This document shows positions 1-64,000 of a stretch of 64,000 bases of DNA, piece by piece; position 1 is the first letter of the stretch; the number at the start of each line of letters is the position of its first letter. This DNA is from a virus. Made by a program: the position numbers and the translations under genes. The notes below the pieces were generated by a model that was not told the origin of the DNA, searched no databases, and saw only the letters and a program-made list of their open reading frames with translations. The DNA is taken from the IMG/VR virus record IMGVR_UViG_3300017971_000207, positions 62,001 through 126,000 of that record. The stretch is one strand, 5' to 3'.

Positions 1-216
1 CCGGCGCGAGGCTCACCTGCCGAAGAGACCACGGGCGTCCCCCCGAGGCGGGAAGGCGCCGCCCCCCCAAACGCGCTCCGAGCTCGTGCTCATTCTTGCG
101 CGAGCGTCGCGTGCGAGCTGCCCGATCACCCCCCGGCCGAACCCATGCAGGCTCAGGACGACAGGGGGCCTCGGCCTCGTCGTCCAACCAAGCTGGAGAA
201 GGCTTGCGGTGAGAAC
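1..216. other. No gene recognised at left edge
   Basis: This stretch follows the stop codon of the RecA-like gene and holds no open frame that I can support. The only minus-strand candidate, an ATG near 93, runs 26 codons to a stop. It contains GC-rich inverted repeats, for example GACGAC/GTCGTC arms around 157-184, that could act as a transcription terminator for the RecA-like gene. I see no U-tract, so this is weak. Confidence 0.4.
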
Positions 217-2532
217 TCACAGCCCGTCGTCCTGTAGCAGTACATGCATGACAGCGTCGCGAACTCGCGCACCAAGCTCAACATCCGTCTCCAGCGCCGC
301 CTGCAGTGCCTTCTTTGAGCCGAACTTCTGATCGAGCACCTGCCACGAGGAACCACGGCCCTTCACTAGACCCACCATCTCCCCCATGCTCACAATCTCG
401 GGAACATCTATCGAGTCCCCCACCCGGTACCTCTCTGTATCCATCAACGCAAGCTGAAACTCGCCCTCAATGCGAGGGTAGAAGGATTTGTTTTTCTCCA
501 CCCGGAAGGCAAACTTCCCCGCTAATGGGCGCCCGAGAACCTCGTCCATCTCGTAGCCCGCCGAGCGTAGCTTCGTCTCTGTAACCGCCGCAAAGCCTGG
601 GGCTAGGCCCCCCGGCTGGATCTCCGGACTATTATGGACGACCACACCACGCCCGTCGCCGCCAACAAGGTAGAAGCAGTCCCCCTCTATCTGGAGGTCG
701 TACTTGACGCGAGACCTGTGTTTCTTCTGAGACTTTCGAACGCTGTGAACCTCCACAGGTATCGGTCGGCGGCGCATCACCGACTCCGGCAGCTCTAGCT
801 CACCCGTGGCCTGCTCCCGATGCTCCGGCAGAAGCTTGTAAGCCATATCCGGAGGGAGATAGCGAGCGACGGCCTCCGAGAACTGCGTGAATGTGCTAGC
901 GGGAAACACTATCGCACGTTGAGTTTGACGATAGCGCGTGCCAGGGAAGCGCTCGGCGAGCACCGCGGCCACGCGCACGGCGTGATCGTCTCGAAGGCGT
1001 TTGACCGAGATAGACGCCGACCGATGCGATTCCCGATAGGTGCCGTCGTCCGCATACCAGACAGCAAGGGTTAGGGGGCCAGCTTCGCGCAGAACATCCA
1101 GAGGGATGGTCCGATAGTCCTTGCCCTCCAACGTGTCGCCTGTCCCATAGAATTGCGCCCGTAGCTGCCGAAGCTCAAAGCTGTTCTCTGTCTTCCACGT
1201 GTCGCGCCCGCACGCGCTCACGAGGCTGAAGCCATAAGATCGAATGAGACGCTTCTTCCAGCACAGGTAAGCCTTCTGCTCCCCATTTGTTAGGCAAAAA
1301 GACCCCCATCGCGTGATGTGACCGTCTCCCAATAGCGAGCCTAAGACAACCTCACGCTCCACACTCGTGAGGCGCTCCTCGTACCAAGACAAGAGCTTCA
1401 TGCCTGGGCGCACTCGCCCAGCACGAATCTCGTTGCCGTCCCCATCGACGAGCAAGTGGTTCGGGGTACAGGTGAAGCCCTGAGCACCGCGCCGGCCTCC
1501 GGCCCCTGCCACACGGAACGTCAGCCAACTCTCACCCGGCGCCAAGACGCCGTTCTGATACCAGTTGACGATCCTACGCGCGACAATACGCCCGCGGTCT
1601 TTATCCCAGGAGAGCACCGGACCCTCCATACGCTCCTTAACCACCCGGTGGATGGGCACCTGCGACCCGTCCGCGAACATCACAGGCGTCTTCGCGTGAA
1701 AGCACCCAAACATCACTCCCACCTGCATACGCACCTGGTTGGTGAACAGCAAGGTAGGGGCAACACCTCGGGCGTTCGCAACCGTATTTAAGGCCACGAT
1801 AAACTTCCGTATCCCCTTGCCCAGCTGCCTCGCCTGCACCGCAGGGTTGTCGTCCATCGTGGAGCCTACAATCTCCTTCGCCGGCGCAAGAAACGCAATA
1901 CTGTCAATAACCACAATATCGAAGCCCTTCCGCAATAGAGCCTCGGTCATATCCATCGACTGCTCCTGATACTCCGGCGCAGATACGAATAGGTTGTCCA
2001 GGTCCACCCCCAAACGCTGCGCCCACCGGCGGTCCAGAGTCCCCTCGACATCCATGAACAGGATCATAGGAGGCCGATAACCCTTGCACCTACAGGGTGA
2101 GAAGTTCCAACAGTTGGCGCACATCCTCTGAGCATTCGCAAGGGCCTTCAGATAGGTGGTTGTCTTCGAGCTGGACTTCTTCCCCCACACCACGCTCACC
2201 TTCCCCACCGGGAAGCCCCCACCTAGCGCGTAATCGAGCTTGAATATACCTGTCGGTATCCGCGGCACCTTGCCAGAGCCTAGGTCCGAGGCGCGCTGAA
2301 AGATCGCATCGCCGTGGACCTTCCGTATCTGCGCCACCGTGGCGCTTGCCAGCATGTGCTCGGGAGAGTCCGACAGCTCCACGACGGCGCAGGAGTCCTT
2401 GACCGTTTTGGACCCCTTCTTAGCCTTGGCCTTCGTCGGCTTGTCCTTCCTGTCCTTATCCTTCTTCGATGTCGTCTTCTTCGAGGCGCTCTTCGCCGCC
2501 TTGGGCTTCTCCGCCTGCTGTGCTGCCGCCAT
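217..2532 (-). CDS. RecA-like recombinase interrupted by an intein
   Basis: This is a RecA-family ATPase for strand exchange and recombination-dependent replication. The extein (about 413 residues) shows a Lys/Ala-rich N-terminal tail (1-45), the RecA sequence IPTGIFKLDYALGGGFPVGK (about 92-111), a P-loop GKKSSSKT (117-124), Walker B FDIVVIDS (about 204-211), and NQVRMQVGVMFG followed after the intein by SPEIQPGG, matching the RecA loop. Two oddities: the P-loop carries Ser where RecA has Gly (GPESSGKT), and a Cys cluster CANCWNFSPCRCKG (about 138-151) lies between the Walker motifs and looks able to bind zinc. The start has AAGGAG 11 nt upstream. It is the last gene of the leftward series in this window. 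The family assignment is firm; whether it acts as a true RecA or as an SSAP-like helper is inference. Confidence 0.93.
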   Translation of the reverse strand: MAAAQQAEKPKAAKSASKKTTSKKDKDRKDKPTKAKAKKGSKTVKDSCAVVELSDSPEHMLASATVAQIRKVHGDAIFQRASDLGSGKVPRIPTGIFKLDYALGGGFPVGKVSVVWGKKSSSKTTTYLKALANAQRMCANCWNFSPCRCKGYRPPMILFMDVEGTLDRRWAQRLGVDLDNLFVSAPEYQEQSMDMTEALLRKGFDIVVIDSIAFLAPAKEIVGSTMDDNPAVQARQLGKGIRKFIVALNTVANARGVAPTLLFTNQVRMQVGVMFGCFHAKTPVMFADGSQVPIHRVVKERMEGPVLSWDKDRGRIVARRIVNWYQNGVLAPGESWLTFRVAGAGGRRGAQGFTCTPNHLLVDGDGNEIRAGRVRPGMKLLSWYEERLTSVEREVVLGSLLGDGHITRWGSFCLTNGEQKAYLCWKKRLIRSYGFSLVSACGRDTWKTENSFELRQLRAQFYGTGDTLEGKDYRTIPLDVLREAGPLTLAVWYADDGTYRESHRSASISVKRLRDDHAVRVAAVLAERFPGTRYRQTQRAIVFPASTFTQFSEAVARYLPPDMAYKLLPEHREQATGELELPESVMRRRPIPVEVHSVRKSQKKHRSRVKYDLQIEGDCFYLVGGDGRGVVVHNSPEIQPGGLAPGFAAVTETKLRSAGYEMDEVLGRPLAGKFAFRVEKNKSFYPRIEGEFQLALMDTERYRVGDSIDVPEIVSMGEMVGLVKGRGSSWQVLDQKFGSKKALQAALETDVELGARVRDAVMHVLLQDDGL
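631..1704 (-). other. Intein in the RecA-like protein (358 aa, LAGLIDADG type)
   Basis: Residues 277-634 of the precursor. It begins with Cys (CFHAKTPVMFADGS, block A), has the block B TPNH motif, ends VVVHN and is followed by Ser as the +1 nucleophile. Two dodecapeptide motifs of a homing endonuclease are visible: VLGSLLGDGHI and LAVWYADDGT. Joining the flanks gives VGVMFG-SPEIQPGG, a normal RecA stretch. All splicing residues appear intact, so protein splicing is expected. Confidence 0.93.
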
Positions 2533-2638
2533 TGCTCACCGTCTCCTTAACACCGGGCCTCGGCCCGCTACCACCGTCCAATAGATACTTGCGACTATGC
2601 CGCACAAACGTCCATACCGTGGCCGCCGCCAGCCACAC
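2456..2638 (-). CDS. Possible 60-aa protein overlapping the recA start
   Basis: A GTG-initiated frame with AGGAAAA just upstream encodes a hydrophobic, basic N-terminus (MWLAAATVWTFVRHSRKYLL) and a Glu/Asp-rich C-terminus. It overlaps the first 77 nt of the RecA-like gene in another frame. It would fill the gap between the MerR-like and RecA-like genes. Because the recA start codes for low-complexity Ala/Lys sequence, this frame could be open by chance. Function unknown. Confidence 0.25.
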   Translation of the reverse strand: MWLAAATVWTFVRHSRKYLLDGGSGPRPGVKETVSNGGSTAGGEAQGGEERLEEDDIEEG

Positions 2639-2643
2639 TTTTC

Positions 2644-3456
2644 CTACGGATCAACCAAAGAGGCGCCCAGAGTTCCCAGGGAGCGCCACCCCTCAGTAAC
2701 CTCCGCAGAGAACGCCGCCCACTGCTCCTTGCCCCGTATCGTGCCGTCGCGGTCGTTGTACGCCTGAGCCACCACAGCAACCATCTCCGCGGTGTACAGC
2801 CGGTAGCGTGTTCGGGAGGCTCGAAGCGGTGTCGACGGAAGCGCGCCCCGCTTCTCCATCTGCTCCACGGTCAGCACCGTTCTGTTGATCGCCTTAGCCA
2901 GCACCCCCACCCGGAAAAGCGCTACATCCTCCTCCGTCCCGTCCTCAAAACGAACCCGACGGACAAAGTGCTTAGGCTTCTCCATCTGATAGACACGCCC
3001 CGCCGCATCGAGCTGTAGAATACCGTTCTTGATCAAGCGCTCACGTATGACCTCCAGCTCGTGGTCGGTGTACAGCCGGTCGCCGCGGTCACTCCGCAGC
3101 TCCGCCGGATGAATCACGCCCCGCTTCTCCCACAAGCGCACAAGCTGCACAGAGCAGCCAAGCGCCGTAGCAAGCGCCCCAATCGTAAATAGCTTAACCG
3201 GGGGCTGACCCTCACCCATGGGAACGTCAACCGTCTTAAACGGAAGAGGCTTCGTCGGCGTGGCAACCGCCTCTCGCTCCCTCCGTCGAACCTCCGCACG
3301 CTTCTTGCGCGCACGCGCCCGCGAGTCCCGATTAAGCTTCAAAACCCGAGCCTTGTATGCTGGGTCCAGCTCGTACCGACGCCGGCGAGTCTCATTCAGC
3401 TCCTCTCCGTTCTCCGCGTACCAGCTCTTAAAGCTAAAACCTCCTTCACCTGTCAT
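2644..3456 (-). CDS. Protein with two MerR-like helix-turn-helix domains
   Basis: Likely a DNA-binding regulator. After a basic, Arg-rich N-terminal segment there are two MerR-type winged HTH units: FTIGALATALGCSVQLVRLWEKRGVI and following residues, then FRVGVLAKAINRTVLTVEQMEKRGALP and following residues. Each ends in a R-x-R/D-RLYT wing. Two HTHs in one chain suggest binding to an asymmetric or long site as a monomer. The ATG at 3456 is preferred: a promoter TTGACA-17-TAAGTG puts the -10 nine nt upstream and there is no Shine-Dalgarno, so the mRNA is probably leaderless. A GTG at 3468 would fall inside the -10. The target is unknown; the position between two recombination and helicase genes gives no direct clue. 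Confidence 0.75.
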   Translation of the reverse strand: MTGEGGFSFKSWYAENGEELNETRRRRYELDPAYKARVLKLNRDSRARARKKRAEVRRREREAVATPTKPLPFKTVDVPMGEGQPPVKLFTIGALATALGCSVQLVRLWEKRGVIHPAELRSDRGDRLYTDHELEVIRERLIKNGILQLDAAGRVYQMEKPKHFVRRVRFEDGTEEDVALFRVGVLAKAINRTVLTVEQMEKRGALPSTPLRASRTRYRLYTAEMVAVVAQAYNDRDGTIRGKEQWAAFSAEVTEGWRSLGTLGASLVDP

Positions 3457-3465
3457 GATATTCAA

Positions 3466-3494
3466 CACTTAACAAGTAATTAGGGCATTGTCAA
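3466..3494 (-). promoter_or_regulatory. Sigma70-type promoter for the double-MerR gene
   Basis: On the minus strand, TTGACA (3494-3489), a 17-bp spacer and TAAGTG (3471-3466), nine nt before the ATG at 3456. The -35 lies inside the 3' end of the DEAH helicase gene. Confidence 0.6.
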
Positions 3495-6400
3495 GTAACC
3501 CGTAGATAGAAGCGGTCGCGCTGCGCCGCCGCCCGACGGAAGGTTGCCACCAGGTCATCGCGTATATCGACCACGATCGGGTCCTTCTTACCCGCACAGA
3601 TACGCTGAATGCGTCCAGTAGGCTGCTCTACATCCCACATAGGAGTAGCCAATACAAGCGTGTCGAGAGGCGGGATATCAAGGCCCTCTGCAGCCATCTG
3701 AACCGTAGCCAGAACCACCTGTGCCTGCGCAGCCTCCGCCCGCTCATCAGAGGTGCGACCCCCAACAAAATAGCCCACCGTCGGCGCCCGAGAGCCGTTG
3801 GAGCTCTTGGAGCAGGCGTTTAGCAACCCCCGATGAAGTAGCTCCAGGTGATTCAGACGTTCACTCAGCACCAACAGCTTACGCCCGGCAGCGGCCGCTG
3901 CCGCGATCTGTGCGACCACAATCCGATTGCGCGCGCGGTTGGTCGTGAGAAACTGAATAATGAGATGGCGCGGCGCCACACTCGGGTCAAAGCTCGGGGT
4001 AGAGAAGAGCTGGAAGTCTGTCCACACCCGCTTGACCTTCACCTTCAAGAGCTTCTCCTTTGAGGCGTAGAGCACCTTCCCTATGCTGTAACGAAAGACG
4101 TTGTCCGCCCCATCTTTCCGACGAGGTGTGGCTGAGTTGTGAACCAGCACACCATCAGCAACAAAGGACGGGTGACCGCCCATCTCCAGGTCATAGACAA
4201 AGTCCGGCGGCGCGCGATCGTAGTTAACTGACCTCACTACTCCTTCCAGATACGACAGCTCCCCCTCACAGAACCGACGTCTGTGGCCTCTATGTCCTGC
4301 ATCATCCGATAGCTCAGAGTGCCCCGACCAGTAAACCTGAAAGGACCTTCGTCTGCCCATAATCTGCCGACTATCGACAACACCGCCCAAGCTGGGCTCG
4401 TGACCACTTACTCCCCCGACCACTCCCAAAGACCTAAGCAAGCTAAGCAACGAACGAACCAAAGAAGGCGATGTGGTCCTGACGCGATGCCCTACCCTCC
4501 CGCTCTCGCGCTCTGAACGACAACCGTCAGAGTCCAACAGACCTTGTAACAGCTCCCTCCGATAGCACTCCTCCCAGCCCACTACCCAAGCAGCAGGGAT
4601 ACTCTTTTCCCCACAACCTACAGACCCAAAAACATCTCGAAAGATAGCAGCCACCACAGCACTGGAACACCGCACCTCTGCCGAAGCCCCAGGCGTCTCC
4701 CTCTGCCGGGGGTGCCACACCACCCCCGGCAGGCCACGCAGGCGCGTCAGGATCTCCGGCACTCGGCTTAGCTCTACCGCAAAGTTTACGCGGTTACCGC
4801 TCACCCACCCGTCGCCGAGCCAAAAGCCTAGTATGTAGGCCCAACAACGTAGGTCTATGTACGGGTCTGTAGAAACACCTCTCGCCCCTTCTGTGTACAC
4901 CGCCGAGGGCTCTGGCAACCCCTCCCTGCAAGCAAGGTACACCTCCGCCGGAAGATAATGACCACGGCTCCCTTGATTGCGGTAATTCCACCAAGACTTC
5001 GGAGACGCCCCGACATCCCTACGCGCAACACCATCTAAAGAGACAGCCACCTTCACAGATCGAAGACCGTAACGAACAGCCACAGCGGCTACGTCCACAC
5101 GCCCTTGCGAACATCTCGACCCCCAAGCCGCCCCATCATCCATGGGCAAGCGGTCCCCCCTCTCGACCTCCTTGGCTCTGCACACAGATAAAGAAGCCAA
5201 AGGCTTTCGATTCCGATTAACACGCACAAATCCGCCAGGCTCCAGACGAAACAAAGAGTGGTCGTCAGTAACCCGCAGATCGCGCCCAGAAACACGAAGA
5301 CACCTGAGAGGCGCAGAGACTGAATGGCGGATGAGGCTCTTTACAGGCTTCCAACAAAAACCGTACCCCTCCCAGCCTCGCGACTCTACACCATCAAAAC
5401 GGACAACGTCGTAAGTACCCTCTCTCCTCACTGGGAGATACTCAACAGCCTCATCAAACGCTGCCTCAATAGGGCCAACCCACCCCAAACCGAAGACCCC
5501 TCCACGAAGCTCAACAACGGACTGGGGTCCGACGGAGAGACCGATGCGCCACCGCGCGGGGAAGCACGCAGGAACAGGCGCCCAGGTCTCCGCGCCTATG
5601 CGGTGGCAGTTGTGTACCACCACCCCCTCAGCGACAAAGTTGTGCAGGTCCTCCACCGTGAGATCGTAAACAAGCTCAGGCGTCTCAACGTCGGCGGTCT
5701 CCAGCACCCGAGCCAGCGTCAAGCGGTTCTCCATAGGGGCAAGTGAGACAACATCGCAGTGAATCACATAATCGTTGCCAGGCTCCAGCTCCCCAGCGGT
5801 CCTGTCCCCACTTGGCGTAAACACCACGTGATTGGAGGTGCACACCAGCGTCCCGCACTCGTGCCTCACCCACATCATGGAGCTCCGGGGCTTGTGCACC
5901 CACTTTCGCGTCACCGGCTTAACTGCGAAGCGACCACCTACACGATCGTACGCCAGCACATAGACGGGGTCTGGGTCCGCCACCACCTCCTCGATAGGAC
6001 GATAACCACGCGAGGTCAGGATCCGCGCGTAACCTGGCAGCGACTCATCTACCATGAGTGCCCCCGGCCACTGATAGAGCGCTGGAGGATATTCCCGCTG
6101 CGCTAGGGAGTGCACCATCCCAACGGCCAGGTGCTTACCCTCAAAGTCGCACACATCCTGCTGCACACGCCCAACAGCCACCCCTGGGAGAAAGTACCGG
6201 ATGCGCTCCAGCCACTGCTCCACCAGAAACTCCTTGTGTACCACCACGAGGATGGGAACAGCCAGCTGCGAAGCAAGCGATAAGGCGGATACCGTCTTAC
6301 CAAAGCCCGGCGCCGCCCTCAATATACCGCCGGTACAGTAGGGGTCCGACAAAGCCTTAAGAAGTGCCCCTTGCGCCCTTCGCTGCTCTGGCCGCAGCTC

Positions 6401-6673
6401 CCCCTCAAAGCGGATAGGAGATGGTAAGGAGGCCCCCATCGTGTAGGCTAGCTCCACCTTGTGGTAGGGCTTAAGAAAGGAGAGGAAGTACTCACGAGGA
6501 ACACCAATGTGCGTCTTGGTCTCCTCCCACATGCGGATAGTTCCAGGCGCCTCCCCTGGGTGGTCTCCCACCTTCTGGGGCTGAATCGTCAGCTGACGAG
6601 AGATGACCTGCCGCTGTGTGGTGGTCATCCCCGCCAGCCGTATCCAAGCAAGCCTGTCTAGTCGAACATCCAC
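3491..6673 (-). CDS. DEAD/DEAH-type superfamily 2 helicase with two inteins
   Basis: An ATP-dependent nucleic acid translocase of the SF2/UvrB-RAD25-like type. The extein (about 448 residues) has RPEQ (Q-motif-like), Walker A APGFGKT (about 121-127), the DECH box split as DE / CH by the first intein, motif III GL / SATP split by the second, and a C-terminal RecA fold with motif VI QPTGRIQRICAGK. It could unwind recombination or replication intermediates. The start is GTG (6673), six nt after a TAAGCT hexamer; ATG at 6628 is the alternative. It is a single gene between a small ORF and the MerR-like regulator. Splicing of both inteins is needed to build the ATPase site. Confidence 0.9.
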   Translation of the reverse strand: MDVRLDRLAWIRLAGMTTTQRQVISRQLTIQPQKVGDHPGEAPGTIRMWEETKTHIGVPREYFLSFLKPYHKVELAYTMGASLPSPIRFEGELRPEQRRAQGALLKALSDPYCTGGILRAAPGFGKTVSALSLASQLAVPILVVVHKEFLVEQWLERIRYFLPGVAVGRVQQDVCDFEGKHLAVGMVHSLAQREYPPALYQWPGALMVDESLPGYARILTSRGYRPIEEVVADPDPVYVLAYDRVGGRFAVKPVTRKWVHKPRSSMMWVRHECGTLVCTSNHVVFTPSGDRTAGELEPGNDYVIHCDVVSLAPMENRLTLARVLETADVETPELVYDLTVEDLHNFVAEGVVVHNCHRIGAETWAPVPACFPARWRIGLSVGPQSVVELRGGVFGLGWVGPIEAAFDEAVEYLPVRREGTYDVVRFDGVESRGWEGYGFCWKPVKSLIRHSVSAPLRCLRVSGRDLRVTDDHSLFRLEPGGFVRVNRNRKPLASLSVCRAKEVERGDRLPMDDGAAWGSRCSQGRVDVAAVAVRYGLRSVKVAVSLDGVARRDVGASPKSWWNYRNQGSRGHYLPAEVYLACREGLPEPSAVYTEGARGVSTDPYIDLRCWAYILGFWLGDGWVSGNRVNFAVELSRVPEILTRLRGLPGVVWHPRQRETPGASAEVRCSSAVVAAIFRDVFGSVGCGEKSIPAAWVVGWEECYRRELLQGLLDSDGCRSERESGRVGHRVRTTSPSLVRSLLSLLRSLGVVGGVSGHEPSLGGVVDSRQIMGRRRSFQVYWSGHSELSDDAGHRGHRRRFCEGELSYLEGVVRSVNYDRAPPDFVYDLEMGGHPSFVADGVLVHNSATPRRKDGADNVFRYSIGKVLYASKEKLLKVKVKRVWTDFQLFSTPSFDPSVAPRHLIIQFLTTNRARNRIVVAQIAAAAAAGRKLLVLSERLNHLELLHRGLLNACSKSSNGSRAPTVGYFVGGRTSDERAEAAQAQVVLATVQMAAEGLDIPPLDTLVLATPMWDVEQPTGRIQRICAGKKDPIVVDIRDDLVATFRRAAAQRDRFYLRVT
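4136..5536 (-). other. Intein 2 of the DEAH helicase (467 aa), in the SAT motif
   Basis: Residues 380-846 of the precursor. It starts with Ser (SVGPQSVVELRGG), has a block-B-like TDDH, ends VLVHN with +1 Ser. LAGLIDADG-type endonuclease motifs ILGFWLGDGWVS and LLQGLLDSDGC are present. Joining flanks restores RIGLSATPRRKDG, helicase motif III. The intein lies 24 extein residues after intein 1. Confidence 0.9.
5609..6043 (-). other. Intein 1 of the DEAH helicase (145-aa mini-intein), in the DECH box
   Basis: Residues 211-355. It starts with Ser (SLPGYARILTSRGYRP), has block B CTSNHVVF, block F VYDLTVEDLHNFVAEG, and ends VVVHN with +1 Cys. At 145 residues there is no room for an endonuclease, so this is a mini-intein. 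It splits the Walker B/motif II tetrad into DE and CH. Confidence 0.92.
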
Positions 6674-6712
6674 GGCTCTAGCTTAGCGCGGAGCCGTTAG
6701 GCAAGTAAGCGA

Positions 6713-6925
6713 TCACTTTAGACCCGCAGGCAGATGGGCCACGCTGTCTTGAAAGGCTAGCTCCTTAAACACCTGGTCTGCCCAATCGGCCGGCGGAAAG
6801 GCCATAGGGTCCTTAGACCACGCCCGTATCTCCACCCACCGCCGTTTACCACTTACCTCCGCAACAGCCTCTAGGCGTTGTTGGTCGACGTGGACGACGG
6901 CGAAGCAGAGACGCGGCTTGATCAT
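6713..6925 (-). CDS. Small protein of unknown function (70 aa)
   Basis: I do not recognise this protein. It reads as a compact beta-rich N-terminus (PRLCFAVVHVDQQRLEAVAE) followed by an amphipathic helix near the C-terminus. It lies between the SSB and DEAH helicase genes on the same strand, so it may be co-transcribed with the replication genes. The start ATG follows the palindrome at 6938-6953. Confidence 0.6.
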   Translation of the reverse strand: MIKPRLCFAVVHVDQQRLEAVAEVSGKRRWVEIRAWSKDPMAFPPADWADQVFKELAFQDSVAHLPAGLK

Positions 6926-6937
6926 GATAACCCTATC

Positions 6938-6953
6938 GCGACCGCGTGGTCGC
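6938..6953. repeat. GCGACC(N4)GGTCGC palindrome after the SSB gene
   Basis: Arms GCGACC/GGTCGC around GCGT, 8 nt beyond the SSB stop codon. One of five related palindromes at minus-strand gene ends in this window (others at 15642, 53377, 60613 and 62968). Confidence 0.7.
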
Positions 6954-6960
6954 AGTTAGA

Positions 6961-7761
6961 TCAAAAGGGGATGTCCTCCTCGTCCCCAGCTTTTCCTCGC
7001 GGACGGTCACTGTCTCCGCCGAAGCCTAGTGCTTCATCTCGGCTTACGCCGCGCAGCAGCTCCTTCGAGAAGGCATTCCCCCTGGGCTTGAGGACCTCCA
7101 TGTAGTTAAAAGGCACAACACGACGCACCAGACGCCCATCATCCTCGGGGTCAAACTGAAGCTGAAAGACCTGCTGCAGGTTTTTCATCTTAAGCTCATC
7201 CGCCTCTGCATCATCCCACCACTCTGAAAGCTTCTTGCCCCGGAAGTTGGCCAGCTCAAACATCCGAGCATGGTCAGTGACAAGGCCCTTGCACTCCCAC
7301 TCATCACCAGTTGAGGGGGACTTCTCTCCCTCCCTATGGACTCTCCACTTGGTCCAGCAGAGCGTTCCGCCCTCCGCCTCACTCTTCTTACGCCGCCACT
7401 TCTTGAGAAGGTTAAGCTTACCCCCGGCCAGCTTGACCTCATATTGATAGCGGTTGCCTCGGTCGTCCTCCCATAGACTGCAGTCGACCAAGGAGAGGTA
7501 GCCCGTGTAGGTGCGGCTCTTGTCGCCCAGCTCCTCACAGGAATTACAGGGGTCGTCAAAACCCCGGTTGCACGTGTGGTGGTTGCGCCAAGACTTGTTT
7601 ATCTTGGCGTTGTGCTCATATATGCATAGTGGATCATCGTCCACCAGAACCAGGTCCTTCCCCGTCCCTGGTTTGATCCACAGTCTGTTAGGGGTCTTGA
7701 GGGCGTCAAGACGCGCCTCCTCCTTTTGGATACCGTCGTATCCCTTGTTGAACCAGGACAT
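6961..7761 (-). CDS. Single-stranded DNA-binding protein, T4 gp32-like
   Basis: It coats single-stranded DNA during replication and recombination. Evidence: a His/Cys zinc-type cluster NHHTCNRGFDDPCNSC (about residues 60-76) like the gp32 zinc site, aromatic and basic residues through the core (WFNKG, LWIKPG, KKWRRKK), and a strongly acidic tail ending DEEDIPF, the classic partner-binding tip of SSB proteins. At 266 residues it is close to gp32 (301). The start has AAGGAGGA 9 nt upstream. It has its own promoter inside the end of the primase gene (7837-7865) and ends just before a palindrome. The DnaB-like protein here ends GVPF, a similar acidic tail. Confidence 0.85.
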   Translation of the reverse strand: MSWFNKGYDGIQKEEARLDALKTPNRLWIKPGTGKDLVLVDDDPLCIYEHNAKINKSWRNHHTCNRGFDDPCNSCEELGDKSRTYTGYLSLVDCSLWEDDRGNRYQYEVKLAGGKLNLLKKWRRKKSEAEGGTLCWTKWRVHREGEKSPSTGDEWECKGLVTDHARMFELANFRGKKLSEWWDDAEADELKMKNLQQVFQLQFDPEDDGRLVRRVVPFNYMEVLKPRGNAFSKELLRGVSRDEALGFGGDSDRPRGKAGDEEDIPF

Positions 7762-7836
7762 GAGATGTCCTCCTTGATTGTAATGAGGCCCTTACCGGCC
7801 GTGTACTGAACTAATGTCCCTTACGGTGACACTAAG

Positions 7837-7865
7837 AAGCTACAGCATACTCATCGGGTTGTCAA
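7837..7865 (-). promoter_or_regulatory. Promoter for the SSB gene
   Basis: TTGACA (7865-7860), 17-bp spacer, TAGCTT (7842-7837) on the minus strand, about 75 nt before the SSB start and inside the primase 3' end. The -10 is weak. It would allow SSB to be made in excess over the upstream helicase and primase genes. Confidence 0.5.
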
Positions 7866-8913
7866 GGAACAGGTCGGCTAATTCGTCAGCATCGTGGTCG
7901 TCCGGGTCGTTGCCGTCCTCGGGGCTTAAAACACGCACCTTTTTGCGTCCCTTCAGGGCATGCTCCCAACGCGTAGCTGCTAGCCTACCAGGCTCGTCAC
8001 CGTCCGGAAAGATCGTGACCTCACTGAACATAGTTACAACCTTCTCGACCTGGACCTGGTTCAGGGCGGAGCCCATGACGGCTACGGCGTTTGGGTAGCC
8101 CATCTGCCGCAGGTACATGGCATCGAAGTGCCCTTCCAGCAGGATACCGGGGAGACCTCGCTCGACCAGGTGCTCCCCAAACAGGAAGTACGCCTTGTTA
8201 AACCCCTTAGAGTGGAGGAACTTAGGCTTCTGCTCCGGCTGCCAGCAACCGTCAACCTCGCGATCTAGACAGCGGCCAGTGATGCCCACCAGCTTGCCGT
8301 TCCAGTCCCGTATCGGCAGCGCTACGCGCTTTTGGTAGGAGAGCCACCCAACCCCCCACAAGGCCAACGTCGTGGCGTTAAGGTGCCTTCTCGGCCCCGT
8401 AAGATAGTCCCTAGCCCTATCCGGGAGCGGGTCTAGCTGCCGCGCGCGCTTCTCCGGCAAGATAGGATAGCTGAGACTATCTAGGCTAAGCGCAGCGCGA
8501 CCGCCCGAGACAGAGGCCGAGCCCCAGGTGGTCGTTGGGATCTTCTTGAGGCGCGCCGTCACCTTCGGCAGCTCTCGGCCCTCAATGAGCGCAATGCGCC
8601 GCTCTATCTCGTACAGCGAAGGGGACTCCTGCATAACCAGCTTGGCAGCTTGCTCATACCAGCGCCCGTAGCCACGCCGACGACCTAGACCCCACACAAG
8701 CGGTGCAAGGTCCCCGTTGATGCCGCAGCTAAAGCACTGAAAGTGAGAGACACTGTCCGGCGCTATCGAGATGCCGAAGCTGGGTGTGCGGTCCGACCCC
8801 TTGCGGTGACGCTGCGCCGCGAAGGGACAGGAGGCGTTGATCCAGGTCCCCCGCCGCTTGAGATTATAGCAGCCTATCAGCCCGAGAAGCCTCTCCACCT
8901 GGGCCTCGTCCAT
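7840..8913 (-). CDS. DnaG-type primase (zinc finger plus TOPRIM)
   Basis: It synthesises RNA primers for the replication fork. Domains in the 357-residue product: a CHC2-type zinc module at the N-terminus (CPFAAQRHRKG, TPSFGI, FQCFSCGINGD), a middle region, then a TOPRIM core with the catalytic Glu in GILLEGHFDAMYL and the metal-binding IFPDGDEPG. The C-terminus is acidic (DPDDHDADELADLF). The ATG at 8913 is chosen because AAGGAGGGG lies 8-9 nt upstream; a longer frame starting at 9009 overlaps the previous gene and has no ribosome site. It sits directly downstream of DnaB and a small protein, as expected for a primosome operon. Confidence 0.92.
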   Translation of the reverse strand: MDEAQVERLLGLIGCYNLKRRGTWINASCPFAAQRHRKGSDRTPSFGISIAPDSVSHFQCFSCGINGDLAPLVWGLGRRRGYGRWYEQAAKLVMQESPSLYEIERRIALIEGRELPKVTARLKKIPTTTWGSASVSGGRAALSLDSLSYPILPEKRARQLDPLPDRARDYLTGPRRHLNATTLALWGVGWLSYQKRVALPIRDWNGKLVGITGRCLDREVDGCWQPEQKPKFLHSKGFNKAYFLFGEHLVERGLPGILLEGHFDAMYLRQMGYPNAVAVMGSALNQVQVEKVVTMFSEVTIFPDGDEPGRLAATRWEHALKGRKKVRVLSPEDGNDPDDHDADELADLFLDNPMSML

Positions 8914-8917
8914 ATCC

Positions 8918-9247
8918 CTACCCCTCCTTGGGCTCCCCACCCGCCCGGTCCTTTGACGTCTCGCGGTCAGCATCACCGGCAGGGAATGCTGCCACGTAGC
9001 GGCGATCAAAGTCGATGGACGCTCGAAGGGGGCGCCGTGCGTGGTCCCGCTCCCGCTTCCTACCCTTCTGCGTCAGCTTGATGTTGTCCGCCGGGCCCTC
9101 GTCCGAGCCGCGCGCCAGATAGCCGTACCGGGTTAGCTGCGCCCTGGCTATCTGGAAAGCATCCTTGAAGGATGTTGCCCCGCGCTCGCGCATTATCGCT
9201 AGGGTCATATGCTTTACCAGGCGCGGGATATCCGCAGGACCAGCCAT
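8918..9247 (-). CDS. Unknown protein between DnaB and primase (109 aa)
   Basis: Not recognised. The N-terminal 50 residues are predicted helical (FKDAFQIARAQLTRYGYLARGS), the C-terminus is Arg/Lys- and Asp-rich and probably disordered. Its ATG overlaps the DnaB stop (TAATG) and it ends 5 nt before the primase start, so the three genes are translationally coupled. A replisome accessory role is inferred from position only. Confidence 0.7.
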   Translation of the reverse strand: MAGPADIPRLVKHMTLAIMRERGATSFKDAFQIARAQLTRYGYLARGSDEGPADNIKLTQKGRKRERDHARRPLRASIDFDRRYVAAFPAGDADRETSKDRAGGEPKEG

Positions 9248-11856
9248 TAGAACGGTACCCCCTCGTCAGGCGCGTCCCCTGAATCCCCACCGTGCGTCGC
9301 CGAGAAGGGGTCCTCGTCGTCATCCCCCCCACCAGGCTGCACCGGACCACCAACACGTGGGAGCTCAGAGAAGTTGCACCGGTCTATGTCCCAATTGACC
9401 TCAAACGCCTCGCCCTCCCCCTCACGCATCTTGAGGGCCTTCATCAGCATCCGGCGATCCTTCTTCATGTCGTCCGTCTGGATAAGGGCATAGGCTAGAT
9501 CAGCGTTCCACGATGACACGTCGGTCAGCGCTATGCGGTCCGCTCTAAAGGTGCTGGCCGTATTGCTTTTCACCTCGCGGTTGAACTGCATGGTTACCAG
9601 GTTCGGGACACTGGTCCGCTTGCAAATCCTCTTGAGCTCATCAAAAGCGTTGGCGGCTCGCTCCGTCCGGTTCTTGCCCTCCGTCTTTAGCAGGTAAGCC
9701 CCATCCATCACCGCCAGGTCAGGCTCATACTCACGGATGGCGTCCTCGTAGGTGTCGACACGGAAGTCAAAGTCACCCCCAATGACCTTCAAACGCTCCG
9801 AGCGCTCCACCTCCTGGACGTACGCAGCAATCCCCGCCCGAACGCGCTTCTCAGTGAAGGCATCCAGGCGCCCAAGACGCAGCTCCCGGTAGCTAACCTT
9901 GAAGTGAAGCGCAGCAAAGCGCATCGCTATCCGCAGCTTGGATATCTCCGTCGAGCCGAACAGCACCTTGTGCCCGTTCTCCCAAGCGTGGTGAGCTATC
10001 AGCGCTGTGCACCAGGTATTGTGCACGATCACGTCGTTGGCAACAAAGCAGCTCGTGGGCTCAACCGTGAAGTCGTATATCTTCTGCTCCCCAACGTCCT
10101 CAACGGCCTCCACCGTGTCCCAAAACACCTCGCTGTCCCAGAGCCAGCTGTACTCCTCGGTGCAGCCAAACTCGTCGCAGTAGACCCGCAAGGCATCGAG
10201 CGATACTGAGTAGAGGTCTCCATGCTTCTTGAACAGCTGCCGAGGCGAGAAAGTGCCTCGACCGAGCCGCTCGCAGATACGCTGCAGCTTGTCACCGTTA
10301 GGGTTGTGGTAGCCCCGCGCCCCAGCCTCACCCTTGATGCGCAACATCAGCTCCTCAGACACTCGGGGGAAGCCTACATTCGCGTTGCGGGGCCGCTTTA
10401 GAGACTCCTCCAGCCGCCTACCCTTCTCCCCCCACAGCTGGACATGCTTCGCGAAAGCTGGCAGGCACTGCGAGTAAACACGGAGCCGCCAGGCATCAAA
10501 CTTCTTGCCGTCGCAGGTAGCCTGCTTGTACCTAACGCTCGACTGCACACCAAAACGCAGCAACAGATGCTGAATCCCTCGGACGAGCTTCTCAGAGGCT
10601 AGGGTGATGCCTGGAGCCCCACTGTCCACGTACCCATCGCACATCCAGAAGACTGCGAGGAAGCGCGCCAACTGCTCCTGCGGGAGGCGGTAGACCTCCT
10701 CGGGAATAACCTTCTCTTTGCTCAACAAACCAGACACCCGAAGACGCCGCAACAATCTGTCCACCGGATTGCTCTGCGCCCCCGCGGCACGTGTAAAGCG
10801 CCAATCCCGCCCACGCGCGCTGGGCTCCAAAGTAATCCCGAAAGCCTCGGCAGCTGTCCGCCCCAACGCAACGATCGAGGGGTCATCCTTCGTAAAAGTC
10901 GGACTACCGTGAGCCGCTAAAGAACCATCAGCCAGCATAATCGCTAAGACGTCAACCTCATGCGTCTGCATACCGACAGGTTCCAAAGGCTCCGGTATCC
11001 AAGAGGGCAAACCTACTGTGCTCCCTGCTACCAATTCGTCCGCACGTTGCCACCCATCAGGCGTCAAAAAGGGGTGCTCGGGCGTGACTGTAATGCTGCG
11101 ACCTGTCCCCAGCTCAAAGCGCAAACACCGCTTGGTCCCTGTATCGTGCTTTGCCGTAATGCGCTGCACATGGACCCCGTCCTCCTTGCTCCAGCTTAGA
11201 ACGTTGACTAGATCCCCTCGCTTGTAAACGTCCTCAACGGTGTGGGGTGCACCAGTAGCCGGGTCGTGTGTAAGTGTTTGATAATACACGCATTTTCCTG
11301 TGCCGGTCTTCGCAGCAAAAAGGATAAGGTCCTCGGGCCAAAAACCGTAGGTCTCCTCATTGATCGTAGGCCAAGGCGTTAGGATGCCACGCTCCCCCGC
11401 TTTCATCCGATCGTAGTGCTCCATCACCTTCGGCCAAAGCTTGGGGATGCTCTCCGCCCGAGAGTGGGAAACCTGGTGCTCTCGGCGGATACCCCGCAGA
11501 AGGCTCTCCAGCGCGTCTAGAGCTTCGTAGGGCCGTGCGTCGTCAAGATGCTTTGCCGTCTCCAACAGGCTGTTGCGTAGGTCTATCTGCATCTTGCGCG
11601 CCCAGACCTCCTTAACGAAGAACTCCGCGGGCTCATCCACATCCGGCAGCGCTAAGCTCAGCTTAGCCTCTACCACCTGACGCGACGGCGGCGAACCATA
11701 GAGCTTCGCATGATCGTTGATAAGCTTGTAGGCCCCTGGGGCGTGCTCACCCATCAGCAGGTCAGGGCGCATAGCCGCCTCTCTAGCAACCTTGAGCCCC
11801 GCCCCGTCGCCCGCGAGAATCGCAGAGATAAGAGCTAAATCGAGATCGAGAGCCAC
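9247..11856 (-). CDS. DnaB-type replicative helicase interrupted by an intein
   Basis: Hexameric fork helicase of the DnaB/RecA-fold class. The extein is about 444 residues: an N-terminal helical domain (1-130), then Walker A AKTGTGK / T split by the intein at 188/189, VLFGSTEIS matching the DnaB SLEMS motif, Walker B PDLAVMDGAYLL, and VTMQFNREVK matching the sensor SQLNR. The tail is acidic and ends DEGVPF, like the SSB tip. It is flanked by a DnaC-like loader 3 nt upstream and the primase group downstream. Activity requires intein removal because the P-loop Lys-Thr pair is separated. Confidence 0.92.
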   Translation of the reverse strand: MALDLDLALISAILAGDGAGLKVAREAAMRPDLLMGEHAPGAYKLINDHAKLYGSPPSRQVVEAKLSLALPDVDEPAEFFVKEVWARKMQIDLRNSLLETAKHLDDARPYEALDALESLLRGIRREHQVSHSRAESIPKLWPKVMEHYDRMKAGERGILTPWPTINEETYGFWPEDLILFAAKTGTGKCVYYQTLTHDPATGAPHTVEDVYKRGDLVNVLSWSKEDGVHVQRITAKHDTGTKRCLRFELGTGRSITVTPEHPFLTPDGWQRADELVAGSTVGLPSWIPEPLEPVGMQTHEVDVLAIMLADGSLAAHGSPTFTKDDPSIVALGRTAAEAFGITLEPSARGRDWRFTRAAGAQSNPVDRLLRRLRVSGLLSKEKVIPEEVYRLPQEQLARFLAVFWMCDGYVDSGAPGITLASEKLVRGIQHLLLRFGVQSSVRYKQATCDGKKFDAWRLRVYSQCLPAFAKHVQLWGEKGRRLEESLKRPRNANVGFPRVSEELMLRIKGEAGARGYHNPNGDKLQRICERLGRGTFSPRQLFKKHGDLYSVSLDALRVYCDEFGCTEEYSWLWDSEVFWDTVEAVEDVGEQKIYDFTVEPTSCFVANDVIVHNTWCTALIAHHAWENGHKVLFGSTEISKLRIAMRFAALHFKVSYRELRLGRLDAFTEKRVRAGIAAYVQEVERSERLKVIGGDFDFRVDTYEDAIREYEPDLAVMDGAYLLKTEGKNRTERAANAFDELKRICKRTSVPNLVTMQFNREVKSNTASTFRADRIALTDVSSWNADLAYALIQTDDMKKDRRMLMKALKMREGEGEAFEVNWDIDRCNFSELPRVGGPVQPGGGDDDEDPFSATHGGDSGDAPDEGVPF
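10018..11292 (-). other. Intein in the DnaB P-loop (425 aa, LAGLIDADG type)
   Basis: Residues 189-613. Starts CVYYQTLTHDPATG, block B TPEHPFLTPDG, ends VIVHN, +1 Thr. DOD motifs VLAIMLADGSL and FLAVFWMCDGYVDSG are recognisable. Flanks rejoin as KTGTGK-TWCTAL, a continuous P-loop. Confidence 0.93.
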
Positions 11857-11858
11857 AG

Positions 11859-12470
11859 CTACCTCCTCGCTCCCATGACCAGGTCCTTTAGCGCCCGGTC
11901 GCCGGTGTTACATTGGTTGGGCCCCTCCACAAGCAGCGGGACCATGCGGCCCTTGACAGCCTCCGCGAACGTCCCGAAGTCGGCGTCGATGTCCGCAAAG
12001 GGGATGCGCGTGGTAATGATGGTAGGACGCTTCCAGCCGCCCCGCTGCAACACTAAGCGCTCCAGGTCTCGGGCACCAAGCAAACGGTCCGAAGCGTCGG
12101 CGGGGTCAAGGTCGTCAAGCACCAGCAACGGGACCGCTCGCGCCCGGTCCATCATGGTCTGCTCCTCGTCGAACATCAGGCGCTTCCGAATGCTCTCGCG
12201 GAGGTCCGAGACGGATATCCAGAATACGGGCATCCGGTGGGCCCGCACCTCCTTGGCGATTAACGCGGCAATAGCACTCTTGCCCACCCCAGGAGGACCC
12301 ATTAGCAGCAGCCCCGCACAGGCCGATACCATCTGCGGAGCGCGGCTAAGGTAGCGGGCAACCACCTGCTGCACACTCTCGGGGACCTTTTCCAGCGTAA
12401 CCTCCCACAGCTCTGGTGGAAGCTGCATACGCTCCATGTCCTCGTGATCTATCTCTCGCTTGTCCATCAT
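11859..12470 (-). CDS. DnaC-like AAA+ helicase loader
   Basis: Probable loader that delivers DnaB to the origin. The 203-residue product has Walker A MGPPGVGKS (about 58-66), Walker B PLLVLDDLD (about 114-122), sensor TIITTRIPF, and a C-terminal Arg-containing segment typical of DnaC/IstB ATPases. The start ATGATG overlaps the stop of the initiator gene (12467), and it ends 3 nt before DnaB, giving the order initiator, loader, helicase as in lambdoid and many other phages. Confidence 0.88.
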   Translation of the reverse strand: MMDKREIDHEDMERMQLPPELWEVTLEKVPESVQQVVARYLSRAPQMVSACAGLLLMGPPGVGKSAIAALIAKEVRAHRMPVFWISVSDLRESIRKRLMFDEEQTMMDRARAVPLLVLDDLDPADASDRLLGARDLERLVLQRGGWKRPTIITTRIPFADIDADFGTFAEAVKGRMVPLLVEGPNQCNTGDRALKDLVMGARR

Positions 12471-14014
12471 CTCTTCCCTGTTGCCTCCATGTACCGACGC
12501 TTCAGCTCGGGCGGCGCCGGTGTGGTGGGGTTATCCCTGAACCATTGCTCGTATTCCTCTCGAACCCCTGCTGTATCCTGGTGCTGCTGTGCCCGCGGAG
12601 CGAGCATGTCGATTAGCTTGACCACCAGCCGCAACGATGGCGTCTCCTTGGGGTCGAGCGCCTTACGCTTGAGCACCTCCCGCTGCACCTCCTCCCAGCT
12701 CTCCAACACGTAGCGGAACGTTTGCTCCACCACCGCCAGCGTGTGCCCCTCTAGCAGCTCCCGGCACTGCCCATTCTCCCGCTTACCCCACCGCTTGAAC
12801 TGGATCTTCGGCCACCGCTCCTGCAGCCCCTCAGTCCACACAGCCTTGAGGCGGTCTATCTGCTGACGCTCGCCCAGCGTAACCTTCTTGCCATTCAGGT
12901 TCGCCTGCTTCTGCTGTTTGGCCCGAGAACGCTCTATCTGTTGATCACGCCGCCGCTGAGCTTTCTCCTCCTCCTGCGCGACCGTTGCCCTCATACCGGC
13001 CAGGTCCGCGGACCGCAACGCAGTCCCAGGCGGAATATTCCGCCTACGCTCGGCAAGTGTGAGGTAGGTCGCGACGCTCTTAGGCGTGCGGCCGCGAGTG
13101 CCCGAGAGACCAGAAGGCTCCAGCGCGGTAGGTGCAGGTGTAAGGGGGCGCGCGGAAGTGGAAGGAGGGGGCTCCGAGGGGGAAGAGCGGTGAGGGGGGT
13201 TGGGGGGAGAAGAAGGGGCTAAGGCTTCTGACCTCTCGGACACCTGCTGGTCCCCCCCTTCCCCCTGGGGGGTTAGGGGGGATTTCTGAAATTCTATATC
13301 ATTCTCTACTTCTAACCCTTCTCTATTCACTTGTTCCCTTTTGGGAACACCCCCTGTTCCCTTTTGGGAACACCCCCTGTTCCCTTTTGGGAACACCTGA
13401 ACACTTGTCGAGGTGTCCCCTTTTGGTGACACCCCCCTTGCTTGGCGAGTGATGGCCTCGGACGGGACGAAGCGCCTGATAGCCGCTGCGCTCTCTGCCC
13501 CAGTAAGCCGCTGGAGTGACACCTTGATACGCTGCGCCTCGGACACTGCATCTCCTGCGGTCGTATCCTGCTCATCCCACGTGACCTCTCCATACAGGCG
13601 GCAAGCCTCCTCATCAAGCATGGCACAGACACGTTGAAGCCACGCGTCAGCAAAGAAGACCTCGTGCTCACACCCCTTGCTGTCTTGAACACGCTCGCCG
13701 AGCTGATAGACAGGAACCTGCCCCTCCTCCACCTCTATCAGGTTGATCCACCCCAGCGCCTTCATCCGCTGGATGTATCCGTTCAGCTTCGGACGTCCTA
13801 GCCCCAGCTTGTCTCCCAGCTTCGTTTGCGAGATGCGGGCTACCACCAGCCCTCCCCGGACCATGTCGCGCACTTCTCTATGGCCCGACTTGGTGCTGCG
13901 CCAGGTGAAGCGGCGCAGCATCTCGTAGGCAGTGAAGAGCATGGGGCCGAACACGGGGAGCACCCCCGAGTCGTAGAAGCTGAAGGGCTTCTTGATAAAC
14001 TGATCATCAACCAC
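12467..14014 (-). CDS. Winged-helix replication initiator containing an origin-like array
   Basis: Likely origin-binding initiator. The N-terminal 120 residues form a winged HTH: ISQTKLGDKLGLGRPKLNGYIQRMKALGWINLI and following residues, ending in VPVYQLGE. The middle (about 195-330) is low-complexity, Pro/Ser-rich, and coincides with iterons at 13333-13433. The C-terminal 200 residues are helical and charged, plausibly the loader- or helicase-binding part. The start is GTG with AAAGGA 9 nt upstream. It heads the replication operon, downstream of a structured 210-nt leader. The arrangement (DNA-binding N-terminus, origin repeats in the middle of the gene, loader gene next) mirrors lambda O/P. 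Family-level similarity is to RepA/O-type initiators; the exact family is uncertain. Confidence 0.75.
   Translation of the reverse strand: MVDDQFIKKPFSFYDSGVLPVFGPMLFTAYEMLRRFTWRSTKSGHREVRDMVRGGLVVARISQTKLGDKLGLGRPKLNGYIQRMKALGWINLIEVEEGQVPVYQLGERVQDSKGCEHEVFFADAWLQRVCAMLDEEACRLYGEVTWDEQDTTAGDAVSEAQRIKVSLQRLTGAESAAAIRRFVPSEAITRQARGVSPKGDTSTSVQVFPKGNRGCSQKGTGGVPKREQVNREGLEVENDIEFQKSPLTPQGEGGDQQVSERSEALAPSSPPNPPHRSSPSEPPPSTSARPLTPAPTALEPSGLSGTRGRTPKSVATYLTLAERRRNIPPGTALRSADLAGMRATVAQEEEKAQRRRDQQIERSRAKQQKQANLNGKKVTLGERQQIDRLKAVWTEGLQERWPKIQFKRWGKRENGQCRELLEGHTLAVVEQTFRYVLESWEEVQREVLKRKALDPKETPSLRLVVKLIDMLAPRAQQHQDTAGVREEYEQWFRDNPTTPAPPELKRRYMEATGKR
13281..13332. other. AT-rich stretch beside the iterons (candidate unwinding element)
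   Basis: About 50 bp markedly richer in A+T than the surroundings, between G/C runs at 13250-13280 and the iterons at 13333. In the direction of the initiator gene it lies immediately after the iterons, the same order as iterons and DUE in lambda ori. Confidence 0.55.
13333..13433. repeat. Iteron array: three 23-bp repeats plus a diverged fourth
   Basis: Three identical palindromes GTTCCCTTTTGGGAAC at 13333, 13356 and 13379 with an exact 23-bp period (spacer ACCCCCT), then a related dyad GTCCCCTTTTGGTGAC at 13415 with longer GGT/ACC arms (13412-13433). The period is not a multiple of three, so each copy is read in a different frame of the initiator gene. That indicates selection at DNA level. 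Confidence 0.85.
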
Positions 14015-14052
14015 GTCGTTTGTCCTTTAGTTGCAAACGCACCTATACCTTC

Positions 14053-14159
14053 GAGGTCGCCCCTAGGCCGAAGGAGGATTTGAGAGTCGATTCAGGCCGG
14101 CGGTATCGGGGGTAGACTCGCCTTGCCTCTCTCAAACCCTTCTTCGACCTAGGGACCTC
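14053..14159 (-). promoter_or_regulatory. Long interrupted inverted repeat in the initiator leader
   Basis: Arms 14053-14086 and 14129-14159 match over 28 of 31 positions with a 3-nt bulge. Read as minus-strand RNA, two of the three mismatches become G-U pairs, giving a nearly continuous 31-bp stem with a 42-nt loop. It sits 40 nt upstream of the initiator GTG. It could be an RNase III site, an attenuator or part of the origin; the sequence does not decide. Confidence 0.6.
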
Positions 14160-14161
14160 CT

Positions 14162-14215
14162 TGGTGGGGTACAGGGAATCGAAACCTGTAGGATCATCAA
14201 GATACCTCCATCCCC
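14162..14215 (-). other. tRNA-like 54-nt fold ending in ACCA
   Basis: On the minus strand: GGGG (14215-14212), a small hairpin GGtATC-TTGAT-GATCC, a T-arm-like hairpin TACAGG-TTTCGATTC-CCTGTA (14190-14170), CCCC and ACCA (14165-14162). GGGG pairs with CCCC, closing a two-hairpin junction. There is no D-arm, and it is too short for a tRNA. It may be a tRNA relic or a tRNA-like leader element. Confidence 0.3.
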
Positions 14216-14223
14216 GTCGGCGG

Positions 14224-14670
14224 TCAAGAACAGGCCCGGCACCTCCTCCCTAGAGCAACCTTTACGGCGTCTAGCTCGCCCGCTAAGGCCCAGAGCTGCT
14301 CTCGGGCAGGGTCGGTAGCCTCCAGCTCCTGCGCGGCCCTGTAGACGTCATCTCGGGCGTCCGAGAGCAACGCGAAGAGCAGGTCTCGCTGGAAGGGGGT
14401 AATATCGGGCCCCTCCGGTGGAGGCTTTGGAGCGACGAGCTTGATGGTGTGGGCACCGTCAAAGAAGAGCTCGCTGGCGACCCGCAGGCAGCGCTCCAGC
14501 TCCTCGGGAGAAAGCTTCATAAAGCGTAGAGCTCGATCAGCCGCCTCTAGGCTGGACACCACCAGCTCGACACCCGGCACAGCTCCGTAAATCTCTAGCT
14601 CGTGCTCTCGCGGGAGCCCCACAGTGTTCGAGAACTGTTGGGCTGGTAGGTTATTGCCTGGGCTGCTCAT
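14224..14670 (-). CDS. Unknown protein (148 aa)
   Basis: No family recognised. The sequence is mostly helical, with a basic-acidic C-terminal helix pair (RDLLFALLSDARDDVYRAAQ) and a final Cys pair RRCRACS. Its ATG overlaps the stop of the next upstream gene (14667) and its stop precedes the 210-nt leader of the initiator gene. Confidence 0.6.
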   Translation of the reverse strand: MSSPGNNLPAQQFSNTVGLPREHELEIYGAVPGVELVVSSLEAADRALRFMKLSPEELERCLRVASELFFDGAHTIKLVAPKPPPEGPDITPFQRDLLFALLSDARDDVYRAAQELEATDPAREQLWALAGELDAVKVALGRRCRACS

Positions 14671-15338
14671 AGGTCCTCGAATGGTACGGAGGGGGTGGGA
14701 GGTGGAGCGGGCTTGGGGGCCGCCTTGAAGCAGCTAAGGTGGACGCCGTAGCATTCGACACCGGGGCGCAGCATGACCACCTCCTGCGGGAGGATGACAC
14801 CACGGCAGACAACACAGGCCCCTGTTTTCTTGGCGCGGCGACTTGCCCAATAGTGTCCATCGTAGTCCCCGCCTCTGGCGTGGTGCTGCCCCTCCACATA
14901 GCGACGGCGCTCGTTTAGGCAGCTTCGGTGGAGATAGATACTTTCAGTAGGAGAGGAGCAGACCGCTATCACCTCTCGGGCGTGATAAGGCTTCAGGCAG
15001 CTGTCACATGCACCACCGACCCCTCGGGCTTGAATGTGCCAGCTGGTTCCCCCAAACCCTAGAGTGACCGTCGGGGAGGTGCCAGGAGGGGGAGAGGCTC
15101 TTGGATGGTTAGGACGCACACGGGCCTCCCAGCCAGCCACGATGTCGTAGAGATCATCAATATCTTCCCCAAGCCCGGTAGGCGCCTGAGCGTTGGGCAG
15201 CCTGACGGTCATGCCGTGCTTGTCCATCAACTGCAGAGCGAGCACGGCGCAGGTCCGCGACTCCTCGGCGCTGTCGGTCACTAAGGAACGGTGAATAAGG
15301 TCATTCACCTTACCCAGGGCCTTCTGCTTATCGCTCAT
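14667..15338 (-). CDS. DUF2786-like protein with two Cys zinc sites (223 aa)
   Basis: The N-terminus (QKALGKVNDLIHRSLVTDSA, then ALQLMDKHGMTV) matches the DUF2786 pattern of a helical K-x-LL...A-x2-LM-x-KHG unit, known from phage and bacterial proteins without a defined activity. The second half carries treble-clef-like Cys/His clusters CDSCLKPYHAREV and CVVCRGVILPQE with later HLSC. Nucleic acid binding is plausible. It is in an operon with the zinc-ribbon and HTH proteins next to it. Confidence 0.65.
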   Translation of the reverse strand: MSDKQKALGKVNDLIHRSLVTDSAEESRTCAVLALQLMDKHGMTVRLPNAQAPTGLGEDIDDLYDIVAGWEARVRPNHPRASPPPGTSPTVTLGFGGTSWHIQARGVGGACDSCLKPYHAREVIAVCSSPTESIYLHRSCLNERRRYVEGQHHARGGDYDGHYWASRRAKKTGACVVCRGVILPQEVVMLRPGVECYGVHLSCFKAAPKPAPPPTPSVPFEDL

Positions 15339-15344
15339 GGACTG

Positions 15345-15626
15345 CTAGTGAGAGTGGCTATGGATCCAGCCACGCCCCTCACATTCTGGGCACTGCTGAA
15401 CCGATGTTAAAGCCCACCGCCCGTCTAGAACCTGGAGAGCCCCCCGTCGACGCAGGCGCTGCAGCGTCCGCGACAGCTCGCGATTGTCCATCCCTAGCTC
15501 TTGGCGCAGCTCCTTACTCCCTTTGGGGCGCAGCCGTAGCGCCCCCTGAATGCTCTGCTCTACCCTCTCTGGGCTAACTACCGCGTGCTCTGTGCCTTGC
15601 TCCTCGCTCGTCTGCTTCTTGCTCAT
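15345..15626 (-). CDS. Small winged-helix protein with a CxxC tail (93 aa)
   Basis: The central residues (GSKELRQELGMDNRELSRTL, then LRRRGALQ) form a winged HTH of the LexA/MarR general type, followed by a zinc-type CPECEGRGWIHSHSH tail. Probably a DNA-binding regulator. The ATG at 15626 is chosen because GGAGG lies 8 nt upstream; the longer frame from 15659 runs through the palindrome at 15642-15657. Confidence 0.6.
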   Translation of the reverse strand: MSKKQTSEEQGTEHAVVSPERVEQSIQGALRLRPKGSKELRQELGMDNRELSRTLQRLRRRGALQVLDGRWALTSVQQCPECEGRGWIHSHSH

Positions 15627-15641
15627 TGCTGCCTCCAATAG

Positions 15642-15657
15642 GCGACCATGTGGTCGC
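15642..15657. repeat. GCGACC(N4)GGTCGC palindrome after a stop codon
   Basis: GCGACCATGTGGTCGC begins 2 nt after the TAG stop of the gene at 15660-16136. Member of the 3'-end palindrome family. Confidence 0.7.
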
Positions 15658-15659
15658 AC

Positions 15660-16136
15660 CTAGAAGAGACCGTCCACCTCATCCCCCACCGGGGTTTCTT
15701 CGGCCTCTGTGATCTTTGCAGGTGTACCCCTCACCCGCATCATAACGGCTGGGGATAGCTGAACGTAATAAACCGGGAGTTCTGCAGGAGCGCCCGTGTG
15801 AGATTCGAAGAGATGGCGGACTGCCCCTCTGAAGCAGCGGCCGCAGTAGGGACCACCGAGCCGTCCTTGGGGGTCGGCACCTACGCCACCGCTCAACCCT
15901 ACCCATAGTAAGCGCTTAGGGTCGAGGGTCCGGCAGGTCTTACAGCGGACGGAGACAACTGGGGCGTTCGTGCGCATAACGCCCCGCATGTCCTGGTAGA
16001 TCGCTGCCACCAGCTCAGGATGAGCCCGCCACTGCTTAAGGTTCACCTTCCCGACCAGCGACCCCAGCCGAACATCGAGCCTCTTCCCACAGTCGTCGCA
16101 TACCCCTTTCGGGCCTGTGTAAAGCGTCTGTGGCAT
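15660..16136 (-). CDS. Cys-rich putative zinc protein (158 aa)
   Basis: Not assigned to a family. It has CDDCGK near the N-terminus, CKTC in the middle and CGRC later, consistent with two zinc ribbons. It starts 2 nt before the stop of the VWA gene, so it probably belongs to the same transcript as the AAA+/VWA pair. Confidence 0.6.
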   Translation of the reverse strand: MPQTLYTGPKGVCDDCGKRLDVRLGSLVGKVNLKQWRAHPELVAAIYQDMRGVMRTNAPVVSVRCKTCRTLDPKRLLWVGLSGGVGADPQGRLGGPYCGRCFRGAVRHLFESHTGAPAELPVYYVQLSPAVMMRVRGTPAKITEAEETPVGDEVDGLF

Positions 16137-16138
16137 TA

Positions 16139-18064
16139 CTACCTCCGGCGCAGGAACTGGATAAAGCTGGACGAGACCAGCTGGACGAGGTCGGAGCCTA
16201 TGCGCTCAGCTCGAACTCGCCGCCAAAAGCGCTGCGGCCCAAACATATAGGACAGCTGAGACGGCTCTAGGTCAAAGCGCGTAGGGAAACCGGGCCCCAT
16301 CCGAGACCCGAGGAGAATGCCAGTAACGCCGATCCCCTGAGCCCGTGCCTGCTGCACCTCTTTGCGAACAAAGCGCATTAGCTGAGGAGTGCCGAACGTC
16401 TTCCCGTCACGCCGTCGATGGGTAGGGAACCCATCAGTGACTATGAAGATATGCTTGACCTCGGTTCCACAGCGCAGCTCCTTAACGGCCAGCCGTATAG
16501 CAACGTGGAGCGGGGTACCACCCCCGGCCCCCTTGTCCCCCATCGAGAGCACAGCATCCTTGTGGGAATCATAGCGGGTGATGGTTATCTGGCCAGGCTC
16601 CTGAGAGGAGAAGCCCCAAACCAGACTCTCTACGAAGGGGAAGCGCAGCGCTCGGTTGAGGATGTTGTAGGCAGAGCGGCACTGAATCGTTTTGCTGTGA
16701 CCCATAGAGCTGGAGCGGTCTAGAAGAAGGATGGACCGAAAGCCTTGCCCCCTAGCCTCCGAGCGAAAGCAAGGGACCGGCACACCTGTTACGTGGCGCT
16801 CCAGATAGGCGCCAACGTCCACCCTCGTCCCGCTCTCCTCTAGCGCCGAGGCACGTCGCCCCAGCACGCGGTAAAACTGGGCCCGCAGGCGCCGAATGGT
16901 TCGGCGTTCGTCGGGGTACACGTTCACCGAACCTTCGCGATCGTGGTCAATGAAGGTGACCTTCGCCATGGCGTCCTTCTGTAGCCACGCATCGCGACGA
17001 ACAACCTGCTTCATCTCCTGCAGGACCTGTGCAATCAGGTCCTGCATGCGGTCCTCAGACCGCGCTAGCTCCGCGTCAAACACATCACCGTCACCAACCG
17101 GAGCACACAGAGCTTTAGAGGCCAGAGCCTGCGACCGCGGAGATGTCCGAGACCGGACATAGCTCGACTCGCGCATCAGGCCCTCCAGGGCCTCCGGAGC
17201 GTCGCCGCTGTCTGCTAGAACTCTTGATAGGGCCTGCGCCCTCTCACGGCCAGAGACGGCCTGCGGGGCCTCGGGGTGCCACGGCTGCTGCTCCCCACTT
17301 TCCGCGCTGGCGCTCTCGTCCTCCTTACCGTCTGATGATCCCTCCTCATTGTCCCCGTCTCCCCTCTGCGGACAGGAGGGAGGGGGCTCGCCGCGGGTCT
17401 CACGGATTATCTGATTCACCAGCTGCACGACCAGCCACTTGCTCACCATCAAGGTGGCAGTAAAGTCGCGACCACACACCTTTCGGAACGCCTCCAGTAT
17501 GTATGGCTCGAAGCAGTCTAGGTCCCCAGGCGCCACGCCCTCTGGGTCCCCGCTCAGGCAGGTTACGTAGGAGAGCAGGCCCTCATGGGCCTCGGGCAAT
17601 ATCTCCGCGACAGCCTCACGATCGAGGTCTCTGATGATATCTCTGCTCCCGGCGTATAGCAGTCCCCACAGGGAGAGCACCCGGCGTCGCTCCAGCTGCG
17701 CGATGATATGTCCTAGCAGCTGGCGAACATCCTCCAAGGCAATGGGGACTCCCAGCTTTTCTCCTACCTTCTGCACCTTCTCGGTGTAGGTCTCCACGAA
17801 GAGGCGGGCGGCTTGAGGGTCGCTCTTGAAAAGAATATGCGCTAACTGCAGCTCAACCAGCCGGTAAAAGCTGGAGTGGAAGAAGGGCGCTCTTATCTCG
17901 TGGCCGTCCGTCCCCGGCACGTCGGCGTGGCGCAGCCACAGCTTGCGTTTGGTAATACCCGCAAACATGTCCACGGTCTTGTAGGCCACTGAGCGGGTGG
18001 TCTCATATGCTCGGAGAGCCTCCCGACGCTCTGGAGATAATTCGGCGGCAGCGTCCGGGGTCAT
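16139..18064 (-). CDS. Von Willebrand factor A protein, CobT/MoxR-partner type (641 aa)
   Basis: The C-terminal third is a VWA domain with an intact MIDAS: LLLDRSSSMGHS (D-x-S-x-S), GGGTPLH (Thr) and IVTDGFP (Asp). The N-terminal part is helical with an acidic Glu/Ser-rich segment in the middle (SCPQRGDGDNEEGSSDGKED), as in CobT. The start overlaps the stop of the MoxR-like AAA+ gene (ATGA-type, 18061-18064). AAA+/VWA pairs work as chaperone-like remodelers; CobS/CobT-like pairs are known from phages but their substrate is generally undefined. Here too no chelatase partner is visible. Confidence 0.85.
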   Translation of the reverse strand: MTPDAAAELSPERREALRAYETTRSVAYKTVDMFAGITKRKLWLRHADVPGTDGHEIRAPFFHSSFYRLVELQLAHILFKSDPQAARLFVETYTEKVQKVGEKLGVPIALEDVRQLLGHIIAQLERRRVLSLWGLLYAGSRDIIRDLDREAVAEILPEAHEGLLSYVTCLSGDPEGVAPGDLDCFEPYILEAFRKVCGRDFTATLMVSKWLVVQLVNQIIRETRGEPPPSCPQRGDGDNEEGSSDGKEDESASAESGEQQPWHPEAPQAVSGRERAQALSRVLADSGDAPEALEGLMRESSYVRSRTSPRSQALASKALCAPVGDGDVFDAELARSEDRMQDLIAQVLQEMKQVVRRDAWLQKDAMAKVTFIDHDREGSVNVYPDERRTIRRLRAQFYRVLGRRASALEESGTRVDVGAYLERHVTGVPVPCFRSEARGQGFRSILLLDRSSSMGHSKTIQCRSAYNILNRALRFPFVESLVWGFSSQEPGQITITRYDSHKDAVLSMGDKGAGGGTPLHVAIRLAVKELRCGTEVKHIFIVTDGFPTHRRRDGKTFGTPQLMRFVRKEVQQARAQGIGVTGILLGSRMGPGFPTRFDLEPSQLSYMFGPQRFWRRVRAERIGSDLVQLVSSSFIQFLRRR

Positions 18065-20109
18065 CTCTTCTTCCCGTTGAGGTCTACCTTGAATATCGAG
18101 GTGATGCGCTCCCGGACCGTGGCTTTGTCTGTCCCCTCGAACTTACCGACGACGATGCGCAGCGCGCGGGTTAGGTCCAGAGCTGCAATATCCTCCAGAA
18201 GCTGCACGACATCACGAGGGCTGAGGGCATAGTCCAAGGAAGCCTGGCGAGTCTCGTGCGCGAGCGTCATAACCTGCTTGACCACCTCTTTTCGAACGCC
18301 CCCGTTGAGCACAGCATCCAAGATCTTCTTCTCGCTGGTGGGATTGGGGTAGTCGACCGAGATAACCCTAAAACGAGACTTCAGATCCTCATTGAGCGCG
18401 TACACGCCGCCGTATACCGCCGTGTTCATTGTCCCGGTAACCCACAGCTCCTTACCGGGCTGCAGCTTAAACACCTTCTGCGCCTCGGGCACCTCCACCC
18501 GGCAACGCCAATCTGCTACCGCGTTAAGGATCTTCTGGCTCTGGGGTGAAAGCGAGTTATGCGTACCAAGCCCGTTGGCAAAGTATGTATGAGTCCCCGT
18601 GAGACCTATCTCTCGTAAGGGTGTTGGGGTCCTGTTGACTACCACTCTTTGTACAGTTACCCATCGAGGAACGTCCTCACCGCCCGACGTATTAGGTCTG
18701 GGCTTTTCAGATCCTCTTCCGATAGTCTCAACACTGTATAGCCCATGCTGGTGTAGGCTGCCGTCTCTGCCTCGCGCTGCTCTTTCGGGTGCCAGTAAGC
18801 CCCATCTACCAGCAGTACCTTCTTTCCCCTGGCAATGAAGTCGGGATTGAGGTGCCTCCCATCGGGGGTCGTCAACCATCTGCTGCCGTCGCCGACATAG
18901 TGAACCGGAAGACCTTCTAGGATGCTCATAGCCTTCCGCTCCAGTGCTGTGGGAAGCTCCGCATTCCACCCCGCATGTACAAACTGTATCTTGGCCTCGG
19001 GGTGCGCCTTCAGGTACGCCTTCCGCTTCGCCGACATATTCTGCCTGTGTGCGGGGTCGGACCATATTCTCTGAGCGCGTTCCGAGGCCAAGGCGCGACC
19101 TTTGGGACTCCGCCAAAACGCTGCGGTGGCTTGGCCACCTCGTGCTGCAGCCTCGCGGAACTCGGGGGACCGACAAACTGCCAAACGTTTGGCCCGCCTC
19201 TCCTCGTCGGCCCACTCTTTCTTCATCTGTCGCCTTTTGGTAGCAGCCATCTTTGCCCGCGTGGTTGGGTCCTCGTGCGGGCGCAAATTTCTCAGGAAGG
19301 CTGACATGCCCTCGCGGTACTCTTTGTCCTTCCACCTTTCGCGCATAGCCCTGGAGCGTTTTGCGCGAGCCTCCGGCGTCCTCGCCTTTGCTTGGACGTC
19401 CGGGCGACGTCCCGGATTGTCTCCGTGCGCCATACGTTCGTGAGCTCTTAAGGCCCGCAGGTCCCTCTTCACGCAGCCGCAAGTTTTGCAGGTGTAAGAT
19501 TCGGTCGCCTTCGCGGATGTCTTCGGCATAGGACCAACCTCGTGCGGTCCAAAAAAGGTGGTTACCGCTAGCAGTTATCCTACGCTCACCACAATCTAGT
19601 GTAAAGGAGGTGTTAGCCCATTCATCTCGGACCTCTACCACCGTCTCGATGCCTTGTTGACCAGAGGGTCCGAAGCTCACCACAGCGTCTCCCACCTGGA
19701 CGCGTTCTATAGGCACTTGGAGACCCGAAGGCAGCATTACGTTGGAGGATGGGTGTATGCAATTGATCTCCTCTAGGCAGAGGATACAGCGGCCAACCTC
19801 ATTGGCCACCTCGAAGGCGTTGGTTATGGGCCCTAGAACAAAAGGGGTCGAGCCCCCTCGGATGATGTGCATCCCCAGCAGATGAGAGCGCCGCACATCC
19901 TCTGAGCAGTCAAAGGTGATGATCGGGCTCCGTACCTTGTTAGCGTAGTGCTGGATGGAGAGTGTTTTCCCTACCCCCTTCGGACCACACACAATTGCGG
20001 GTGCCCGAAAGGCTAGCCCATCATACAGAGGGAGCAGGTCCAGGGCGTCGATGTAGGTAACCTGCTTCGGAGCGAAGCTGTCTGCGGGCAAACTTAGAAT
20101 ATCGCTCAT
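18061..20109 (-). CDS. MoxR/CobS-type AAA+ ATPase interrupted by an intein
   Basis: The extein (about 280 residues) has Walker A CGPKGVGKT (about 41-49), Walker B ILCLEEIN (109-116) split from SLSPQSQK by the intein, sensor-1 TGTMNTA and an Arg-containing ALNEDLKSRFR. It pairs with the VWA gene immediately downstream. The single open frame runs through all of the intein, including a 290-codon section where a second gene is encoded in another frame. In that section the ATPase-frame translation is Arg/Gly/Ser-rich and looks like non-selected sequence. It begins 11 nt after the stop of an unknown gene. Confidence 0.88.
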   Translation of the reverse strand: MSDILSLPADSFAPKQVTYIDALDLLPLYDGLAFRAPAIVCGPKGVGKTLSIQHYANKVRSPIITFDCSEDVRRSHLLGMHIIRGGSTPFVLGPITNAFEVANEVGRCILCLEEINCIHPSSNVMLPSGLQVPIERVQVGDAVVSFGPSGQQGIETVVEVRDEWANTSFTLDCGERRITASGNHLFWTARGWSYAEDIREGDRILHLQNLRLREEGPAGLKSSRTYGARRQSGTSPGRPSKGEDAGGSRKTLQGYARKVEGQRVPRGHVSLPEKFAPARGPNHAGKDGCYQKATDEERVGRRGEAGQTFGSLSVPRVPRGCSTRWPSHRSVLAESQRSRLGLGTRSENMVRPRTQAEYVGEAEGVPEGAPRGQDTVCTCGVECGASHSTGAEGYEHPRRSSGSLCRRRQQMVDDPRWEAPQSRLHCQGKEGTAGRWGLLAPERAARGRDGSLHQHGLYSVETIGRGSEKPRPNTSGGEDVPRWVTVQRVVVNRTPTPLREIGLTGTHTYFANGLGTHNSLSPQSQKILNAVADWRCRVEVPEAQKVFKLQPGKELWVTGTMNTAVYGGVYALNEDLKSRFRVISVDYPNPTSEKKILDAVLNGGVRKEVVKQVMTLAHETRQASLDYALSPRDVVQLLEDIAALDLTRALRIVVGKFEGTDKATVRERITSIFKVDLNGKKR
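18556..19761 (-). other. Intein in the MoxR-like ATPase, hosting an out-of-frame endonuclease gene
   Basis: Residues 117-518. N-terminal splicing half: CIHPSSNVMLPSG, block B TASGNHLFWTARGW. C-terminal half: REIGLTGTHTYFANGLGTHN, +1 Ser. Both halves are in the ATPase frame, about 310 residues apart. The intervening residues show no LAGLIDADG motif in this frame; instead the other frame encodes a Vsr-like endonuclease (18657-19529). Flanks rejoin as LEEIN-SLSPQSQ. Confidence 0.88.
18657..19529 (-). CDS. Vsr-like homing endonuclease nested inside the intein in another frame
   Basis: A 290-residue protein read on the same strand as the MoxR gene but in a different frame. It has an N-terminal C2H2 zinc finger (CKTCG, then HERMAH), repeated NUMOD-like basic helices (MRERWKDKEYREGMSAF, IWSDPAHRQNMSAK), and a C-terminal Vsr/DUF559-like nuclease core: LNPDFIARGKKVLLVDGAYWH, then GYTVLRLSEEDL. 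The Asp, Asp and His spacing fits the EDxHD-type fold. A GAGG lies about 10 nt before the ATG. It probably drives mobility of the intein. Related endonucleases are known between split-intein halves; this nested arrangement is unusual. Confidence 0.8.
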   Translation of the reverse strand: MPKTSAKATESYTCKTCGCVKRDLRALRAHERMAHGDNPGRRPDVQAKARTPEARAKRSRAMRERWKDKEYREGMSAFLRNLRPHEDPTTRAKMAATKRRQMKKEWADEERRAKRLAVCRSPEFREAAARGGQATAAFWRSPKGRALASERAQRIWSDPAHRQNMSAKRKAYLKAHPEAKIQFVHAGWNAELPTALERKAMSILEGLPVHYVGDGSRWLTTPDGRHLNPDFIARGKKVLLVDGAYWHPKEQREAETAAYTSMGYTVLRLSEEDLKSPDLIRRAVRTFLDG

Positions 20110-20120
20110 CGCTCAGCTCC

Positions 20121-20678
20121 TCAGCAGTAGAAGGTCAAAAGACGCCCATAGGGTCCCTGAGCTGCCTCGTGCGCCGGAGACTCCTGGAACTCGCCAACAG
20201 TGCGGGCGCCCTCGACGGTTATGATGGGCGCGACCCACACCCGCGTCTGGGGCCGAAAGCCGAGATGCGTGAATACTGCTAGCAGCGCGGGCTGCGGAGC
20301 GACCGGCTGTGTGTCTGCCAGGGCTAAGCCCAGCAGGTCATCAATATCTTCCGAGACGCTTTCCCCGAGGGGAACCTCATCAACCGTCTCATAGATGGTC
20401 AGAACGCCCACCGCCTTGGTCACCTCCGCAAAGCGGCCAACCGCTGCTTGGTGATCCTCCAGAGATAGCTGCTTGCGCTCCACTGCCAGAACCTTAACCC
20501 CAATAGGCTCGCCGTCTGGGTCCGTGGTAGCCAACAGCCACGAGGCCACGGGCAACCTTCCCCGCTGCGTTAATCTTAGCTGCGCCTGTGCAAAGGCCAC
20601 CTCCGCAAAACGCTCCGCGCCTCTGAGCGTGTGCAGATCCTCCGGTAACCTTGGTCGTGTTGTCACTGCTAGTCCCAT
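20121..20678 (-). CDS. Unknown protein, probably leaderless (185 aa)
   Basis: No family recognised. The N-terminal half has two amphipathic helices rich in Ala/Arg, the C-terminal half several short beta-type segments (RVWVAPIITVEG) and an acidic patch (SEDIDDLLGLALAD). The promoter TTGACA-17-TATCTT ends 6 nt before the ATG, there is no Shine-Dalgarno, and no better start follows, so translation is probably leaderless. It ends 12 nt before the MoxR-like gene, suggesting it heads that transcript. Confidence 0.65.
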   Translation of the reverse strand: MGLAVTTRPRLPEDLHTLRGAERFAEVAFAQAQLRLTQRGRLPVASWLLATTDPDGEPIGVKVLAVERKQLSLEDHQAAVGRFAEVTKAVGVLTIYETVDEVPLGESVSEDIDDLLGLALADTQPVAPQPALLAVFTHLGFRPQTRVWVAPIITVEGARTVGEFQESPAHEAAQGPYGRLLTFYC

Positions 20679-20684
20679 GCTGCG

Positions 20685-20713
20685 AAGATAATATGTAACC
20701 TCGCGATTGTCAA
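20685..20713 (-). promoter_or_regulatory. Leaderless-type promoter upstream of 20678
   Basis: TTGACA (20713-20708), 17 bp, TATCTT (20690-20685), then 6 nt to the start codon. Confidence 0.75.
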
Positions 20714-20720
20714 GCGAGGC

Positions 20721-21317
20721 TCAAGCGGTGGGCTTCAGCTTGACACGTGAGGGACGCACCTTGGGGGCGTAGCGGCGGCAGTTAGCAGCTGCGTTAGATG
20801 CCCAGTAGCAGGGGCGTCCGACGTCTCCAGGGGCGTGGCAAACTCCCTGACACTCGCCGGCTTTGAAGTGGGGCGGTATCTCGCCGGATAGGTGTGCACA
20901 CGGATGGGTGTTGACCACCACTTGCTTAATCATCTGAGGGCTCCTTTGCTCGTTGTTGGAGGGCTCCGGCGCAAAGCCGAAGATCATACCGTTTGGGGGA
21001 GATTGGTCCTCTAGCGCATCGAGCGTCTCAAAGGCGAGGTCAATCATGTGGGGGCTATCAGCCGTAACAGCTCGGCGCCTGGCGGTCTCAGGCACAGCAT
21101 CGATGATGGCCCTAGCGGCCCAAGCTTCTGGAGAGAGTCCTCGGGTGGCGGCCCAACTGCTCACAAGCTGGTGCTTACTGCCTAGGGAGATCACAAGCTC
21201 GGGAGGCCGAGGCCGGCGGCGCTGCAGTGCCTTTCGGAGCGCGCCGCCTGCTAAAGCGCCTCCGAGGAAGGTCGCCACCAGAGCGACGCTGTACAGAATG
21301 GCAGATATCATATCCAT
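20721..21317 (-). CDS. Membrane-anchored Cys-rich protein (198 aa)
   Basis: It begins with a hydrophobic segment (ISAILYSVALVATFLGGALA) followed by basic residues (RRRPRP), a typical N-in/C-in or signal-anchor arrangement. The remainder is soluble, with several Cys in the C-terminal third (HPCAHL, CQGVCHAP, RPCYW, NCRRYAP) that could bind metal. No family recognised. It follows the next gene by 3 nt in one transcript with the uracil-DNA glycosylase group. Confidence 0.6.
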   Translation of the reverse strand: MDMISAILYSVALVATFLGGALAGGALRKALQRRRPRPPELVISLGSKHQLVSSWAATRGLSPEAWAARAIIDAVPETARRRAVTADSPHMIDLAFETLDALEDQSPPNGMIFGFAPEPSNNEQRSPQMIKQVVVNTHPCAHLSGEIPPHFKAGECQGVCHAPGDVGRPCYWASNAAANCRRYAPKVRPSRVKLKPTA

Positions 21318-21320
21318 AGC

Positions 21321-21542
21321 CTACTGGGGCAGAGGTACCCCGAAGTGCATATCGCGGAGGTGAGCGCGGAGCACCTCACAGTGCTCAAAAGCTGGGCACA
21401 GCTCACAGGAGGAGAGCCCTTTCATATCCTTGCATGCCTCCACCTTACGCTGGCGGAGGACCGTCTCAAACTGCGGGGTGCCTGGGGTGTATCCTTCCAG
21501 CTCTACGGCAAGGTGTAGCTGCTCTAACCGACCCAGCGTCAT
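21321..21542 (-). CDS. Small Cys-containing protein (73 aa)
   Basis: Not recognised. Contains a CKDMKGLSSCELC...C cluster with a nearby His (FEHCEVLRAHLRDMH), possibly a metal site. ATG overlaps the stop of the gene upstream (21539-21542), so it is coupled to the zinc protein before it. Confidence 0.55.
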   Translation of the reverse strand: MTLGRLEQLHLAVELEGYTPGTPQFETVLRQRKVEACKDMKGLSSCELCPAFEHCEVLRAHLRDMHFGVPLPQ

Positions 21543-21775
21543 GATGGGGTTTTTGCCGCCCGAGCAATACTCCGAATCTCCTCCAGCACGGATTGCGGAG
21601 ACTCGATCGCTCGCCTAAAGCAGCCCTCGTGAAGATACCCAAACTCTCCCTGCTCCTCGTCCTCGTGAAAGCTGTTCTCGGACAACGTCCCGCGAAGTAT
21701 CAGGTACACGCGCGTCCCAGCGTCCAACACCTTCCCACAACCACGACACCTATCAGTCGTTGCTTCGTCGCTCAT
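21539..21775 (-). CDS. Small zinc-binding protein (78 aa)
   Basis: An N-terminal CRGCGKVLDAGTRVY and a later FGYLHEGCFRRAI form a Cys3/His treble-clef pattern seen in many small phage proteins. Overlaps its neighbours on both sides by 4 nt. Function unknown. Confidence 0.6.
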   Translation of the reverse strand: MSDEATTDRCRGCGKVLDAGTRVYLILRGTLSENSFHEDEEQGEFGYLHEGCFRRAIESPQSVLEEIRSIARAAKTPS

Positions 21776-22437
21776 CTCTTAGTCCTTTTCAAGCCCAGTC
21801 GGATCATAACCGCCTGAAGATCCTCCCACACCTGCGGCTTCCACTGCACGTTACGCAGTAGAGCAGCAGGATGGTAGGTAGCGCGGACCGGGACACCCTC
21901 CCAGCTGTGCCACTGTCCCCGCAGAGCCGTAACCTTCTTACCAGACCCTAGCAACGTCTGCGCCGCTGTTCCTCCCATTGCAACGATGCACTGCGGATTG
22001 ACGGCCCGCAGCTGCCCGCAGAGCAACGGGCGGCAGGCGTCTTTCTCTGCGGGCGAGGGCTTACGGTTCTGGGGCTCTGTTCGTCCCCTCGCAATATCCT
22101 CGTCCGAAGGAGGCGCCGTCGGACGGCACAATACCGCGTTGGTGATGAACACCTGGGAGCGCTCCAAGGTCATGGCCTTAATCATGCGGTTTAGAAGCTT
22201 GCCCGAGGAGCCCACAAACGGGACCCCTTCCGCATCCTCCTCAGCCCCCGGCCCCTCCCCCACAAAGGCCAGCAAAGGGCGATCAATGTTCCCCGCACCA
22301 AAAACAACATTACGCCGCTCTCGCGACAGAGCACACGCCTGGCAGCCCTGCGCGCGCTCACGCAAGCGCGCCACCTCGTCCGCCCCCCGCTGACCCGCTA
22401 GGGCCTCTGTCGATAGTAGCGAAAGCTGTGCGCTCAT
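21772..22437 (-). CDS. Uracil-DNA glycosylase, family 4
   Basis: Excises uracil from DNA as the first step of base excision repair. Motifs: CQACALS (two of the four Fe-S Cys, residues about 33-39), FVGEGPGAEEDAEGVPFVGSSG (motif 1 and following loop, noting GEGPG), NAVLCRPT with further Cys at KDACRPLL, and motif 3 ATYHPAALLR. The 221-residue length suits the family-4 (thermostable-type) glycosylases. The promoter TAGACA-17-TAAGAT ends 6 nt before the ATG and no Shine-Dalgarno is present, so leaderless initiation is likely. It heads a run of overlapping genes down to 20721. Confidence 0.92.
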   Translation of the reverse strand: MSAQLSLLSTEALAGQRGADEVARLRERAQGCQACALSRERRNVVFGAGNIDRPLLAFVGEGPGAEEDAEGVPFVGSSGKLLNRMIKAMTLERSQVFITNAVLCRPTAPPSDEDIARGRTEPQNRKPSPAEKDACRPLLCGQLRAVNPQCIVAMGGTAAQTLLGSGKKVTALRGQWHSWEGVPVRATYHPAALLRNVQWKPQVWEDLQAVMIRLGLKRTKR

Positions 22438-22443
22438 GTGAGC

Positions 22444-22472
22444 ATCTTACCCTATGGAGAGGGGATTGTCTA
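22444..22472 (-). promoter_or_regulatory. Leaderless-type promoter for the uracil-DNA glycosylase gene
   Basis: TAGACA (22472-22467), 17 bp, TAAGAT (22449-22444), 6 nt before the ATG at 22437. It faces away from the plus-strand genes starting at 22530. Confidence 0.7.
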
Positions 22473-22529
22473 TCCCACCTCGCCTGGAGCCAGTAACTAG
22501 AGTATGCTCAGAAGGCTGGAGGTCACACT

Positions 22530-22910
22530 ATGGATACTCTTGTCGAACTCTGGGAAAAGCACAGCTTCTGGTTGATCCCTGTAGGCTGGGCGCTTCTCTC
22601 GGGCGCGCTCAACCTCGCGTTGCGCAAGCGCACAGCGGAGGAGTGGGTCGAATATGCAGAGCAGCACCCGCGCCGGGCAGCTATCATCCGACTCATTCGC
22701 GCTCTGGGGTTTGATCCCGCTAAAGCTATCAACGCTGTTCAGCACCTGGTAAATGGGAAAGCTGTAGCGACCCGACGAATGCTGCCGGAGCCTGCTGCTA
22801 AAGCTCTAGAGGCGGCAGAGATCCTAGCGACCGCTAAGGACGAGGACAAGGCCAACGAGGCCAAGAAGGACGAGAAGGAGAAGCCATGCGAAAAGCCGCA
22901 ACCACCCTAA
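22530..22910 (+). CDS. Single-pass membrane protein, possible lysis protein (126 aa)
   Basis: One hydrophobic segment near the N-terminus (FWLIPVGWALLSGALNLAL, about 13-31), then a charged helical domain and a Lys/Glu-rich tail. GGAGGT lies 6 nt before the ATG. Its 3' end overlaps the start of a lipoprotein gene with a Pro-rich tail. That arrangement resembles inner- and outer-membrane spanin pairs (Rz/Rz1) or a holin next to a spanin. Assignment is by architecture only. Confidence 0.55.
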   Translation: MDTLVELWEKHSFWLIPVGWALLSGALNLALRKRTAEEWVEYAEQHPRRAAIIRLIRALGFDPAKAINAVQHLVNGKAVATRRMLPEPAAKALEAAEILATAKDEDKANEAKKDEKEKPCEKPQPP

Positions 22911-23257
22911 TCCTAGCCCTGGCAGCCCTGGTGCTAACCGGCTGTCCCCAGTTTAAGCCGTGGGCCCGAACAGCCCTCGAAGCAGCCCGACACGCCTGCG
23001 CTGCCTACGCGGAGCAAACGGGCCTGTCCTTCAAGGACGTGTGCGACACCGAGGAGAAGCTACGTCCGTTTATCGATTCGATCCTAGCAGCTCAAGCAGC
23101 AGCCGCGGCAAAGGGGGCGGCCGGAGCCTGCAAGTGCCCAAAGTGTGAGGAGGCCCCCAAGCCCGCTGCCCCCGCACCGAAGCCGCCTCCCCCCACGCCC
23201 TCCGCAAAGCCGGAGGCCAAACCCATCCCCAAGCCTGAGCCAGCACCAGGAGGCTGA
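22886..23257 (+). CDS. Small lipoprotein with Pro-rich tail (possible outer spanin)
   Basis: Signal sequence TTLILALAALVLTGC with a lipobox LTGC, so the Cys near residue 20 should be lipidated. A short helical part with a CKCPKC cluster follows, then a Pro/Ala/Lys-rich tail. Starts inside the last codons of the upstream membrane-protein gene. Pro-rich small lipoproteins overlapping an inner-membrane gene are typical of Rz1-like spanins; a lipid-anchored virion protein is the alternative. A lipoprotein with this signal suggests a Gram-negative-type envelope but does not prove it. Confidence 0.65.
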   Translation: MRKAATTLILALAALVLTGCPQFKPWARTALEAARHACAAYAEQTGLSFKDVCDTEEKLRPFIDSILAAQAAAAAKGAAGACKCPKCEEAPKPAAPAPKPPPPTPSAKPEAKPIPKPEPAPGG

Positions 23258-23258
23258 G

Positions 23259-26200
23259 ATGACGGAGAAAGGCACAGGCTACATCCCATCGCCAGAGGAC
23301 GAGCGGGACTACCCGCTGATAGGCCCAGGCGAGAACGCCCTCTTCGGGGCGCTGAACACAACGGTCCCCACCGAGCATCTAGCAATGCTACCGTTGATCG
23401 ACTTCATCCGTGATCAAGGCGGCACCAACTCGTGCTTTCCTGCGGGCACTCGCGTGCTCCTGGAAGGCTTTACAGAGCGACCTATCGAACAGATTGCTCC
23501 AGGAAACCGTGTGCGGACGCACACAGGCCGAAGCGGTGCCGTCACAAAGGTGTCTGAGAGACCCTACGAGGGGCTGCTGTATTCGATCAAAGTAGGAGGC
23601 TGGATATACCCCCTAGAGGCTACTCCCGAGCACCCCGTAGCCGTCATCGCCAACGTGTCCGCCAGAGCAAAGCACGGAGACTTCGAGCCTGGTGAGCTAA
23701 CGTGGCGCCGGTTTGACGCGATACGTCCAGGAGATCGTGTAGTCATGCCTGCAGACACCCGAGAGTTCCCCGAGGACTATCGGTCTGCGTGGCACGTGCT
23801 GCGCGTAGCGGACTATCTGGAAGGGGAGTACTGGGAGGAAGATGGCGCTGTTCGAGCGGCCATGGGAAGACGGGGGAGTGAGATACCTGCGGAGCTGGGG
23901 CTCACCCCCGATATCGGCAGGCTTCTCGGGCTGTTCCTAGCAGAGGGCAGCTTTCTCAAACCCAGCGGCACTAAACAGGGTGTGGCGTTCACCTTTGCGC
24001 GGCACGAAGCGCTCCTCCACACCTTCGTCTTGGAGGCCATGAGGACACACTTCGACCTGGAGGGCCAGAAGGAGGAGACGGAGCAGAAGCCCAACGTCAC
24101 AACGTTGCTATTCTACAGCTCAACTGTAGCGCAGCTGTTCTACGCTCTGTGCGGAGAAGGGGCGCTACAGAAGCGCGTGCCCGACGTGTTTTTTGAGACA
24201 GGGCGCGACGTGAAGCTCGCACTCATCCGAGGGTGGTTTCAAGGAGATGGGTCTCAAGACCCCGTTCGTCTCCGCAGAAAGAAGGACGGCACTGTGCGCA
24301 AAGCTGCGGCCGTTCAAGGAGTCACAAGCTCTGAGGAGCTCCACCGTGGGCTATACCGCTTAGCCTCTCTCTGTAACATCAAGCTCAGTACGCAGCAGAG
24401 AAAGGTAGCGGAGCATCAAAACGCTGCCGGCCGCGAGCTGAACCTTTACGGGGACAACATCCTAAAGGTGTTCCCCGATGCAGCACCGCGCCTGGAAGCC
24501 GCTGGGATAAAGCTATCGGGACGGACCCGCTACCGAAAGCACGCCTTGGGATATCTGTGCCGCGTAGAGGAGGTTTCTATGCGTGAGGCCCCCGCAGACA
24601 CTAAGGTCTACAACTTGGAAGTCGAGGGGGATCACTCGTACGTTGCCGAGGGCATCGCCGTCCACAACTGCGTCTGGCAATCCATCCAGCAGCAGCACTA
24701 CATCGCACAGGGGGTACACGGGGTGCAGCAACGTCTACCCCTGAGCGTGATGTTCGGCTACTACCACACGCGCCTTCGCGGGGGCACGCAGAGGTTTGAC
24801 AATGGCTGCTTCCCCAGGCTGGCCTGGCAGGTGGCGGAGAAGATCGGATTCTGTATCGAGGACCTGTGGCCCTTCAAGGAGCCCGAGATAAACCGACCGC
24901 CGAGTCTAGATGCCACCTCCGGGGCCATAGACCAGCGGTGGGTGCACGGCTACTACCACATCCTCGGACGCCCACGAGAGGAGGAGGTCCGACAGGCCCT
25001 CTCAAACAACCACCCTGTGGTATTCGGGACCGTCGTCGACAACGATTTCAAGCGGTACAAGGGCTCTAACCTTAGCACCGAGCCTATGAAGCCTCCGACG
25101 GGCCACTCCGGACGCCATATGATGTGCGCAGTTGCGTACGATCAAGACGGTCTGTGGGTGATCAACTCGTGGGGCTGTTACGACGATAAGACGGAGATTC
25201 TAACCGCCGCTGGGTGGAAGTCTTTTGCTGATGTCGTGGTGGGTGAGCCCGTCGCAACGCTTAATAGCCACGGGGAGCTGGAGTACCAGAATACGACTGA
25301 CGTTCAACGCTACATCTACGACGGAGAGTTGTGGTCTTACCAGTCCCAAGGCGTAGACCTTGTTGTGACGCCAAACCACAACATGCTCATAGGACGCCGT
25401 TGTCGCGAAGGCGGTAAGCGCGTCCCCAAGTGGGAGCGCGTTCCGGCTGATCGCATCAACACCAAACACTTCTTGATGAAGAAAACGGCTGCCTGGTCAG
25501 GCGAAGAGCCTCCTTACATTGAGGTCGGTCCCCACAGGATACCAACGGAGCTTTGGGTCGAGTTCCTCGGCTACTTCTTGTCCGAAGGTCATGCCCGAGA
25601 GAACGTGGTCCAACGGCCGGAGCGTGTGGCGCTTAACGGTACGACAGGTCGCGAGAAGCGGTACAGCGCGTGCAGCGAAACTCAGTACCTGGTGGGTATC
25701 CATCAAACCAAGTCTGAAGGTGTCTTCAAGATGGGCGCCTGTCTACGTCGCATGCCTGCCGCCTTCACCCGCATAACAGGGGGTTGGCAGGCAACATCTA
25801 GCCCACTGTGCGAGCATCTTCTCCCGCTCGGAAAAGCGCATCAGAAGTACATTCCTCCCTACGTCAAAAGGCTCTCTCCTCGGCTTCTACGAGTGTTCCT
25901 GAAGGCCGCTTGTCTCGGCGACGGCTCCCCTGTAGGCCGCAACGGCAGCGTCTACTACACCTCGTCCAAGCGGCTTGCTGACGATATACAGGAGGTTGCA
26001 CTAAAGGCCGGGATGTGTGCAGATATACGCGAGGATGATCGCCGCGGTCGTACTAATGCGCGGGGGACCACTCGCTATGTGAACTACCAGGTGGCAATCA
26101 AACCCGTGAGGGGAGAAACCAAACCCAAAGGAGGCTTCACGCCAACAAAGATCCCCTACAAAGGTTTCGTGCGCTGCGTCACAGTACCGAACGGTCTGGT

Positions 26201-26369
26201 CTATGTTCGACGCAATGGTAAGGCGGTCTGGTCGGGCAACTCCGACTGGGGCTGCCCGGACCCATCAGGGTTCTATCGATCGGGGTTCTTTCATATGTCC
26301 TGGGAATGGGTAAACTGGTCAAGTGCCACTGATTGGTGGGCCGTCCAATACCCAAAGATGTTCGTTTAG
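23259..26369 (+). CDS. Papain-like (C1A) cysteine protease with two inteins
   Basis: The extein (about 269 residues) reads GYIPSPEDERDYPL at the N-terminus, then DQGGTNS / CVWQSI (catalytic Cys, corresponding to papain QGxCGSCW), GRHMMCAVAYD (catalytic His region) and WVINSWG / SDWG (Asn motif of papain NSWGxxWG). Intein 1 ends immediately before the catalytic Cys; intein 2 begins immediately after NSWG. The start at 23259 has AGGAGG 7 nt upstream and follows the lipoprotein stop by one nt. No signal peptide is seen. The neighbourhood (membrane protein, lipoproteins) suggests a role in lysis, virion maturation or entry; the sequence does not decide. The precursor should be inactive. Confidence 0.9.
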   Translation: MTEKGTGYIPSPEDERDYPLIGPGENALFGALNTTVPTEHLAMLPLIDFIRDQGGTNSCFPAGTRVLLEGFTERPIEQIAPGNRVRTHTGRSGAVTKVSERPYEGLLYSIKVGGWIYPLEATPEHPVAVIANVSARAKHGDFEPGELTWRRFDAIRPGDRVVMPADTREFPEDYRSAWHVLRVADYLEGEYWEEDGAVRAAMGRRGSEIPAELGLTPDIGRLLGLFLAEGSFLKPSGTKQGVAFTFARHEALLHTFVLEAMRTHFDLEGQKEETEQKPNVTTLLFYSSTVAQLFYALCGEGALQKRVPDVFFETGRDVKLALIRGWFQGDGSQDPVRLRRKKDGTVRKAAAVQGVTSSEELHRGLYRLASLCNIKLSTQQRKVAEHQNAAGRELNLYGDNILKVFPDAAPRLEAAGIKLSGRTRYRKHALGYLCRVEEVSMREAPADTKVYNLEVEGDHSYVAEGIAVHNCVWQSIQQQHYIAQGVHGVQQRLPLSVMFGYYHTRLRGGTQRFDNGCFPRLAWQVAEKIGFCIEDLWPFKEPEINRPPSLDATSGAIDQRWVHGYYHILGRPREEEVRQALSNNHPVVFGTVVDNDFKRYKGSNLSTEPMKPPTGHSGRHMMCAVAYDQDGLWVINSWGCYDDKTEILTAAGWKSFADVVVGEPVATLNSHGELEYQNTTDVQRYIYDGELWSYQSQGVDLVVTPNHNMLIGRRCREGGKRVPKWERVPADRINTKHFLMKKTAAWSGEEPPYIEVGPHRIPTELWVEFLGYFLSEGHARENVVQRPERVALNGTTGREKRYSACSETQYLVGIHQTKSEGVFKMGACLRRMPAAFTRITGGWQATSSPLCEHLLPLGKAHQKYIPPYVKRLSPRLLRVFLKAACLGDGSPVGRNGSVYYTSSKRLADDIQEVALKAGMCADIREDDRRGRTNARGTTRYVNYQVAIKPVRGETKPKGGFTPTKIPYKGFVRCVTVPNGLVYVRRNGKAVWSGNSDWGCPDPSGFYRSGFFHMSWEWVNWSSATDWWAVQYPKMFV
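23433..24668 (+). other. Intein 1 of the protease (412 aa), before the catalytic Cys
   Basis: Begins CFPAGTRVLLEGF, block B ATPEHPVAV, ends IAVHN; the +1 residue is the protease's catalytic Cys (24669-24671). Degenerate LAGLIDADG motifs LLGLFLAEGSF and LIRGWFQGDGS are present. Confidence 0.93.
25176..26240 (+). other. Intein 2 of the protease (355 aa), after the NSWG motif
   Basis: Begins CYDDKTEILTAAGWKSF, block B TPNHNMLIG, ends AVWSGN with +1 Ser. The penultimate residue is Gly, not His. DOD-like motifs FLGYFLSEGHA and FLKAACLGDGS are visible. Confidence 0.9.
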
Positions 26370-26381
26370 GAGACCAACACA

Positions 26382-26738
26382 ATGAATCGTGAGCTAAACC
26401 GCTTGTTAGAGAGCGTACGTGCAGAGCTGGCAGAGGGCCTCCCCAAAGGGAAGTACCTGGGCCTACGAGACGCAAAAAGCATCGACATGAACCGTGTCCG
26501 GGTTGATCTAGAGACCACCTCTGGGGACAATCTAGGGGGCAACATCGAAACCCTCTTGAGAGGTGAGGACGATGTAAGGTGGCTTACGAGGCCGCCGCGA
26601 CGAGGGGAGGGCACCGCGAGCTTCACCATCTTCGTCCGGGACCCGGACGAGTTCAAGTACCTGTGGAACACGTTGGAGCGTGCAGAGATCTACGACGACA
26701 CTATCCTAAACTTCTACGTCAGCGTCACGGACATCTAG
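26382..26738 (+). CDS. Unknown protein with the shared N-terminal peptide (118 aa)
   Basis: The N-terminus MNRELNRLLESVRAELAEG is an amphipathic helix also found, with variations, on the proteins at 44211, 44774, 51209, 52018 and 53398. The rest alternates short strands (VRVDLETTSG, ASFTIFVRDP, ILNFYVSVTDI) and appears to be a small alpha/beta domain. It starts 10 nt after the protease. A virion or packaged protein is inferred from the N-terminal peptide. Confidence 0.65.
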   Translation: MNRELNRLLESVRAELAEGLPKGKYLGLRDAKSIDMNRVRVDLETTSGDNLGGNIETLLRGEDDVRWLTRPPRRGEGTASFTIFVRDPDEFKYLWNTLERAEIYDDTILNFYVSVTDI

Positions 26739-26747
26739 GATATCGAC

Positions 26748-27089
26748 ATGCACCACCTTCCCTTCTTACTCATGCTGGCCCTCATGGTCTGCATGCTCCC
26801 CGCCTGCCCGGACCCTGTCATCCCTGGCCCTCAATGGGACGGGGGGTCTGTTGAGCCCGACCCCGTTCTACCCCCTGGTGTTGATGCCAACGAGGCTGCC
26901 TGCAAGCGCCTAGAGGAGCTGCAGTGCAAGTCAAAGGATGGGCGCAACCTCTGGGAGCCCACACCCGGCGGCGTCTCCTGCGTCGACGTGTTCCGCAACG
27001 CAGAGAAGAATGGGGTCAACCTACACCCTGCGTGTTTGGCTAAAATAGAACGCTGTGAGGATAGGCATCGGTGTACCGACAAGGGCTAG
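26748..27089 (+). CDS. Small lipoprotein whose 3' end has been replaced (113 aa)
   Basis: Signal sequence FLLMLALMVCMLPAC with a lipobox LPAC, then a Pro/Gly linker and a Cys-rich helical domain (CKRLEELQCKS, CVDVFRN, CLAKIERCEDRHRC). Six Cys in about 80 residues suggest disulphides outside the cytoplasm. The last 15 codons (27042-27089) are recoded relative to a second copy at 27866-27913, with the HNH island between them. Its stop overlaps the stop of the convergent HNH gene by 4 nt. Confidence 0.7.
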   Translation: MHHLPFLLMLALMVCMLPACPDPVIPGPQWDGGSVEPDPVLPPGVDANEAACKRLEELQCKSKDGRNLWEPTPGGVSCVDVFRNAEKNGVNLHPACLAKIERCEDRHRCTDKG

Positions 27090-27592
27090 TCCAGATGCGC
27101 CCATAAACGGCGTGTGACAAGTGCATGCACCAGGCTCTCACTGACATGGTACTTCTCCGCCAAGCTTCTCAGGGACACCTTTCGAGGGACGTATCTCCGC
27201 CTGATGTCTCGCACCTGTTCAGGAGTAAGCTTGGCGGACCCGTTGGCTTCGCCTGGGTGTGCAACGTGTCGTCCTTTGGACATCATGTCTCTCATGTTAT
27301 CCGTGTGGGTCCCAACCCACAGGTGCTCTGGGTTGACGCAGGGTGGGTTGTCACACTTGTGCAGAACACAGAGCCCCTCGGGTATAGGGCCGCGGGTAAG
27401 CTCCCAAGATACTCGGTGGGCATAGGTAGATATGCTGCTGAGTTCCTGTCGGCTCCCCTGCCTGAAGAACCCATACTGGGTACGGGAGTGTCGAGGACCC
27501 GTCCAAAGCCAACAATCTCCACTACAGTCCACATGTTTCCAGAATCGCTCGGTCTCGACCAGGCCGAAGGTAGTCTGCTGTCTTGCTGTCAT
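27086..27592 (-). CDS. HNH homing endonuclease (168 aa)
   Basis: An HNH nuclease of the phage free-standing type: CWLWTG, then YAHRVSWELTRG, VLHKCDNPPCVNPEHLW (the HNH core with Cys pair) and GTHTDNMRDM. A C-terminal HTH (LAEKYHVSESLVHALVTR) provides DNA binding. It is on the minus strand within a plus-strand gene block and is flanked by two versions of the lipoprotein gene's 3' end. The ATG overlaps the stop of the ribbon-helix-helix gene by 4 nt. Confidence 0.88.
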   Translation of the reverse strand: MTARQQTTFGLVETERFWKHVDCSGDCWLWTGPRHSRTQYGFFRQGSRQELSSISTYAHRVSWELTRGPIPEGLCVLHKCDNPPCVNPEHLWVGTHTDNMRDMMSKGRHVAHPGEANGSAKLTPEQVRDIRRRYVPRKVSLRSLAEKYHVSESLVHALVTRRLWAHLD

Positions 27593-27819
27593 GATGCAGG
27601 AGGCTCCGCAGGCGTACGAAGACCTCGGACCGCGACTAGCTGGGCTTCCAGAGATTGCTCTGCCTTCGGCAGCTCCTTGGCCAAGAACTCCCCCAACGCT
27701 TCCTTGATCAGCTTGTTTAGCGTAGTCTCTCTGTAGTCGGCTAGGAACTTGAGACGCTTGTGGGTAAAAGGATACAACCTAACAGTGATTTTGACAGGAT
27801 CTTCGTCTTTTGACTCCAT
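27589..27819 (-). CDS. Ribbon-helix-helix protein, likely repressor of the HNH gene (76 aa)
   Basis: VKITVRLYPFTHKRLKFLAD, then TTLNKLIKEALGEFLAKEL, is a CopG/MetJ-type RHH domain: an N-terminal strand and two helices. An 18-bp palindrome six nt upstream of the start overlaps the promoter region and is a natural operator. It is translationally coupled to the downstream HNH endonuclease, so it probably limits nuclease expression. Confidence 0.75.
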   Translation of the reverse strand: MESKDEDPVKITVRLYPFTHKRLKFLADYRETTLNKLIKEALGEFLAKELPKAEQSLEAQLVAVRGLRTPAEPPAS

Positions 27820-27824
27820 AATAG

Positions 27825-27842
27825 GAGTATGGCGGCATACTC
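27825..27842. promoter_or_regulatory. Palindromic operator for the RHH/HNH pair
   Basis: GAGTATG-GCGG-CATACTC, perfect 7-bp arms, between a TTGACG -35-like hexamer and a TATTAT sequence that runs into the start codon at 27819. Typical placement for RHH autorepression. Confidence 0.6.
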
Positions 27843-27865
27843 AAGAGTTGCCGTCAAACCAACCG

Positions 27866-27913
27866 AAGATCGAAAAGTGTGAGGACCGTCACAGCTGCAC
27901 CGACAAAGGATAG
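27866..27913 (+). pseudogene. Orphan 3' end of the lipoprotein gene
   Basis: These 16 codons encode KIEKCEDRHSCTDKG and a stop, against KIERCEDRHRCTDKG at the true end of the lipoprotein (27042-27089). DNA identity is 34 of 48, with eight of thirteen conserved residues using a different synonymous codon. The AAAGGA used as ribosome site by the gene at 27917 lies inside this copy. That suggests it is the ancestral gene end, displaced by insertion of the island. Confidence 0.75.
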
Positions 27914-27916
27914 CCC

Positions 27917-29434
27917 ATGACCAGCAAGGCACAATTGACCGAGGAGATGCGGCGCCTGATGGGTGTTGCGCCACGACCGCTGGGGCCTTGGTCAGATAGA
28001 CCAGAGGAGACCTGGAAAGAGCCGATCACCACAAAGCTCGATGAGGCCAAGCTCAAGGTAGACTGGGACGAGGGGATAAAGATAGTCGACCAGGCTCTGA
28101 ACAAGCTTCGGACGACCGGCCCCAAGTGGCTGAAGGGCCTTGTAGGGGACGACTGGAAGGCAGGGAAGGTCCAGAAGACCAAAGGCAAAGGAGCCCAGAA
28201 GAAGTACACCGGGCGCCTTCGGCTCTTTGTGGGCCCCTCTGTCAGCAACGCCAGCAAGACCGTTGTGGTGACCCTGACGCAGACAGAGGCGCCGGGAGAG
28301 CACGACTACTACACCGGCGTATACACCACAGGGCTAATCGAGATCGACGCCTCCTGTAAGCTACTGTTGGGCAAAAAGGGTGTAGGCGGCGCCAAGGTGG
28401 GCCTACCCGACCTAAGCGCCATTCAGGACCTTACTGCCAGCGTGCTTACCACCTTTAAGCCTTACCTTGAAAAGCACTTTGGTAGCCCGAGTGGAGAGGA
28501 TGCGAAGGACCTCGCTAAGGATACCCTAAACGACGCGGCACAAGAGCTACTACCGTGGCTCAAGGGCCTTACAGGCGACAAGTGGTATGCTTCCTCAGTG
28601 GGCCCAGAGACGCTGCGACTCCACGTCGGTCTAAGCTACGCCGACGCGCCGATCTCGATGACCATAATCCTGAAGTACGACCCCATCAAGGGGACCTTCA
28701 CCGCAACAGCTCGCGCCTTCTCCGGGGAGGGGCTGATGGATAAGGTCACCAAGGACAATCTCAAGTCGGATGGTCTGCAGGGGGTTGTCGCCATCGCGAA
28801 AAGCTTACAGCCGGTGATAAAGCTGGCGTCCGAGGCTGCTCAAGAGGTCGCGGCGACGAACACCGAGGAGATCATCTTGGACGCTGTCGCGAACTTGGTA
28901 GCCGATGGTCTGGTGTGGCTAAAGGATGTAACCGGCGAACCGGACGGCTGGAAGATCACAAAACCTACGGAGCACGACCCCTGGATGTACTTCAACCTGA
29001 ACCCGCCGGGGAAGAGCTTCACCTTGACGGTCGGAGTGGTGGTTGACCCGTTGGACGAGGGCGAGGGCTTCCAGGTCATCACGGACGTTCTAGGCAAACA
29101 GGGACAGCCCTTTGCCCACCACGGTCCTGTGATCGCTAGTGAGGACGACCTAAAGGACCTAGTCAAGGTGGCTTTGAAGCCTGTTGAGAAGAACATCAAG
29201 GAGGTCATCAAAGCGGAGGGGGCCAAGGTCCTTACCTTGATCAAAGATATTCGCACAGACTACAAGAAGATGCGCAAGGGCCTTGTCATGGCACGTGCCG
29301 CCTTGGAGTTCGTCAGCGAGAAGCTAGAGGTGGAGGATTTCACGGGGGTCGAGGCAAAATGCCTGGAGTTCGAGGAGAAGCTCGGCGCGGCACTCGACAG
29401 CTCGAAGCAGCTTCGCTCAAAGCTCCCTTACTAA
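27917..29434 (+). CDS. Three-module repeat protein (505 aa)
   Basis: After a head RRLMGVAPRPLGPW the chain contains three copies of a roughly 100-residue module, each a helix, a signature (WLKGLVGDDW, WLKGLTGDKW, WLKDVTGEPDGW) and a beta-rich part (RLRLFVG, LRLHVGLSY, MYFNLNPPGKSFTLTVGV). A C-terminal coiled-coil-like helical region follows (YKKMRKGLVMARAALEFVSE). The next gene has the same head, one module and the same tail. No known family recognised. Repeated beta modules on a virus-encoded protein suggest a structural or packaged protein; that is inference. Confidence 0.75.
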   Translation: MTSKAQLTEEMRRLMGVAPRPLGPWSDRPEETWKEPITTKLDEAKLKVDWDEGIKIVDQALNKLRTTGPKWLKGLVGDDWKAGKVQKTKGKGAQKKYTGRLRLFVGPSVSNASKTVVVTLTQTEAPGEHDYYTGVYTTGLIEIDASCKLLLGKKGVGGAKVGLPDLSAIQDLTASVLTTFKPYLEKHFGSPSGEDAKDLAKDTLNDAAQELLPWLKGLTGDKWYASSVGPETLRLHVGLSYADAPISMTIILKYDPIKGTFTATARAFSGEGLMDKVTKDNLKSDGLQGVVAIAKSLQPVIKLASEAAQEVAATNTEEIILDAVANLVADGLVWLKDVTGEPDGWKITKPTEHDPWMYFNLNPPGKSFTLTVGVVVDPLDEGEGFQVITDVLGKQGQPFAHHGPVIASEDDLKDLVKVALKPVEKNIKEVIKAEGAKVLTLIKDIRTDYKKMRKGLVMARAALEFVSEKLEVEDFTGVEAKCLEFEEKLGAALDSSKQLRSKLPY

Positions 29435-29477
29435 GATGAACGCCATGAGATGACGAACAGGGAATGAGGAGAACAAG

Positions 29478-30215
29478 GTGAGCAAACTGCAAGAGCAGCG
29501 GCGATTGATGGGGCTAGAGCCTCGACCTATGGGGCCATGGGCTCAGGACGCAGAGGGCGCGGGTCCTCCTGATGAGGAGATAGTAGAGGCGACCCAAGGA
29601 CCCTGGGTAAAGATGAACCGCGCCCTCAAGAAGGCAGAAAAAGACGGGGTCTCCTGGATCAAAACGAACGTAGCCGACCGAGACTGGAAGACCTCCCTAA
29701 CCACGGCCGACAAGAATTACCCCTACGGGCGGCTGGAGATCTACCTTCTTAGCCCCGAGGGAGTTTTCGAGAAGAACCTCTGGGACCTGACCATCTACCT
29801 AACGTGGACCGCATCCTTAAGCTCAGACACAGACCCCAAGTTCAAAGCGCGCATCCGTTTGGAGGACAAGCAAGGCCAGGTTCACGTGGAGGAGACCAAG
29901 GAAGAGGTCAGCGCTGCGGACATCAAGGACCTCAAGAACCTGCTACTGCTGCCCAACAAGAAAGCTTTGGCCGATGCTTTTGCCCCCGGAGCCCAACAGA
30001 AGAAGTCGTTGAAGGACCTCCGGCGAGCATACAAGGATGCTCGCCAGAACCTCGTCTCTATGAGGGACAAGATCGAGGTTCTCAGCCAGCACCTAGAGAA
30101 AAGCGCGCTCGCGGATGTAAAGGATTCGGCTCAAGAGCTGTACAGCATGGAACTCAAGCTATCCTCAGCAATAAAGAAGCTGCGGAACTCTGCGGCCACC
30201 GCCGCAGAGTTCTAA
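29478..30215 (+). CDS. One-module paralogue of the repeat protein (245 aa)
   Basis: Head QRRLMGLEPRPMGPW matches the previous protein, followed by a single module (VSWIKTNVADRDW, then GRLEIYLLSPEG, LTIYLTWTAS) and the same helical tail (LRRAYKDARQNLVSMRDKIE). GTG start with AGGAGA upstream. The 3' end encodes a hairpin (30186-30211) just before the stop. It converges with the ribonucleotide reductase gene. Confidence 0.72.
   Translation: MSKLQEQRRLMGLEPRPMGPWAQDAEGAGPPDEEIVEATQGPWVKMNRALKKAEKDGVSWIKTNVADRDWKTSLTTADKNYPYGRLEIYLLSPEGVFEKNLWDLTIYLTWTASLSSDTDPKFKARIRLEDKQGQVHVEETKEEVSAADIKDLKNLLLLPNKKALADAFAPGAQQKKSLKDLRRAYKDARQNLVSMRDKIEVLSQHLEKSALADVKDSAQELYSMELKLSSAIKKLRNSAATAAEF
30186..30211. 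terminator. Hairpin between convergent genes
   Basis: AACTCTGCGGC-CACC-GCCGCAGAGTT, a perfect 11-bp stem with a 4-nt loop in the last codons of the plus-strand gene, 7 nt before the reductase stop codon. No U-run follows, so termination efficiency is uncertain. Confidence 0.45.
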
Positions 30216-30217
30216 CC

Positions 30218-33200
30218 CTATCTTATCGGACAGCTTCCGCTAGCGCACGCCTCCTCAATCTCCATCTCACCGCCGTTGACCAGCGGGTGGTCGTGGTCGA
30301 TGTTGGAGGCTAGACGCTCAAAGGTCTCGCGGTCTATCGCCTCGTAGGGAGGCTGGGCGTAGCCATGAGCCTTGGGCAAGCAGGTGGTGCTCTTAAGCCG
30401 CGGCACAAACTCCCCGAGAAGAGCGGCAAGCTCCTCCTGCTCCGTATCGGCGTCAAAGGTGATAGTGGCACTGACGGCATTATCTGCCCAGTGCTCCTGT
30501 ACGGCCGCCTGCCGTTCAAACTGCTGGCGCAGCGTCTGCGTCTGCGCAGTCACGCGCCCCGCGGGCGTCGACTCTGCGAAGCTGAACACGATCGTGTTCC
30601 CTGTCTGGTCGTACACATCAAGCTCGTGCGGAACGCCAGCCTCCATAAGGGCGCCGGCTAGGTTGTCCGCAATGTCCAAGCGAACACGGCGGATGTAGTG
30701 GCGCGCGAAGGGGGCGTGGATGCCTGGCGAGCTGCGGCTTAGCAACGATATGGTGCCGCTAGGCTTAACGGTGGTAACGGTCTTGGGGATAGCTGTGCCT
30801 AGCTCAATGGCGTAGCGCGTAGCCTCCCTGCGACATGCTCCGTACCACGCATCGAGCTGTGCTGGCGTCCAGTCGAAGTCGCAGATACCCCCCAGCCCTA
30901 CTCCTAGCCTCATGTTCTGCTGCTGCACCGCGTTCGAGATGGGGTCCGTCAGCTTAGACAGTCGATTGCGAAAGCAGTAGCGCGTGACAAGGCGAAACAC
31001 CTCGTCAGCGTCAGTCGTATCGTGGAACCGTGAGGGGAACACCTCGGACAGGTTGCACGCCTCACGGTTGTACAGCGGCAGCTCGCCACAGTTGCCCGTC
31101 GCTACGCCGTCTGCAATGAAGGTCTCGTGCGTCGGCTGCTTGAGGCAGAACACCGGCTCGTGTCCGATAGGCTCGATGCTCACGATCTCCGTGGTGAACC
31201 GCTCCGCATAGGGTCCCCTCTTCCACGAGCTGCGCCAGCTTAGATAGCGATCCTCCATATCCTCTCGGAGGAATCCGAGCTGCTCATAGAAACGGACCGC
31301 GTTGGCCTTTGAGACAACAAGGTCGTACTGCGTCTTGCACCAGTAGTCAGCAAGGTCCCCCTTACCATCAGGCAGACGGCGATAGCCTGCGTCTCGCCGC
31401 TTGTAGACGGACGACACGATGCCGAAGTTTAGGAGCAGCGTTTGAACATCACGGAGAAGAGCTGGGTTGCTCTGCGACAGACGGACGGAGAAGGTCTGCT
31501 TTTCGGCTGTCCAGTTTATCTGACCGTCTGTTGCGAAGAGGCCGCGGAGGTAGCCGCGGACGCACTTTTTGGTCCCGCGCCACACCACCTCTGGCACAGA
31601 GCCCTTCTCACGATAGCCTACCTCAGCCAGGGCACGGCTTAGCAGCGAGCTGCAGATGTCCTCGTAGCGATCATACACTTGACAACCGAAGCGCTTCAGG
31701 TGCCCGTTACGCGGCGCTACGGAGGCCGCTACCTCGTGGCACCACGCTAGATATTGCCCGGACATCTTGCGCTTGGCGTCCCAGAAGAATAGATGAGCGC
31801 GCTTGCCGTCCTCGCTCCAACAGCCGTCACCTTCGAGCCACCCAATAACATGCCCGAGAGCCTCGCTGCCGTCCGCCCCCCACAAACCCTCGCCGGATTG
31901 AAGTAGCAAGGTATCTCCAGGAGACAGGTCCTTAAGCTCCACAAAACCGTCGGGGGTCGGGAAGCGGTGATACGCCGTAGCCTTGATCTCGTTACCGTGC
32001 CGGGTCCGCATCCGGTAGACCTTCTCGGAGGCGCTTGTCTGGAAAGCCGCCTCCGCCTCGCGATGCACCGCTCCAGGCGAGACGTTCGTACGGTCCGTGC
32101 CGACACGAGCGTCGGTGGTGACCTGGAAAGCTTTGGCGTCCTTGAGATCTCGGATGGGTATTAAGCCCCATTGCGTGACGACACGGGTGTCGCCGGTGAG
32201 GCAGGGGTTGATCCCAACGATACCGGGGTCCGTCTCACGACATAGAGGGAGGTTGAACACACCAGGCTCGCCACCAGGCTCCGCAACGATGTCCGAAACG
32301 AGCTGGCGCCAGTCAAACCCCTCCAGCTCCTCCCTGCTTTGGAAGGCCAACGAGTTGTTGCTGGTGTGCCGATGCAAGGTTACCAGGCTCAGGTCCTTCT
32401 TCGCATTCCGGAAGGCTTGGTCGGTCGGGCTCCCCAAGGTCATCAAGGCGGAGTTGTGGACGAGCAAGCCGTTGCAGACAAACTCCTCAGCACCAGCTAC
32501 CTCGATATCGTAGGTGTCCGCGGTCTCGTCCGTCTCGGTCACGTCCTGCACACAGATGGGCACGAGACCCTGAGCTTCTCCGCCCAGCTCTTCGTAAAGC
32601 GGGAAGACCATCTGTTTGCTGGTTGAATCCCACCGACCTTTCCAGAAGGTGGTGCTGTGTTCTGCGCGCACCATCTCGGAGGGGTAGCCGTAGTCACACT
32701 GAGACACCGCGCTTACACGGACGCGCTTGGTCGCGTGGGGCTGCACTAGCTCCAGAAAGCGGGCCGTCGCGGTCCGTCCCACCAGATTGAGGTGGTACAT
32801 AGGCTGCCAAGACCCTCTAGCAGAGCGATTAAGCTTCAACCTCGTCGGTATTCCCAGGCTCGCGTAGACCGCCTGCACCTGCTCCAGGAAGGAGGGGTAC
32901 ACCGAGGCGCAGAGAACCACGGGGCGATTGCGTGCTGCACCGTCCGCATCTAGGAGGCCCGCCAGGTAGGAGGCTCGAACATGGGGGAGCCCCTCCAAGA
33001 TGAACGACGGCACGTTAAGAGGCTGACGGGGTTTCTTCAGATTATCGTCCAGGTACCAGGCTAGCTGCTTGGACTGTGCTCGTATCCTTAGACAGTCGTC
33101 GAGGGCTCGTGGGGGGCGCTCGTTGAGCCGGACCCCGTAGCGCGTCAATTGCTCACGGCATCTGTTTGCTATTGCGTTGTGATAGCCGTCGTTAGCAACT

Positions 33201-35401
33201 ACCACAGAAACATAGGCGTTGAACCCGTCGTCGCGTCGGTTGGCCCTGGTGTAGCCGTCTCCCTGAAAGTAGCCAAGAAACCAAGCGCTCTGCTCATCTA
33301 ACCGCGGAACGGTTATATCGACGCACGTCGTAGAGTGTTTCGGCTTGTCGTAGGACCACGAGGGCAGCTCAGTAGGACGCCCTGGTAGAATGGCGTCGAC
33401 AAACACCATACGGTCCCCTGGCTCCAGCTCTTTAGCCTCTTTGAACTCGTAGCGGCCGGGGGCTGTGAGGACGGCCACTCGATGGTTTCCGGTACAACGA
33501 AAGACGCCCATTTGCGTGGTCAGCTCGTAAAGAGCCTGAACGCCCTGGTGTACGTGCTCCGAGACCTTAGCAAACTTCGAGCCCCCTGTGAGAACCTCAT
33601 CGCCTACCGCAACGGCCTCGATAGGCTTCAGCCCGTTCTTGGTGTGAACCAAGGAGCCTTCGGGGAGACAGCGACGCACGTTGCCTGCCTTCACGCATAG
33701 CCCGATGTAGTTGGTGACATCCAGGCAGTCGATCGAACTAAGCCTCCGACCCCGAGCTCGACGGACAACCTCCCAGCAGGACCTCAGCATATGAGTTAGC
33801 GGGCCAGGGCCGCCGGCCACTCCGCCAAAGGTCCGGATGGGTGTACCTCGCGGGCGCACGCGGGACACGTCAATGACCACATCAACCCCCTGGAAGGCTG
33901 AGAGCAGCACCTCACCTAACGCCTTCATCCAGCCCTCACGTGAGTCCTCTACATCGTAACGGTGTGTGCTCCCGTTGAGCATCTCTCCGCTGTACTTCGA
34001 CACCTCGGTGTAGTTGGGGTGGTCCAGCCGACACTCGATGAACAGACGCGGGTTGCCTGGGGCAACAGGAGGGAGTGCCCCAATGTTATCGAGCCCTACA
34101 CCAACGCCTCCGCCAAGCATGAGCTGCTCAGACGTCCACACCCAGTCGTCCACGCCGGACAGCTGCACAAACCAGCAGTTGCCCGTTACTACGCCCCCCT
34201 CCAAGGTAAAGCTACCTGTCTCGGGCTCGGTAACGCAGAAGACCTCCTCTTCTTGTCCCTCATCCACGATCTCTCGCACGGTGTAGCGGGTAGGCTCGGG
34301 AACGACTGTAAGAATCTCCAGGCGTCCTGAGCGTATACCGTAGTTTGTCTCAGTGCTTGGATCCGTTGACCTACCAGTAACGCAGTATCCTAACAGTGGC
34401 GCACGCTCAGCCACCCAGTCCAACGCAGCGCTGTTCTGGGAGGACAGGCGATTGCTGGGCTTCCCCGGTCTAAGAGAGCCATCAGCTGCTAAGAGTCCGG
34501 CGAGAAAACCGGCCTGGTAAACAGTATCCAACCTGGTTGGGGGCAGGCTCTTGAGATCCTCCACAGACTTAAAGAACAGCACAGGCTCTCCATCCTGAGA
34601 AGGCGGCGTGCACGTGTACGAGAAGAAGCTAGCCCTCTCCAACCGCTCTCTGTGAGCAACCTTCTTACCGCACAACCGTAGCCTAAACGTGCTGAGCTTG
34701 AGCGTCTCACGGCTCCCATCTCCAAAGATGAGCCCATGAGCAAACCCATCGTTGAACGTCTTGGGGTCGCATCCTTCAAGCTCTTTTGCGCAAGCGGGTG
34801 TTACTAGGATCTGGTCACCCACCCGGAGGTCTGTGACCTCCCCGCGGTTCGAGGTGAACCAACGGTGCTCGGCTGTAGCTGTGAACTCAAAAGCGAAGCT
34901 GGACCTTAGCCCTGTAGGCTTCATGCGATAGCGGAGGAGCCGTTGCCTACCAAAGGACCTAACCTTTGCTGGACGCCATTGCCCATCCTTGGTCAACACC
35001 TCTACGGTTTCTCCTACCGCCTCCTCCAAGGTTGCAAGAACACCGTTGGCCCAGAAGCGAGTACCTCCCGAAAAGCAGTTGAACCGAGCGTTAGCAGGGA
35101 TGCCTGGCACACCACCGGTCCATAGCCCGCGACCGGGGGGCAACGCCTGGCAGGTCCAGAAGAGCTCAAACAGCCGCTCAGCCTCGGCGCGGCAGGGGCT
35201 TGGAGCCAAGGACACATTACCCTCCACCACGCGGCGGATAGTGTCGGTCCACGACTCCTCGTTGCGGCAGTACTTCGTTAGGTAGGTGCTACGGGAGAGT
35301 ATGCTCTCGAACGGGTCGCGGGCCCTCCTGTATGGCTCCAGGAAACGCTCCTGAAGCCGAAATTCCTGCGTCTCACGGGCCTTGACGACGATCTGCTGCA
35401 T
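30218..35401 (-). CDS. B12-dependent (class II) ribonucleoside-triphosphate reductase with three inteins
   Basis: It reduces ribonucleotides to deoxyribonucleotides by an adenosylcobalamin-generated thiyl radical, supplying phage DNA synthesis. The extein (about 650 residues) resembles the monomeric Lactobacillus-type enzyme: PPGRGLWTGG, N / CWFVQL (first redox Cys), NP / CGELPLYNREAC with the radical Cys and its partner 11 residues later (C408 and C419 in Lactobacillus numbering), VKPSGTISLLS, and a C-terminal CASGSC pair (C731/C736 equivalent). The ATG at 35401 follows GGAGAAGC. The inteins sit before the first redox Cys, at NVRR / SAL, and before the radical Cys. Confidence 0.93.
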   Translation of the reverse strand: MQQIVVKARETQEFRLQERFLEPYRRARDPFESILSRSTYLTKYCRNEESWTDTIRRVVEGNVSLAPSPCRAEAERLFELFWTCQALPPGRGLWTGGVPGIPANARFNCFSGGTRFWANGVLATLEEAVGETVEVLTKDGQWRPAKVRSFGRQRLLRYRMKPTGLRSSFAFEFTATAEHRWFTSNRGEVTDLRVGDQILVTPACAKELEGCDPKTFNDGFAHGLIFGDGSRETLKLSTFRLRLCGKKVAHRERLERASFFSYTCTPPSQDGEPVLFFKSVEDLKSLPPTRLDTVYQAGFLAGLLAADGSLRPGKPSNRLSSQNSAALDWVAERAPLLGYCVTGRSTDPSTETNYGIRSGRLEILTVVPEPTRYTVREIVDEGQEEEVFCVTEPETGSFTLEGGVVTGNCWFVQLSGVDDWVWTSEQLMLGGGVGVGLDNIGALPPVAPGNPRLFIECRLDHPNYTEVSKYSGEMLNGSTHRYDVEDSREGWMKALGEVLLSAFQGVDVVIDVSRVRPRGTPIRTFGGVAGGPGPLTHMLRSCWEVVRRARGRRLSSIDCLDVTNYIGLCVKAGNVRRCLPEGSLVHTKNGLKPIEAVAVGDEVLTGGSKFAKVSEHVHQGVQALYELTTQMGVFRCTGNHRVAVLTAPGRYEFKEAKELEPGDRMVFVDAILPGRPTELPSWSYDKPKHSTTCVDITVPRLDEQSAWFLGYFQGDGYTRANRRDDGFNAYVSVVVANDGYHNAIANRCREQLTRYGVRLNERPPRALDDCLRIRAQSKQLAWYLDDNLKKPRQPLNVPSFILEGLPHVRASYLAGLLDADGAARNRPVVLCASVYPSFLEQVQAVYASLGIPTRLKLNRSARGSWQPMYHLNLVGRTATARFLELVQPHATKRVRVSAVSQCDYGYPSEMVRAEHSTTFWKGRWDSTSKQMVFPLYEELGGEAQGLVPICVQDVTETDETADTYDIEVAGAEEFVCNGLLVHNSALMTLGSPTDQAFRNAKKDLSLVTLHRHTSNNSLAFQSREELEGFDWRQLVSDIVAEPGGEPGVFNLPLCRETDPGIVGINPCLTGDTRVVTQWGLIPIRDLKDAKAFQVTTDARVGTDRTNVSPGAVHREAEAAFQTSASEKVYRMRTRHGNEIKATAYHRFPTPDGFVELKDLSPGDTLLLQSGEGLWGADGSEALGHVIGWLEGDGCWSEDGKRAHLFFWDAKRKMSGQYLAWCHEVAASVAPRNGHLKRFGCQVYDRYEDICSSLLSRALAEVGYREKGSVPEVVWRGTKKCVRGYLRGLFATDGQINWTAEKQTFSVRLSQSNPALLRDVQTLLLNFGIVSSVYKRRDAGYRRLPDGKGDLADYWCKTQYDLVVSKANAVRFYEQLGFLREDMEDRYLSWRSSWKRGPYAERFTTEIVSIEPIGHEPVFCLKQPTHETFIADGVATGNCGELPLYNREACNLSEVFPSRFHDTTDADEVFRLVTRYCFRNRLSKLTDPISNAVQQQNMRLGVGLGGICDFDWTPAQLDAWYGACRREATRYAIELGTAIPKTVTTVKPSGTISLLSRSSPGIHAPFARHYIRRVRLDIADNLAGALMEAGVPHELDVYDQTGNTIVFSFAESTPAGRVTAQTQTLRQQFERQAAVQEHWADNAVSATITFDADTEQEELAALLGEFVPRLKSTTCLPKAHGYAQPPYEAIDRETFERLASNIDHDHPLVNGGEMEIEEACASGSCPIR
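31091..32203 (-). other. Reductase intein 3 (371 aa), before the radical Cys
   Basis: Begins CLTGDTRVVTQWGLIPI, ends GVATGN, +1 Cys is the thiyl-radical Cys of NP-CGE. DOD motifs VIGWLEGDGCW and YLRGLFATDGQI. The penultimate residue is Gly rather than His. Confidence 0.92.
32453..33670 (-). other. Reductase intein 2 (406 aa)
   Basis: Begins CLPEGSLVHTKNGLKPI, block B CTGNHRVAV, ends LLVHN with +1 Ser (NVRR-SALMTLGSP). DOD motifs FLGYFQGDGYT and YLAGLLDADGA are canonical. Confidence 0.93.
34178..35077 (-). other. Reductase intein 1 (300 aa), before the first redox Cys
   Basis: Begins CFSGGTRFWANGVLA, block B TATAEHRWFT, ends GVVTGN, +1 Cys of NCWFVQL. DOD motifs GLIFGDGSRE and LAGLLAADGSL. 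Penultimate Gly, not His. Confidence 0.92.
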
Positions 35402-35432
35402 AGCTTCTCCACGCGCACGCTTGCCCGCCAAG

Positions 35433-35459
35433 AGGCCCGCGCCTCCTGCGGGTCTTTTT
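35433..35459 (+). terminator. Hairpin with U-run, plus strand
   Basis: AGGCCCGC-GCCTCCT-GCGGGTCT followed by TTTTT on the plus strand. No plus-strand gene ends here, so it may stop antisense transcription. In minus-strand RNA the loop carries AGGAGGC, about 35 nt upstream of the reductase start. Confidence 0.4.
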
Positions 35460-35465
35460 GGTTAA

Positions 35466-36035
35466 TCACGAGGTGAGGAGGTCTCGGACCTCCGCCTCTA
35501 AGCTCTCCACGACTCCCAGCTTGGGAGGATCGTCCGAGAGCTTAAACCGGACCTGCAGCAGGTCATCCTGGCTGTCTCCTCCCCATAAAGTGGTCGAGTC
35601 CACCGTCCCCACGATGGGCTCATCAAGCGTTATCTCATAAGGCGTGGGGCTGTAGGATAGCGTGATGTGCGGCTGATAGTCCGGGAACTTCTTCGAGAAC
35701 GGGACACCCCCGGCATCGAAGGCGCGCGCCAACTGCGCGCGCAGCTTCATAAGCGCAGGGCTGAGCACCTTAGCGATTATTGGGTGTCCGGGCTTGTCGT
35801 CCGGGTTCTCAGGGAAGTAGGACACCTCCCTGACCACTACCTCGAACGGCGGTGTGCGGTCCATGATGGGGGCCGCAATCTCTATCGCGCCACCCAACGT
35901 GTGCAAAGGCACTCCCTTGCCGAGGTAGAGCATCGTGATGTGGTGGCTGTTTGCCCCCACATGCTCCCCAGGACAGCCGATACTTCTAAGGCGCTCACTG
36001 AGCGCGGGTGACATGGCTACCCCTAAAAACGACAT
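35466..36035 (-). CDS. 2H phosphoesterase (189 aa)
   Basis: Two H-x-T motifs, HHITMLYLG (about 31-39) and HITLSYS (about 123-129), define a 2H (LigT/2'-5' RNA ligase-like) phosphoesterase. It should cleave a 2',3'-cyclic or 2'-5' phosphodiester. Known phage members include RNA-end healing enzymes and anti-CBASS nucleases (Acb1). Nothing in the sequence separates these. ATG at 36035 or the Met eight codons in, which has AGGGG just upstream. It follows the reductase promoter region and precedes RNase HII. Confidence 0.8.
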   Translation of the reverse strand: MSFLGVAMSPALSERLRSIGCPGEHVGANSHHITMLYLGKGVPLHTLGGAIEIAAPIMDRTPPFEVVVREVSYFPENPDDKPGHPIIAKVLSPALMKLRAQLARAFDAGGVPFSKKFPDYQPHITLSYSPTPYEITLDEPIVGTVDSTTLWGGDSQDDLLQVRFKLSDDPPKLGVVESLEAEVRDLLTS

Positions 36036-36098
36036 CCCTTGGTTCTACCACGATTCGAGGCTAGTTAGCATCTTTACGACACAGCCCTTAGACGGCCT

Positions 36099-36179
36099 CT
36101 AATCATCTCCAGCAGATAGCCCCTGATGGCGTTTCTGAAGCGAGCTGATGTCGTCCGAAAGCCCCGTATAATCCTGCAT
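36099..36179 (-). CDS. Possible 26-aa peptide
   Basis: A short frame (MQDYTGLSDDISSLQKRHQG) in the 172-nt gap between the 2H phosphoesterase and RNase HII. A GTG 18 nt earlier with GAGAGG upstream would lengthen it to 32 residues. No homologue recognised; weak support. Confidence 0.25.
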   Translation of the reverse strand: MQDYTGLSDDISSLQKRHQGLSAGDD

Positions 36180-36207
36180 CAGCGAGCACGGGGCCACACC
36201 CGCCTCT

Positions 36208-36870
36208 CTAGTCTACCTTGAAAGGGCGGAAGCTCCGCCGGTGTATCTCGCACGGCCCCAGCCGCTCAATCGCGTCCATGTGGGCCTTAACGCCGTAACC
36301 CTTGTGGGCTGCGAAGCCGTAACCCTTGTAGGTATCAGACAGCTCAACCATGAGCCGGTCTCGAACCACCTTCGCGAACACGCTAGCCAAGGAGACCGCA
36401 GGCACCAGCCTGTCGGCGCGCGGAAGACAGACAACCTCAGCTACGTCCGGCTTGCCTATAGCGGGAAGCCTCATCCCATCGACCACAACAAAAGGGGGAT
36501 AGGCCAGCCGGTAAAATGTGGCGCGGATAGCCTCGGCTTGGGCGTCCGCCTGCGCTGCATCAATGTCTCCCTTGTCAATCTCGGCCGCGCTCACCTCCCC
36601 GATACCCACGACCACGTGGTCGTCATCCTTTAAGCTCTCAAAGAGCTGCTCTCGCCGCGCGGGGCTGAGCCGCTTGGAGTCGGTTAAAAGCTTGGGGGGC
36701 TTCCAGTCAATCGAGACCGCTGCTGCAGCCGCTACAATCGGCCCTGCTAAAGCTCCACGCCCCACCTCATCCACTCCCACGATGGTTCCCGGACGGAGGA
36801 GCTTTAGCAGCGCAGCTAACATCGCGAGGTTTTGCTGGTCAACCTCTTCTTTGCTCAGCGTATCAGTCAT
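36208..36870 (-). CDS. rnhB: Ribonuclease HII
   Basis: It cleaves RNA in RNA-DNA hybrids, removing primers and misincorporated ribonucleotides. Motifs: VGVDEVGRGALAGP (the DEVGRG active site), LTDSKRLSPARRE, FVVVDGM, and SLASVFAKVVRDRLM, then HKGYG. The ATG at 36870 has GGGGG upstream and overlaps the stop of the preceding gene by 8 nt. About 220 residues, normal for the family. Its presence with primase fits a self-contained replication system. Confidence 0.95.
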   Translation of the reverse strand: MTDTLSKEEVDQQNLAMLAALLKLLRPGTIVGVDEVGRGALAGPIVAAAAAVSIDWKPPKLLTDSKRLSPARREQLFESLKDDDHVVVGIGEVSAAEIDKGDIDAAQADAQAEAIRATFYRLAYPPFVVVDGMRLPAIGKPDVAEVVCLPRADRLVPAVSLASVFAKVVRDRLMVELSDTYKGYGFAAHKGYGVKAHMDAIERLGPCEIHRRSFRPFKVD

Positions 36871-37717
36871 GCTTGCCCCCCAATAGGGGCGCTGCAGCAA
36901 TGCCCGAGACTAGACCTCTGCCTGCCACGCCAATCGCCGACGGCACCCACCCACACCCCTTGACGAAAGCCTCCGCTGCCTCCCGCGTTTGACCTTGCTC
37001 CGAGTAGCACTTAGGAGAGCCGTCGCCATAGACCCCATGGGTAGACCAATCCTTGTCGGATCCCTTGGGTTCGCAGAGCCAGTCTATGAGCGCCTCCGCA
37101 GTTGCAAAGACCGGGCTGCAGGGGCTCCCCTCCGAGACCGTCTCCCAGACCTGCCATCCTGGACCCGCTGGGGGTGGTGTGGGCTCCCACGCATCGTAAT
37201 CGTCCTGAGCGTCGGGGTGCATCGCCGAGCCCTTACAGACCGGACAGACGCCCCAGGAGTCCGGGTCTTGCCCCGCCAGCTCCAAGAGCCTCTGAGCAAG
37301 CCGCCATCGCGCTGAGCCGCCAAAACCAAAGGGACCATCCAGCTCTGTCTCGGACAGCTTCTCCACTAAGGTGAGAAACTCCGGGGAGGGAGGCAAGACC
37401 TTGGGGCGGCGCACCCACCCAAGGCGCCCGTCCGGCGCACGGGTGATCTCCCCTTTAGCTGTAGGGGCCAACGCAAACTCTTGCAGATAGGGGTGGGGGT
37501 AGCTCTGAGTGCGGCGGTCCATGACCGCCGCTTGCTCTCCCACCAGTGTGATGAATTGGCAGATAGATTCGAGCCATGCCCCCGCCGTGGTACGACCATT
37601 AACACACTCGTCTGGGGCCTTTGGGCACGGGCGTCCATGCGGGTTGAGGTAGCCCTCCCACACCTCCCCCCATTTGCCGTCAAAGTCTAACACCACTCGC
37701 TTGATCTCTCGTCCCAT
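36863..37717 (-). CDS. Conserved phage protein of unknown function (284 aa)
   Basis: The N-terminus GREIKRVVLDFDGKWGEVWE, then GYLNPHGRPCP, matches a conserved type found in many phage and bacterial genomes with no assigned activity. A CPVCKG zinc-type pair occurs in the middle and the C-terminus is Gly/Ala-rich and may be a membrane-associated or loop region. The ATG at 37717 is preceded by GGAGG. Confidence 0.65.
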   Translation of the reverse strand: MGREIKRVVLDFDGKWGEVWEGYLNPHGRPCPKAPDECVNGRTTAGAWLESICQFITLVGEQAAVMDRRTQSYPHPYLQEFALAPTAKGEITRAPDGRLGWVRRPKVLPPSPEFLTLVEKLSETELDGPFGFGGSARWRLAQRLLELAGQDPDSWGVCPVCKGSAMHPDAQDDYDAWEPTPPPAGPGWQVWETVSEGSPCSPVFATAEALIDWLCEPKGSDKDWSTHGVYGDGSPKCYSEQGQTREAAEAFVKGCGWVPSAIGVAGRGLVSGIAAAPLLGGKHD

Positions 37718-37739
37718 CTTAATCCTCCGTCCACACAGC

Positions 37740-37991
37740 TCAGTCCCGCTCCACAAAGACCCCCGGTCGAACCTCCTGGTAGCGTCTCTGCCGAGGCTTG
37801 AGAAAGCTCTGCATGATGCTTGCCCAGACCTTACTGTCCTTGAAATCCGTTCCCTTGGGATATCGCCCGAGATGGGTAAGGAACGGCTCGTGATCTCCTA
37901 TCCCCAGCCTGTTCAGGATTCGAAGGCAACGCATGCGATGAAAGCCGGTAACCTCCTTCATCCGGACAGAGATATCATACAGCTCCGCCAT
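37740..37991 (-). CDS. Small basic protein (83 aa)
   Basis: Not recognised. Helical N-terminus (YDISVRMKEVTGFHRMRCLRILNRLGIG) followed by a basic C-terminus. Overlaps the next upstream gene by 17 nt. Possibly nucleic acid-binding given its charge, but without a motif. Confidence 0.5.
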   Translation of the reverse strand: MAELYDISVRMKEVTGFHRMRCLRILNRLGIGDHEPFLTHLGRYPKGTDFKDSKVWASIMQSFLKPRQRRYQEVRPGVFVERD

Positions 37992-38280
37992 CCTCTCCCT
38001 CCTTACCGCCGTACTCCGCCGAGAACGCCTCCTCTAGCGCCGCAATCGCTCCATGCACCTCGGGCCCCAGCTGGGCCTGGTAGGGCTGTAGAACGTCAAG
38101 GAGACCCTCTGCTGCCCGCGCTATCGGGCAGGGCTCGGCCGCGAGCTCCGCTAGCTCCGCGACATCTACCAGCATCGCGCGAAGCGACTCAATCCTCTCG
38201 GCAGAGGGCAGAAGCGAGGCAGGCTCGCGCAGCCTCGCTAAGATTGATTTGACCAGCTGGTGTCGACGTAATGCTCCCAC
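37975..38280 (-). CDS. Small helical protein (101 aa)
   Basis: Not recognised. GTG start with GAGGAGGA upstream, overlapping the end of the phosphatase gene by 43 nt. Mostly Ala/Glu/Leu helices (LVDVAELAELAAEPC), probably a helical bundle. Confidence 0.5.
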   Translation of the reverse strand: MGALRRHQLVKSILARLREPASLLPSAERIESLRAMLVDVAELAELAAEPCPIARAAEGLLDVLQPYQAQLGPEVHGAIAALEEAFSAEYGGKEGEDGGAV

Positions 38281-38906
38281 CGCTCGTCCTCCTCGGGCAC
38301 CGGCCCAGGCTCGGTTAGAAAGCGCTCGTACTCCTCAACAAACCATTCCTGCTGCGGGGTTTGGATAGTGCCCTTGCGCGAGGCTCGCGTCTCCGCGATG
38401 GCATCCGCAGCGGACATACCCATCAGGATGAGGCAGCAGGCAACGACGAGGCCCGTGCGGCCTAAGCCTCCGCGGCAGTGCACAACGATATTCTCGCCAT
38501 GCTCCAGCCGCTTCACGAGCTCCCGGACGAGCTCGTGAAGGCTCGCCATCGAATGCGGGACGCTCACGTCGGGGAAGGGGTAGTAGATCGAGGCCATCCC
38601 CGCATGGCCAACCTCATAAAGCAGGTCGGGAATCTGCAAGAGCTTGAGCTCATGCCACTCCACCAGGGGGACAAGCACATCCACCTTGTGGTGACGAGCA
38701 AGAACCCCCACATCTGCCGGCAGGTTGCGGTCCCATATAGCGGTCAGCCCCCCCTCGTCCTTCTTGCCCGGCGCGAAGGTCATCCCAAGACGGCCCGGAA
38801 GGCCCGTCTCGACCCAGTCAACTAGGATCGGGTGGGAGATGCTGGTGCGGCGCTGTCCCGGCGGTTGGGGCTTAGCTTTCATCATCTTTGCTGCGTTCTT
38901 GGTCAT
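38238..38906 (-). CDS. Dual-specificity / tyrosine phosphatase (222 aa)
   Basis: The P-loop VVHCRGGLGRTGLV (HCx5R, about residues 140-153) and a preceding FPDVSVPHSMASL with the general-acid Asp identify a cysteine-based protein phosphatase close to CDKN3/PTP-like enzymes. It would dephosphorylate Tyr/Ser/Thr or an RNA 5' end; the substrate is not evident. The promoter TTGACA-17-TACACT lies 18 nt upstream and GGGAGAG precedes the ATG. Confidence 0.85.
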   Translation of the reverse strand: MTKNAAKMMKAKPQPPGQRRTSISHPILVDWVETGLPGRLGMTFAPGKKDEGGLTAIWDRNLPADVGVLARHHKVDVLVPLVEWHELKLLQIPDLLYEVGHAGMASIYYPFPDVSVPHSMASLHELVRELVKRLEHGENIVVHCRGGLGRTGLVVACCLILMGMSAADAIAETRASRKGTIQTPQQEWFVEEYERFLTEPGPVPEEDERWEHYVDTSWSNQS

Positions 38907-38923
38907 GATCTCTCCCTGTTATC

Positions 38924-38952
38924 AGTGTATAACATGGCGAGGGTATTGTCAA
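38924..38952 (-). promoter_or_regulatory. Promoter for the phosphatase gene
   Basis: TTGACA (38952-38947), 17 bp, TACACT (38929-38924). Confidence 0.7.
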
Positions 38953-39173
38953 GGGATGACCGCTCCGCCGTCCGGGAGGTTCTCCACAGAAGCCTCTGAA
39001 AGGCTCTTAATCTGGACAGACCTAGGGGAGCCCCTACAGCCTCGACAAAGCTTTGGCGGCACTGTGCCGGCATACAGGCGCCCGCAGCACCGAGCGATGT
39101 ACGTAGGGGTACCCTGGTCCAGAAAGGGCTTTACGAGGCGGCTAAGAGCTTCCTGTAGCTGGTCATCATTCAT
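38949..39173 (-). CDS. Small Cys protein (74 aa)
   Basis: Not recognised. Contains CCGRLY and CRGCRG pairs, a possible zinc ribbon. The last codons overlap the phosphatase promoter. Overlaps the upstream gene by 8 nt. Confidence 0.5.
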   Translation of the reverse strand: MNDDQLQEALSRLVKPFLDQGTPTYIARCCGRLYAGTVPPKLCRGCRGSPRSVQIKSLSEASVENLPDGGAVIP

Positions 39174-39360
39174 GGGGGACTCCGAGCTTCTGCTCTATCT
39201 GAGCTTGCTCCAGAACGTTCGCGGCCAGCTTCTCCTCCAGCTGAGCTTGCTGCGCACGCAGCTTGCGCAGCCGAAGAAGAAGCTTACGCTCGGCCGGGGA
39301 GGCGCGCTGGAGCCGCACCTCCTCGGGGTCATACTCTGCACCACAGGTCGAGCACAGCAT
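39166..39360 (-). CDS. Small zinc-ribbon/coiled-coil protein (64 aa)
   Basis: MLCSTCGAEYDPEEV (CxxC near the N-terminus) followed by a long charged helix (LLLRLRKLRAQQAQLEEKLA). The start at 39360 is chosen because the CxxC domain begins there; a longer frame overlaps the helicase end. Function unknown. Confidence 0.5.
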   Translation of the reverse strand: MLCSTCGAEYDPEEVRLQRASPAERKLLLRLRKLRAQQAQLEEKLAANVLEQAQIEQKLGVPHE

Positions 39361-39367
39361 AGGTAAC

Positions 39368-41671
39368 CTATAGCGAGCTAACGTCGCCTCGGGCGAAGTA
39401 GAGCTCATGCTTAGCGCGAGTGATGGCAACGTAGAGCAGGTTGTGCTCCTCGTCTGCAGGGGGCTTACCGCACCACCACTGGAGATAGGTATCGCGGAGC
39501 ACGAAAACGCGATCTCGCTCCAACCCTTTAGCCTTATGGGTGGTGGACAAGGTTACGCGGGAGCGTGCATCATCGTCGTCGCAGAAGAACTGATCGATGC
39601 GTTGCTCCAGCTCCCGGATAGAGGAGGCACCTTCCATGAGGGCGAGCATGCAGCGGCGCTTATCATCCAGCAGCCCGGTGTCGCCCGGCGGCTCCTTACT
39701 TTCTAGGCGCTCTGTCTCCTTGTCGTACCAGTCCTGCAGCCACGTCTGCAGCTCCCCTAGCGTTCGGGCCTTGGATCGCTCGATAAGCTTCAGCAGCACC
39801 GCGCTGAACCGACGCCCGAGAATACCGGCAGGGCGCTTGTCCAGCAGGAGCTTGAGGCAAAGGCGGATCAGGGGAGCGTTGGTCCGAGAGAGGACGAAGT
39901 CTCCCGGCCTGGCATCCCGGAAGAGGTCCTCCACGGCGCACTTCTTGACGAGGCCCTCGGGACGACCTGGCTCGACCTCCAGGTCTGGGACAATGCGCTG
40001 AGCTTCTCGGACAATCGCCGCGTCGCAGCGGTAGGTGATGGGGAGCGGGAGGACCTTAGCGTTGAGGCGCTGAATGATACGGGGGATTGAATGGGAATCG
40101 GCGCCGCGGAACAGATATATAGAGTTGAGGACGACCACACCATTGGCGGCGTAGCTGTGATCCTCCTCCACATCGAGGGAGAAGACGGGACCCTCGTAGC
40201 TGCTCACCTCTACACGGTCGACAGGCTCCCAGCGGTTCTGTCCGTCAGGTAGAGGTAGGGACATGAGACCAGGCTCTACGTTCGATGCGAACACTTTGAA
40301 GTAGGTCGCACGTCCCTGCTTAGCTCGGACGTCCGGCATATCTGGCCACGGATACAAAGGGAGAGCTAGCTCGCGATTATGGTCCGAGAGAGCTGCAAGT
40401 CCTCGGCCCGTGTTGCTGTCAGCTACCGCGTCGAAGAGTCGGCGGATGGTATCCTCTGTAATGTGGTTTGCCCCGTGTACGGGCTCAAAGGTCATGGTAG
40501 GGAGGCCGTACCGCGCCGCCACCACACTCTCGTAGAGGCTGGCCTCGGTGCGGTCATTGTGAGTACGCAGTATCCAGGTCTTGTCCGCCTGCTCCATGCG
40601 TGCACGGTGCGCTAGATGAAAGATGCGTGCGTTGCTGGAGGTGGTGAAGAGCTGGCACCACCCGACGCGGAAGCCGTACCCTTCTCGCCACATCAGGTAG
40701 GTTACACAGGTCTTCACGGTACGGTCTGACCAACGGCAAAGCAGTTTGTGGTTGGGAGTCATCGGCACGTCTCGCCCGGCAACACCGACGGTGCGGAGAG
40801 CACCGCTGTAGGGGCGCTGGGCTATTCTGTAGTGGCGTCCCCCCACCATCCTCTGCGCGTTGCGACTCCACCCAGCAATGGTCGCGCCTGTGTTACTCTC
40901 GGGCGCTAATAGCTCAATGGGAACCTCCGCACCTGTGTGATCTATCTGCACACGAACGCCGGGCGGGTGGCACTGCCGGTCATCCCCTACAGCGCAGATG
41001 CGTCCCCCGCGCCCGCAGGCGCGCAGGGCCAGCTCGACCTGAGCGCGATTGAGATCCTGGGTCTCGTCCACGAAGACGTGCTTGTACTTGGGGGTCTGCA
41101 TGCGAAGCTTGACGGGCATCCAGATCATGTCGTCGAAGTCGTAGGTCTTCTGGTCCTCCAGACACACCTTCAACATGAGCAAGATACCTTGGATAAATTG
41201 CTTCCGCTCTCGGTCCCCATCACCGTAGTAGAGATCAAAAGCGTCTATCAGGTTGTCTAGCTCCTGCGGCTCCTCTACCAGCAACCCCTTGGCCTTTGAC
41301 ACAGCATCCGCCAGGCTCCGCTTCACATCCCAGGCAACGTCGTAGTACCAGGGAAGGTGCTCCTTCATCAGGCGAAACACCTTCCGCTGGTCCAGCTCCG
41401 CCGAGTTACCCCACGCCTTCCACAGTATCCCGCGCCCAAAAGCGTGCAGAGTCTTGATATTGGGGCCCCGCGGCGCCCTAGACTCCATCTCCTCGCGAAT
41501 CGCGCGGTTAAAGGCCACCACCAAGGTGCGATGGTTGCGCTTCGGTAGGTGACGCAGAGACTCGATAATCGTTGCTGTCTTTCCAGACCCCGCCCGAGCA
41601 AGCACAACGGTGTGTCCGTTGCCCGCCTTGGCGTCCTCAAAGACCGCTTCCTGATACTTGCTCCACTGCAT
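39368..41671 (-). CDS. UvrD/PcrA-like superfamily 1 helicase with an intein
   Basis: 3'-5' DNA helicase of SF1A. The extein (about 484 residues) shows a Q motif near FEDAKAG, Walker A LARAGSGKTAT, FNRAIREEM (motif Ia), motif II VFVDETQDLN, motif III GDDRQ / SIYLFRGA split by the intein, LSTTHKAKGLE (motif V) and YVAITRAKHEL (motif VI). The ATG at 41671 has ATAGGAG 8 nt upstream. The promoter TTGACA-17-TAGGGT is 35 nt upstream. It is shorter than cellular UvrD, with reduced 2B-type insertions, as usual for phage versions. Confidence 0.92.
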   Translation of the reverse strand: MQWSKYQEAVFEDAKAGNGHTVVLARAGSGKTATIIESLRHLPKRNHRTLVVAFNRAIREEMESRAPRGPNIKTLHAFGRGILWKAWGNSAELDQRKVFRLMKEHLPWYYDVAWDVKRSLADAVSKAKGLLVEEPQELDNLIDAFDLYYGDGDRERKQFIQGILLMLKVCLEDQKTYDFDDMIWMPVKLRMQTPKYKHVFVDETQDLNRAQVELALRACGRGGRICAVGDDRQCHPPGVRVQIDHTGAEVPIELLAPESNTGATIAGWSRNAQRMVGGRHYRIAQRPYSGALRTVGVAGRDVPMTPNHKLLCRWSDRTVKTCVTYLMWREGYGFRVGWCQLFTTSSNARIFHLAHRARMEQADKTWILRTHNDRTEASLYESVVAARYGLPTMTFEPVHGANHITEDTIRRLFDAVADSNTGRGLAALSDHNRELALPLYPWPDMPDVRAKQGRATYFKVFASNVEPGLMSLPLPDGQNRWEPVDRVEVSSYEGPVFSLDVEEDHSYAANGVVVLNSIYLFRGADSHSIPRIIQRLNAKVLPLPITYRCDAAIVREAQRIVPDLEVEPGRPEGLVKKCAVEDLFRDARPGDFVLSRTNAPLIRLCLKLLLDKRPAGILGRRFSAVLLKLIERSKARTLGELQTWLQDWYDKETERLESKEPPGDTGLLDDKRRCMLALMEGASSIRELEQRIDQFFCDDDDARSRVTLSTTHKAKGLERDRVFVLRDTYLQWWCGKPPADEEHNLLYVAITRAKHELYFARGDVSSL
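40124..40972 (-). other. Intein in helicase motif III of UvrD (283 aa)
   Basis: Begins CHPPGVRVQIDHTG, block B TPNHKLL, ends GVVVLN with +1 Ser. The usual penultimate His is Leu. No LAGLIDADG motif is visible; instead an insert WILRTHNDRTEASLYESVVA, then ARYGLPTMTF lies between the splicing blocks. Confidence 0.9.
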
Positions 41672-41705
41672 GTGCGTTGCTCCTATCGCTCGCATAAGAT
41701 GCTCG

Positions 41706-41734
41706 ACCCTACCACATAAGGAAAAAGTTGTCAA
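41706..41734 (-). promoter_or_regulatory. Promoter for the UvrD-like gene
   Basis: TTGACA (41734-41729), 17 bp, TAGGGT (41711-41706). Confidence 0.7.
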
Positions 41735-41772
41735 CAGTGTGAAAAACTGCCCCAGCTTTGTCAGATTGGGAG

Positions 41773-41797
41773 GGTGTCTGTTCGTCCTGCAGACACC
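41773..41797 (+). promoter_or_regulatory. Hairpin between ribosome site and start codon
   Basis: GGTGTCTG and CAGACACC arms around a 9-nt loop, directly before the ATG at 41798. GGGAGG (41768-41773) lies just ahead of it, so folding would bring that ribosome site next to the ATG. A GTG inside the first arm (41774) is an in-frame alternative start. Confidence 0.45.
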
Positions 41798-42145
41798 ATG
41801 ACGAAGCTAATCAATCTCACCCCACACCCTTTAACCCTTAGAGACGCCAACGGCGAGGACACTGTGATCCCGCCCTCCGGAGCTGTTGCTCGTGTAGCGA
41901 TGGTTGCCGGTGCGCTGGAGCACGTTGAGGGCGTCCCCATCCCCATCGCTGGCGCAGATCAACCCGGCCCCGTCCAAGGGCTCGGAGAGCCGCGGCCTGG
42001 TGTTCTATACATCGTCTCGGCGATGGTTGGGTCCTATTGTCGAGGGCGCCACGACGTGGTTGTCCCCGGCACGGGGCCGGCCGACGGTGCAATCCGAAAT
42101 GCCAAGGGGCACATAGCTGCTGTGACACGGCTTAAGAGGGTTTAG
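41798..42145 (+). CDS. Conserved phage-type unknown protein (115 aa)
   Basis: Begins MTKLINLTPHPLTLRDANG, a pattern common in small conserved proteins of unknown function from phages and actinobacteria. Mostly beta-type. Divergent from the UvrD gene. The start region has a hairpin (41773-41797). Ends overlapping the broken minus-strand gene by 14 nt. Confidence 0.65.
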   Translation: MTKLINLTPHPLTLRDANGEDTVIPPSGAVARVAMVAGALEHVEGVPIPIAGADQPGPVQGLGEPRPGVLYIVSAMVGSYCRGRHDVVVPGTGPADGAIRNAKGHIAAVTRLKRV

Positions 42146-42410
42146 GCGCGGGCTCGGGCAGGTGGGGTAGCGGACCCACCTTGGCCTGCCCGAGCATCTC
42201 CAGCAGCAGCGTATGAGCCACAGCATACTCGTTCACAAGGTCCTGGTCCGGAGCTGTCGGGCACCCCTTCGCGGCCTGCAGAGCTGCTTGCCAGCGACGG
42301 ATGATCTCTACTGCCCGAGGTCATCGAGGCGAGCCCTCGGGCAGCTCAAGCTTCGCCTCTACCTTAGCGCGGCGAAGTCGCTCTGCGCCGAGGTCCACAA
42401 GCTTGCTCAT
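42132..42410 (-). pseudogene. 92-codon gene interrupted by an in-frame TGA
   Basis: MSKLVDLGAERLRRAKVEAK, then LELPEGSPR, then TGA (42323-42321), then in the same frame PRAVEIIRRWQAALQAAKG and on to PEPAPKPS and TAA. The start overlaps the upstream stop as ATGA, supporting the frame. After the TGA the reading continues as a plausible helical protein, whereas the alternative frame opened at 42324 gives low-quality sequence. It is a nonsense allele, a read-through gene (TGA-C context), or a sequence error. Confidence 0.6.
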
Positions 42411-42610
42411 GCAGAGTTCTTTGAGGCTAGAGAGGGGATTCGCGGCAGCAGTGCTAGCCGACGGATGAAAGGGGGCAGCGGAGGCAGCGGCGGTATCTGC
42501 GGCAAGACGGCGTCGTGGTTGTGCAGCCTAACCTTGGCCATCTCCAGCCGATGCTCTGCTAGCTCGACCTCGTACTCCAGCTCCTCACGCTTGTCATCGT
42601 GCGTCATCAT
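42407..42610 (-). CDS. Small coiled-coil protein (67 aa)
   Basis: N-terminal charged helix (REELEYEVELAEHRLEMAKV) then a Pro-rich segment PQIPPLPPLPPF. TAGGAG precedes the ATG. Unknown function; coupled to the next gene by ATGA. Confidence 0.55.
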   Translation of the reverse strand: MMTHDDKREELEYEVELAEHRLEMAKVRLHNHDAVLPQIPPLPPLPPFIRRLALLPRIPSLASKNSA

Positions 42611-43136
42611 CTACTCCTAGCAGCTTGAGGGCCCGCGAGACATGCTCATCCGTGAGCCCCCCACCATACATGTCAGTCCGAATAAAACGCTCGCCAAGCG
42701 CTCGCGTCATGTCCTCGTCATCGATGGCCACCCACTGCTTAACGGGAACCCGCTTTAGCCACGCGAGGACGGCCTCTGCGCGTGTTGTTCGGTGGTAGGT
42801 GTCCGCATCTATCCCCTCTGTCACAACGGCGCCTATGACCCGCTCAGGGCTCCGCAAGCCTCGGTCGTAGAGGATGGAGGCGAGGTAGGGTACCGGCTCC
42901 TTCCAGGCCCACGAGGTACTGAGGACGATTGAGGCGTCTGCACGCTCCACCAGGCCCGAGAGGCGCGCCACCTTGGAGGGGTCGAGAAACTGCAGGTCCT
43001 CCAGCATCCCGCCCAAGTAGTTGGGGAACTCCTGCTGGATCGCATCGAGTGGTTGCTTTCGGGCAGAGGCGTTCCAGTCCTCGTCGTTCAAGACGCCATC
43101 GAAATCGAGGAACACTACTCGGAGGGGCTTACGCAT
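42594..43136 (-). CDS. HAD-family phosphatase/hydrolase (180 aa)
   Basis: RVVFLDFDGVLN (motif I, nucleophile Asp), IVLSTSWAW (motif II Ser/Thr) and WVAIDDEDM (motif IV). This HAD type occurs in phage and bacterial genomes, sometimes linked to RNA repair or nucleotide salvage. ATG at 43136 with GGAGGA upstream, overlapping the gene before it. A second HAD protein lies at 49120. Confidence 0.8.
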   Translation of the reverse strand: MRKPLRVVFLDFDGVLNDEDWNASARKQPLDAIQQEFPNYLGGMLEDLQFLDPSKVARLSGLVERADASIVLSTSWAWKEPVPYLASILYDRGLRSPERVIGAVVTEGIDADTYHRTTRAEAVLAWLKRVPVKQWVAIDDEDMTRALGERFIRTDMYGGGLTDEHVSRALKLLGVDDDAR

Positions 43137-43525
43137 CGGAGCATCTCCTCCGTTCGTACTACCAGGTCCGACAGGTCCAGCTCCAGTCCAGCCACATCGC
43201 ACTGCGCGGCTGCATGTAGCAGGACGGTACGTACCCCGCGGGCGGGGTCGACCCAGCGGCTAAGCTTCTGTGCACCAATAAGTCCCAGCAGGGACCAGAT
43301 ACGGAAGGCGGCCGACACCGCCACCTCCTTATCCTCCAGCGCCTTGACGACGGCTAGCATCATCCTGTTTATTGGGTGGTCCGTAAGCTTCATCTCGACC
43401 CCATCTAGCTCGAAGCTCTTACCAAGCTCGATCGGCACCACGTTGCCGCTGGCAATGGCCTCGTTTGCGGCATCCCATGCGACCATGAAGCTCTCGATGG
43501 AGACCGCTTTGATCTCAAGCATCAT
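43115..43525 (-). CDS. Unknown protein (about 136 aa)
   Basis: Not recognised. Starts at one of two adjacent ATGs (43525/43522) overlapping the previous stop. Contains strand/helix alternation and a helical C-terminus (DLVVRTEEMLRC). Overlaps the HAD gene start. Confidence 0.6.
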   Translation of the reverse strand: MMLEIKAVSIESFMVAWDAANEAIASGNVVPIELGKSFELDGVEMKLTDHPINRMMLAVVKALEDKEVAVSAAFRIWSLLGLIGAQKLSRWVDPARGVRTVLLHAAAQCDVAGLELDLSDLVVRTEEMLRCVSPSE

Positions 43526-44054
43526 CCACCTCGCTGTAGCCTCCCCCATGCTGGAGCACGGATAGGCTAACGAGGCGAGCAAGAATAAATCGGACCAGGT
43601 GCTGCCGACGGATGGTCTCGCCCACATCCTCGCACCAGCGTTGCCCGCTCTCCAACTGCGCACCGCAGACCACCAGATTAGGGGGTGGCTTAGCCCAATG
43701 CGGCACCACCATGAGCACCTCCTCAGCACGGCGCCCATCAAGCTCAGCCTTGAGCCGCAAGGGCTTAGCGCCAGGCTCTGCCGGGATACACGGCCGCAGC
43801 CCGTCGGCCAGCGACCGCAGCTTACCGTCGATCGCTTTGACACGGTCGGCAATCCCACAGCAACGACAGCGCCCCGTGCGACCGTCCGAGAGCAGCTCCC
43901 AGTCGTGTCCTGTAGCTTCCGCTAAAGGCGGCACCAAGCCGCGGAGGCGCTCATCAATGATGCGCCGAAGGGTGTGCAGGAGGTCCTCGTCGCCTTCCTG
44001 GCGTTGCTCCTCCAGCAACGCCCAGATCTTTTCGTCGTCGGTCATACAGCTCAT
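43515..44054 (-). CDS. Unknown Cys-containing protein, probably leaderless (179 aa)
   Basis: Helical N-terminus (MTDDEKIWALLEEQRQEG), a CRCCG cluster and later Cys residues suggest metal binding. The promoter TTGACC-17-TAGTAT ends 8 nt before the ATG at 44054 (MSCMTDDEK), so the mRNA would have little or no leader. No family recognised. Confidence 0.6.
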   Translation of the reverse strand: MSCMTDDEKIWALLEEQRQEGDEDLLHTLRRIIDERLRGLVPPLAEATGHDWELLSDGRTGRCRCCGIADRVKAIDGKLRSLADGLRPCIPAEPGAKPLRLKAELDGRRAEEVLMVVPHWAKPPPNLVVCGAQLESGQRWCEDVGETIRRQHLVRFILARLVSLSVLQHGGGYSEVDDA

Positions 44055-44062
44055 AGGCACTG

Positions 44063-44091
44063 ATACTACCACATAGGGGGCGGATGGTCAA
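44063..44091 (-). promoter_or_regulatory. Leaderless-type promoter before 44054
   Basis: TTGACC (44091-44086), 17 bp, TAGTAT (44068-44063). Confidence 0.65.
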
Positions 44092-44153
44092 TCGGCGGCG
44101 CCTGCGGCCGTCCGGGGCAAAAGCTCCCTAGACCTCGTGGACCGACCAGCGAC

Positions 44154-44163
44154 CAATTGTAGT
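44154..44163. promoter_or_regulatory. CAATTGTAGT intergenic element
   Basis: CCAATTGTAGTCC between the divergent genes at 44054 and 44211. Recurs at 50772, 51092 and 57090. Confidence 0.5.
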
Positions 44164-44210
44164 CCGCAAGCTCCCTTGGAGAGCTCAGGGGAGTTTGGTA
44201 GACTCGGGGG

Positions 44211-44762
44211 ATGCTGCTGCAGGAGAAGATCAGGAGATGCGAGGATATCCTGGAAGCAGCCGGGCGTCCGCGGAGGCGGTACGCCCGGTGGGCGGAGGTA
44301 GAGGAGCTGGCGTCCGTGATCGCGGATAAGCTCCTGGTGTCTCTACTCTACGCTCGTGGCAGGGAGGCCAGCAGCGATTTTGGCGGCCTTGTCTCGGACC
44401 TTATCGAAGGCCCCTACGCCGCGCTCCTGATTCTCCGAGACGCTTTCAAGGCCGCCAAGATGACCAAGGTCTCAAGGGCGCTGGATGCTTGGGCTTCTAA
44501 GCACACTCCCATCCGGCCGGAGGAGGAGCTAACCGACAAGGAGCTGCGAAGGTCCGAGAAGGCTCTAAGCCGCGCCCAGACCCGCGCCGCCAACATTCGG
44601 GACGCCATACGCTTCGGGCGAAGGGAGAAGCTTTACGAGGTCGAAGATCTTCGAGTCGACCTGCTGGAGCTAACTCTGATGCTGGCAGATGTCCTTCCCC
44701 TGCTGGGCTACCATACTGGAGGCCGCACCCTGGCGCAGCTGGTCCACACCATCCAGCTTTAG
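44211..44762 (+). CDS. Helical protein with shared N-terminal peptide (183 aa)
   Basis: N-terminus MLLQEKIRRCEDILEAAGRP belongs to the shared amphipathic peptide family. The rest is an all-helical protein, a paralogue of the next gene (both have two helical pairs and end in a D-L...LLxL-G-Y/F helix). No enzymatic motif. Candidate packaged or virion protein. Confidence 0.65.
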   Translation: MLLQEKIRRCEDILEAAGRPRRRYARWAEVEELASVIADKLLVSLLYARGREASSDFGGLVSDLIEGPYAALLILRDAFKAAKMTKVSRALDAWASKHTPIRPEEELTDKELRRSEKALSRAQTRAANIRDAIRFGRREKLYEVEDLRVDLLELTLMLADVLPLLGYHTGGRTLAQLVHTIQL

Positions 44763-44773
44763 GAGAGTCCGCC

Positions 44774-45298
44774 GTGGAACTGTATGAGAAGATCAAGAAG
44801 TGCCGAGACATCCTAGAGGCTCCCAGGCCCACCCTAGATATGCCGAGCTGGGAGGAGGTGGAGGTCGACCTCCGCGCCTCTCTGTCCGAGCTTGAGCTCG
44901 CGCTGTCCTACGCAGATGGACGTCGCCAAACATTAGGGGAGCCCACGTCACACGCGGTAGCCGCCGACGTACGCAACGCGGCTCTAGATCTCAGCGCCGC
45001 GATGAAAAGCGCGGGCCTCTGGAGGATCAATCGCGCCGTAGAGCGCTGGTATGACAACCACGTCGGCCGCCAGCCCGAGCGCGACGTAAGCCTGGCAGGT
45101 ATCCGCACCGCACAGCCAAAGCTGGCCGGGCTCCGCGCAGGTACCGAGGCAGTGCTAGGCAGCATTCCTAGGCTCCCCGATGTTGCTGAGCTTAGAGGAG
45201 ACCTGGCGACGCTCTTGCGTCTTTACGGCCCAATTCTGACCTCGTTGGGGTTCACCAGCGCGGGCGCAGATATTAGCAGAATTGCTCAAAGCGCTTAA
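44774..45298 (+). CDS. Helical paralogue with shared N-terminal peptide (174 aa)
   Basis: GTG start with AGGAGAG upstream; N-terminus MELYEKIKKCRDILEAPRPT. Similar in length and layout to its neighbour (W-EEVE... near 26; D-V-AELRGDLATLLRLYG near the end). The two are a tandem duplication that has diverged. Confidence 0.65.
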   Translation: MELYEKIKKCRDILEAPRPTLDMPSWEEVEVDLRASLSELELALSYADGRRQTLGEPTSHAVAADVRNAALDLSAAMKSAGLWRINRAVERWYDNHVGRQPERDVSLAGIRTAQPKLAGLRAGTEAVLGSIPRLPDVAELRGDLATLLRLYGPILTSLGFTSAGADISRIAQSA

Positions 45299-45324
45299 AA
45301 GCGATAAGCAGTACAAATAAAAGC

Positions 45325-45353
45325 GGCCCCGTCGGGGACCAGCCGACGGGGCC
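45325..45353. terminator. Strong hairpin after the tandem paralogues
   Basis: GGCCCCGTCGG-GGACCAG-CCGACGGGGCC, 11-bp stem. On the minus strand it is followed by GCTTTTATTT, so it should terminate leftward transcripts from the genes at 45.5-48 kb; it may work both ways. Confidence 0.75.
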
Positions 45354-45382
45354 TGTAGGAGAGTAACACACTACGTCAGCAA

Positions 45383-45453
45383 GCAACCGTGGGCATGCGG
45401 TTGCAGGCTGAGGAGGACACGCGATACCAACCTTTCGGGTACCCTCCTCAGCC
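45383..45453. other. Two further structured elements
   Basis: Hairpin GCAACCG/CGGTTGC (45383-45404) and a nested stem GGCTGAGGAGG/CCTCCTCAGCC (45406-45453) with an inner TACC/GGTA. Between the terminator and the gene ending at 45481. Could be an RNA element or tandem terminators. Confidence 0.4.
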
Positions 45454-45480
45454 TCCGAGGAGGCGTGCACTCGTTGGGGC

Positions 45481-45924
45481 TCAGCCCTCGTAGGTTCCTG
45501 GGTCAAGCTTGCGGGCGAGCTCGTCCAGACCATCCGCGAGCTGATCAACCAGCTTGTCGGTGTCCTCAGCAGGACCGCCAACCGGCCCTGTTTGGATCAG
45601 CTCCAGAAGCTCGTCTACGAGCTTGGCGGCCTCGGCTGTCTGCTCATTGGAGGCGTCGAGCGCCATCCGCACCAGCTGCAGATCAACCTGCTGCTCCACC
45701 AGGTGAGGCGCAAGCCCAGTGCTCCCACACTCCTCGCACGGGTCCTCAGCCCAGTAGCCCTTGGGATTGAACTCGTCCACCTCAAATGAGGTGGTGTTGG
45801 GATTGAGCCCTGAGCCCTTACAGGCGGCGCAGTGGGCCTTCGCCCGCTTACGGCAAGGATTATCCGCACGCAGCCGTGCGGCACGAGGGGTGGTGGGGGT
45901 GATTGTGATGTGGTCGTCGGTCAT
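45481..45924 (-). CDS. Small protein with DnaJ-type zinc knuckle (147 aa)
   Basis: CAACKGSG and CEECGSTG pairs form a DnaJ-like zinc-knuckle module, followed by a helical acidic C-terminus. The start at 45924 has GGAG upstream and a promoter TTGACA-17-TACTGT (or TATACT with 15 bp) at 45950-45978. Several small genes in this arm share this zinc type; none has a known partner. Confidence 0.6.
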   Translation of the reverse strand: MTDDHITITPTTPRAARLRADNPCRKRAKAHCAACKGSGLNPNTTSFEVDEFNPKGYWAEDPCEECGSTGLAPHLVEQQVDLQLVRMALDASNEQTAEAAKLVDELLELIQTGPVGGPAEDTDKLVDQLADGLDELARKLDPGTYEG

Positions 45925-45949
45925 GTCGTTGCTCTCCGTTGTTGTTTTA

Positions 45950-45978
45950 ACAGTATACGGTAAGGCGGGGGTTGTCAA
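45950..45978 (-). promoter_or_regulatory. Promoter for 45924
   Basis: TTGACA (45978-45973) with TACTGT at 17 bp or TATACT at 15 bp. Lacks the paired dyads seen further right. Confidence 0.6.
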
Positions 45979-46301
45979 GGAATAATTCGCAGGAGGCGCT
46001 TGCACTGGCGGGTGAGGAACAGCTCGGTGCCAGGCTCTACGGCGCCGCGCTCTGCAGACCACTCCCCCTCAGCGTTCACCCACACGTAGCCGTTGGCGCG
46101 TGTGTACCCGCTAGTGCGTGCCTCCTTCGGTTCCCAATGGTACGCCGCCCTCACGAGCCCGAGGCGCTCAAAGACGAGATCCTCAACCTCTCGGGCCCTG
46201 GCACAGTCTTGCTCGTCGCCGTCGTTCAGACGGTCGACGCCCTCGGCGAGGGCACGGAGGATAGCGGGTGTTGTAGGAATGGTGGTGTTATTGTTGGCCA
46301 T
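45975..46301 (-). CDS. Unknown protein (108 aa)
   Basis: Not recognised. MANNNTTIPTTPAILRAL start with GAGGAGC upstream; contains GYVWVNAEGEW, an aromatic beta stretch. Overlaps nothing but lies 20 nt from its neighbours in the small-gene arm. Confidence 0.55.
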   Translation of the reverse strand: MANNNTTIPTTPAILRALAEGVDRLNDGDEQDCARAREVEDLVFERLGLVRAAYHWEPKEARTSGYTRANGYVWVNAEGEWSAERGAVEPGTELFLTRQCKRLLRIIP

Positions 46302-46320
46302 AGCTATATGCTCCTCTTTG

Positions 46321-46728
46321 CTAGCAAAACAGGTCTCCCGCCTCGACACGCAGCTCCTCCCCGGAGGGGAACGCCACGGTTACCTTACGGCGGTCGCGTC
46401 GGCTCCCCTTTACACGATCGTGCCACTTAACGACCTTTACCTCCACAGAGAACCCGCACCCTGAACACGGAGCCCGTCCGACAAGCTGGAGCTCTGCGCC
46501 TGGTGGGTGCGTCAGCTCCCCAAGCTCCGCACGAGCAAGGACGAAGGGCACGACCCAATCATGCCCTCCCTCTCGCACCACAAGCGCAGTCCCCTTTCGC
46601 GCTTTGGTACGCCCGCTCCGCGTCGTGTCGCGTTCATCGGGAAAGTAGATGGTGGCGCCGTTCGCTACGAGGGCATCGAGATCGTTACTAGAGGCGAGGT
46701 AGTAAAGAGGGAGGATTGGGTCGGTCAT
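46321..46728 (-). CDS. Unknown protein (135 aa)
   Basis: Not recognised. Begins MTDPILPLYYLASSNDLDAL, contains a CSGCGFSVEVKVVKW stretch, then basic residues. TAGGAG precedes the ATG. Its 5' region is nearly identical over about 60 bp to that of the gene at 60537. Confidence 0.55.
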   Translation of the reverse strand: MTDPILPLYYLASSNDLDALVANGATIYFPDERDTTRSGRTKARKGTALVVREGGHDWVVPFVLARAELGELTHPPGAELQLVGRAPCSGCGFSVEVKVVKWHDRVKGSRRDRRKVTVAFPSGEELRVEAGDLFC

Positions 46729-46769
46729 TGTGTGCTCCTAGCTGGTTGCTGGCTCTTCTAACGCCTCAA

Positions 46770-46792
46770 GCCCCAGGCTTTCGCTCTGGGGC
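46770..46792 (-). terminator. GCCCCAG/CTGGGGC hairpin
   Basis: 7-bp GC stem in the spacer before 46728. Similar GC-rich hairpins occur at other gene junctions of this arm. No U-run. Confidence 0.4.
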
Positions 46793-46821
46793 GGCTCTCT
46801 AGCGCCTCGCGGCGCCGCACC

Positions 46822-47094
46822 TCAGCCGGTGCGGTAGGCGTTAGGCACATAGCGTGCCCCGCGCGCCTTGGCGCGGCCCGCCAACGCTTTCGCGAAGGCG
46901 TAAGGCGTGCCCGCAGGGGCCATGCACCCAAGGGTGCCATACTGGTGCTCTTCAGCACCTACCTGGCGGAGGTACTCCCCCCGCTCGGTAACCCACAGCT
47001 CCTCACCATCGAGGGAGCCGAGGAACTGGGCCTCGTCGGCCCAGCTAAAAAGGGTGGGGGAAACGTTGCGGGTGATGAGAGAAGCTGTAGCCAT
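46822..47094 (-). CDS. Unknown protein (90 aa)
   Basis: MATASLITRNVSPTLFSWAD with GGAGG 6 nt upstream. Strand-rich (EELWVTERGEYL) and helical C-terminus. Controlled by a promoter carrying the paired 19-bp dyads (47147-47207). Function unknown. Confidence 0.65.
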   Translation of the reverse strand: MATASLITRNVSPTLFSWADEAQFLGSLDGEELWVTERGEYLRQVGAEEHQYGTLGCMAPAGTPYAFAKALAGRAKARGARYVPNAYRTG

Positions 47095-47146
47095 GGGAGA
47101 CCTCCAAGGGAAAGGGGTTGATGCGGGCCCGACGCCGCGCTGCGTT

Positions 47147-47207
47147 GTGAGTATAAGATACACACCCCAAACGATCCTGTCAAGGGGTGTGAGTAATCTT
47201 TTCTCAC
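47147..47207 (-). promoter_or_regulatory. Strong promoter with two flanking dyads (gene 47094)
   Basis: TTGACA (47183-47178), 17 bp, TATCTT (47160-47155). A dyad GTGAGTATAAGATACACAC covers the -10 (47147-47165) and a second, inverted, GTGAGTAATCTTTTCTCAC lies upstream of the -35 (47189-47207). The dyad centres are 42 bp apart. Confidence 0.85.
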
Positions 47208-47236
47208 TTTTTCTGGTTGCTCGGGCCGGAGGCGCG

Positions 47237-47584
47237 CTACAGGCCCCCCTCCTCGGGGTCGAGCAAGGCGCTCGCATCGGCTAGGCCCTCGTGCACCTTT
47301 GCCAGCAGATCCCAGGGGTCATCGTCGTCAGAGTCTGGGGACTCTAGTGCCGCAGCAACCAAACGCTCCAGGGCCTGCAGGCCCGAGAGGGCCTCGGCGG
47401 CTAGCGCGCGCTCCTCGCGCAGGATACGCGCTGTCTGTGTCAGGTCCTCCTGCGTACGGGCAATTGTAGGCGAGACTCCCGACCCTTCGCAGTCTGTACA
47501 TGGGTAGGAGGACGCGGGGTTGAGGAGCCCAGACCCCAGGCAACCGGGGCACAGGATCCCGTCGCGGATAGTGTGAAGAGCCAT
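47237..47584 (-). CDS. Zinc-knuckle protein (115 aa)
   Basis: MALHTIRDGILCPGCLGSGL then CTDCEGSG: a DnaJ-like zinc module, followed by a helical acidic tail (SPDSDDDDPWDLLAKVHEGL). No strong Shine-Dalgarno. Unknown function. Confidence 0.55.
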   Translation of the reverse strand: MALHTIRDGILCPGCLGSGLLNPASSYPCTDCEGSGVSPTIARTQEDLTQTARILREERALAAEALSGLQALERLVAAALESPDSDDDDPWDLLAKVHEGLADASALLDPEEGGL

Positions 47585-47588
47585 GGGA

Positions 47589-47825
47589 TTACGCCACGCG
47601 AGCCTTGAGAGGGCAACGTTCGCCTGGGCACGGGGCGCCGCATCCGGGGCACCCCCCGGTGCCCTTAGCTGCGACACGGAGCTGCTCAGCCCATCCGGCG
47701 TCCTCCAGCGCCTCGTCGACGCTGGAATATGACCAGTCGCAGACGTAGACACGCTCGAAGTGTTCTACAGCCTCGGCAGTCGAGGTGTCCGATAGAGTCT
47801 GACATAGTGTTTGCTTGGTGGTCAT
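47589..47825 (-). CDS. Small Cys protein (78 aa)
   Basis: MTTKQTLCQTLSDTSTAEAV, then GCPGCGAPCPGERC, a possible zinc ribbon at the C-terminus. Ends 5 nt before the next start. Unknown. Confidence 0.5.
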   Translation of the reverse strand: MTTKQTLCQTLSDTSTAEAVEHFERVYVCDWSYSSVDEALEDAGWAEQLRVAAKGTGGCPGCGAPCPGERCPLKARVA

Positions 47826-47913
47826 TACTGCTGCTCCTGATAGGGTTGCTCCTAACGGCTAAAGCCCCAGGCCCCATGATGAGGCTCTGAGGTTCAGCCG
47901 GCCAAGCAAGCTG

Positions 47914-48345
47914 CTAGCTCTTGAGCCGCCACACAGGCTCGCTGCCATCAAAGCAGCGTTTCGGGACCGACTCGATCAGGCGGTCGTCTACCAGAGACGA
48001 CCAGGCCATGTGCAAATCAACCCTATCGTAGCCGGAGGGGCTCATCCCCCAGAAGGTTCTTGGACCTTTGGCTAGAGCCGCCAGCATATGCTTGCGGATC
48101 CCAGCACGTTTGACCGCCACCTCTGCCGGGTCTTGGGGCGGGAACAGATCAGCAAAGCTGCAGCCGCTCCACTCAATGCGGCCGATACCGTCCGAGCTGA
48201 CCGCGTAGCCGAGCCCCTCCTCGGGGTGAGCCCCTACCATCTTGTGGGCGTAGAGCCTCGCCCACTTCAACCCCTTGTACACCCTGCGCCCACGAGCGCC
48301 GTCCACGGCGCTGTAGGTGATTGTGATATTGCTCCTGGTCCCCAT
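47914..48345 (-). CDS. Unknown protein (143 aa)
   Basis: MGTRSNITITYSAVDGARGR with CGGAGGG upstream. A beta-rich N-terminus and basic helices. Under a dyad-flanked promoter (48375-48433). Not recognised. Confidence 0.6.
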   Translation of the reverse strand: MGTRSNITITYSAVDGARGRRVYKGLKWARLYAHKMVGAHPEEGLGYAVSSDGIGRIEWSGCSFADLFPPQDPAEVAVKRAGIRKHMLAALAKGPRTFWGMSPSGYDRVDLHMAWSSLVDDRLIESVPKRCFDGSEPVWRLKS

Positions 48346-48374
48346 GTGCTCCCTCCGTTGCTGGCTGCTGTGTT

Positions 48375-48433
48375 GTGAGTAAAGGATACTCACCCCATCC
48401 TGCCTGTCAAGGGGTTGAGTAACTTTTTCTCAC
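48375..48433 (-). promoter_or_regulatory. Dyad-flanked promoter (gene 48345)
   Basis: TTGACA (48410-48405), 16 bp, TATCCT (48388-48383). Dyads GTGAGTAAAGGATACTCAC (48375-48393) and TTGAGTAACTTTTTCTCAC (48415-48433); centres 40 bp apart. Confidence 0.8.
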
Positions 48434-48447
48434 TTTTGCTCGGAGCC

Positions 48448-48528
48448 TTAGCTATCCTCGTGCTCCAGGATTGACGCGAGGACTCCCAGCAGGACGATCA
48501 CAGCGAGCATTATTCCGACCTTGAGCAT
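48448..48528 (-). CDS. 26-aa single-pass membrane peptide
   Basis: MLKVGIMLAVIVLLGVLASI, then LEHEDS: one transmembrane helix with a short charged tail. It fills the gap upstream of the dyad promoter and follows DUF1643. No clear Shine-Dalgarno, so expression is uncertain. Small phage membrane peptides of this shape can be toxic or act in lysis control; no evidence here. Confidence 0.45.
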   Translation of the reverse strand: MLKVGIMLAVIVLLGVLASILEHEDS

Positions 48529-48538
48529 AGGAACGGGC

Positions 48539-49123
48539 TTATTCACCTGGTGGGGAATCTTGTGGATTGAGGAGGCTGGGCGGGACCCAGAAGGGTCGGA
48601 GGTCCTTGCGGAGATAGAGGGGGTGGCCGGGGTGATGATCCTTAGTCAGAGTGAGGCAGCTCAGGTCTCCATACCCTGCTAACAGCTTGGCCACTCGGGG
48701 ACCTTGGCCTCGAAGTGCCCCGTGTACGCCCCAGGCAGCAATCTGAAGGCCGTTTGCCTCGGTAACGGTCCGAGACCACCTGGCAAGCACCTCGTCGTTC
48801 TGAGGGCCCTCTGGGGCCGGAGAGGCATATAGCGCTTTCGGGTCGGAGGCGCGGAGGGCGAACAGGTTGCACACGTGGACGGCGTTAAAGCCCCAGCTAT
48901 GGGCGTACTCAACGCACCGGCGCACGGTGGGGTCGAGCTGCCGCTCGTCGGCCGTGCTCGGGTTGAGCATCACCCACAGAATAGGCTGGTCTGCGGGACC
49001 CCACCAGCGGCTCAGGTGGTATCGATAGAGCTCACAGTCCGAGAGGACCACCGAGCCGCGCGCGCTGTACCAAACACGGCCGCCAATCCTTACCGCCTCA
49101 AACTGATGCTGCCTCTCGATCAT
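48539..49123 (-). CDS. DUF1643 family protein (194 aa)
   Basis: WVMLNPSTADERQLDPTVRR is the DUF1643 hallmark, followed by VHVCNLFALRASDPK and DHHPGHPLYLRKDL. The family is widespread in phages and bacteria with unknown function. Overlaps the HAD gene upstream by 4 nt. Confidence 0.85.
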   Translation of the reverse strand: MIERQHQFEAVRIGGRVWYSARGSVVLSDCELYRYHLSRWWGPADQPILWVMLNPSTADERQLDPTVRRCVEYAHSWGFNAVHVCNLFALRASDPKALYASPAPEGPQNDEVLARWSRTVTEANGLQIAAWGVHGALRGQGPRVAKLLAGYGDLSCLTLTKDHHPGHPLYLRKDLRPFWVPPSLLNPQDSPPGE

Positions 49124-49632
49124 ACCCCTCCTCGGCGCGCTATAGCCCTGGAGAGATTTAGGGTAGGGGGTCCTTGACCTAGCACCCGCTTGGCCTTCTC
49201 GATGTGTGCATCCTGCAGCCCCTCCTCGGCGGATGGTCGGATACGGTAACTCTCCAGCTCACACATGTGCTCGTTGTCATCCTCGATGACAAACGGGCAG
49301 GGCGGAAGGTTGGTGAGGTAAACCAAGAGCTCCTTCCCGCGCGGGTGACCACTAAGCCTCGGCGTTATCCCCACCACCCTACCCTCAAAGCCCCCTAGCT
49401 CTAAGATAGCCTGTAAGCGCTTGGGTGGGTTCGCGAGACGCCAGCTCGATATAACCACCACCACCGCCCCGGTCTCCCGTAGCAGCCGGTTAAGCCGCTG
49501 CACCGCCACCGGGTCTAGCATCTCGGCCCACCACTCAAGGCTGTGCATCTCTAGCGTTTGGCTAAGCGTTGCCCCGTCGATGAACGTCCGGCTGTTAAGC
49601 ACACCGTCAATGTCACAGAACACCAGCTTCAC
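49120..49632 (-). CDS. HAD-family hydrolase, probably leaderless GTG start (170 aa)
   Basis: KLVFCDIDGVLN (nucleophile Asp), VVVVISSWRL (motif II) and FVIEDDNEH (motif IV). Same subfamily style as the gene at 42594. The GTG at 49632 sits 7 nt after TAGGGT of a promoter TTGACA-17-TAGGGT, so the transcript should begin at the start codon. Confidence 0.8.
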   Translation of the reverse strand: MKLVFCDIDGVLNSRTFIDGATLSQTLEMHSLEWWAEMLDPVAVQRLNRLLRETGAVVVVISSWRLANPPKRLQAILELGGFEGRVVGITPRLSGHPRGKELLVYLTNLPPCPFVIEDDNEHMCELESYRIRPSAEEGLQDAHIEKAKRVLGQGPPTLNLSRAIARRGGV

Positions 49633-49639
49633 AGCCCCG

Positions 49640-49668
49640 ACCCTAACAGGTGCGCCCGCAATTGTCAA
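49640..49668 (-). promoter_or_regulatory. Leaderless-type promoter before 49632
   Basis: TTGACA (49668-49663), 17 bp, TAGGGT (49645-49640), 7 nt to GTG. Confidence 0.7.
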
Positions 49669-49673
49669 AAAGG

Positions 49674-50711
49674 CTATGTGACCACAGCCTCGCGGAGGAT
49701 GGTAGGGGCGCCCTCTGGGCCCTTCCAATACGGCTCGATCCAGGTCGGTCGCCGTTCCTGCCGACCCTTCCCACAAGCTTGGTTGCGCCAATGTCCTCGT
49801 ACGACCCAGCGCACCTTGCAGGTCCGGCTGCTTTTGCCCGAGAGGTAGTCTCGGATGTGCTTGGTCATGTCGAGCTTGACCGGCATCCCGAAGATGTGGG
49901 TGTTGCTAGGCTGATTTCGTGCTTTGCGTCCTTTTCTGCCACGCTGCTTTACCTTGGGTCGCAGAAGACTTTGGCGGCTGGCAGGGTGCGTCACGGCATA
50001 GCAGAGGTTGAGGACCGCCCGACCTACAAGCTCCATCACGCGTGCTTGCTCCTCGGAGGCGTTGGAGCTGTCTGCAGGTGACAGGCGCCGAAAGACGGAC
50101 TGCGCAGAGCCCATGAGCGCCATCGGCACGTGGTCTGTCATCACGGACATGTACCAGTGCCCCTCGATAAACGATACCAGCACACGGTTGATCGGCCTAC
50201 CGCTTACACTCAGACAGGAGTCGTCGATGTGGAGAAGGAAAGCACGCCACGGCGGCACGAGGGCTTCGAGCTGCGCATTCGATAGGTCGCTAAGCGCAAG
50301 CGAGCCCACCTGCTTGTTGGAGGCATACACGGTCGGGCAGCTAATCCGCCACCACTCACGGGCCCAGGCGTACAGGCCCACCAGAGCCGCCTCTAGCAGG
50401 CTCTCGTCGTGATCATCCAGCTCCGCTGAGTGGCTTTCCTCGGTGACCGATATCAGCAACCGCACCAGTGCGATACATAGCAGCACATGAACGCCCGGCT
50501 GAGGAGCGATGCTGTACAGCGCCTGGAGCCGCTGCCCTATGCCGCGAAGCTCGCTATCCGATGGTGCTAACCAGCAGCGTAGAAGAAACCGAGCGATAGC
50601 CTCCGTCCCTTCGAAGCGTCGGAGAAGCTGTGCGGCGACCTGAAGATCTACCGTCTCTAGCCGCGCCTCGTAGCGCCTCATCCACTCGTGGTCTTTCGCT
50701 CGTTTGCTCAT
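49674..50711 (-). CDS. Unknown protein, paralogue of 55843 (345 aa)
   Basis: The C-terminal 60 residues (VKLDMTKHIRDYLSGK, VVRGHWRNQACG, RRPTWIEPYWKGPEGAPTIL) are shared with the protein at 55843. RGHWxxQ..G...R..P.W..PYW is a motif I have seen in many plasmid and phage proteins of unknown role. The N-terminal 250 residues are helical. ATG at 50711 (MSKRAKDHEW). The CAATTGTAGT element lies about 60 bp upstream. Confidence 0.65.
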   Translation of the reverse strand: MSKRAKDHEWMRRYEARLETVDLQVAAQLLRRFEGTEAIARFLLRCWLAPSDSELRGIGQRLQALYSIAPQPGVHVLLCIALVRLLISVTEESHSAELDDHDESLLEAALVGLYAWAREWWRISCPTVYASNKQVGSLALSDLSNAQLEALVPPWRAFLLHIDDSCLSVSGRPINRVLVSFIEGHWYMSVMTDHVPMALMGSAQSVFRRLSPADSSNASEEQARVMELVGRAVLNLCYAVTHPASRQSLLRPKVKQRGRKGRKARNQPSNTHIFGMPVKLDMTKHIRDYLSGKSSRTCKVRWVVRGHWRNQACGKGRQERRPTWIEPYWKGPEGAPTILREAVVT

Positions 50712-50771
50712 CTCCGTCCTCCTACCACTAAGACGGCGCAGCAACCCCACAATCTGACAACACTCGGTCAA

Positions 50772-50781
50772 CAATTGTAGT
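50772..50781. promoter_or_regulatory. CAATTGTAGT element upstream of 50711
   Basis: Within GGTCAACAATTGTAGT, shared with the copies at 51092 and 57090. Confidence 0.55.
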
Positions 50782-50804
50782 GGTGTCTAGCTCCCCGTTC
50801 CTGG

Positions 50805-51041
50805 TCACACCAAAGGACCCTGCATCAGCTCGTCGTAGCTAAACTGCTTACCCAGAGCATCGTGGATGGTGACGGTTCCCTTGCTATCATCTAGCTCCCA
50901 GCAGCGGCCGCCGTAGTCCCAGGCTATCCGCGGAACCGAGACGCGGCCGTGCACGAAGTCGATACCCAGCTGAGTCGGCCGCCATCGGCCTGAGTTGCTA
51001 GGATCCTTTTTCCCCTTGGAGGGGTCCTTGTGCGTCTGCAC
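50805..51041 (-). CDS. Small protein (78 aa)
   Basis: GTG start. Basic N-terminus (KDPSKGKKDPSNSGRW) then a beta-rich part (GRVSVPRIAWDYGGRCWELD). TTGACA lies just upstream (51068-51060 region) without a clear -10. CAATTG element further upstream. Not recognised. Confidence 0.5.
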   Translation of the reverse strand: MQTHKDPSKGKKDPSNSGRWRPTQLGIDFVHGRVSVPRIAWDYGGRCWELDDSKGTVTIHDALGKQFSYDELMQGPLV

Positions 51042-51091
51042 CAGCTTCCAGTACGGAGGGTTGTCAAGGACGTAGTGTGAGGGTGGGTCAA

Positions 51092-51101
51092 CAATTGTAG
51101 T
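51092..51101. promoter_or_regulatory. CAATTGTAGT element plus 10-bp tandem repeat
   Basis: GGTCAACAATTGTAGT followed immediately by three tandem copies of TCCGCTGTCC (51101-51130, third copy TCCGGTGTCC). Lies between divergent genes 51041 and 51209. Confidence 0.5.
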
Positions 51102-51208
51102 CCGCTGTCCTCCGCTGTCCTCCGGTGTCCTCCTCCTCGCTGCCCACGTTCCTGTGGGATAGTAGTGGAAGAAGGTAGGCGGCTGGCGGAGTGTGATAGA
51201 GTGGGGGC

Positions 51209-52021
51209 ATGAACCGGGAGATCAACGAGCGGCTGGATGATGTCCGAGCGCTGCTGGAAAGCTTTAAGCCTCCTGCTAACGTCGCTAAGGCGGCCGCACG
51301 CGGGCTGGAGTACCGGCGTAAGCAGACGGACAAGGCGGGGCTCACACCAGCTCAGGCGGCAAAGGCGGGCATAGGCAGCGGAGTACAGCGAGCGGTCAAC
51401 CTCAAGAACCGGGATCGCATCAGCCTCAAGGTCATCAAGCAGATGAACGCCTTCTTTGCTCGGCACGCCAAGAACGCAGCGGTGGATGCGAAGCATCGCG
51501 GGGAGCCCTGGAAGGATAAGGGCTATGTGGCGTGGCTGCTGTGGGGTGGGGACGCCGGGCGGTCATGGGCCCGAAAGGTGCTCAAGAAGCAGCTGAAGGA
51601 GGCGGACGAGGGGGGCCTGTCTGTCCGAGAGGTGGTGGAGCGCTGGAGGCGGGGAGAGCGTGCGGGCAACGGCGCGGTGCTCTGGTATCCGGCTCGGGAG
51701 CTTTGGCCATATCGCGAGCACACGTGGACGCGGGATACGGCTCGGCCGGGGCTGGCCTGGGTGGAGGGTCAGCAGCTGTGGCTTGACGGTGATGTGAAGT
51801 GGGATGCGCTGCGGGCCGACATGCAGGCTCGGGGCTGGGATGAGGATGAGCCGCTGCTGATGCGGGTTGGGAGGAACGGCGTAGCGCTGCTAGGGGAGGG
51901 GAACCACAGGCTCGCTATTGCCCGAGAGCTTGACCTCATGGTGCCGGTGGAGCTGCAGTTTGAGCAGCGGGTGGTCAACGAGCGGGAGGTTATGGTTCGA
52001 GAGCTTGGGGGCCGCGGCTAG
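51209..52021 (+). CDS. Protein with shared N-terminal peptide, head-associated domain and ParB-like domain (270 aa)
   Basis: N-terminus MNREINERLDDVRALLESFK is the shared peptide. Then a domain with SGVQRAVNLKNRDRISLKVI, then FFARHAKNA and GYVAWLLWGGDAGRSWARKV, which I recall from many phage head-associated proteins (DUF5824-like). A C-terminal ParB-like part follows, with LLGEGNHRLAIARELDLMVP. It is on the plus strand between minus-strand genes. Function may be packaging-linked or injected; family identity is moderately sure. Confidence 0.65.
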   Translation: MNREINERLDDVRALLESFKPPANVAKAAARGLEYRRKQTDKAGLTPAQAAKAGIGSGVQRAVNLKNRDRISLKVIKQMNAFFARHAKNAAVDAKHRGEPWKDKGYVAWLLWGGDAGRSWARKVLKKQLKEADEGGLSVREVVERWRRGERAGNGAVLWYPARELWPYREHTWTRDTARPGLAWVEGQQLWLDGDVKWDALRADMQARGWDEDEPLLMRVGRNGVALLGEGNHRLAIARELDLMVPVELQFEQRVVNEREVMVRELGGRG

Positions 52022-52779
52022 AGCTCGTCGTCGTCCGGATATAGCCGTTGCAGCTCTGACCACTCGTCGGAGACCACGCGGGCTACGGCTTTAAGGACCA
52101 GGCGATTGTTGGCGGAGGTGAGGTCGCGTCTGATGCGCTCCCATGTTGCCGAGCTGTCGAGAGCGGATTGGATCATGTCTGAGCTTGGGGGTCCTACAAA
52201 GAGCCAGCCTCCATCATCCTGTCCGAGATGGTGGAGGTATGCGAGGGCCTCATCTGATATCTGCTGCATGAAGGCTCGGACCTCTGAGGGGCGGTTGTGG
52301 TAGTCGAGGCCCTTCTCGGGCTTAAGCAGATCACGAAGGTGCGTTACCTCATGCACCAGCACGGAGTAAAGCTCATCCTCCACCTCGCTCATGTTGGCCA
52401 GGAGCTCCGATGGGCTTCGTTGGCTATTTAGCCCGATAAACAGCAGGTGCTTTACCCCGTAGGAGGTTGGGGTGTCGTGTGTGCTGAGCACGTTGCCTCC
52501 GGTTACGTAGCGCCGGGGGCTCCGCCACGTGCGCGGCTCCTCAACGCGTAGCGTCACGTCGACCTTGACAGGAGCACCTCGGACGTCCGTGGTCTCGTAG
52601 GCTCCCAACGACCAGCTACGCCGCCGCAACGGCCGCTCTGAGGGCTTCAGCTTCCTCCTCAGAAGGCTGATGGCCTCCTTGGCTAGCTGCCTTGCCTGCC
52701 TCTTATCAATGGGGATAGGTCGGCCCTCCCCCAGCTCTAGGCGTATCCTGGAGAGGATACTGTTGATGCTTTCTCTCAT
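52018..52779 (-). CDS. Zincin-like protein with shared N-terminal peptide (253 aa)
   Basis: MRESINSILSRIRLELGEGR is the shared N-terminal peptide. A HEVTHLRD zinc motif (H-E-x-x-H) with a later SEVRAF Glu suggests a metallopeptidase fold. GGAGG precedes the ATG; the gene overlaps the plus-strand gene end by 4 nt and follows thymidine kinase by 1 nt. Substrate unknown. Confidence 0.6.
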   Translation of the reverse strand: MRESINSILSRIRLELGEGRPIPIDKRQARQLAKEAISLLRRKLKPSERPLRRRSWSLGAYETTDVRGAPVKVDVTLRVEEPRTWRSPRRYVTGGNVLSTHDTPTSYGVKHLLFIGLNSQRSPSELLANMSEVEDELYSVLVHEVTHLRDLLKPEKGLDYHNRPSEVRAFMQQISDEALAYLHHLGQDDGGWLFVGPPSSDMIQSALDSSATWERIRRDLTSANNRLVLKAVARVVSDEWSELQRLYPDDDEL

Positions 52780-52780
52780 G

Positions 52781-53332
52781 CTAAACAGCCTCCAAAGGGG
52801 TTGGGCTGAAGTGCTCCCGACACCGTGCTGTGTAGTGCTTGGTGCTCCCAATAAGCACCTCCTCAGTGCTGGCCGTCAGGCGCTGAGAGCGTGTGGCGTC
52901 TGCTCCGCAGACAGTGCAGACCGCATATAGCTGGATGATGTGATCGGCGACCGCCATAAGCGACGGCATCGGCTCCCAAGGCTCCCCTCGCCAGTTCAAC
53001 GATAGCCCCGCAACCACCACCCGGATGCCCCGGTCCGAGATAGCCAGGACGTTGGCCGACAGCCCCTTGTCGAACAGCTGCCCCTCGTCAATCAAGACCA
53101 GCTGCGTCTCAGGCAGGAGATGCTCCTTGATGGCCGCAGAGTAGGGAACGGTCGTGGCATCCAGCTCGCGCCCCCCGTGGGTACGGATGACGGTTGATCG
53201 TGTGTCCTTGGCCGGCTTGAACGCCTGGAAGGGCTGTCGGGCGTATGTGGCGCGCTCAGCGCAGCTGATAAGCTCGTCCGTCTTGCTCGCAAACATCGGG
53301 CCCGCGATAACCTCTATTCGTCCTTTGGTCAT
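52781..53332 (-). CDS. tdk: Thymidine kinase
   Basis: Type II TK: P-loop GPMFASKT, VLIDEGQLFD (DxGQ-type motif) and a C-terminal zinc site (CTVCGADATRS, then ARCREHF). It phosphorylates thymidine/dT for DNA synthesis, complementing the ribonucleotide reductase. About 180 residues as expected. Short spacer to the next gene contains a palindrome. Confidence 0.95.
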   Translation of the reverse strand: MTKGRIEVIAGPMFASKTDELISCAERATYARQPFQAFKPAKDTRSTVIRTHGGRELDATTVPYSAAIKEHLLPETQLVLIDEGQLFDKGLSANVLAISDRGIRVVVAGLSLNWRGEPWEPMPSLMAVADHIIQLYAVCTVCGADATRSQRLTASTEEVLIGSTKHYTARCREHFSPTPLEAV

Positions 53333-53376
53333 CCGAGGAGGATATCAGGAAGGAGGTCTAGGGGGTACATGCGGAA

Positions 53377-53404
53377 GCGGTAGCGACCGCGTGGTCGCTA
53401 CCGC
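53377..53404. repeat. Palindrome at the 3' end of 53398 (12-bp arms)
   Basis: GCGGTAGCGACC and GGTCGCTACCGC arms around GCGT, overlapping the TAG stop of the gene above. Longest member of the GCGACC...GGTCGC family. Confidence 0.75.
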
Positions 53405-54459
53405 TTGTACCCCCGCAGCAGTGCTTTCTCTAGAGCTTGTAAGCTCAAGGTCGGATGGCCTCCTCCCAGCATCGCCCATATGTCATTGTAGCTGCTTCGC
53501 AGCCAGCTACGAAGCTGCTCCGCGGTCCACCCGTCACGCTTGGCCTGCCGTCCAGTGGTGATAGCTGCGCTCTCCATTCGCATTGCGGGTGGGTCCCCTT
53601 GGAATAGATCGAAGGCGCGAGCCGCATGTGATGCCAGCTGCTGCGCCTTTATTGGATCAATAGGTTTTTCCTTTACCGCGCTCTTTCCGCTAAGCCACGC
53701 TTCAAAGGCGTCGAAGAGCTCCGGAGCCGTGCGCTCCATATGCTTGGGCGCCAAAGCCCACCAGGCTGCGGCCTCCATGGTGCCCTCTAGATCTCCTGCT
53801 AGACCATGATAGACCGACACCCCCTTACCCCAAGCCTTGAGGGCTTTGGTTGCAAGAGCCCCAGCTGCAGGGTCCTTGGCGTATACCGCGTGGGCGGCCT
53901 CATGTGCTGCTGTCTTCGACCCGTGATGAACCTTGGTTCCCCCAACCTCTGTTGTGTTGTCTAGGTGGGCGTTAACCACTCGGGCGCGCCCCGCCAAGCT
54001 GTCCCCCTCAACATCCCCGTGAGGCTTCACGAAGAACTCGATCTTAATGGTCGGTAGAACCCTCTTAGCCGCCCGCGTCGCCTTTGCGAGGTTGGCCTTC
54101 CCCCCATCCGAAGGTTTCCAAGGACGCTCCTTCGCGGGAGGAGGCGACATCTTAACTATCCGATCAACCTCTTTAACCCATCGCTCCAGCTCCTTAAGCT
54201 TCCCTACAATCACCCCCACGCTGCCGTCGCGGCCGTGATATACGAGCCAGCCGTCCTTTAGCTCGTAGCGAGCGATAGCCATGGGAAAGGTGTCGTCCGT
54301 GTCTGGTGGTTCGGCCCACACCTTTCCTATTCCGGGAACCGCTACCATGGCGACCTTTCCCCCCACACTGCGTCGAGCCTGCTTCCGTAGATTCGGCGCG
54401 GCTGCGGCCTCCCCTAGGATCATTCTACACCGCTCGATCTTCTCAGCTAATGTCCGCAT
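53398..54459 (-). CDS. Zincin-like protein with shared N-terminal peptide (353 aa)
   Basis: MRTLAEKIERCRMILGEAAAA is the shared peptide. HGSKTAAHEAAHAVYAK carries HEAAH, a zincin-type H-E-x-x-H with an Ala-rich second half; Glu residues about 45-50 downstream (GDLEGTMEAAAW) are candidate third ligands. Weak overall similarity to the previous zincin protein. Two zincins with the same N-terminal peptide in one region suggests packaged proteases. ATG at 54459. Confidence 0.55.
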   Translation of the reverse strand: MRTLAEKIERCRMILGEAAAAPNLRKQARRSVGGKVAMVAVPGIGKVWAEPPDTDDTFPMAIARYELKDGWLVYHGRDGSVGVIVGKLKELERWVKEVDRIVKMSPPPAKERPWKPSDGGKANLAKATRAAKRVLPTIKIEFFVKPHGDVEGDSLAGRARVVNAHLDNTTEVGGTKVHHGSKTAAHEAAHAVYAKDPAAGALATKALKAWGKGVSVYHGLAGDLEGTMEAAAWWALAPKHMERTAPELFDAFEAWLSGKSAVKEKPIDPIKAQQLASHAARAFDLFQGDPPAMRMESAAITTGRQAKRDGWTAEQLRSWLRSSYNDIWAMLGGGHPTLSLQALEKALLRGYKR

Positions 54460-54464
54460 GCCCC

Positions 54465-55193
54465 CTAACCTACCACAAGCTCCTGCCACCGCGCCTCAAG
54501 CATCTGAGCGTACAAGGTCGCAGGTAGCCCATACGGGCCAAACGCAAACCCATCGTTCACCTCGATCAAGAGGGTCTGACCGCCCGTGGTAACCCCCATG
54601 TCGAGCGTGTAGGCTGCAGGGGCGTCATGGTAGGCTTGGACGGCCTCCAGGACGACGTTTCGATCAAGAGGGCGCGACCAGTCCCCCTTGTAGTGCCGGG
54701 CCGCGAGGATGTCTCCTCGGAGCACACAGCACCGGTACTCGGCTTGGAAGGGAAGGGGTGGTGAGACCCAGCACAGCTCGTCATCGTCGTAAGGGCCAAG
54801 CCGCACCTGGTCCTCGAAGGTGCCCGAGGTAACAAAGCCCGTGAACAGCTTCTGCTTATGTGGCTTGATGAACAGGCGACGGTGCGTGATGGTGCGGACC
54901 TCGGATAGGGGGAGGGTCTCGATCGAGCGTCCGAGGAAGGCTTTCAGGGATGGGGGATAGTCGAGGCTCGGGGGCCGGGGGATGTGCAGGTGGTCGAGGG
55001 CCTCCCACACATCCCCGACGAAGCCCGCCAGGCCCGTGTCGTGGCCCAGGTCCGAGAGTGAGCGGATGTCCCCAAAGCCGTAGAAGGGGACGGTCTCCGT
55101 GCCGCGGGCCCGGAAGCCCAAGGCTGCGATCGCATGAGGCGCGCTGTCGGGTAGGTCCTCGCGATAGCGTATGTAGCAGCGGCGAAGGGTCAT
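54465..55193 (-). CDS. ATP-grasp family protein (DUF4343-like, 242 aa)
   Basis: FIKPHKQKLFTGFV, then LCWVSPPLPFQAEYRCCVL and LLIEVNDGFAFGPYG match the ATP-grasp arrangement of DUF4343 proteins, which form amide bonds or ligate amino acids in unknown pathways. Starts 11 nt before the next gene's end. Could modify a peptide; no partner peptide is recognised nearby. Confidence 0.75.
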   Translation of the reverse strand: MTLRRCYIRYREDLPDSAPHAIAALGFRARGTETVPFYGFGDIRSLSDLGHDTGLAGFVGDVWEALDHLHIPRPPSLDYPPSLKAFLGRSIETLPLSEVRTITHRRLFIKPHKQKLFTGFVTSGTFEDQVRLGPYDDDELCWVSPPLPFQAEYRCCVLRGDILAARHYKGDWSRPLDRNVVLEAVQAYHDAPAAYTLDMGVTTGGQTLLIEVNDGFAFGPYGLPATLYAQMLEARWQELVVG

Positions 55194-55203
55194 GGCTCGG
55201 CCA

Positions 55204-55524
55204 TCACACCAGGTCGAGGAGGAGCGACACCACGAGGGCGACGGCGAGGCCGAGGGGGACCGCTGTCAGCAGGATTAGGATGGAGCCGTGCAGGCTCTTA
55301 CCCCTCCGGCGGCAATAGGCTAGGTGTGCTGTGGTCGAGAGGAGGCCCCCAAGGGCCGCCGGCGCTGCCCGCCAAGGGCTTGTGACGCCTCCGGTCCACA
55401 GCACGAAGGTCACACCGATGAGCACGAAGGCTGCAACGGAGGCAGTGGGGTGCCACCAAGGCTTCCACCATCTCGGGCCGTCATCGGGCACTGCAGTAGG
55501 GGTCCGATAGGGAGCGGTGGTCAT
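55204..55524 (-). CDS. Membrane protein with two to three TM helices (106 aa)
   Basis: Hydrophobic segments FVLIGVTFVLWTGGV, LGGLLSTTAHLA and ILLTAVPLGLAVALVVSLLL. ATG at 55524 overlaps the preceding stop by 4 nt. Unknown function; adjacent to the ATP-grasp gene. Confidence 0.65.
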   Translation of the reverse strand: MTTAPYRTPTAVPDDGPRWWKPWWHPTASVAAFVLIGVTFVLWTGGVTSPWRAAPAALGGLLSTTAHLAYCRRRGKSLHGSILILLTAVPLGLAVALVVSLLLDLV

Positions 55525-55835
55525 TCGCTCCCCTTGTCGCCCTTCACTGGGGCGCACCACACGATCTCGTCCAGCTCAAGGTCCAGACCTCCCTCGAACA
55601 CGATCGGGTCCGAGAGCACCTTGACCTTGCTGCCACTCAGATTCGTGACCTTGCTTAGCCTCACCCAGTCACCCTTGAGCTCCACCCCCTTGAATCTCAC
55701 CACCAGGCCGCCGCGCGCCGCTAGCAGATAGTGCTGGGCCTCTGATCGATGGTAGTGAGGCTCTAGGGCCTCCTGCAAGCACGGCGGCAGCTCCCTCAGC
55801 CGTCGCTGCTCCTCATGTAGGTCCTGTCGTCTCAT
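55521..55835 (-). CDS. Unknown protein (104 aa)
   Basis: Beta-rich C-terminal part (GLVVRFKGVELKGDWVRL). Overlaps neighbours by 4 nt. Not recognised. Confidence 0.5.
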   Translation of the reverse strand: MRRQDLHEEQRRLRELPPCLQEALEPHYHRSEAQHYLLAARGGLVVRFKGVELKGDWVRLSKVTNLSGSKVKVLSDPIVFEGGLDLELDEIVWCAPVKGDKGSE

Positions 55836-55842
55836 CTGTCCT

Positions 55843-57042
55843 CTATGTCTTGATCGTCATCTCGCGGAGAATCGTGGGCCCTCCGTCACGGTTGACCCAT
55901 GTGGGCTTGCGCCATATCCGCTTGCGCAGCGAGCTTCTCGGCCCGTACGGCTGATTGTTCCAATGACCTCGACGGATGTGCTGAGCCTTGTGGATATGGG
56001 TCGACTCGCCGCGCAGGTACTGAATGACCTTCGTCGACAGGTCTACCTCAATCGGAAGGCGCAGCTCAAAGCTCTGTGAGCCGCTCAGCGGCCTCCCCTT
56101 TCGCTTGCGCCTCTTGCCTTTGCTGCTTGTCCTCCTCGCCTGTCCTTTGATCACGAGGTTTGGTCTGAGGGATGAGTCGCCTAGCATGTAGCAGAGGTTG
56201 AGCACCACCCGGCCCTGGATCTCTGCTGCCCGAAAGATCTCCTGGGTGTCACACTCCACATCTACATGTGCTCCGCCAGGCGTACGGTACAGCTCCTCCA
56301 AGGGCTGGTCGCGATAGCTGCTTGACGTTTGATCCCTGTCCACGATAAGCGACCACCGATCTCTGTCCACAAGGATATATAACCTCTCCCAGATGCTGTT
56401 GAGCAGTGGAGGGCTGATAGCAATACAGAAGGCGCTCCAAGGGGCTCGTATCGACCGTAGCTGCGCCGCCCGGAGATCGGTAAGGGCTAGGGCCGCTGCC
56501 TGTGTCGCTGTTAGATGGATGGTTGGGCATGTCTGCCCCCACCAGCTAGCCGCCCACACCATACGCATATCGTTGTATATCGTGGCGACCTGGTTAGACC
56601 GACGGCTAAGGCGGGGATCTGGACCACTCAGCGATCGCTCGAAAGCTGTCTGCGCTTGGAGCGTATGCAGCTGCTCAAGCTTCAGCAGGTCCTTGTCCGA
56701 CAGAGCTAGCAGCGCCTGGTTCGCTTTACCAACCTGACGGAGATCCGCTAGGCCAAACACATCGCTCCCCCCAGCAGCAAGATCTTTGGCCCACCTACCC
56801 ATCAGTGCGTACAACGGACGATAGGCTGCGATGACCTCGGCTTTCCGCTCGCGCCAGGTGCGGGAGGCCCACCCCCTCGCTGCCTCCCGATCCGCTAGAA
56901 GCTTGTCGCAGAACGCCGGGTGCCGCACGTAAAGCGCTCGCGTGTAATCCCAGTACGCTAGCTCACCCCCAGTGTGGCTACCCCGACCCTCCCCAGCTAC
57001 ATCTAGCCCCGTGCAGTATCGTGCCCAATCCTCAGCACTCAT
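55843..57042 (-). CDS. Unknown protein, paralogue of 49674 (399 aa)
   Basis: The C-terminus (IEVDLSTKVIQYLRGE, IRRGHWNNQPYG, R.IWRKPTW...GGPTILRE) is shared with the protein at 49674. The N-terminal part is helical with WASRTWRERKAEVIAAYR. Its start is 6 nt after TAGGGT (TTGCAC-17-TAGGGT), a weak leaderless promoter candidate, and 45 bp after the CAATTG element (57090). Confidence 0.6.
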   Translation of the reverse strand: MSAEDWARYCTGLDVAGEGRGSHTGGELAYWDYTRALYVRHPAFCDKLLADREAARGWASRTWRERKAEVIAAYRPLYALMGRWAKDLAAGGSDVFGLADLRQVGKANQALLALSDKDLLKLEQLHTLQAQTAFERSLSGPDPRLSRRSNQVATIYNDMRMVWAASWWGQTCPTIHLTATQAAALALTDLRAAQLRSIRAPWSAFCIAISPPLLNSIWERLYILVDRDRWSLIVDRDQTSSSYRDQPLEELYRTPGGAHVDVECDTQEIFRAAEIQGRVVLNLCYMLGDSSLRPNLVIKGQARRTSSKGKRRKRKGRPLSGSQSFELRLPIEVDLSTKVIQYLRGESTHIHKAQHIRRGHWNNQPYGPRSSLRKRIWRKPTWVNRDGGPTILREMTIKT

Positions 57043-57089
57043 ACGGCTACCCTATCTTATCCATCAACACGGTGCAAGGGGTGGGTCAA

Positions 57090-57099
57090 CAATTGTAGT
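57090..57099. promoter_or_regulatory. CAATTGTAGT element upstream of 57042
   Basis: Within GGTCAACAATTGTAGTC. Confidence 0.55.
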
Positions 57100-57341
57100 C
57101 TGACCTGCCCTGCGCGTTTGGGGGTGCAGGCCCGTACTCCCTAGAACCAGGTAGCTCGAAGCGGAGAAGTTGCATGCTCCCGATAACGTTATCGGGAGTT
57201 TTAGAGGGCCTAGGGAGGAGTAGGGAGGCAGCTCGGCGAGGGAGCCCTGTAAAACTCCCTTGTGTTAGTTATAGGGAGTTTAGGGTACATCCGTTTGGTC
57301 TAGGGAGTTTCCGGCGCGCCTGCGGCGAGGCCGGCAGGGCC
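57100..57341. other. Gene-free region with repeated AGGGAGTTT elements
   Basis: About 240 bp without a supportable gene. It has a perfect 22-bp palindrome (57177-57198, arms CTCCCGATAAC/GTTATCGGGAG) followed by TTTT, an AAACTCCCT/AGGGAGTTT hairpin (57252-57281), and several CTAGGGAG-type words in both orientations, including 57301. Possible regulatory, origin or packaging site. Confidence 0.5.
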
Positions 57342-57372
57342 GGCCCAAGCCCTAGAGCCTAGGGCTTGGGCC
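57342..57372. terminator. 14-bp stem hairpin at the end of 57359
   Basis: GGCCCAAGCCCTAG-AGC-CTAGGGCTTGGGCC, includes the stop codon of the gene. No U-run. Confidence 0.5.
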
Positions 57373-57553
57373 GCGGCACGCCTCGGTGGAGGCGAAGCGG
57401 CGGGGCCTCGATGAGCAGAGTGATCGCGCGCTCGTAGTCACCCTCACGCTCGGCCTGCAGAGCTGCGGGCGGTAGGACGTAGCACTCGTGGCCCACCGGC
57501 TTGCCATCACTGAGCCGGTGGGCGTGGTTGCAGTAGGTGGTGCAGTAGATCAT
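57359..57553 (-). CDS. Small Cys/His protein (64 aa)
   Basis: MIYCTTYCNHAHRLSDGKPV with CxxxC/H residues, then a Pro/Arg-rich tail. Start overlaps the previous stop by 4 nt. Unknown. Confidence 0.5.
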   Translation of the reverse strand: MIYCTTYCNHAHRLSDGKPVGHECYVLPPAALQAEREGDYERAITLLIEAPPLRLHRGVPRPKP

Positions 57554-58059
57554 CTAACCCTCACGGATACGTAGACCCACATCTCCTCATGGGCGTCCGG
57601 AGGAAGGCGCGCATCATCTGCTGTGGGCGCATCGGGCCAATCGTCGGCGTCGTCGAGGATCCAACCTGCTTGACCTAGCTGCTCCAAGGCATCCTCGAAC
57701 GCTTCGGCTGCGTCGGCGCCTACGCCTGTAGCCGCAGCGCGGAAGTCCGTGACGGTTAGGCCGCAGCCCTGGAAGTACTGCTCATGCTCGACGCCGTGGA
57801 CGATCACGTCGTGAGCCGCAACCGTGCGTCGAGGCGTGGTGGCGCTGAAGTGAGGCTCGCACAGTGATGGTGGGCGCTTCAACGCCTCGACGCACAGGTT
57901 AGCTAGGCGCTCTCGGACATCGGCGGGGATGTCCGCGCGGTCCTCCTTCAGGATAGCCTCTACCCCGCGGCGCAAGGCAAACAGCATGTCCTCGACCTCG
58001 CGGATACTCTGCTGGGCTCTTCGTATCTCCTGGTGCAGCTCTTCCTCGTGTGTTGCCAT
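57550..58059 (-). CDS. Unknown protein (169 aa)
   Basis: N-terminal coiled-coil-like helix (EIRRAQQSIREVEDMLFALR), an acidic C-terminal half (DDADDWPDAPTADD). GGAGG precedes the ATG. Not recognised. Confidence 0.55.
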   Translation of the reverse strand: MATHEEELHQEIRRAQQSIREVEDMLFALRRGVEAILKEDRADIPADVRERLANLCVEALKRPPSLCEPHFSATTPRRTVAAHDVIVHGVEHEQYFQGCGLTVTDFRAAATGVGADAAEAFEDALEQLGQAGWILDDADDWPDAPTADDARLPPDAHEEMWVYVSVRVR

Positions 58060-58076
58060 TAGTTCCTCCTACCCCG

Positions 58077-58107
58077 AAAGCCCCAGGCTTGAAGGCTCTG
58101 GGGCTTT
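58077..58107. terminator. AAAGCCCCAG/CTGGGGCTTT hairpin
   Basis: 10-bp stem with A and T ends on both strands, a bidirectional rho-independent terminator candidate between 58059 and 58125. Confidence 0.65.
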
Positions 58108-58124
58108 GGTGGGGACGCCTCGGG

Positions 58125-58406
58125 CTACCCTAGGCGCCGATCGTCAAGGTCAAGGTCCGGAGGGTAGAGCGCGGTGAGGTCAAGCACCTCACGCGTGGAG
58201 GCGCCCGTGCTGTCGCGGAGCTCCCATCGGTCAGCGCTCACACGGACCATACAGATCACACCGCCGGTTAGGTCCACCAAGGTTAGGGCCGTGCGGAACG
58301 CGTCAGCAGCCGACGCGCCGACGAGCACGGTGGTGCCGCCGTCACGCGAGCGGAAGGTGCGGAAGGTTGGGGTAGAAGGAGCAGGCGGGGTCATCGTTTT
58401 GGTCAT
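58125..58406 (-). CDS. Unknown protein (93 aa)
   Basis: Beta-rich (FRTFRSRDGGTTVLVGASAA, then GVICMVRVSADRWEL). GGAG 7 nt before the ATG. Promoter TTGACA-17-TATATT at 58432-58460 with a perfect 21-bp palindrome upstream. Not recognised. Confidence 0.6.
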   Translation of the reverse strand: MTKTMTPPAPSTPTFRTFRSRDGGTTVLVGASAADAFRTALTLVDLTGGVICMVRVSADRWELRDSTGASTREVLDLTALYPPDLDLDDRRLG

Positions 58407-58431
58407 CGTTGATCTCCGTTGTTGCTCCTAT

Positions 58432-58487
58432 AATATACCCACTACCTGAACGATTGTCAAGGGTGTGGTGTGTAAACATTACACACC
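58432..58487 (-). promoter_or_regulatory. Promoter with upstream palindrome (gene 58406)
   Basis: TTGACA (58460-58455), 17 bp, TATATT (58437-58432). Upstream perfect palindrome with arms GGTGTGTAA/TTACACACC (58467-58487), a variant of the dyad seen at the neighbouring promoters. The -10 site is degenerate. Confidence 0.8.
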
Positions 58488-58512
58488 ATGTCCTTACGCC
58501 GCGGCACTCTGC

Positions 58513-58863
58513 TCAGTCGATCTTCCTAGGTACATCGACGCCCACAGAGCGGGGAAGGCCCCCGTAGGCGCGGATCAAAGCGAGGGCAGCGTCAAAGGCT
58601 GTGGAGACCTCGTGGGTTCCACCGGCGAGTGAGCCCGCCTCTACGAGGAACGGCTCGCCGTAGCCCTCGCGAGTGATGTGGCAACCCCACACCGAGACTG
58701 AGCCGCCGTCGCAGGCATAGTCCTCGATGATGGTTGCAAGCCCCATCACGGGGCACGAGCCCGAGTGAATGCTCCGGGAGCCGACCCAGCGCTGGCCGTC
58801 GTCGGAGGCGTGAAGGCTGGGGTCGTAGGGGTGGGGGGCGGTCTGGTCGACGGTCAAGGTCAT
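58513..58863 (-). CDS. Unknown protein (116 aa)
   Basis: MTLTVDQTAPHPYDPSLHAS, then a beta-rich core (SVSVWGCHITREGYGEPFLV) and a helical end. GAAGGAG precedes the ATG. A hairpin TGCCCGTG/CACGGGCA lies in the upstream spacer. Unknown. Confidence 0.55.
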   Translation of the reverse strand: MTLTVDQTAPHPYDPSLHASDDGQRWVGSRSIHSGSCPVMGLATIIEDYACDGGSVSVWGCHITREGYGEPFLVEAGSLAGGTHEVSTAFDAALALIRAYGGLPRSVGVDVPRKID

Positions 58864-58965
58864 GTGTTGCTCCTTCGAGATTCGGTCCTAACAAGCGTTG
58901 CCCGTGCTAGAGGTCAGCCCCCACGGGCAGGGGCTCTCGGGCCTCTACAGGCCCACCAGGCGCCG

Positions 58966-59658
58966 CTATGCAGCCTTCTGGCCGGGGAGGGTGGAGATCC
59001 CCTTGGTGCCGATGACCGCCATGCCGGGGAAGGTGTCCGAGAGGGCAGCCCACAGCTCTTTGCGGCTTTTGAGCGCAATATAGCGGCCCTTGGGAACGCG
59101 CACGCCCTGGACCTCGGTCTTGCCGTCGGCCCATCGGCGCCAGACCTTATGAGCCTTGAGCGCCTCGTTGAGCTCGGGGCTATAGGGGGTGGTGAGCTTG
59201 AGGCACGGCCCAAAGTCGGGGTGCTCGCTGGCCTCGACCTTAAGCGCGCCAGCGTTGGTGGTGATACGCTTGGCAAGCTTGTGGTAGCCAAGGGCGAAGA
59301 TGATGGCCGCAAGGGCGTACACCTTGACAGTGCCCTGCACTAACGCGCAAGCGTAGGTCAAGGCATTGCAAGCCTTGCGGGCGTCGCCTGCAACGATCGC
59401 AACGGGGCCGCCCGGACCTGCGACCGAGCCAGACTCCAGCTCCTTGTCCAGGAGCACAGAGGCCGTGGCCCAGTCAGCCTCCACACAGGGGACCTTGTAG
59501 CCGTGCTTGCGCCGGCACACAGGACCTACGCCCGTCTCCACCGACGCCGCGTCCACGAGCTCCTTGCCGCAGCAGGCGCAGTTGGAGGCCAACATGGCGC
59601 AGGCGGGGGACTGGGTGTAATCGGAAGCGGCGGCGGTGTGGGCGGTGGTCTTGGTCAT
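58966..59658 (-). CDS. DUF6011-like zinc protein (230 aa)
   Basis: NCACCGKELVDAASVETGVGP, then VCRRKHG is the treble-clef signature of small phage proteins (DUF6011-like). The middle is helical, the C-terminus beta-rich with WRRWADGKTEVQGVRVPKGR. Promoter with strong -10 TATTAT and paired dyads (59684-59743). ATG at 59658. Confidence 0.65.
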   Translation of the reverse strand: MTKTTAHTAAASDYTQSPACAMLASNCACCGKELVDAASVETGVGPVCRRKHGYKVPCVEADWATASVLLDKELESGSVAGPGGPVAIVAGDARKACNALTYACALVQGTVKVYALAAIIFALGYHKLAKRITTNAGALKVEASEHPDFGPCLKLTTPYSPELNEALKAHKVWRRWADGKTEVQGVRVPKGRYIALKSRKELWAALSDTFPGMAVIGTKGISTLPGQKAA

Positions 59659-59683
59659 CGTGTGCTCTCCTCGTTGCGTCGTT

Positions 59684-59743
59684 GTGAGTATATAATACAC
59701 ACCCACCCCCACCCTGTCAAGGGTGTGTGTATCTTTTACTCAC
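59684..59743 (-). promoter_or_regulatory. Dyad-flanked promoter (gene 59658)
   Basis: TTGACA (59720-59715), 17 bp, TATTAT (59697-59692). Dyads GTGAGTATATAATACACAC (59684-59702) and the inverted GTGTGTATCTTTTACTCAC (59725-59743); centres 41 bp apart. Confidence 0.88.
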
Positions 59744-59799
59744 TTTTTTTCAAACGTGGGGGTCGGGGCAACGATAATGGGGACTTAGCCCGAGCGACC

Positions 59800-60537
59800 T
59801 CAGTCCAGGAGGTACTGGCGGATGTCCGAGATCAGATTCCACACGCTCCACTTGTTGGAGGCGTAGCGCAGGCGATCTTCGATCGTCCCCTCCTCGGGCA
59901 GCTGCCAGCCGAGGTTGAGCCGCGACAGCACGGCGTCTACGCGCTCTGCAGCTGCCTGTAGGTCGGCCTCCTGGGCCACTAGGGTCTTGGGGTCCTTGGA
60001 GGTCCGAAAGGCCCGCAGGGCGTCTCCTACGGCCAGCACGTCGGCTTTAATCTCGGATACCCAGGAGGCCGGGAGCTGGCTGTCGTCGGCCTCAAAGATG
60101 GCGTCGTACGCCTCGATGATGTCGCGGGCCCAGCGGAGGTACTTGGCCGGCTTGAGGCTCTCGTAAGAGCTCTCAAAGGGGAGGGCGTAGGCGAAGCTCT
60201 CCTCGAAGTCGTACGCGTCCACGCGCGCCTGGGCAAGCTGCGGGTTGGCGAGCACGCGCTCGTACTCACCTCGACCTAGCCCTATGACGTGAGCCAGGAG
60301 GTCCGAGAAGCTGTCGTCTCCGAGCCCTTCGACCACCGGGCCGATGGCCTTGGACAGACGCCCCTCCAGCACGTGGAAGGTCCCCCGCAGCGCGACGGCC
60401 TGCGCCCGGTCGAGCTCCCGCAGGAGCCGCTTCTCAATCACCTTGTAGTCTGTGGTCTCGGTGCCCCAGCCGAGGGGCTCGGTGGTGCTCCAGAAGCGGG
60501 TGATGGCGGCGGGGGATGCTGGGTCGGTCTTGGTCAT
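59800..60537 (-). CDS. Unknown protein (245 aa)
   Basis: Helical throughout, e.g. KRLLRELDRAQAVALRGTFH and YLRWARDIIEAYDAIFEADD. TAGGAGCACACC precedes the ATG; leader is nearly identical to the one at 46728. Not recognised. Confidence 0.55.
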   Translation of the reverse strand: MTKTDPASPAAITRFWSTTEPLGWGTETTDYKVIEKRLLRELDRAQAVALRGTFHVLEGRLSKAIGPVVEGLGDDSFSDLLAHVIGLGRGEYERVLANPQLAQARVDAYDFEESFAYALPFESSYESLKPAKYLRWARDIIEAYDAIFEADDSQLPASWVSEIKADVLAVGDALRAFRTSKDPKTLVAQEADLQAAAERVDAVLSRLNLGWQLPEEGTIEDRLRYASNKWSVWNLISDIRQYLLD

Positions 60538-60612
60538 GGTGTGCTCCTAGCGTGTGGTTGCTGGTCTCTCTAACGCCTTAAGCCCGAGGCCAGCTAAGAC
60601 TCTCGGGCGGAG

Positions 60613-60634
60613 GCAACGACCACGTGGTCGTTGC
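60613..60634. repeat. Perfect 22-bp palindrome at the end of 60634
   Basis: GCAACGACCAC/GTGGTCGTTGC, overlaps the TAG stop. GCGACC...GGTCGC family. Confidence 0.7.
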
Positions 60635-60933
60635 TACGCGGCGATCTTGATGTCGTGCGCCTGGAGGTCGAGGGCCTGGAGGTCCGAGAGCAGCTGGTGC
60701 TCCACGAAGAGCGCGCGGATAGCCGCGAGGCTGCCCTTCTCGACCAGCACCAGGCCAACCTCCTCAAACTTATGCACCTGGACGCCGAGGGCCTGGAGGT
60801 CCGAGAGCAGACCGTGCTCATCAGCCAGCGCACGGATGGCCGGGAGCGCGGAGGCGCTCAGAAAGACCCACTGCTCGTAGTCTGAGGTTAGGTTCAGGGT
60901 GGCGGTCTCAAGGTCGATGGTCAGGGTGGTCAT
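60634..60933 (-). CDS. Small protein with an internal duplication (99 aa)
   Basis: Two copies of LPAIRALADEHGLLSDLQAL (about 30-49) and LAAIRALFVEHQLLSDLQAL (about 69-88), each followed by xxQxH. The DNA of both copies is also similar. A beta strand pair precedes them. Under a dyad-flanked promoter. Unknown function. Confidence 0.65.
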   Translation of the reverse strand: MTTLTIDLETATLNLTSDYEQWVFLSASALPAIRALADEHGLLSDLQALGVQVHKFEEVGLVLVEKGSLAAIRALFVEHQLLSDLQALDLQAHDIKIAA

Positions 60934-60958
60934 GTGTGTTGCTCCTCGTTGCTACGTT

Positions 60959-61018
60959 GTGTGTATAACTTACTCACTTTCGACCAGCTGTCAACCCTTG
61001 TGAGTAACTTTTTCTCGC
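60959..61018 (-). promoter_or_regulatory. Dyad-flanked promoter (gene 60933)
   Basis: TTGACA (60994-60989), 16 bp, TAAGTT (60972-60967). Dyads GTGTGTATAACTTACTCAC (60959-60977) and GTGAGTAACTTTTTCTCGC (61000-61018); centres 41 bp apart. Confidence 0.82.
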
Positions 61019-61067
61019 TTTTCTTTTTCGGTTGAGGGATCGCTCGTATTAACAACCACTTACGGCG

Positions 61068-61111
61068 GCGCTCTCGGGCCTGCTGGTGGAGTAGCGCGGG
61101 CCCGAGAGCGC
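61068..61111. terminator. Hairpin after 61117
   Basis: GCGCTCTCGGGCC/GGCCCGAGAGCGC, 13-bp stem, 5 nt after the TAG stop of the gene at 61117. Contains two copies of the CTCTCGGGC word. Confidence 0.55.
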
Positions 61112-61116
61112 GGAGG

Positions 61117-61671
61117 CTACATCTCGTCGATGGCCGACTCGGGGCAGGACTCGGGACCCCAATCACGGATTGAGGGCTGAGTCTCTGGGCAAGGCTCCTC
61201 ACCGTCGTCGCAGCAGCCCGAGAGCCAGTCGGTGTGCGACTCCTCGGTCAGCTCTGGCACGACCACGAGCTTAGGTGCTGGAGCGGCCTTGGGGGCCGAG
61301 GTGGGCTTGTTGACCTCCCGCATGTAGGCGGTGTGGAGGTTGCGCACGCGGCGCCGCGTGGCCACGTAGCAAGCCCGCAGCTCAGTAAGCTCTGCCAGCA
61401 GCTCGGCTGGCGCCTCCGCGCCCAGAGCATCGGCAGCCTCACGGAGGTCACGGCCCACAGCCTCAAGGTCCGTCAGGCGAACCCGCACGAAGGAGAGGCT
61501 CTGGCGCAGGGCCTCCTCCTTGGTCGGCTCCAGCTTGGTGCCCTCACACCGATAGCAGACCCCACCGTCCGGGCGCCACCACTCAGGGCGACGACCTTTG
61601 CCCTGGCAACGGACACAGGGCTTACGGTCGGAGGTGGTGTGAGAGACGGTGTGGGCGGTGGCGTTGGTCAT
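61117..61671 (-). CDS. DnaJ-type zinc-knuckle protein (184 aa)
   Basis: MTNATAHTVSHTTSDRKPCV then CVRCQGKGRRPE and CYRCEGTKLEP form a DnaJ-like zinc module. The second half is helical (LREAADALGAEAPAELLAEL) with an acidic Cys-containing tail. Under a dyad-flanked promoter. The N-terminal MTxxTAHT resembles the neighbour at 59658. Confidence 0.6.
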   Translation of the reverse strand: MTNATAHTVSHTTSDRKPCVRCQGKGRRPEWWRPDGGVCYRCEGTKLEPTKEEALRQSLSFVRVRLTDLEAVGRDLREAADALGAEAPAELLAELTELRACYVATRRRVRNLHTAYMREVNKPTSAPKAAPAPKLVVVPELTEESHTDWLSGCCDDGEEPCPETQPSIRDWGPESCPESAIDEM

Positions 61672-61696
61672 TGTGCGATCTCCTTGCTGCGTCGTT

Positions 61697-61757
61697 GTGA
61701 GTATAAGATACACACTCCAGACGATCCTGTCAAGAAGAGTGAGTAACTTTTTCTCAC
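61697..61757 (-). promoter_or_regulatory. Dyad-flanked promoter (gene 61671)
   Basis: TTGACA (61733-61728), 17 bp, TATCTT (61710-61705). Dyads GTGAGTATAAGATACACAC (61697-61715) and GTGAGTAACTTTTTCTCAC (61739-61757); centres 42 bp apart. Confidence 0.88.
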
Positions 61758-61806
61758 TTTTTCGGCGCAGTGTTAAGATCGTGAGACCTTACGCGCACTT
61801 AGCGAG

Positions 61807-62136
61807 CTAGTGTGGTGGGGGTAGGCGCTCCTCATGCCAGGTGGGGTAGAGCTGGCCCGAGAGCACCGAAGCTAACCTCCGTGCGTCCTTCCTGGCCTGA
61901 GAAAGGCTCCTAAAGCGTCGAGGGCCTTCGGCGGGCACGCGCACCCCTGGGATAGCTCGGGGACCTTGTGGGCTAACCTCGTGCACGAGACGAGCACGGA
62001 CGGTGTAGGTCCAGCCGACAGCTAGGGGCTCCTGTCGGACCTCGACCGTCCAGCGCTCGGCACGTCGCCAAGTGGCCGGGCGTAGCGAGCTATCCCACCG
62101 AGCCGGGGCGTCCACGGTTAGGCGGGTGCGGAGCAC
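61807..62136 (-). CDS. Unknown basic protein (109 aa)
   Basis: Arg-rich, beta-type; W-rich patches (RRAERWTVEVRQEPLAVGWT). Overlaps the previous gene by 19 nt. Not recognised. Confidence 0.45.
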   Translation of the reverse strand: MLRTRLTVDAPARWDSSLRPATWRRAERWTVEVRQEPLAVGWTYTVRARLVHEVSPQGPRAIPGVRVPAEGPRRFRSLSQARKDARRLASVLSGQLYPTWHEERLPPPH

Positions 62137-62357
62137 GGGCTACCCTCCCGACGGTAGATAAAGCCTGAGCCATACGGGACCGCCTTCAGCCCGAGGTCCA
62201 GCAGCCGCTTCCCAATACCCGAGAGGGCTCCGTGGGCTGGGCTGTTTAGGAGCAGGGCGGAGGCTCCCCCCGCCTTGGTCCACTGCCAATCCTCCCATTC
62301 CTCCAGCTGCTCTGCCGCCAGGGCGGCCAAGGCTCGCATTATAGTCTCTCTGTCCAT
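62118..62357 (-). CDS. Small protein, paralogue of 62339 (79 aa)
   Basis: EDWQW, a LSGIGKRLLDLGLKAVPYGS stretch and a C-terminal REGSPC are shared with the next gene upstream (EDWQW, LSDIGRELCALGLRVDDYGM, HPEPPC). Tandem duplicates. Unknown. Confidence 0.55.
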   Translation of the reverse strand: MDRETIMRALAALAAEQLEEWEDWQWTKAGGASALLLNSPAHGALSGIGKRLLDLGLKAVPYGSGFIYRREGSPCSAPA

Positions 62358-62662
62358 CTGTCTGTTCTCCTGTGATGATGATCGGGCCTCGGTGCTGGGC
62401 AGCAGGGAGGCTCGGGGTGGTAGTACACGTAGCCCATGCCATAGTCGTCCACTCGGAGCCCCAGAGCGCAGAGCTCCCGGCCGATGTCCGACAGACCGTC
62501 ATGGTCAAGGTCAAAAAGCTCGATTGCCTCCCGCCGGGACAGCCAGAAGAGCTTGGACTCGTAGTGATAGGTGATCCACTGCCAATCCTCCCCCTCCACA
62601 AGGCCGGCAGCCTCAAGGGCGTTCAGGGTAGCAGCGCGGGTGCCGGGACTCAGCTTAGTCAT
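62339..62662 (-). CDS. Small protein, paralogue of 62118 (107 aa)
   Basis: Shares the EDWQW...LSxIGxxLxxLGLxV-x2-YGxG core with 62118. The longer C-terminus is His/Arg-rich. Overlaps the downstream paralogue by 19 nt. Confidence 0.55.
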   Translation of the reverse strand: MTKLSPGTRAATLNALEAAGLVEGEDWQWITYHYESKLFWLSRREAIELFDLDHDGLSDIGRELCALGLRVDDYGMGYVYYHPEPPCCPAPRPDHHHRRTDRWTERL

Positions 62663-62665
62663 CTC

Positions 62666-62902
62666 TCAGACCTCCTTGCAAGCCACCCAAAGGCTCGGGC
62701 TCCAGATGTGGTCTGGCTGATACGCGCCGGTCCGCTCCCGCCACTCCTTGAAGGCGCGGAGCTCAGGCTCATGGCGGCAACCGCCGCACTCTGTCCGCCC
62801 GCAATAGGCTGACTGACAGTGGGCGGGGTACCAGCGCTCCTCGGGAGCACGCCGGCGAGCCTCTCGGGCTTTGATCTGAGCTTTGATGTGGTCGTTTAGC
62901 AT
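62666..62902 (-). CDS. Small Cys/His protein (78 aa)
   Basis: Basic N-terminal helix (HIKAQIKAREARRRAPEERW) then HCQSAYCGRTECGGCRHE, a Cys4/His cluster. Unknown. Confidence 0.5.
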   Translation of the reverse strand: MLNDHIKAQIKAREARRRAPEERWYPAHCQSAYCGRTECGGCRHEPELRAFKEWRERTGAYQPDHIWSPSLWVACKEV

Positions 62903-62967
62903 GGATCGTTGTCGGTTAAGGTGTGGTTAGACGTAACTGTCGGACAATAGGGATCGGCCCCCCAAGC

Positions 62968-62983
62968 GCGACCACGTGGTCGC
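62968..62983. repeat. GCGACCACGTGGTCGC palindrome at the end of 62983
   Basis: Perfect 16-bp palindrome overlapping the TAG stop. Same family as 60613, 53377, 15642 and 6938. Confidence 0.7.
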
Positions 62984-63294
62984 TACCTGAGATACCCCAC
63001 CCCGTAGCGGCTCATGTTGCCCCAGCTGCTGGGGTCGTAGATGTTCCCACGGGAACCCTTAGCTGGCCCCTTCCACCCCCTCGGCTTGAGCACCGTGCCG
63101 TCGTCCTTGCGGACGAAACAGTAGACCGAGCGGCCCGACGAGGACCCGTGGGGGTCTTTGAATACGCGTACATAGCGCGGCCCGGCGGTCGTCCCAAGCG
63201 TGTCGGGCTTGAGCGATGGGTGGTTGTAGCCAAGCCCCAAGGACTCGATGTGGCGGATGAAGGCGGATAGGGCTGTGCTGAAGTCGTTGGTCAT
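62983..63294 (-). CDS. Unknown protein (103 aa)
   Basis: MTNDFSTALSAFIRHIESLG, beta-rich middle (RYVRVFKDPHGSSSGRSVYC), Gly/Ser-rich end. Not recognised. A TTGACA lies upstream within a hairpin (63345-63370). Confidence 0.5.
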   Translation of the reverse strand: MTNDFSTALSAFIRHIESLGLGYNHPSLKPDTLGTTAGPRYVRVFKDPHGSSSGRSVYCFVRKDDGTVLKPRGWKGPAKGSRGNIYDPSSWGNMSRYGVGYLR

Positions 63295-63344
63295 GGTTGG
63301 TCTCGTTGCGTTGGTTGACGGCGGCTGTGAGCTGTGGTAGGGTC

Positions 63345-63370
63345 GAGGACCTCTGTCAAGAGAGGTCCTC
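63345..63370. promoter_or_regulatory. Hairpin overlapping a -35 box
   Basis: GAGGACCTCT-GTCAAG-AGAGGTCCTC; the minus-strand TTGACA (63359-63354) is in the loop and arm. It could be an operator or a terminator for 63381. Confidence 0.5.
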
Positions 63371-63380
63371 GGGGGGCAGA

Positions 63381-63656
63381 CTAGGCGCGGAGGTGGTCAA
63401 AGCAGCACGGGCAGATGTGAGCGCCGGGCCCGAGCTGCTCCCCCTCACGCTTCCCACACTCGTCGCAGGGATGGGTAGGGGAGGTCAGGGTTAGGGGGAG
63501 CACGCGGACCACGAAAGGTTCGCGGGTCGGGTGAGCCTGCGCCACGCGGGCTGCAGCCGCGGCGTAGGAGGGATAGCCCCCGCGGCTAAGGCCGCACAGA
63601 ACGTGCGGGCCAAGGGTGCCGGCGGCTCGGTCTGCTCTACACATGTAGTAATACAT
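63381..63656 (-). CDS. Small zinc protein, probably leaderless (91 aa)
   Basis: C-terminal CDECGKREG and CPCCFDHLRA form a zinc module; the N-terminus has MYYYMCRADRAAG. The promoter -10 ends 8 nt before the ATG and no Shine-Dalgarno is visible. Confidence 0.6.
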   Translation of the reverse strand: MYYYMCRADRAAGTLGPHVLCGLSRGGYPSYAAAAARVAQAHPTREPFVVRVLPLTLTSPTHPCDECGKREGEQLGPGAHICPCCFDHLRA

Positions 63657-63664
63657 TTACCTAT

Positions 63665-63717
63665 AAGATACCCACTAGTCTGACGATTGTCAAGGAAAGT
63701 GAGTACGTTTTCCGCAC
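63665..63717 (-). promoter_or_regulatory. Promoter with upstream dyad (gene 63656)
   Basis: TTGACA (63693-63688), 17 bp, TATCTT (63670-63665). Upstream dyad GTGAGTACGTTTTCCGCAC (63699-63717); the -10 copy is degenerate. Confidence 0.75.
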
Positions 63718-64000
63718 TTTTCTTTTTCCTAATGATTCCGCATAGTGTTGTTAGGTGCCATCGCCGCGCGCGCGCACACGCGCGAGGGGGGTTGATCTGC
63801 GTCGAGATCACTAAACCTCCTCGCAAACCTCCCCCAAGCCTCCCGGATGGCGCGCACAGAACCTCCACCTCCCCTCGACGGGGACGGCTCGTGCTGCCCC
63901 GAGAATCGATTCTAACGCGCCCTCGTGCTCGGGCAGGGCTGAGGGTGTCCGAGAGCCTCGCCCGGCTCCTGGAGGTGTCCTCGGCCGAGTATGGGGCCTT
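63718..64000. other. Right-edge region, no firm gene
   Basis: Contains a 20-bp alternating pyrimidine-purine run (63765-63784) and G/C-rich sequence. A plus-strand frame opens at GTG 63945 (VSESLARLLEVSSAEYGA) and runs off the window; it could be the start of a gene but has only weak support. Confidence 0.3.

What the first reader, a model, noticed from the sequence alone, without database searches (positions are those of the whole stretch)
42132..42410. In-frame TGA in an otherwise continuous 92-codon gene
The start is supported by ATGA overlap with the upstream gene. After the TGA at codon 30 the same frame continues for 62 codons with natural-looking sequence, whereas the frame opened by the ATG that overlaps the TGA gives poor sequence. 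The TGA is followed by C, a leaky context. Possibilities: read-through, recoding, nonsense mutation or sequencing error.
Basis: seen in the sequence. Interest (0 to 1): 0.5.

Follow-up and report, generated by a model that had tools for sequence, protein, structure and literature searches.

The report
Prematurely stopped small phage gene
A small gene of unknown function in a bacterial virus carries a stop signal one third of the way in, most likely an ordinary disabling mutation (or a sequence error), and nothing found points to a special decoding trick.

Summary
Frame 42410->42132 reads 29 codons, TGA (42323-42321), 62 codons, TAA; its ATG overlaps the upstream gene's stop. Codon usage says both halves are coding in the same frame; the frame opened by the ATG overlapping the TGA is not. 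Of 900 stops with long open flanks in the 145,433-base phage record, this is the only one that looks like an interrupted gene by my criteria. TGA ends 7 of 19 training genes, and no UGA-reading tRNA was found. No relative of the gene was found, so the decisive comparison at this codon failed. A second assembly of the same phage (2 differences in 101,396 bases) ends before the locus. The read-through protein models, at low confidence, as three helices, the TGA at the start of helix 2. The TGA lies in the loop of a perfect 10-bp inverted repeat. That is not the geometry of a SECIS or a downstream stimulator, and such repeats are common here. Best reading: a recent nonsense mutation in a dispensable gene of this phage. 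Sequence error is the main rival; functional recoding is possible but unsupported. Interest low.

The parts
42324..42410 (-). first part of the interrupted gene: ATG plus 28 codons; modelled as helix 1 and a linker
   Evidence: translation; codon score 0.347; helix 3-22, low confidence
42321..42323 (-). in-frame TGA, codon 30, followed by C
42135..42320 (-). 62 open codons in the same frame after the TGA; first in-frame ATG, GTG or TTG (GTG 42236) only after 28 codons; modelled as helices 2 and 3 and a proline-rich tail
   Evidence: (score 0.202), (helices 30-49 and 55-77, low confidence)
42132..42134 (-). TAA that ends the frame
42407..42610 (-). upstream 67-codon gene, stop/start overlap ATGA with the interrupted gene; no relative found for it either
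42311..42344 (.). perfect 10-bp inverted repeat with a 14-nt loop; the TGA is at the 3' end of the loop on the minus strand
   Evidence: I7; folds
42152..42195 (.). 11-bp inverted repeat (22 bases between the arms) with an inner GGTGGG/CCCACC stem near the end of the gene; possibly a terminator between convergent genes, without a T run
   Evidence: I4; minus strand z -3.21, plus strand z -1.65; not called as a terminator
41798..42145 (+). convergent 115-codon gene of a phage family of unknown function, tail-to-tail overlap of 14 bases with the interrupted frame
   Evidence: (phrog_21731, E 1.4e-18)
42142..42324 (-). frame opened by the ATG that overlaps the TGA (60 codons); judged non-coding
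   Evidence: (score -0.40)

Best explanation
A small gene of unknown function (92 codons with the TGA, probably a helical protein) in an uncultured intein-rich tailed phage carries a premature TGA stop. Translation starts at ATG 42410, probably coupled to the gene upstream, and ends after 29 residues, before the predicted helices 2 and 3 are made, so this copy probably yields no functional protein. The interruption is recent, because the 62 codons after it still have the codon usage of a working gene. Shown: the reading frame, the coding character of both halves, the lack of genome-wide recoding. Inferred: translational coupling, loss of function, recency, dispensability.
For: Frame and ATGA overlap. 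Both halves score as coding in one frame; the five other frames do not. TGA ends 7 of 19 training genes, including genes of 1060 and 771 codons, so it is a working stop in this phage. No tRNA in the window and only three tRNA-Leu in the rest of the record (a tRNA cut by a border between fetched pieces could be missed). Of 900 stops with at least 25 open codons before and 40 after, 16 have coding-like flanks on both sides. Eleven of these have a start codon within 4 codons, so they read as adjacent genes, some of them as shadow frames. Of the other 5, four lie opposite longer ORFs (judged), leaving this one alone. Model with three helices, TGA at the start of helix 2 (pLDDT 68.9).
Against: No relative shows a sense codon at this position, so the intact ancestor is inferred, not seen. 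No decay is seen after the TGA, which a functional read-through or a sequence error would also predict. The TGA lies in the loop of a perfect inverted repeat; the 13 such places in 64 kb cover about 0.65% of positions (computed), a coincidence this reading leaves unexplained. The fold around it is somewhat more stable than shuffles (z -2.37, 6 of 200 as good; z -1.83, 10 of 200). The scan would count an interrupted gene with a start codon soon after the stop as two genes, so a second case could hide there.
Confidence: 0.6

Rival explanations
1. Consensus error or minority variant in the metagenome assembly: the virus population mostly carries a sense codon and the gene is intact.
For: G000 is a virus record that the tool classes with IMG/VR records; that it was assembled from a metagenome is my inference. 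Two records of the same phage differ at 2 of 101,396 bases, so a few such differences are to be expected in a record this long, and any may fall in a gene. Post-TGA codon usage is undecayed.
Against: The rate is low (2 per 101,396 bases), so an error that makes a stop in a given gene is unlikely beforehand; if about 5% of random changes make a stop (my rough figure), some 0.1 false stops are expected per record. The two records may share reads, so the rate is uncertain. The other record stops before the locus.
Confidence: 0.22
2. Functional UGA read-through: a 29-residue product and a minor 92-residue product, UGA being read by a near-cognate tRNA in the leaky UGA-C context, as in the read-through coat protein of phage Qbeta (recalled).
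For: Post-TGA frame coding-like as a whole, no start codon for 28 codons. TGA followed by C. TGA at a predicted helix boundary (low confidence). Fold around the TGA more stable than most shuffles.
Against: The first product would be one helix and a linker. The 74 bases from the TGA onward fold no better than shuffles (z -0.60), so no downstream stimulator is evident. The hairpin that holds the TGA would be melted by a ribosome sitting on it (inference). No conserved case in relatives, none being found.
Confidence: 0.08
3. Two separate products: a 29-codon gene and a downstream 34-codon gene starting at GTG 42236 or by re-initiation.
For: GTG 42236 in the same frame, with AGGA four bases before it. 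The sliding score is weak for some 15-codon pieces just after the TGA and firm from about 42265 on.
Against: The 62 codons after the TGA score as coding as a whole; the 34-residue product would hold only helix 3 and the tail.
Confidence: 0.06
4. Selenocysteine at the UGA, or a T4 gene 60-type ribosome bypass using the hairpin (both recalled).
For: UGA inside a stable hairpin (MFE -26.8 kcal/mol for 62 nt).
Against: Bacterial SECIS hairpins follow the UGA (recalled); here the UGA is at the 3' end of the loop. No Rfam family matched the site (two chance-level hits elsewhere in 41700-43200). No redox-type motif and a single Cys in the product. Bypass would not be needed, since the frame continues directly after the UGA.
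Confidence: 0.02
5. The TGA is a true stop and the ATG overlapping it starts the next gene (ATGA coupling).
For: An ORF of 60 codons opens there.
Against: Codon score -0.40; over the 62 codons this frame scores -0.416 and 86% of wrong-frame pieces score higher. G+C by codon position is 0.70/0.80/0.48 against 0.63/0.46/0.70 in the training genes.
Confidence: 0.02

Closest known systems
Ordinary nonsense mutation / phage pseudogene
   Same: One in-frame stop in an otherwise continuous coding frame, with TGA a normal stop elsewhere in the genome
   Different: No intact relative is at hand to prove it
Qbeta-type UGA read-through (recalled; papers seen in the search listing only)
   Same: UGA in frame, coding sequence after it
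   Different: Qbeta extends a complete coat protein (recalled); here the first part is only 29 residues and no signal or conservation was found
Phages with reassigned stop codons (search listing, e.g. PMC11210395)
   Same: In-frame stop codon in a phage gene
   Different: Reassignment affects many genes (TAG in 41 ORFs of phAss-1, start of the abstract of PMC10607447 as listed); here one gene, and no suppressor tRNA found in the record

Membership tests
Nonsense-mutated gene (pseudogene) | Coding character of both sides in one frame | tested here: met
Nonsense-mutated gene (pseudogene) | Relatives carry a sense codon at the position | tested here: inconclusive
   no relative found:
Stop-codon reassignment (TGA as sense) | Many genes interrupted by TGA; TGA rare as a stop | tested here: not met
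   TGA ends 7 of 19 training genes; no second interrupted gene stood out
Stop-codon reassignment (TGA as sense) | Suppressor tRNA (anticodon UCA) in the phage | tested here: not met
   ARAGORN on all pieces of the record: 3 tRNA-Leu only; host tRNAs unknown; borders between pieces not bridged
Selenoprotein gene | SECIS hairpin just after the UGA | tested here: not met
   hairpin encloses the UGA in its loop; the 74 bases from the UGA on have z -0.60; no Rfam match at the site
Programmed read-through | UGA and both frames conserved in relatives | tested here: inconclusive
   no relatives found (same calls as above)
Programmed read-through | Extended protein observed | not testable with these tools
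   needs proteomics or a reporter

The most novel reading that the evidence does not exclude
A DNA phage gene with programmed UGA decoding (read-through or a short hop) at a stop codon held in the loop of a hairpin, giving a 29-residue and a roughly 92-residue product.
Probability: 0.06. Interest if true: 0.55.

Novelty: new member of a known kind. Interest (0 to 1): 0.15.

Why it matters
If it is a plain nonsense mutation it matters little: small phage genes of this kind are often lost (general knowledge). If the UGA were decoded it would be an unusual recoding case in a DNA phage with a hairpin around the stop. The result also shows how to separate a single interrupted gene from a changed genetic code in an orphan phage, without homologues.

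Tried and rejected
Homologues at the codon: no relative of the read-through protein or its second half in viral contigs or genome contigs, in 15 helicase-bearing records or six capsid-bearing records, and none elsewhere in its own record. tblastn of phages (7 records) and plasmids (4 records) gave only hits at E 1 or weaker. A DNA pattern with the codon left open gave 0 matches in viral contigs. In a local search of 43 fetched loci the first 29 residues alone gave a 17-residue match at E 0.036 (0.76 with the whole protein) elsewhere in the second record of the same phage (L032); I treat it as chance. The tools say that near records may be left out, and none of these searches had a positive control for this gene.

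Synteny: 36 and 37 found neither the DNA 41700-43900 nor the HAD gene in the six capsid-bearing records; no row printed for G017-G019 lies between window 39173 and 49674 (rows for G016 were dropped there before printing). These records are fragments of 4 to 113 kb, so absence of the locus from those phages is not shown. Relatives of the convergent plus-strand gene (3 loci) show no relative of the eight other local proteins that I tested below E 0.3. The upstream 67-codon gene has no relative found.

Second assembly of the same phage, IMGVR_UViG_3300017963_000207: covers record positions 1-101396 only, the locus is at 104132-104410.

RNA signals: Rfam gave only two chance-level hits elsewhere; folds. 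Fold search of the low-confidence model against viral structures: no match at E 0.001 or better, best E 0.23; the PDB was not searched. Promoter and terminator scan: nothing at the site.

An earlier count said 'only 4' of the 16 cases lack a nearby start codon; the list shows 5, and the report uses 5. The stop-type counts come from a list to which I had added mostly TGA-ended genes, so I use the 19 genes for stop usage.

Full report
WHAT IS THERE. The finding lies on the minus strand of a 64-kb window that is positions 62001-126000 of a 145,433-base virus record. Reading from 42410 down to 42132 gives ATG, 28 more codons, TGA, 62 codons, TAA. The ATG overlaps the TGA of a 67-codon gene upstream (42407-42610) as ATGA, and the frame's end overlaps by 14 bases the end of a convergent plus-strand gene (41798-42145).

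IS IT MORE THAN CHANCE. The open run alone is not: 10.2% of 1,757 wrong-frame inter-stop runs in confident genes reach 62 codons. Codon usage is. A codon model trained on 19 other genes of the window gives 0.347 before the TGA and 0.202 after it, in the same frame, close to the true-frame means of 0.240 and 0.237. Only 0.33% of 1,800 and 0.24% of 825 wrong-frame pieces score higher. The five other frames score from -0.44 to 0.02. The frame opened by the ATG over the TGA scores -0.40. In 15-codon slices the score dips around the TGA (0.08 to -0.04) and once more near 42295 (-0.14); short slices are noisy.

IS IT A CHANGED CODE. No. TGA ends 7 of 19 training genes (TAG 9, TAA 3). No tRNA was found in the window and only three tRNA-Leu in the rest of the record. 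A scan of the record, in six pieces, took 900 stops with at least 25 open codons before and 40 after; 16 have coding-like sequence on both sides (score above 0.1). Eleven of these have a start codon within four codons and read as neighbouring genes; some of the eleven are shadow frames (for example window 40088 plus, opposite the UvrD-like helicase). Of the other five, four lie opposite longer ORFs (positions 33181, 34733, 51783 and 107157 of the record, judged from the ORF lists), and the fifth is this one. So one interrupted gene stands out, not a pattern; an interrupted gene with a start codon close after its stop would have been taken for two genes.

IS THERE A RECODING SIGNAL. The TGA sits at the 3' end of the 14-nt loop of a perfect 10-bp inverted repeat (42311-42344). 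A bacterial SECIS or a read-through stimulator lies after the stop codon (recalled); the 74 bases starting at the TGA fold no better than shuffles (z -0.60, 45 of 200 as good), and Rfam shows nothing there. Against this, the 121 bases around the TGA fold better than most shuffles (z -2.37, 6 of 200 as good), and the 62-base hairpin region mildly so (z -1.83, 10 of 200). Perfect inverted repeats with arms of at least 10 and loops up to 20 are plentiful in this window: 33 nested matches, which I group into 13 places, against a mean of 1.4 nested matches in 20 first-order Markov sequences. Several lie inside genes. The overlap with the TGA is therefore a mild coincidence (13 places of about 32 bases in 64,000, about 0.65%), noticed after the fact, and I do not build on it.

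COMPARISON WITH RELATIVES. None was found for the interrupted gene: viral contigs, genome contigs, phages and plasmids by tblastn (only E 1 or weaker), 15 records with a related helicase, and six records with a related capsid. No HMM family in PHROGs or Pfam matches at E 0.1. A second record of the same phage (IMGVR_UViG_3300017963_000207) agrees at all but 2 of 101,396 bases but ends 2.7 kb before the locus. In three further kin records (G017-G019, fragments of 62 to 98 kb) the locus was not found. Thus no relative shows whether a sense codon stood here.

STRUCTURE. AlphaFold2 from the single sequence, with TGA read as Trp, gives three helices, 3-22, 30-49 and 55-77, mean pLDDT 68.9, pTM 0.49; the other four models have mean pLDDT 64.6 to 56.1. 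The TGA falls at the start of helix 2. The search of viral structures gave nothing better than E 0.23. The model suggests, weakly, that the 29-residue product is not a complete domain.

VERDICT. Most likely a recent nonsense mutation in a small, probably dispensable phage gene without known relatives (0.6). The main rival is a consensus error or minority variant (0.22): two records of this phage differ at about 2 per 100 kb, so the rate is low but not nil. Functional read-through (0.08), two separate products (0.06), selenocysteine or bypass (0.02) and the ATG-overlap gene (0.02) are less likely. The finding is real but ordinary on present evidence.

LITERATURE. I saw search listings only, no full papers. 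They show that phages with reassigned stop codons and work on Qbeta are in print; none was checked for this gene family.

Noticed in passing
window 217-2532, 3491-6673, 9247-11856, 23145-26369, 30218-35431, 39368-41734; L019:9329-13492; L020:3077-7951: Intein-rich phage: intein-splicing and/or LAGLIDADG domains inside a RecA/UvsX-like gene (LAGLIDADG only), a ResIII helicase, a DnaB-like helicase, a 1074-codon gene of uncertain host protein, a class II RNR, a UvrD-like helicase, a T4-like portal and a PolA gene (in the UvrD-like and the 1074-codon gene the intein-splicing hit is below Pfam's cut-off). Four of them have two intein-splicing stretches, so perhaps more than one intein each.
   Followed up: partly
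window, 13 places, e.g. 4703-4732, 17019-17046, 38511-38540, 57341-57373, 61068-61111, 63344-63371: Excess of perfect short inverted repeats (arms at least 10, loop up to 20): 33 nested matches against a mean of 1.4 in 20 Markov-1 sequences; some between genes, some inside genes, no shared sequence that I could see by eye.
   Followed up: partly
L019:18439-18524, 19032-19108, 19111-19186 (minus): The only tRNAs found in the record are three tRNA-Leu (TAA, TAG, GAG); two are 76-77 nt long, short for tRNA-Leu, which normally has a long variable arm (recalled).
   Followed up: no
record positions 1-101396 against IMGVR_UViG_3300017963_000207: A second record of the same phage, 2 differences in 101,396 bases, extends 11,484 bases to the left of this record's start.
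   Followed up: partly
window 42594-43202 (minus): HAD_SAK_2 domain protein (Pfam E 1.7e-25), a family named after RNA repair proteins, just upstream of the 67-codon gene.
   Followed up: no
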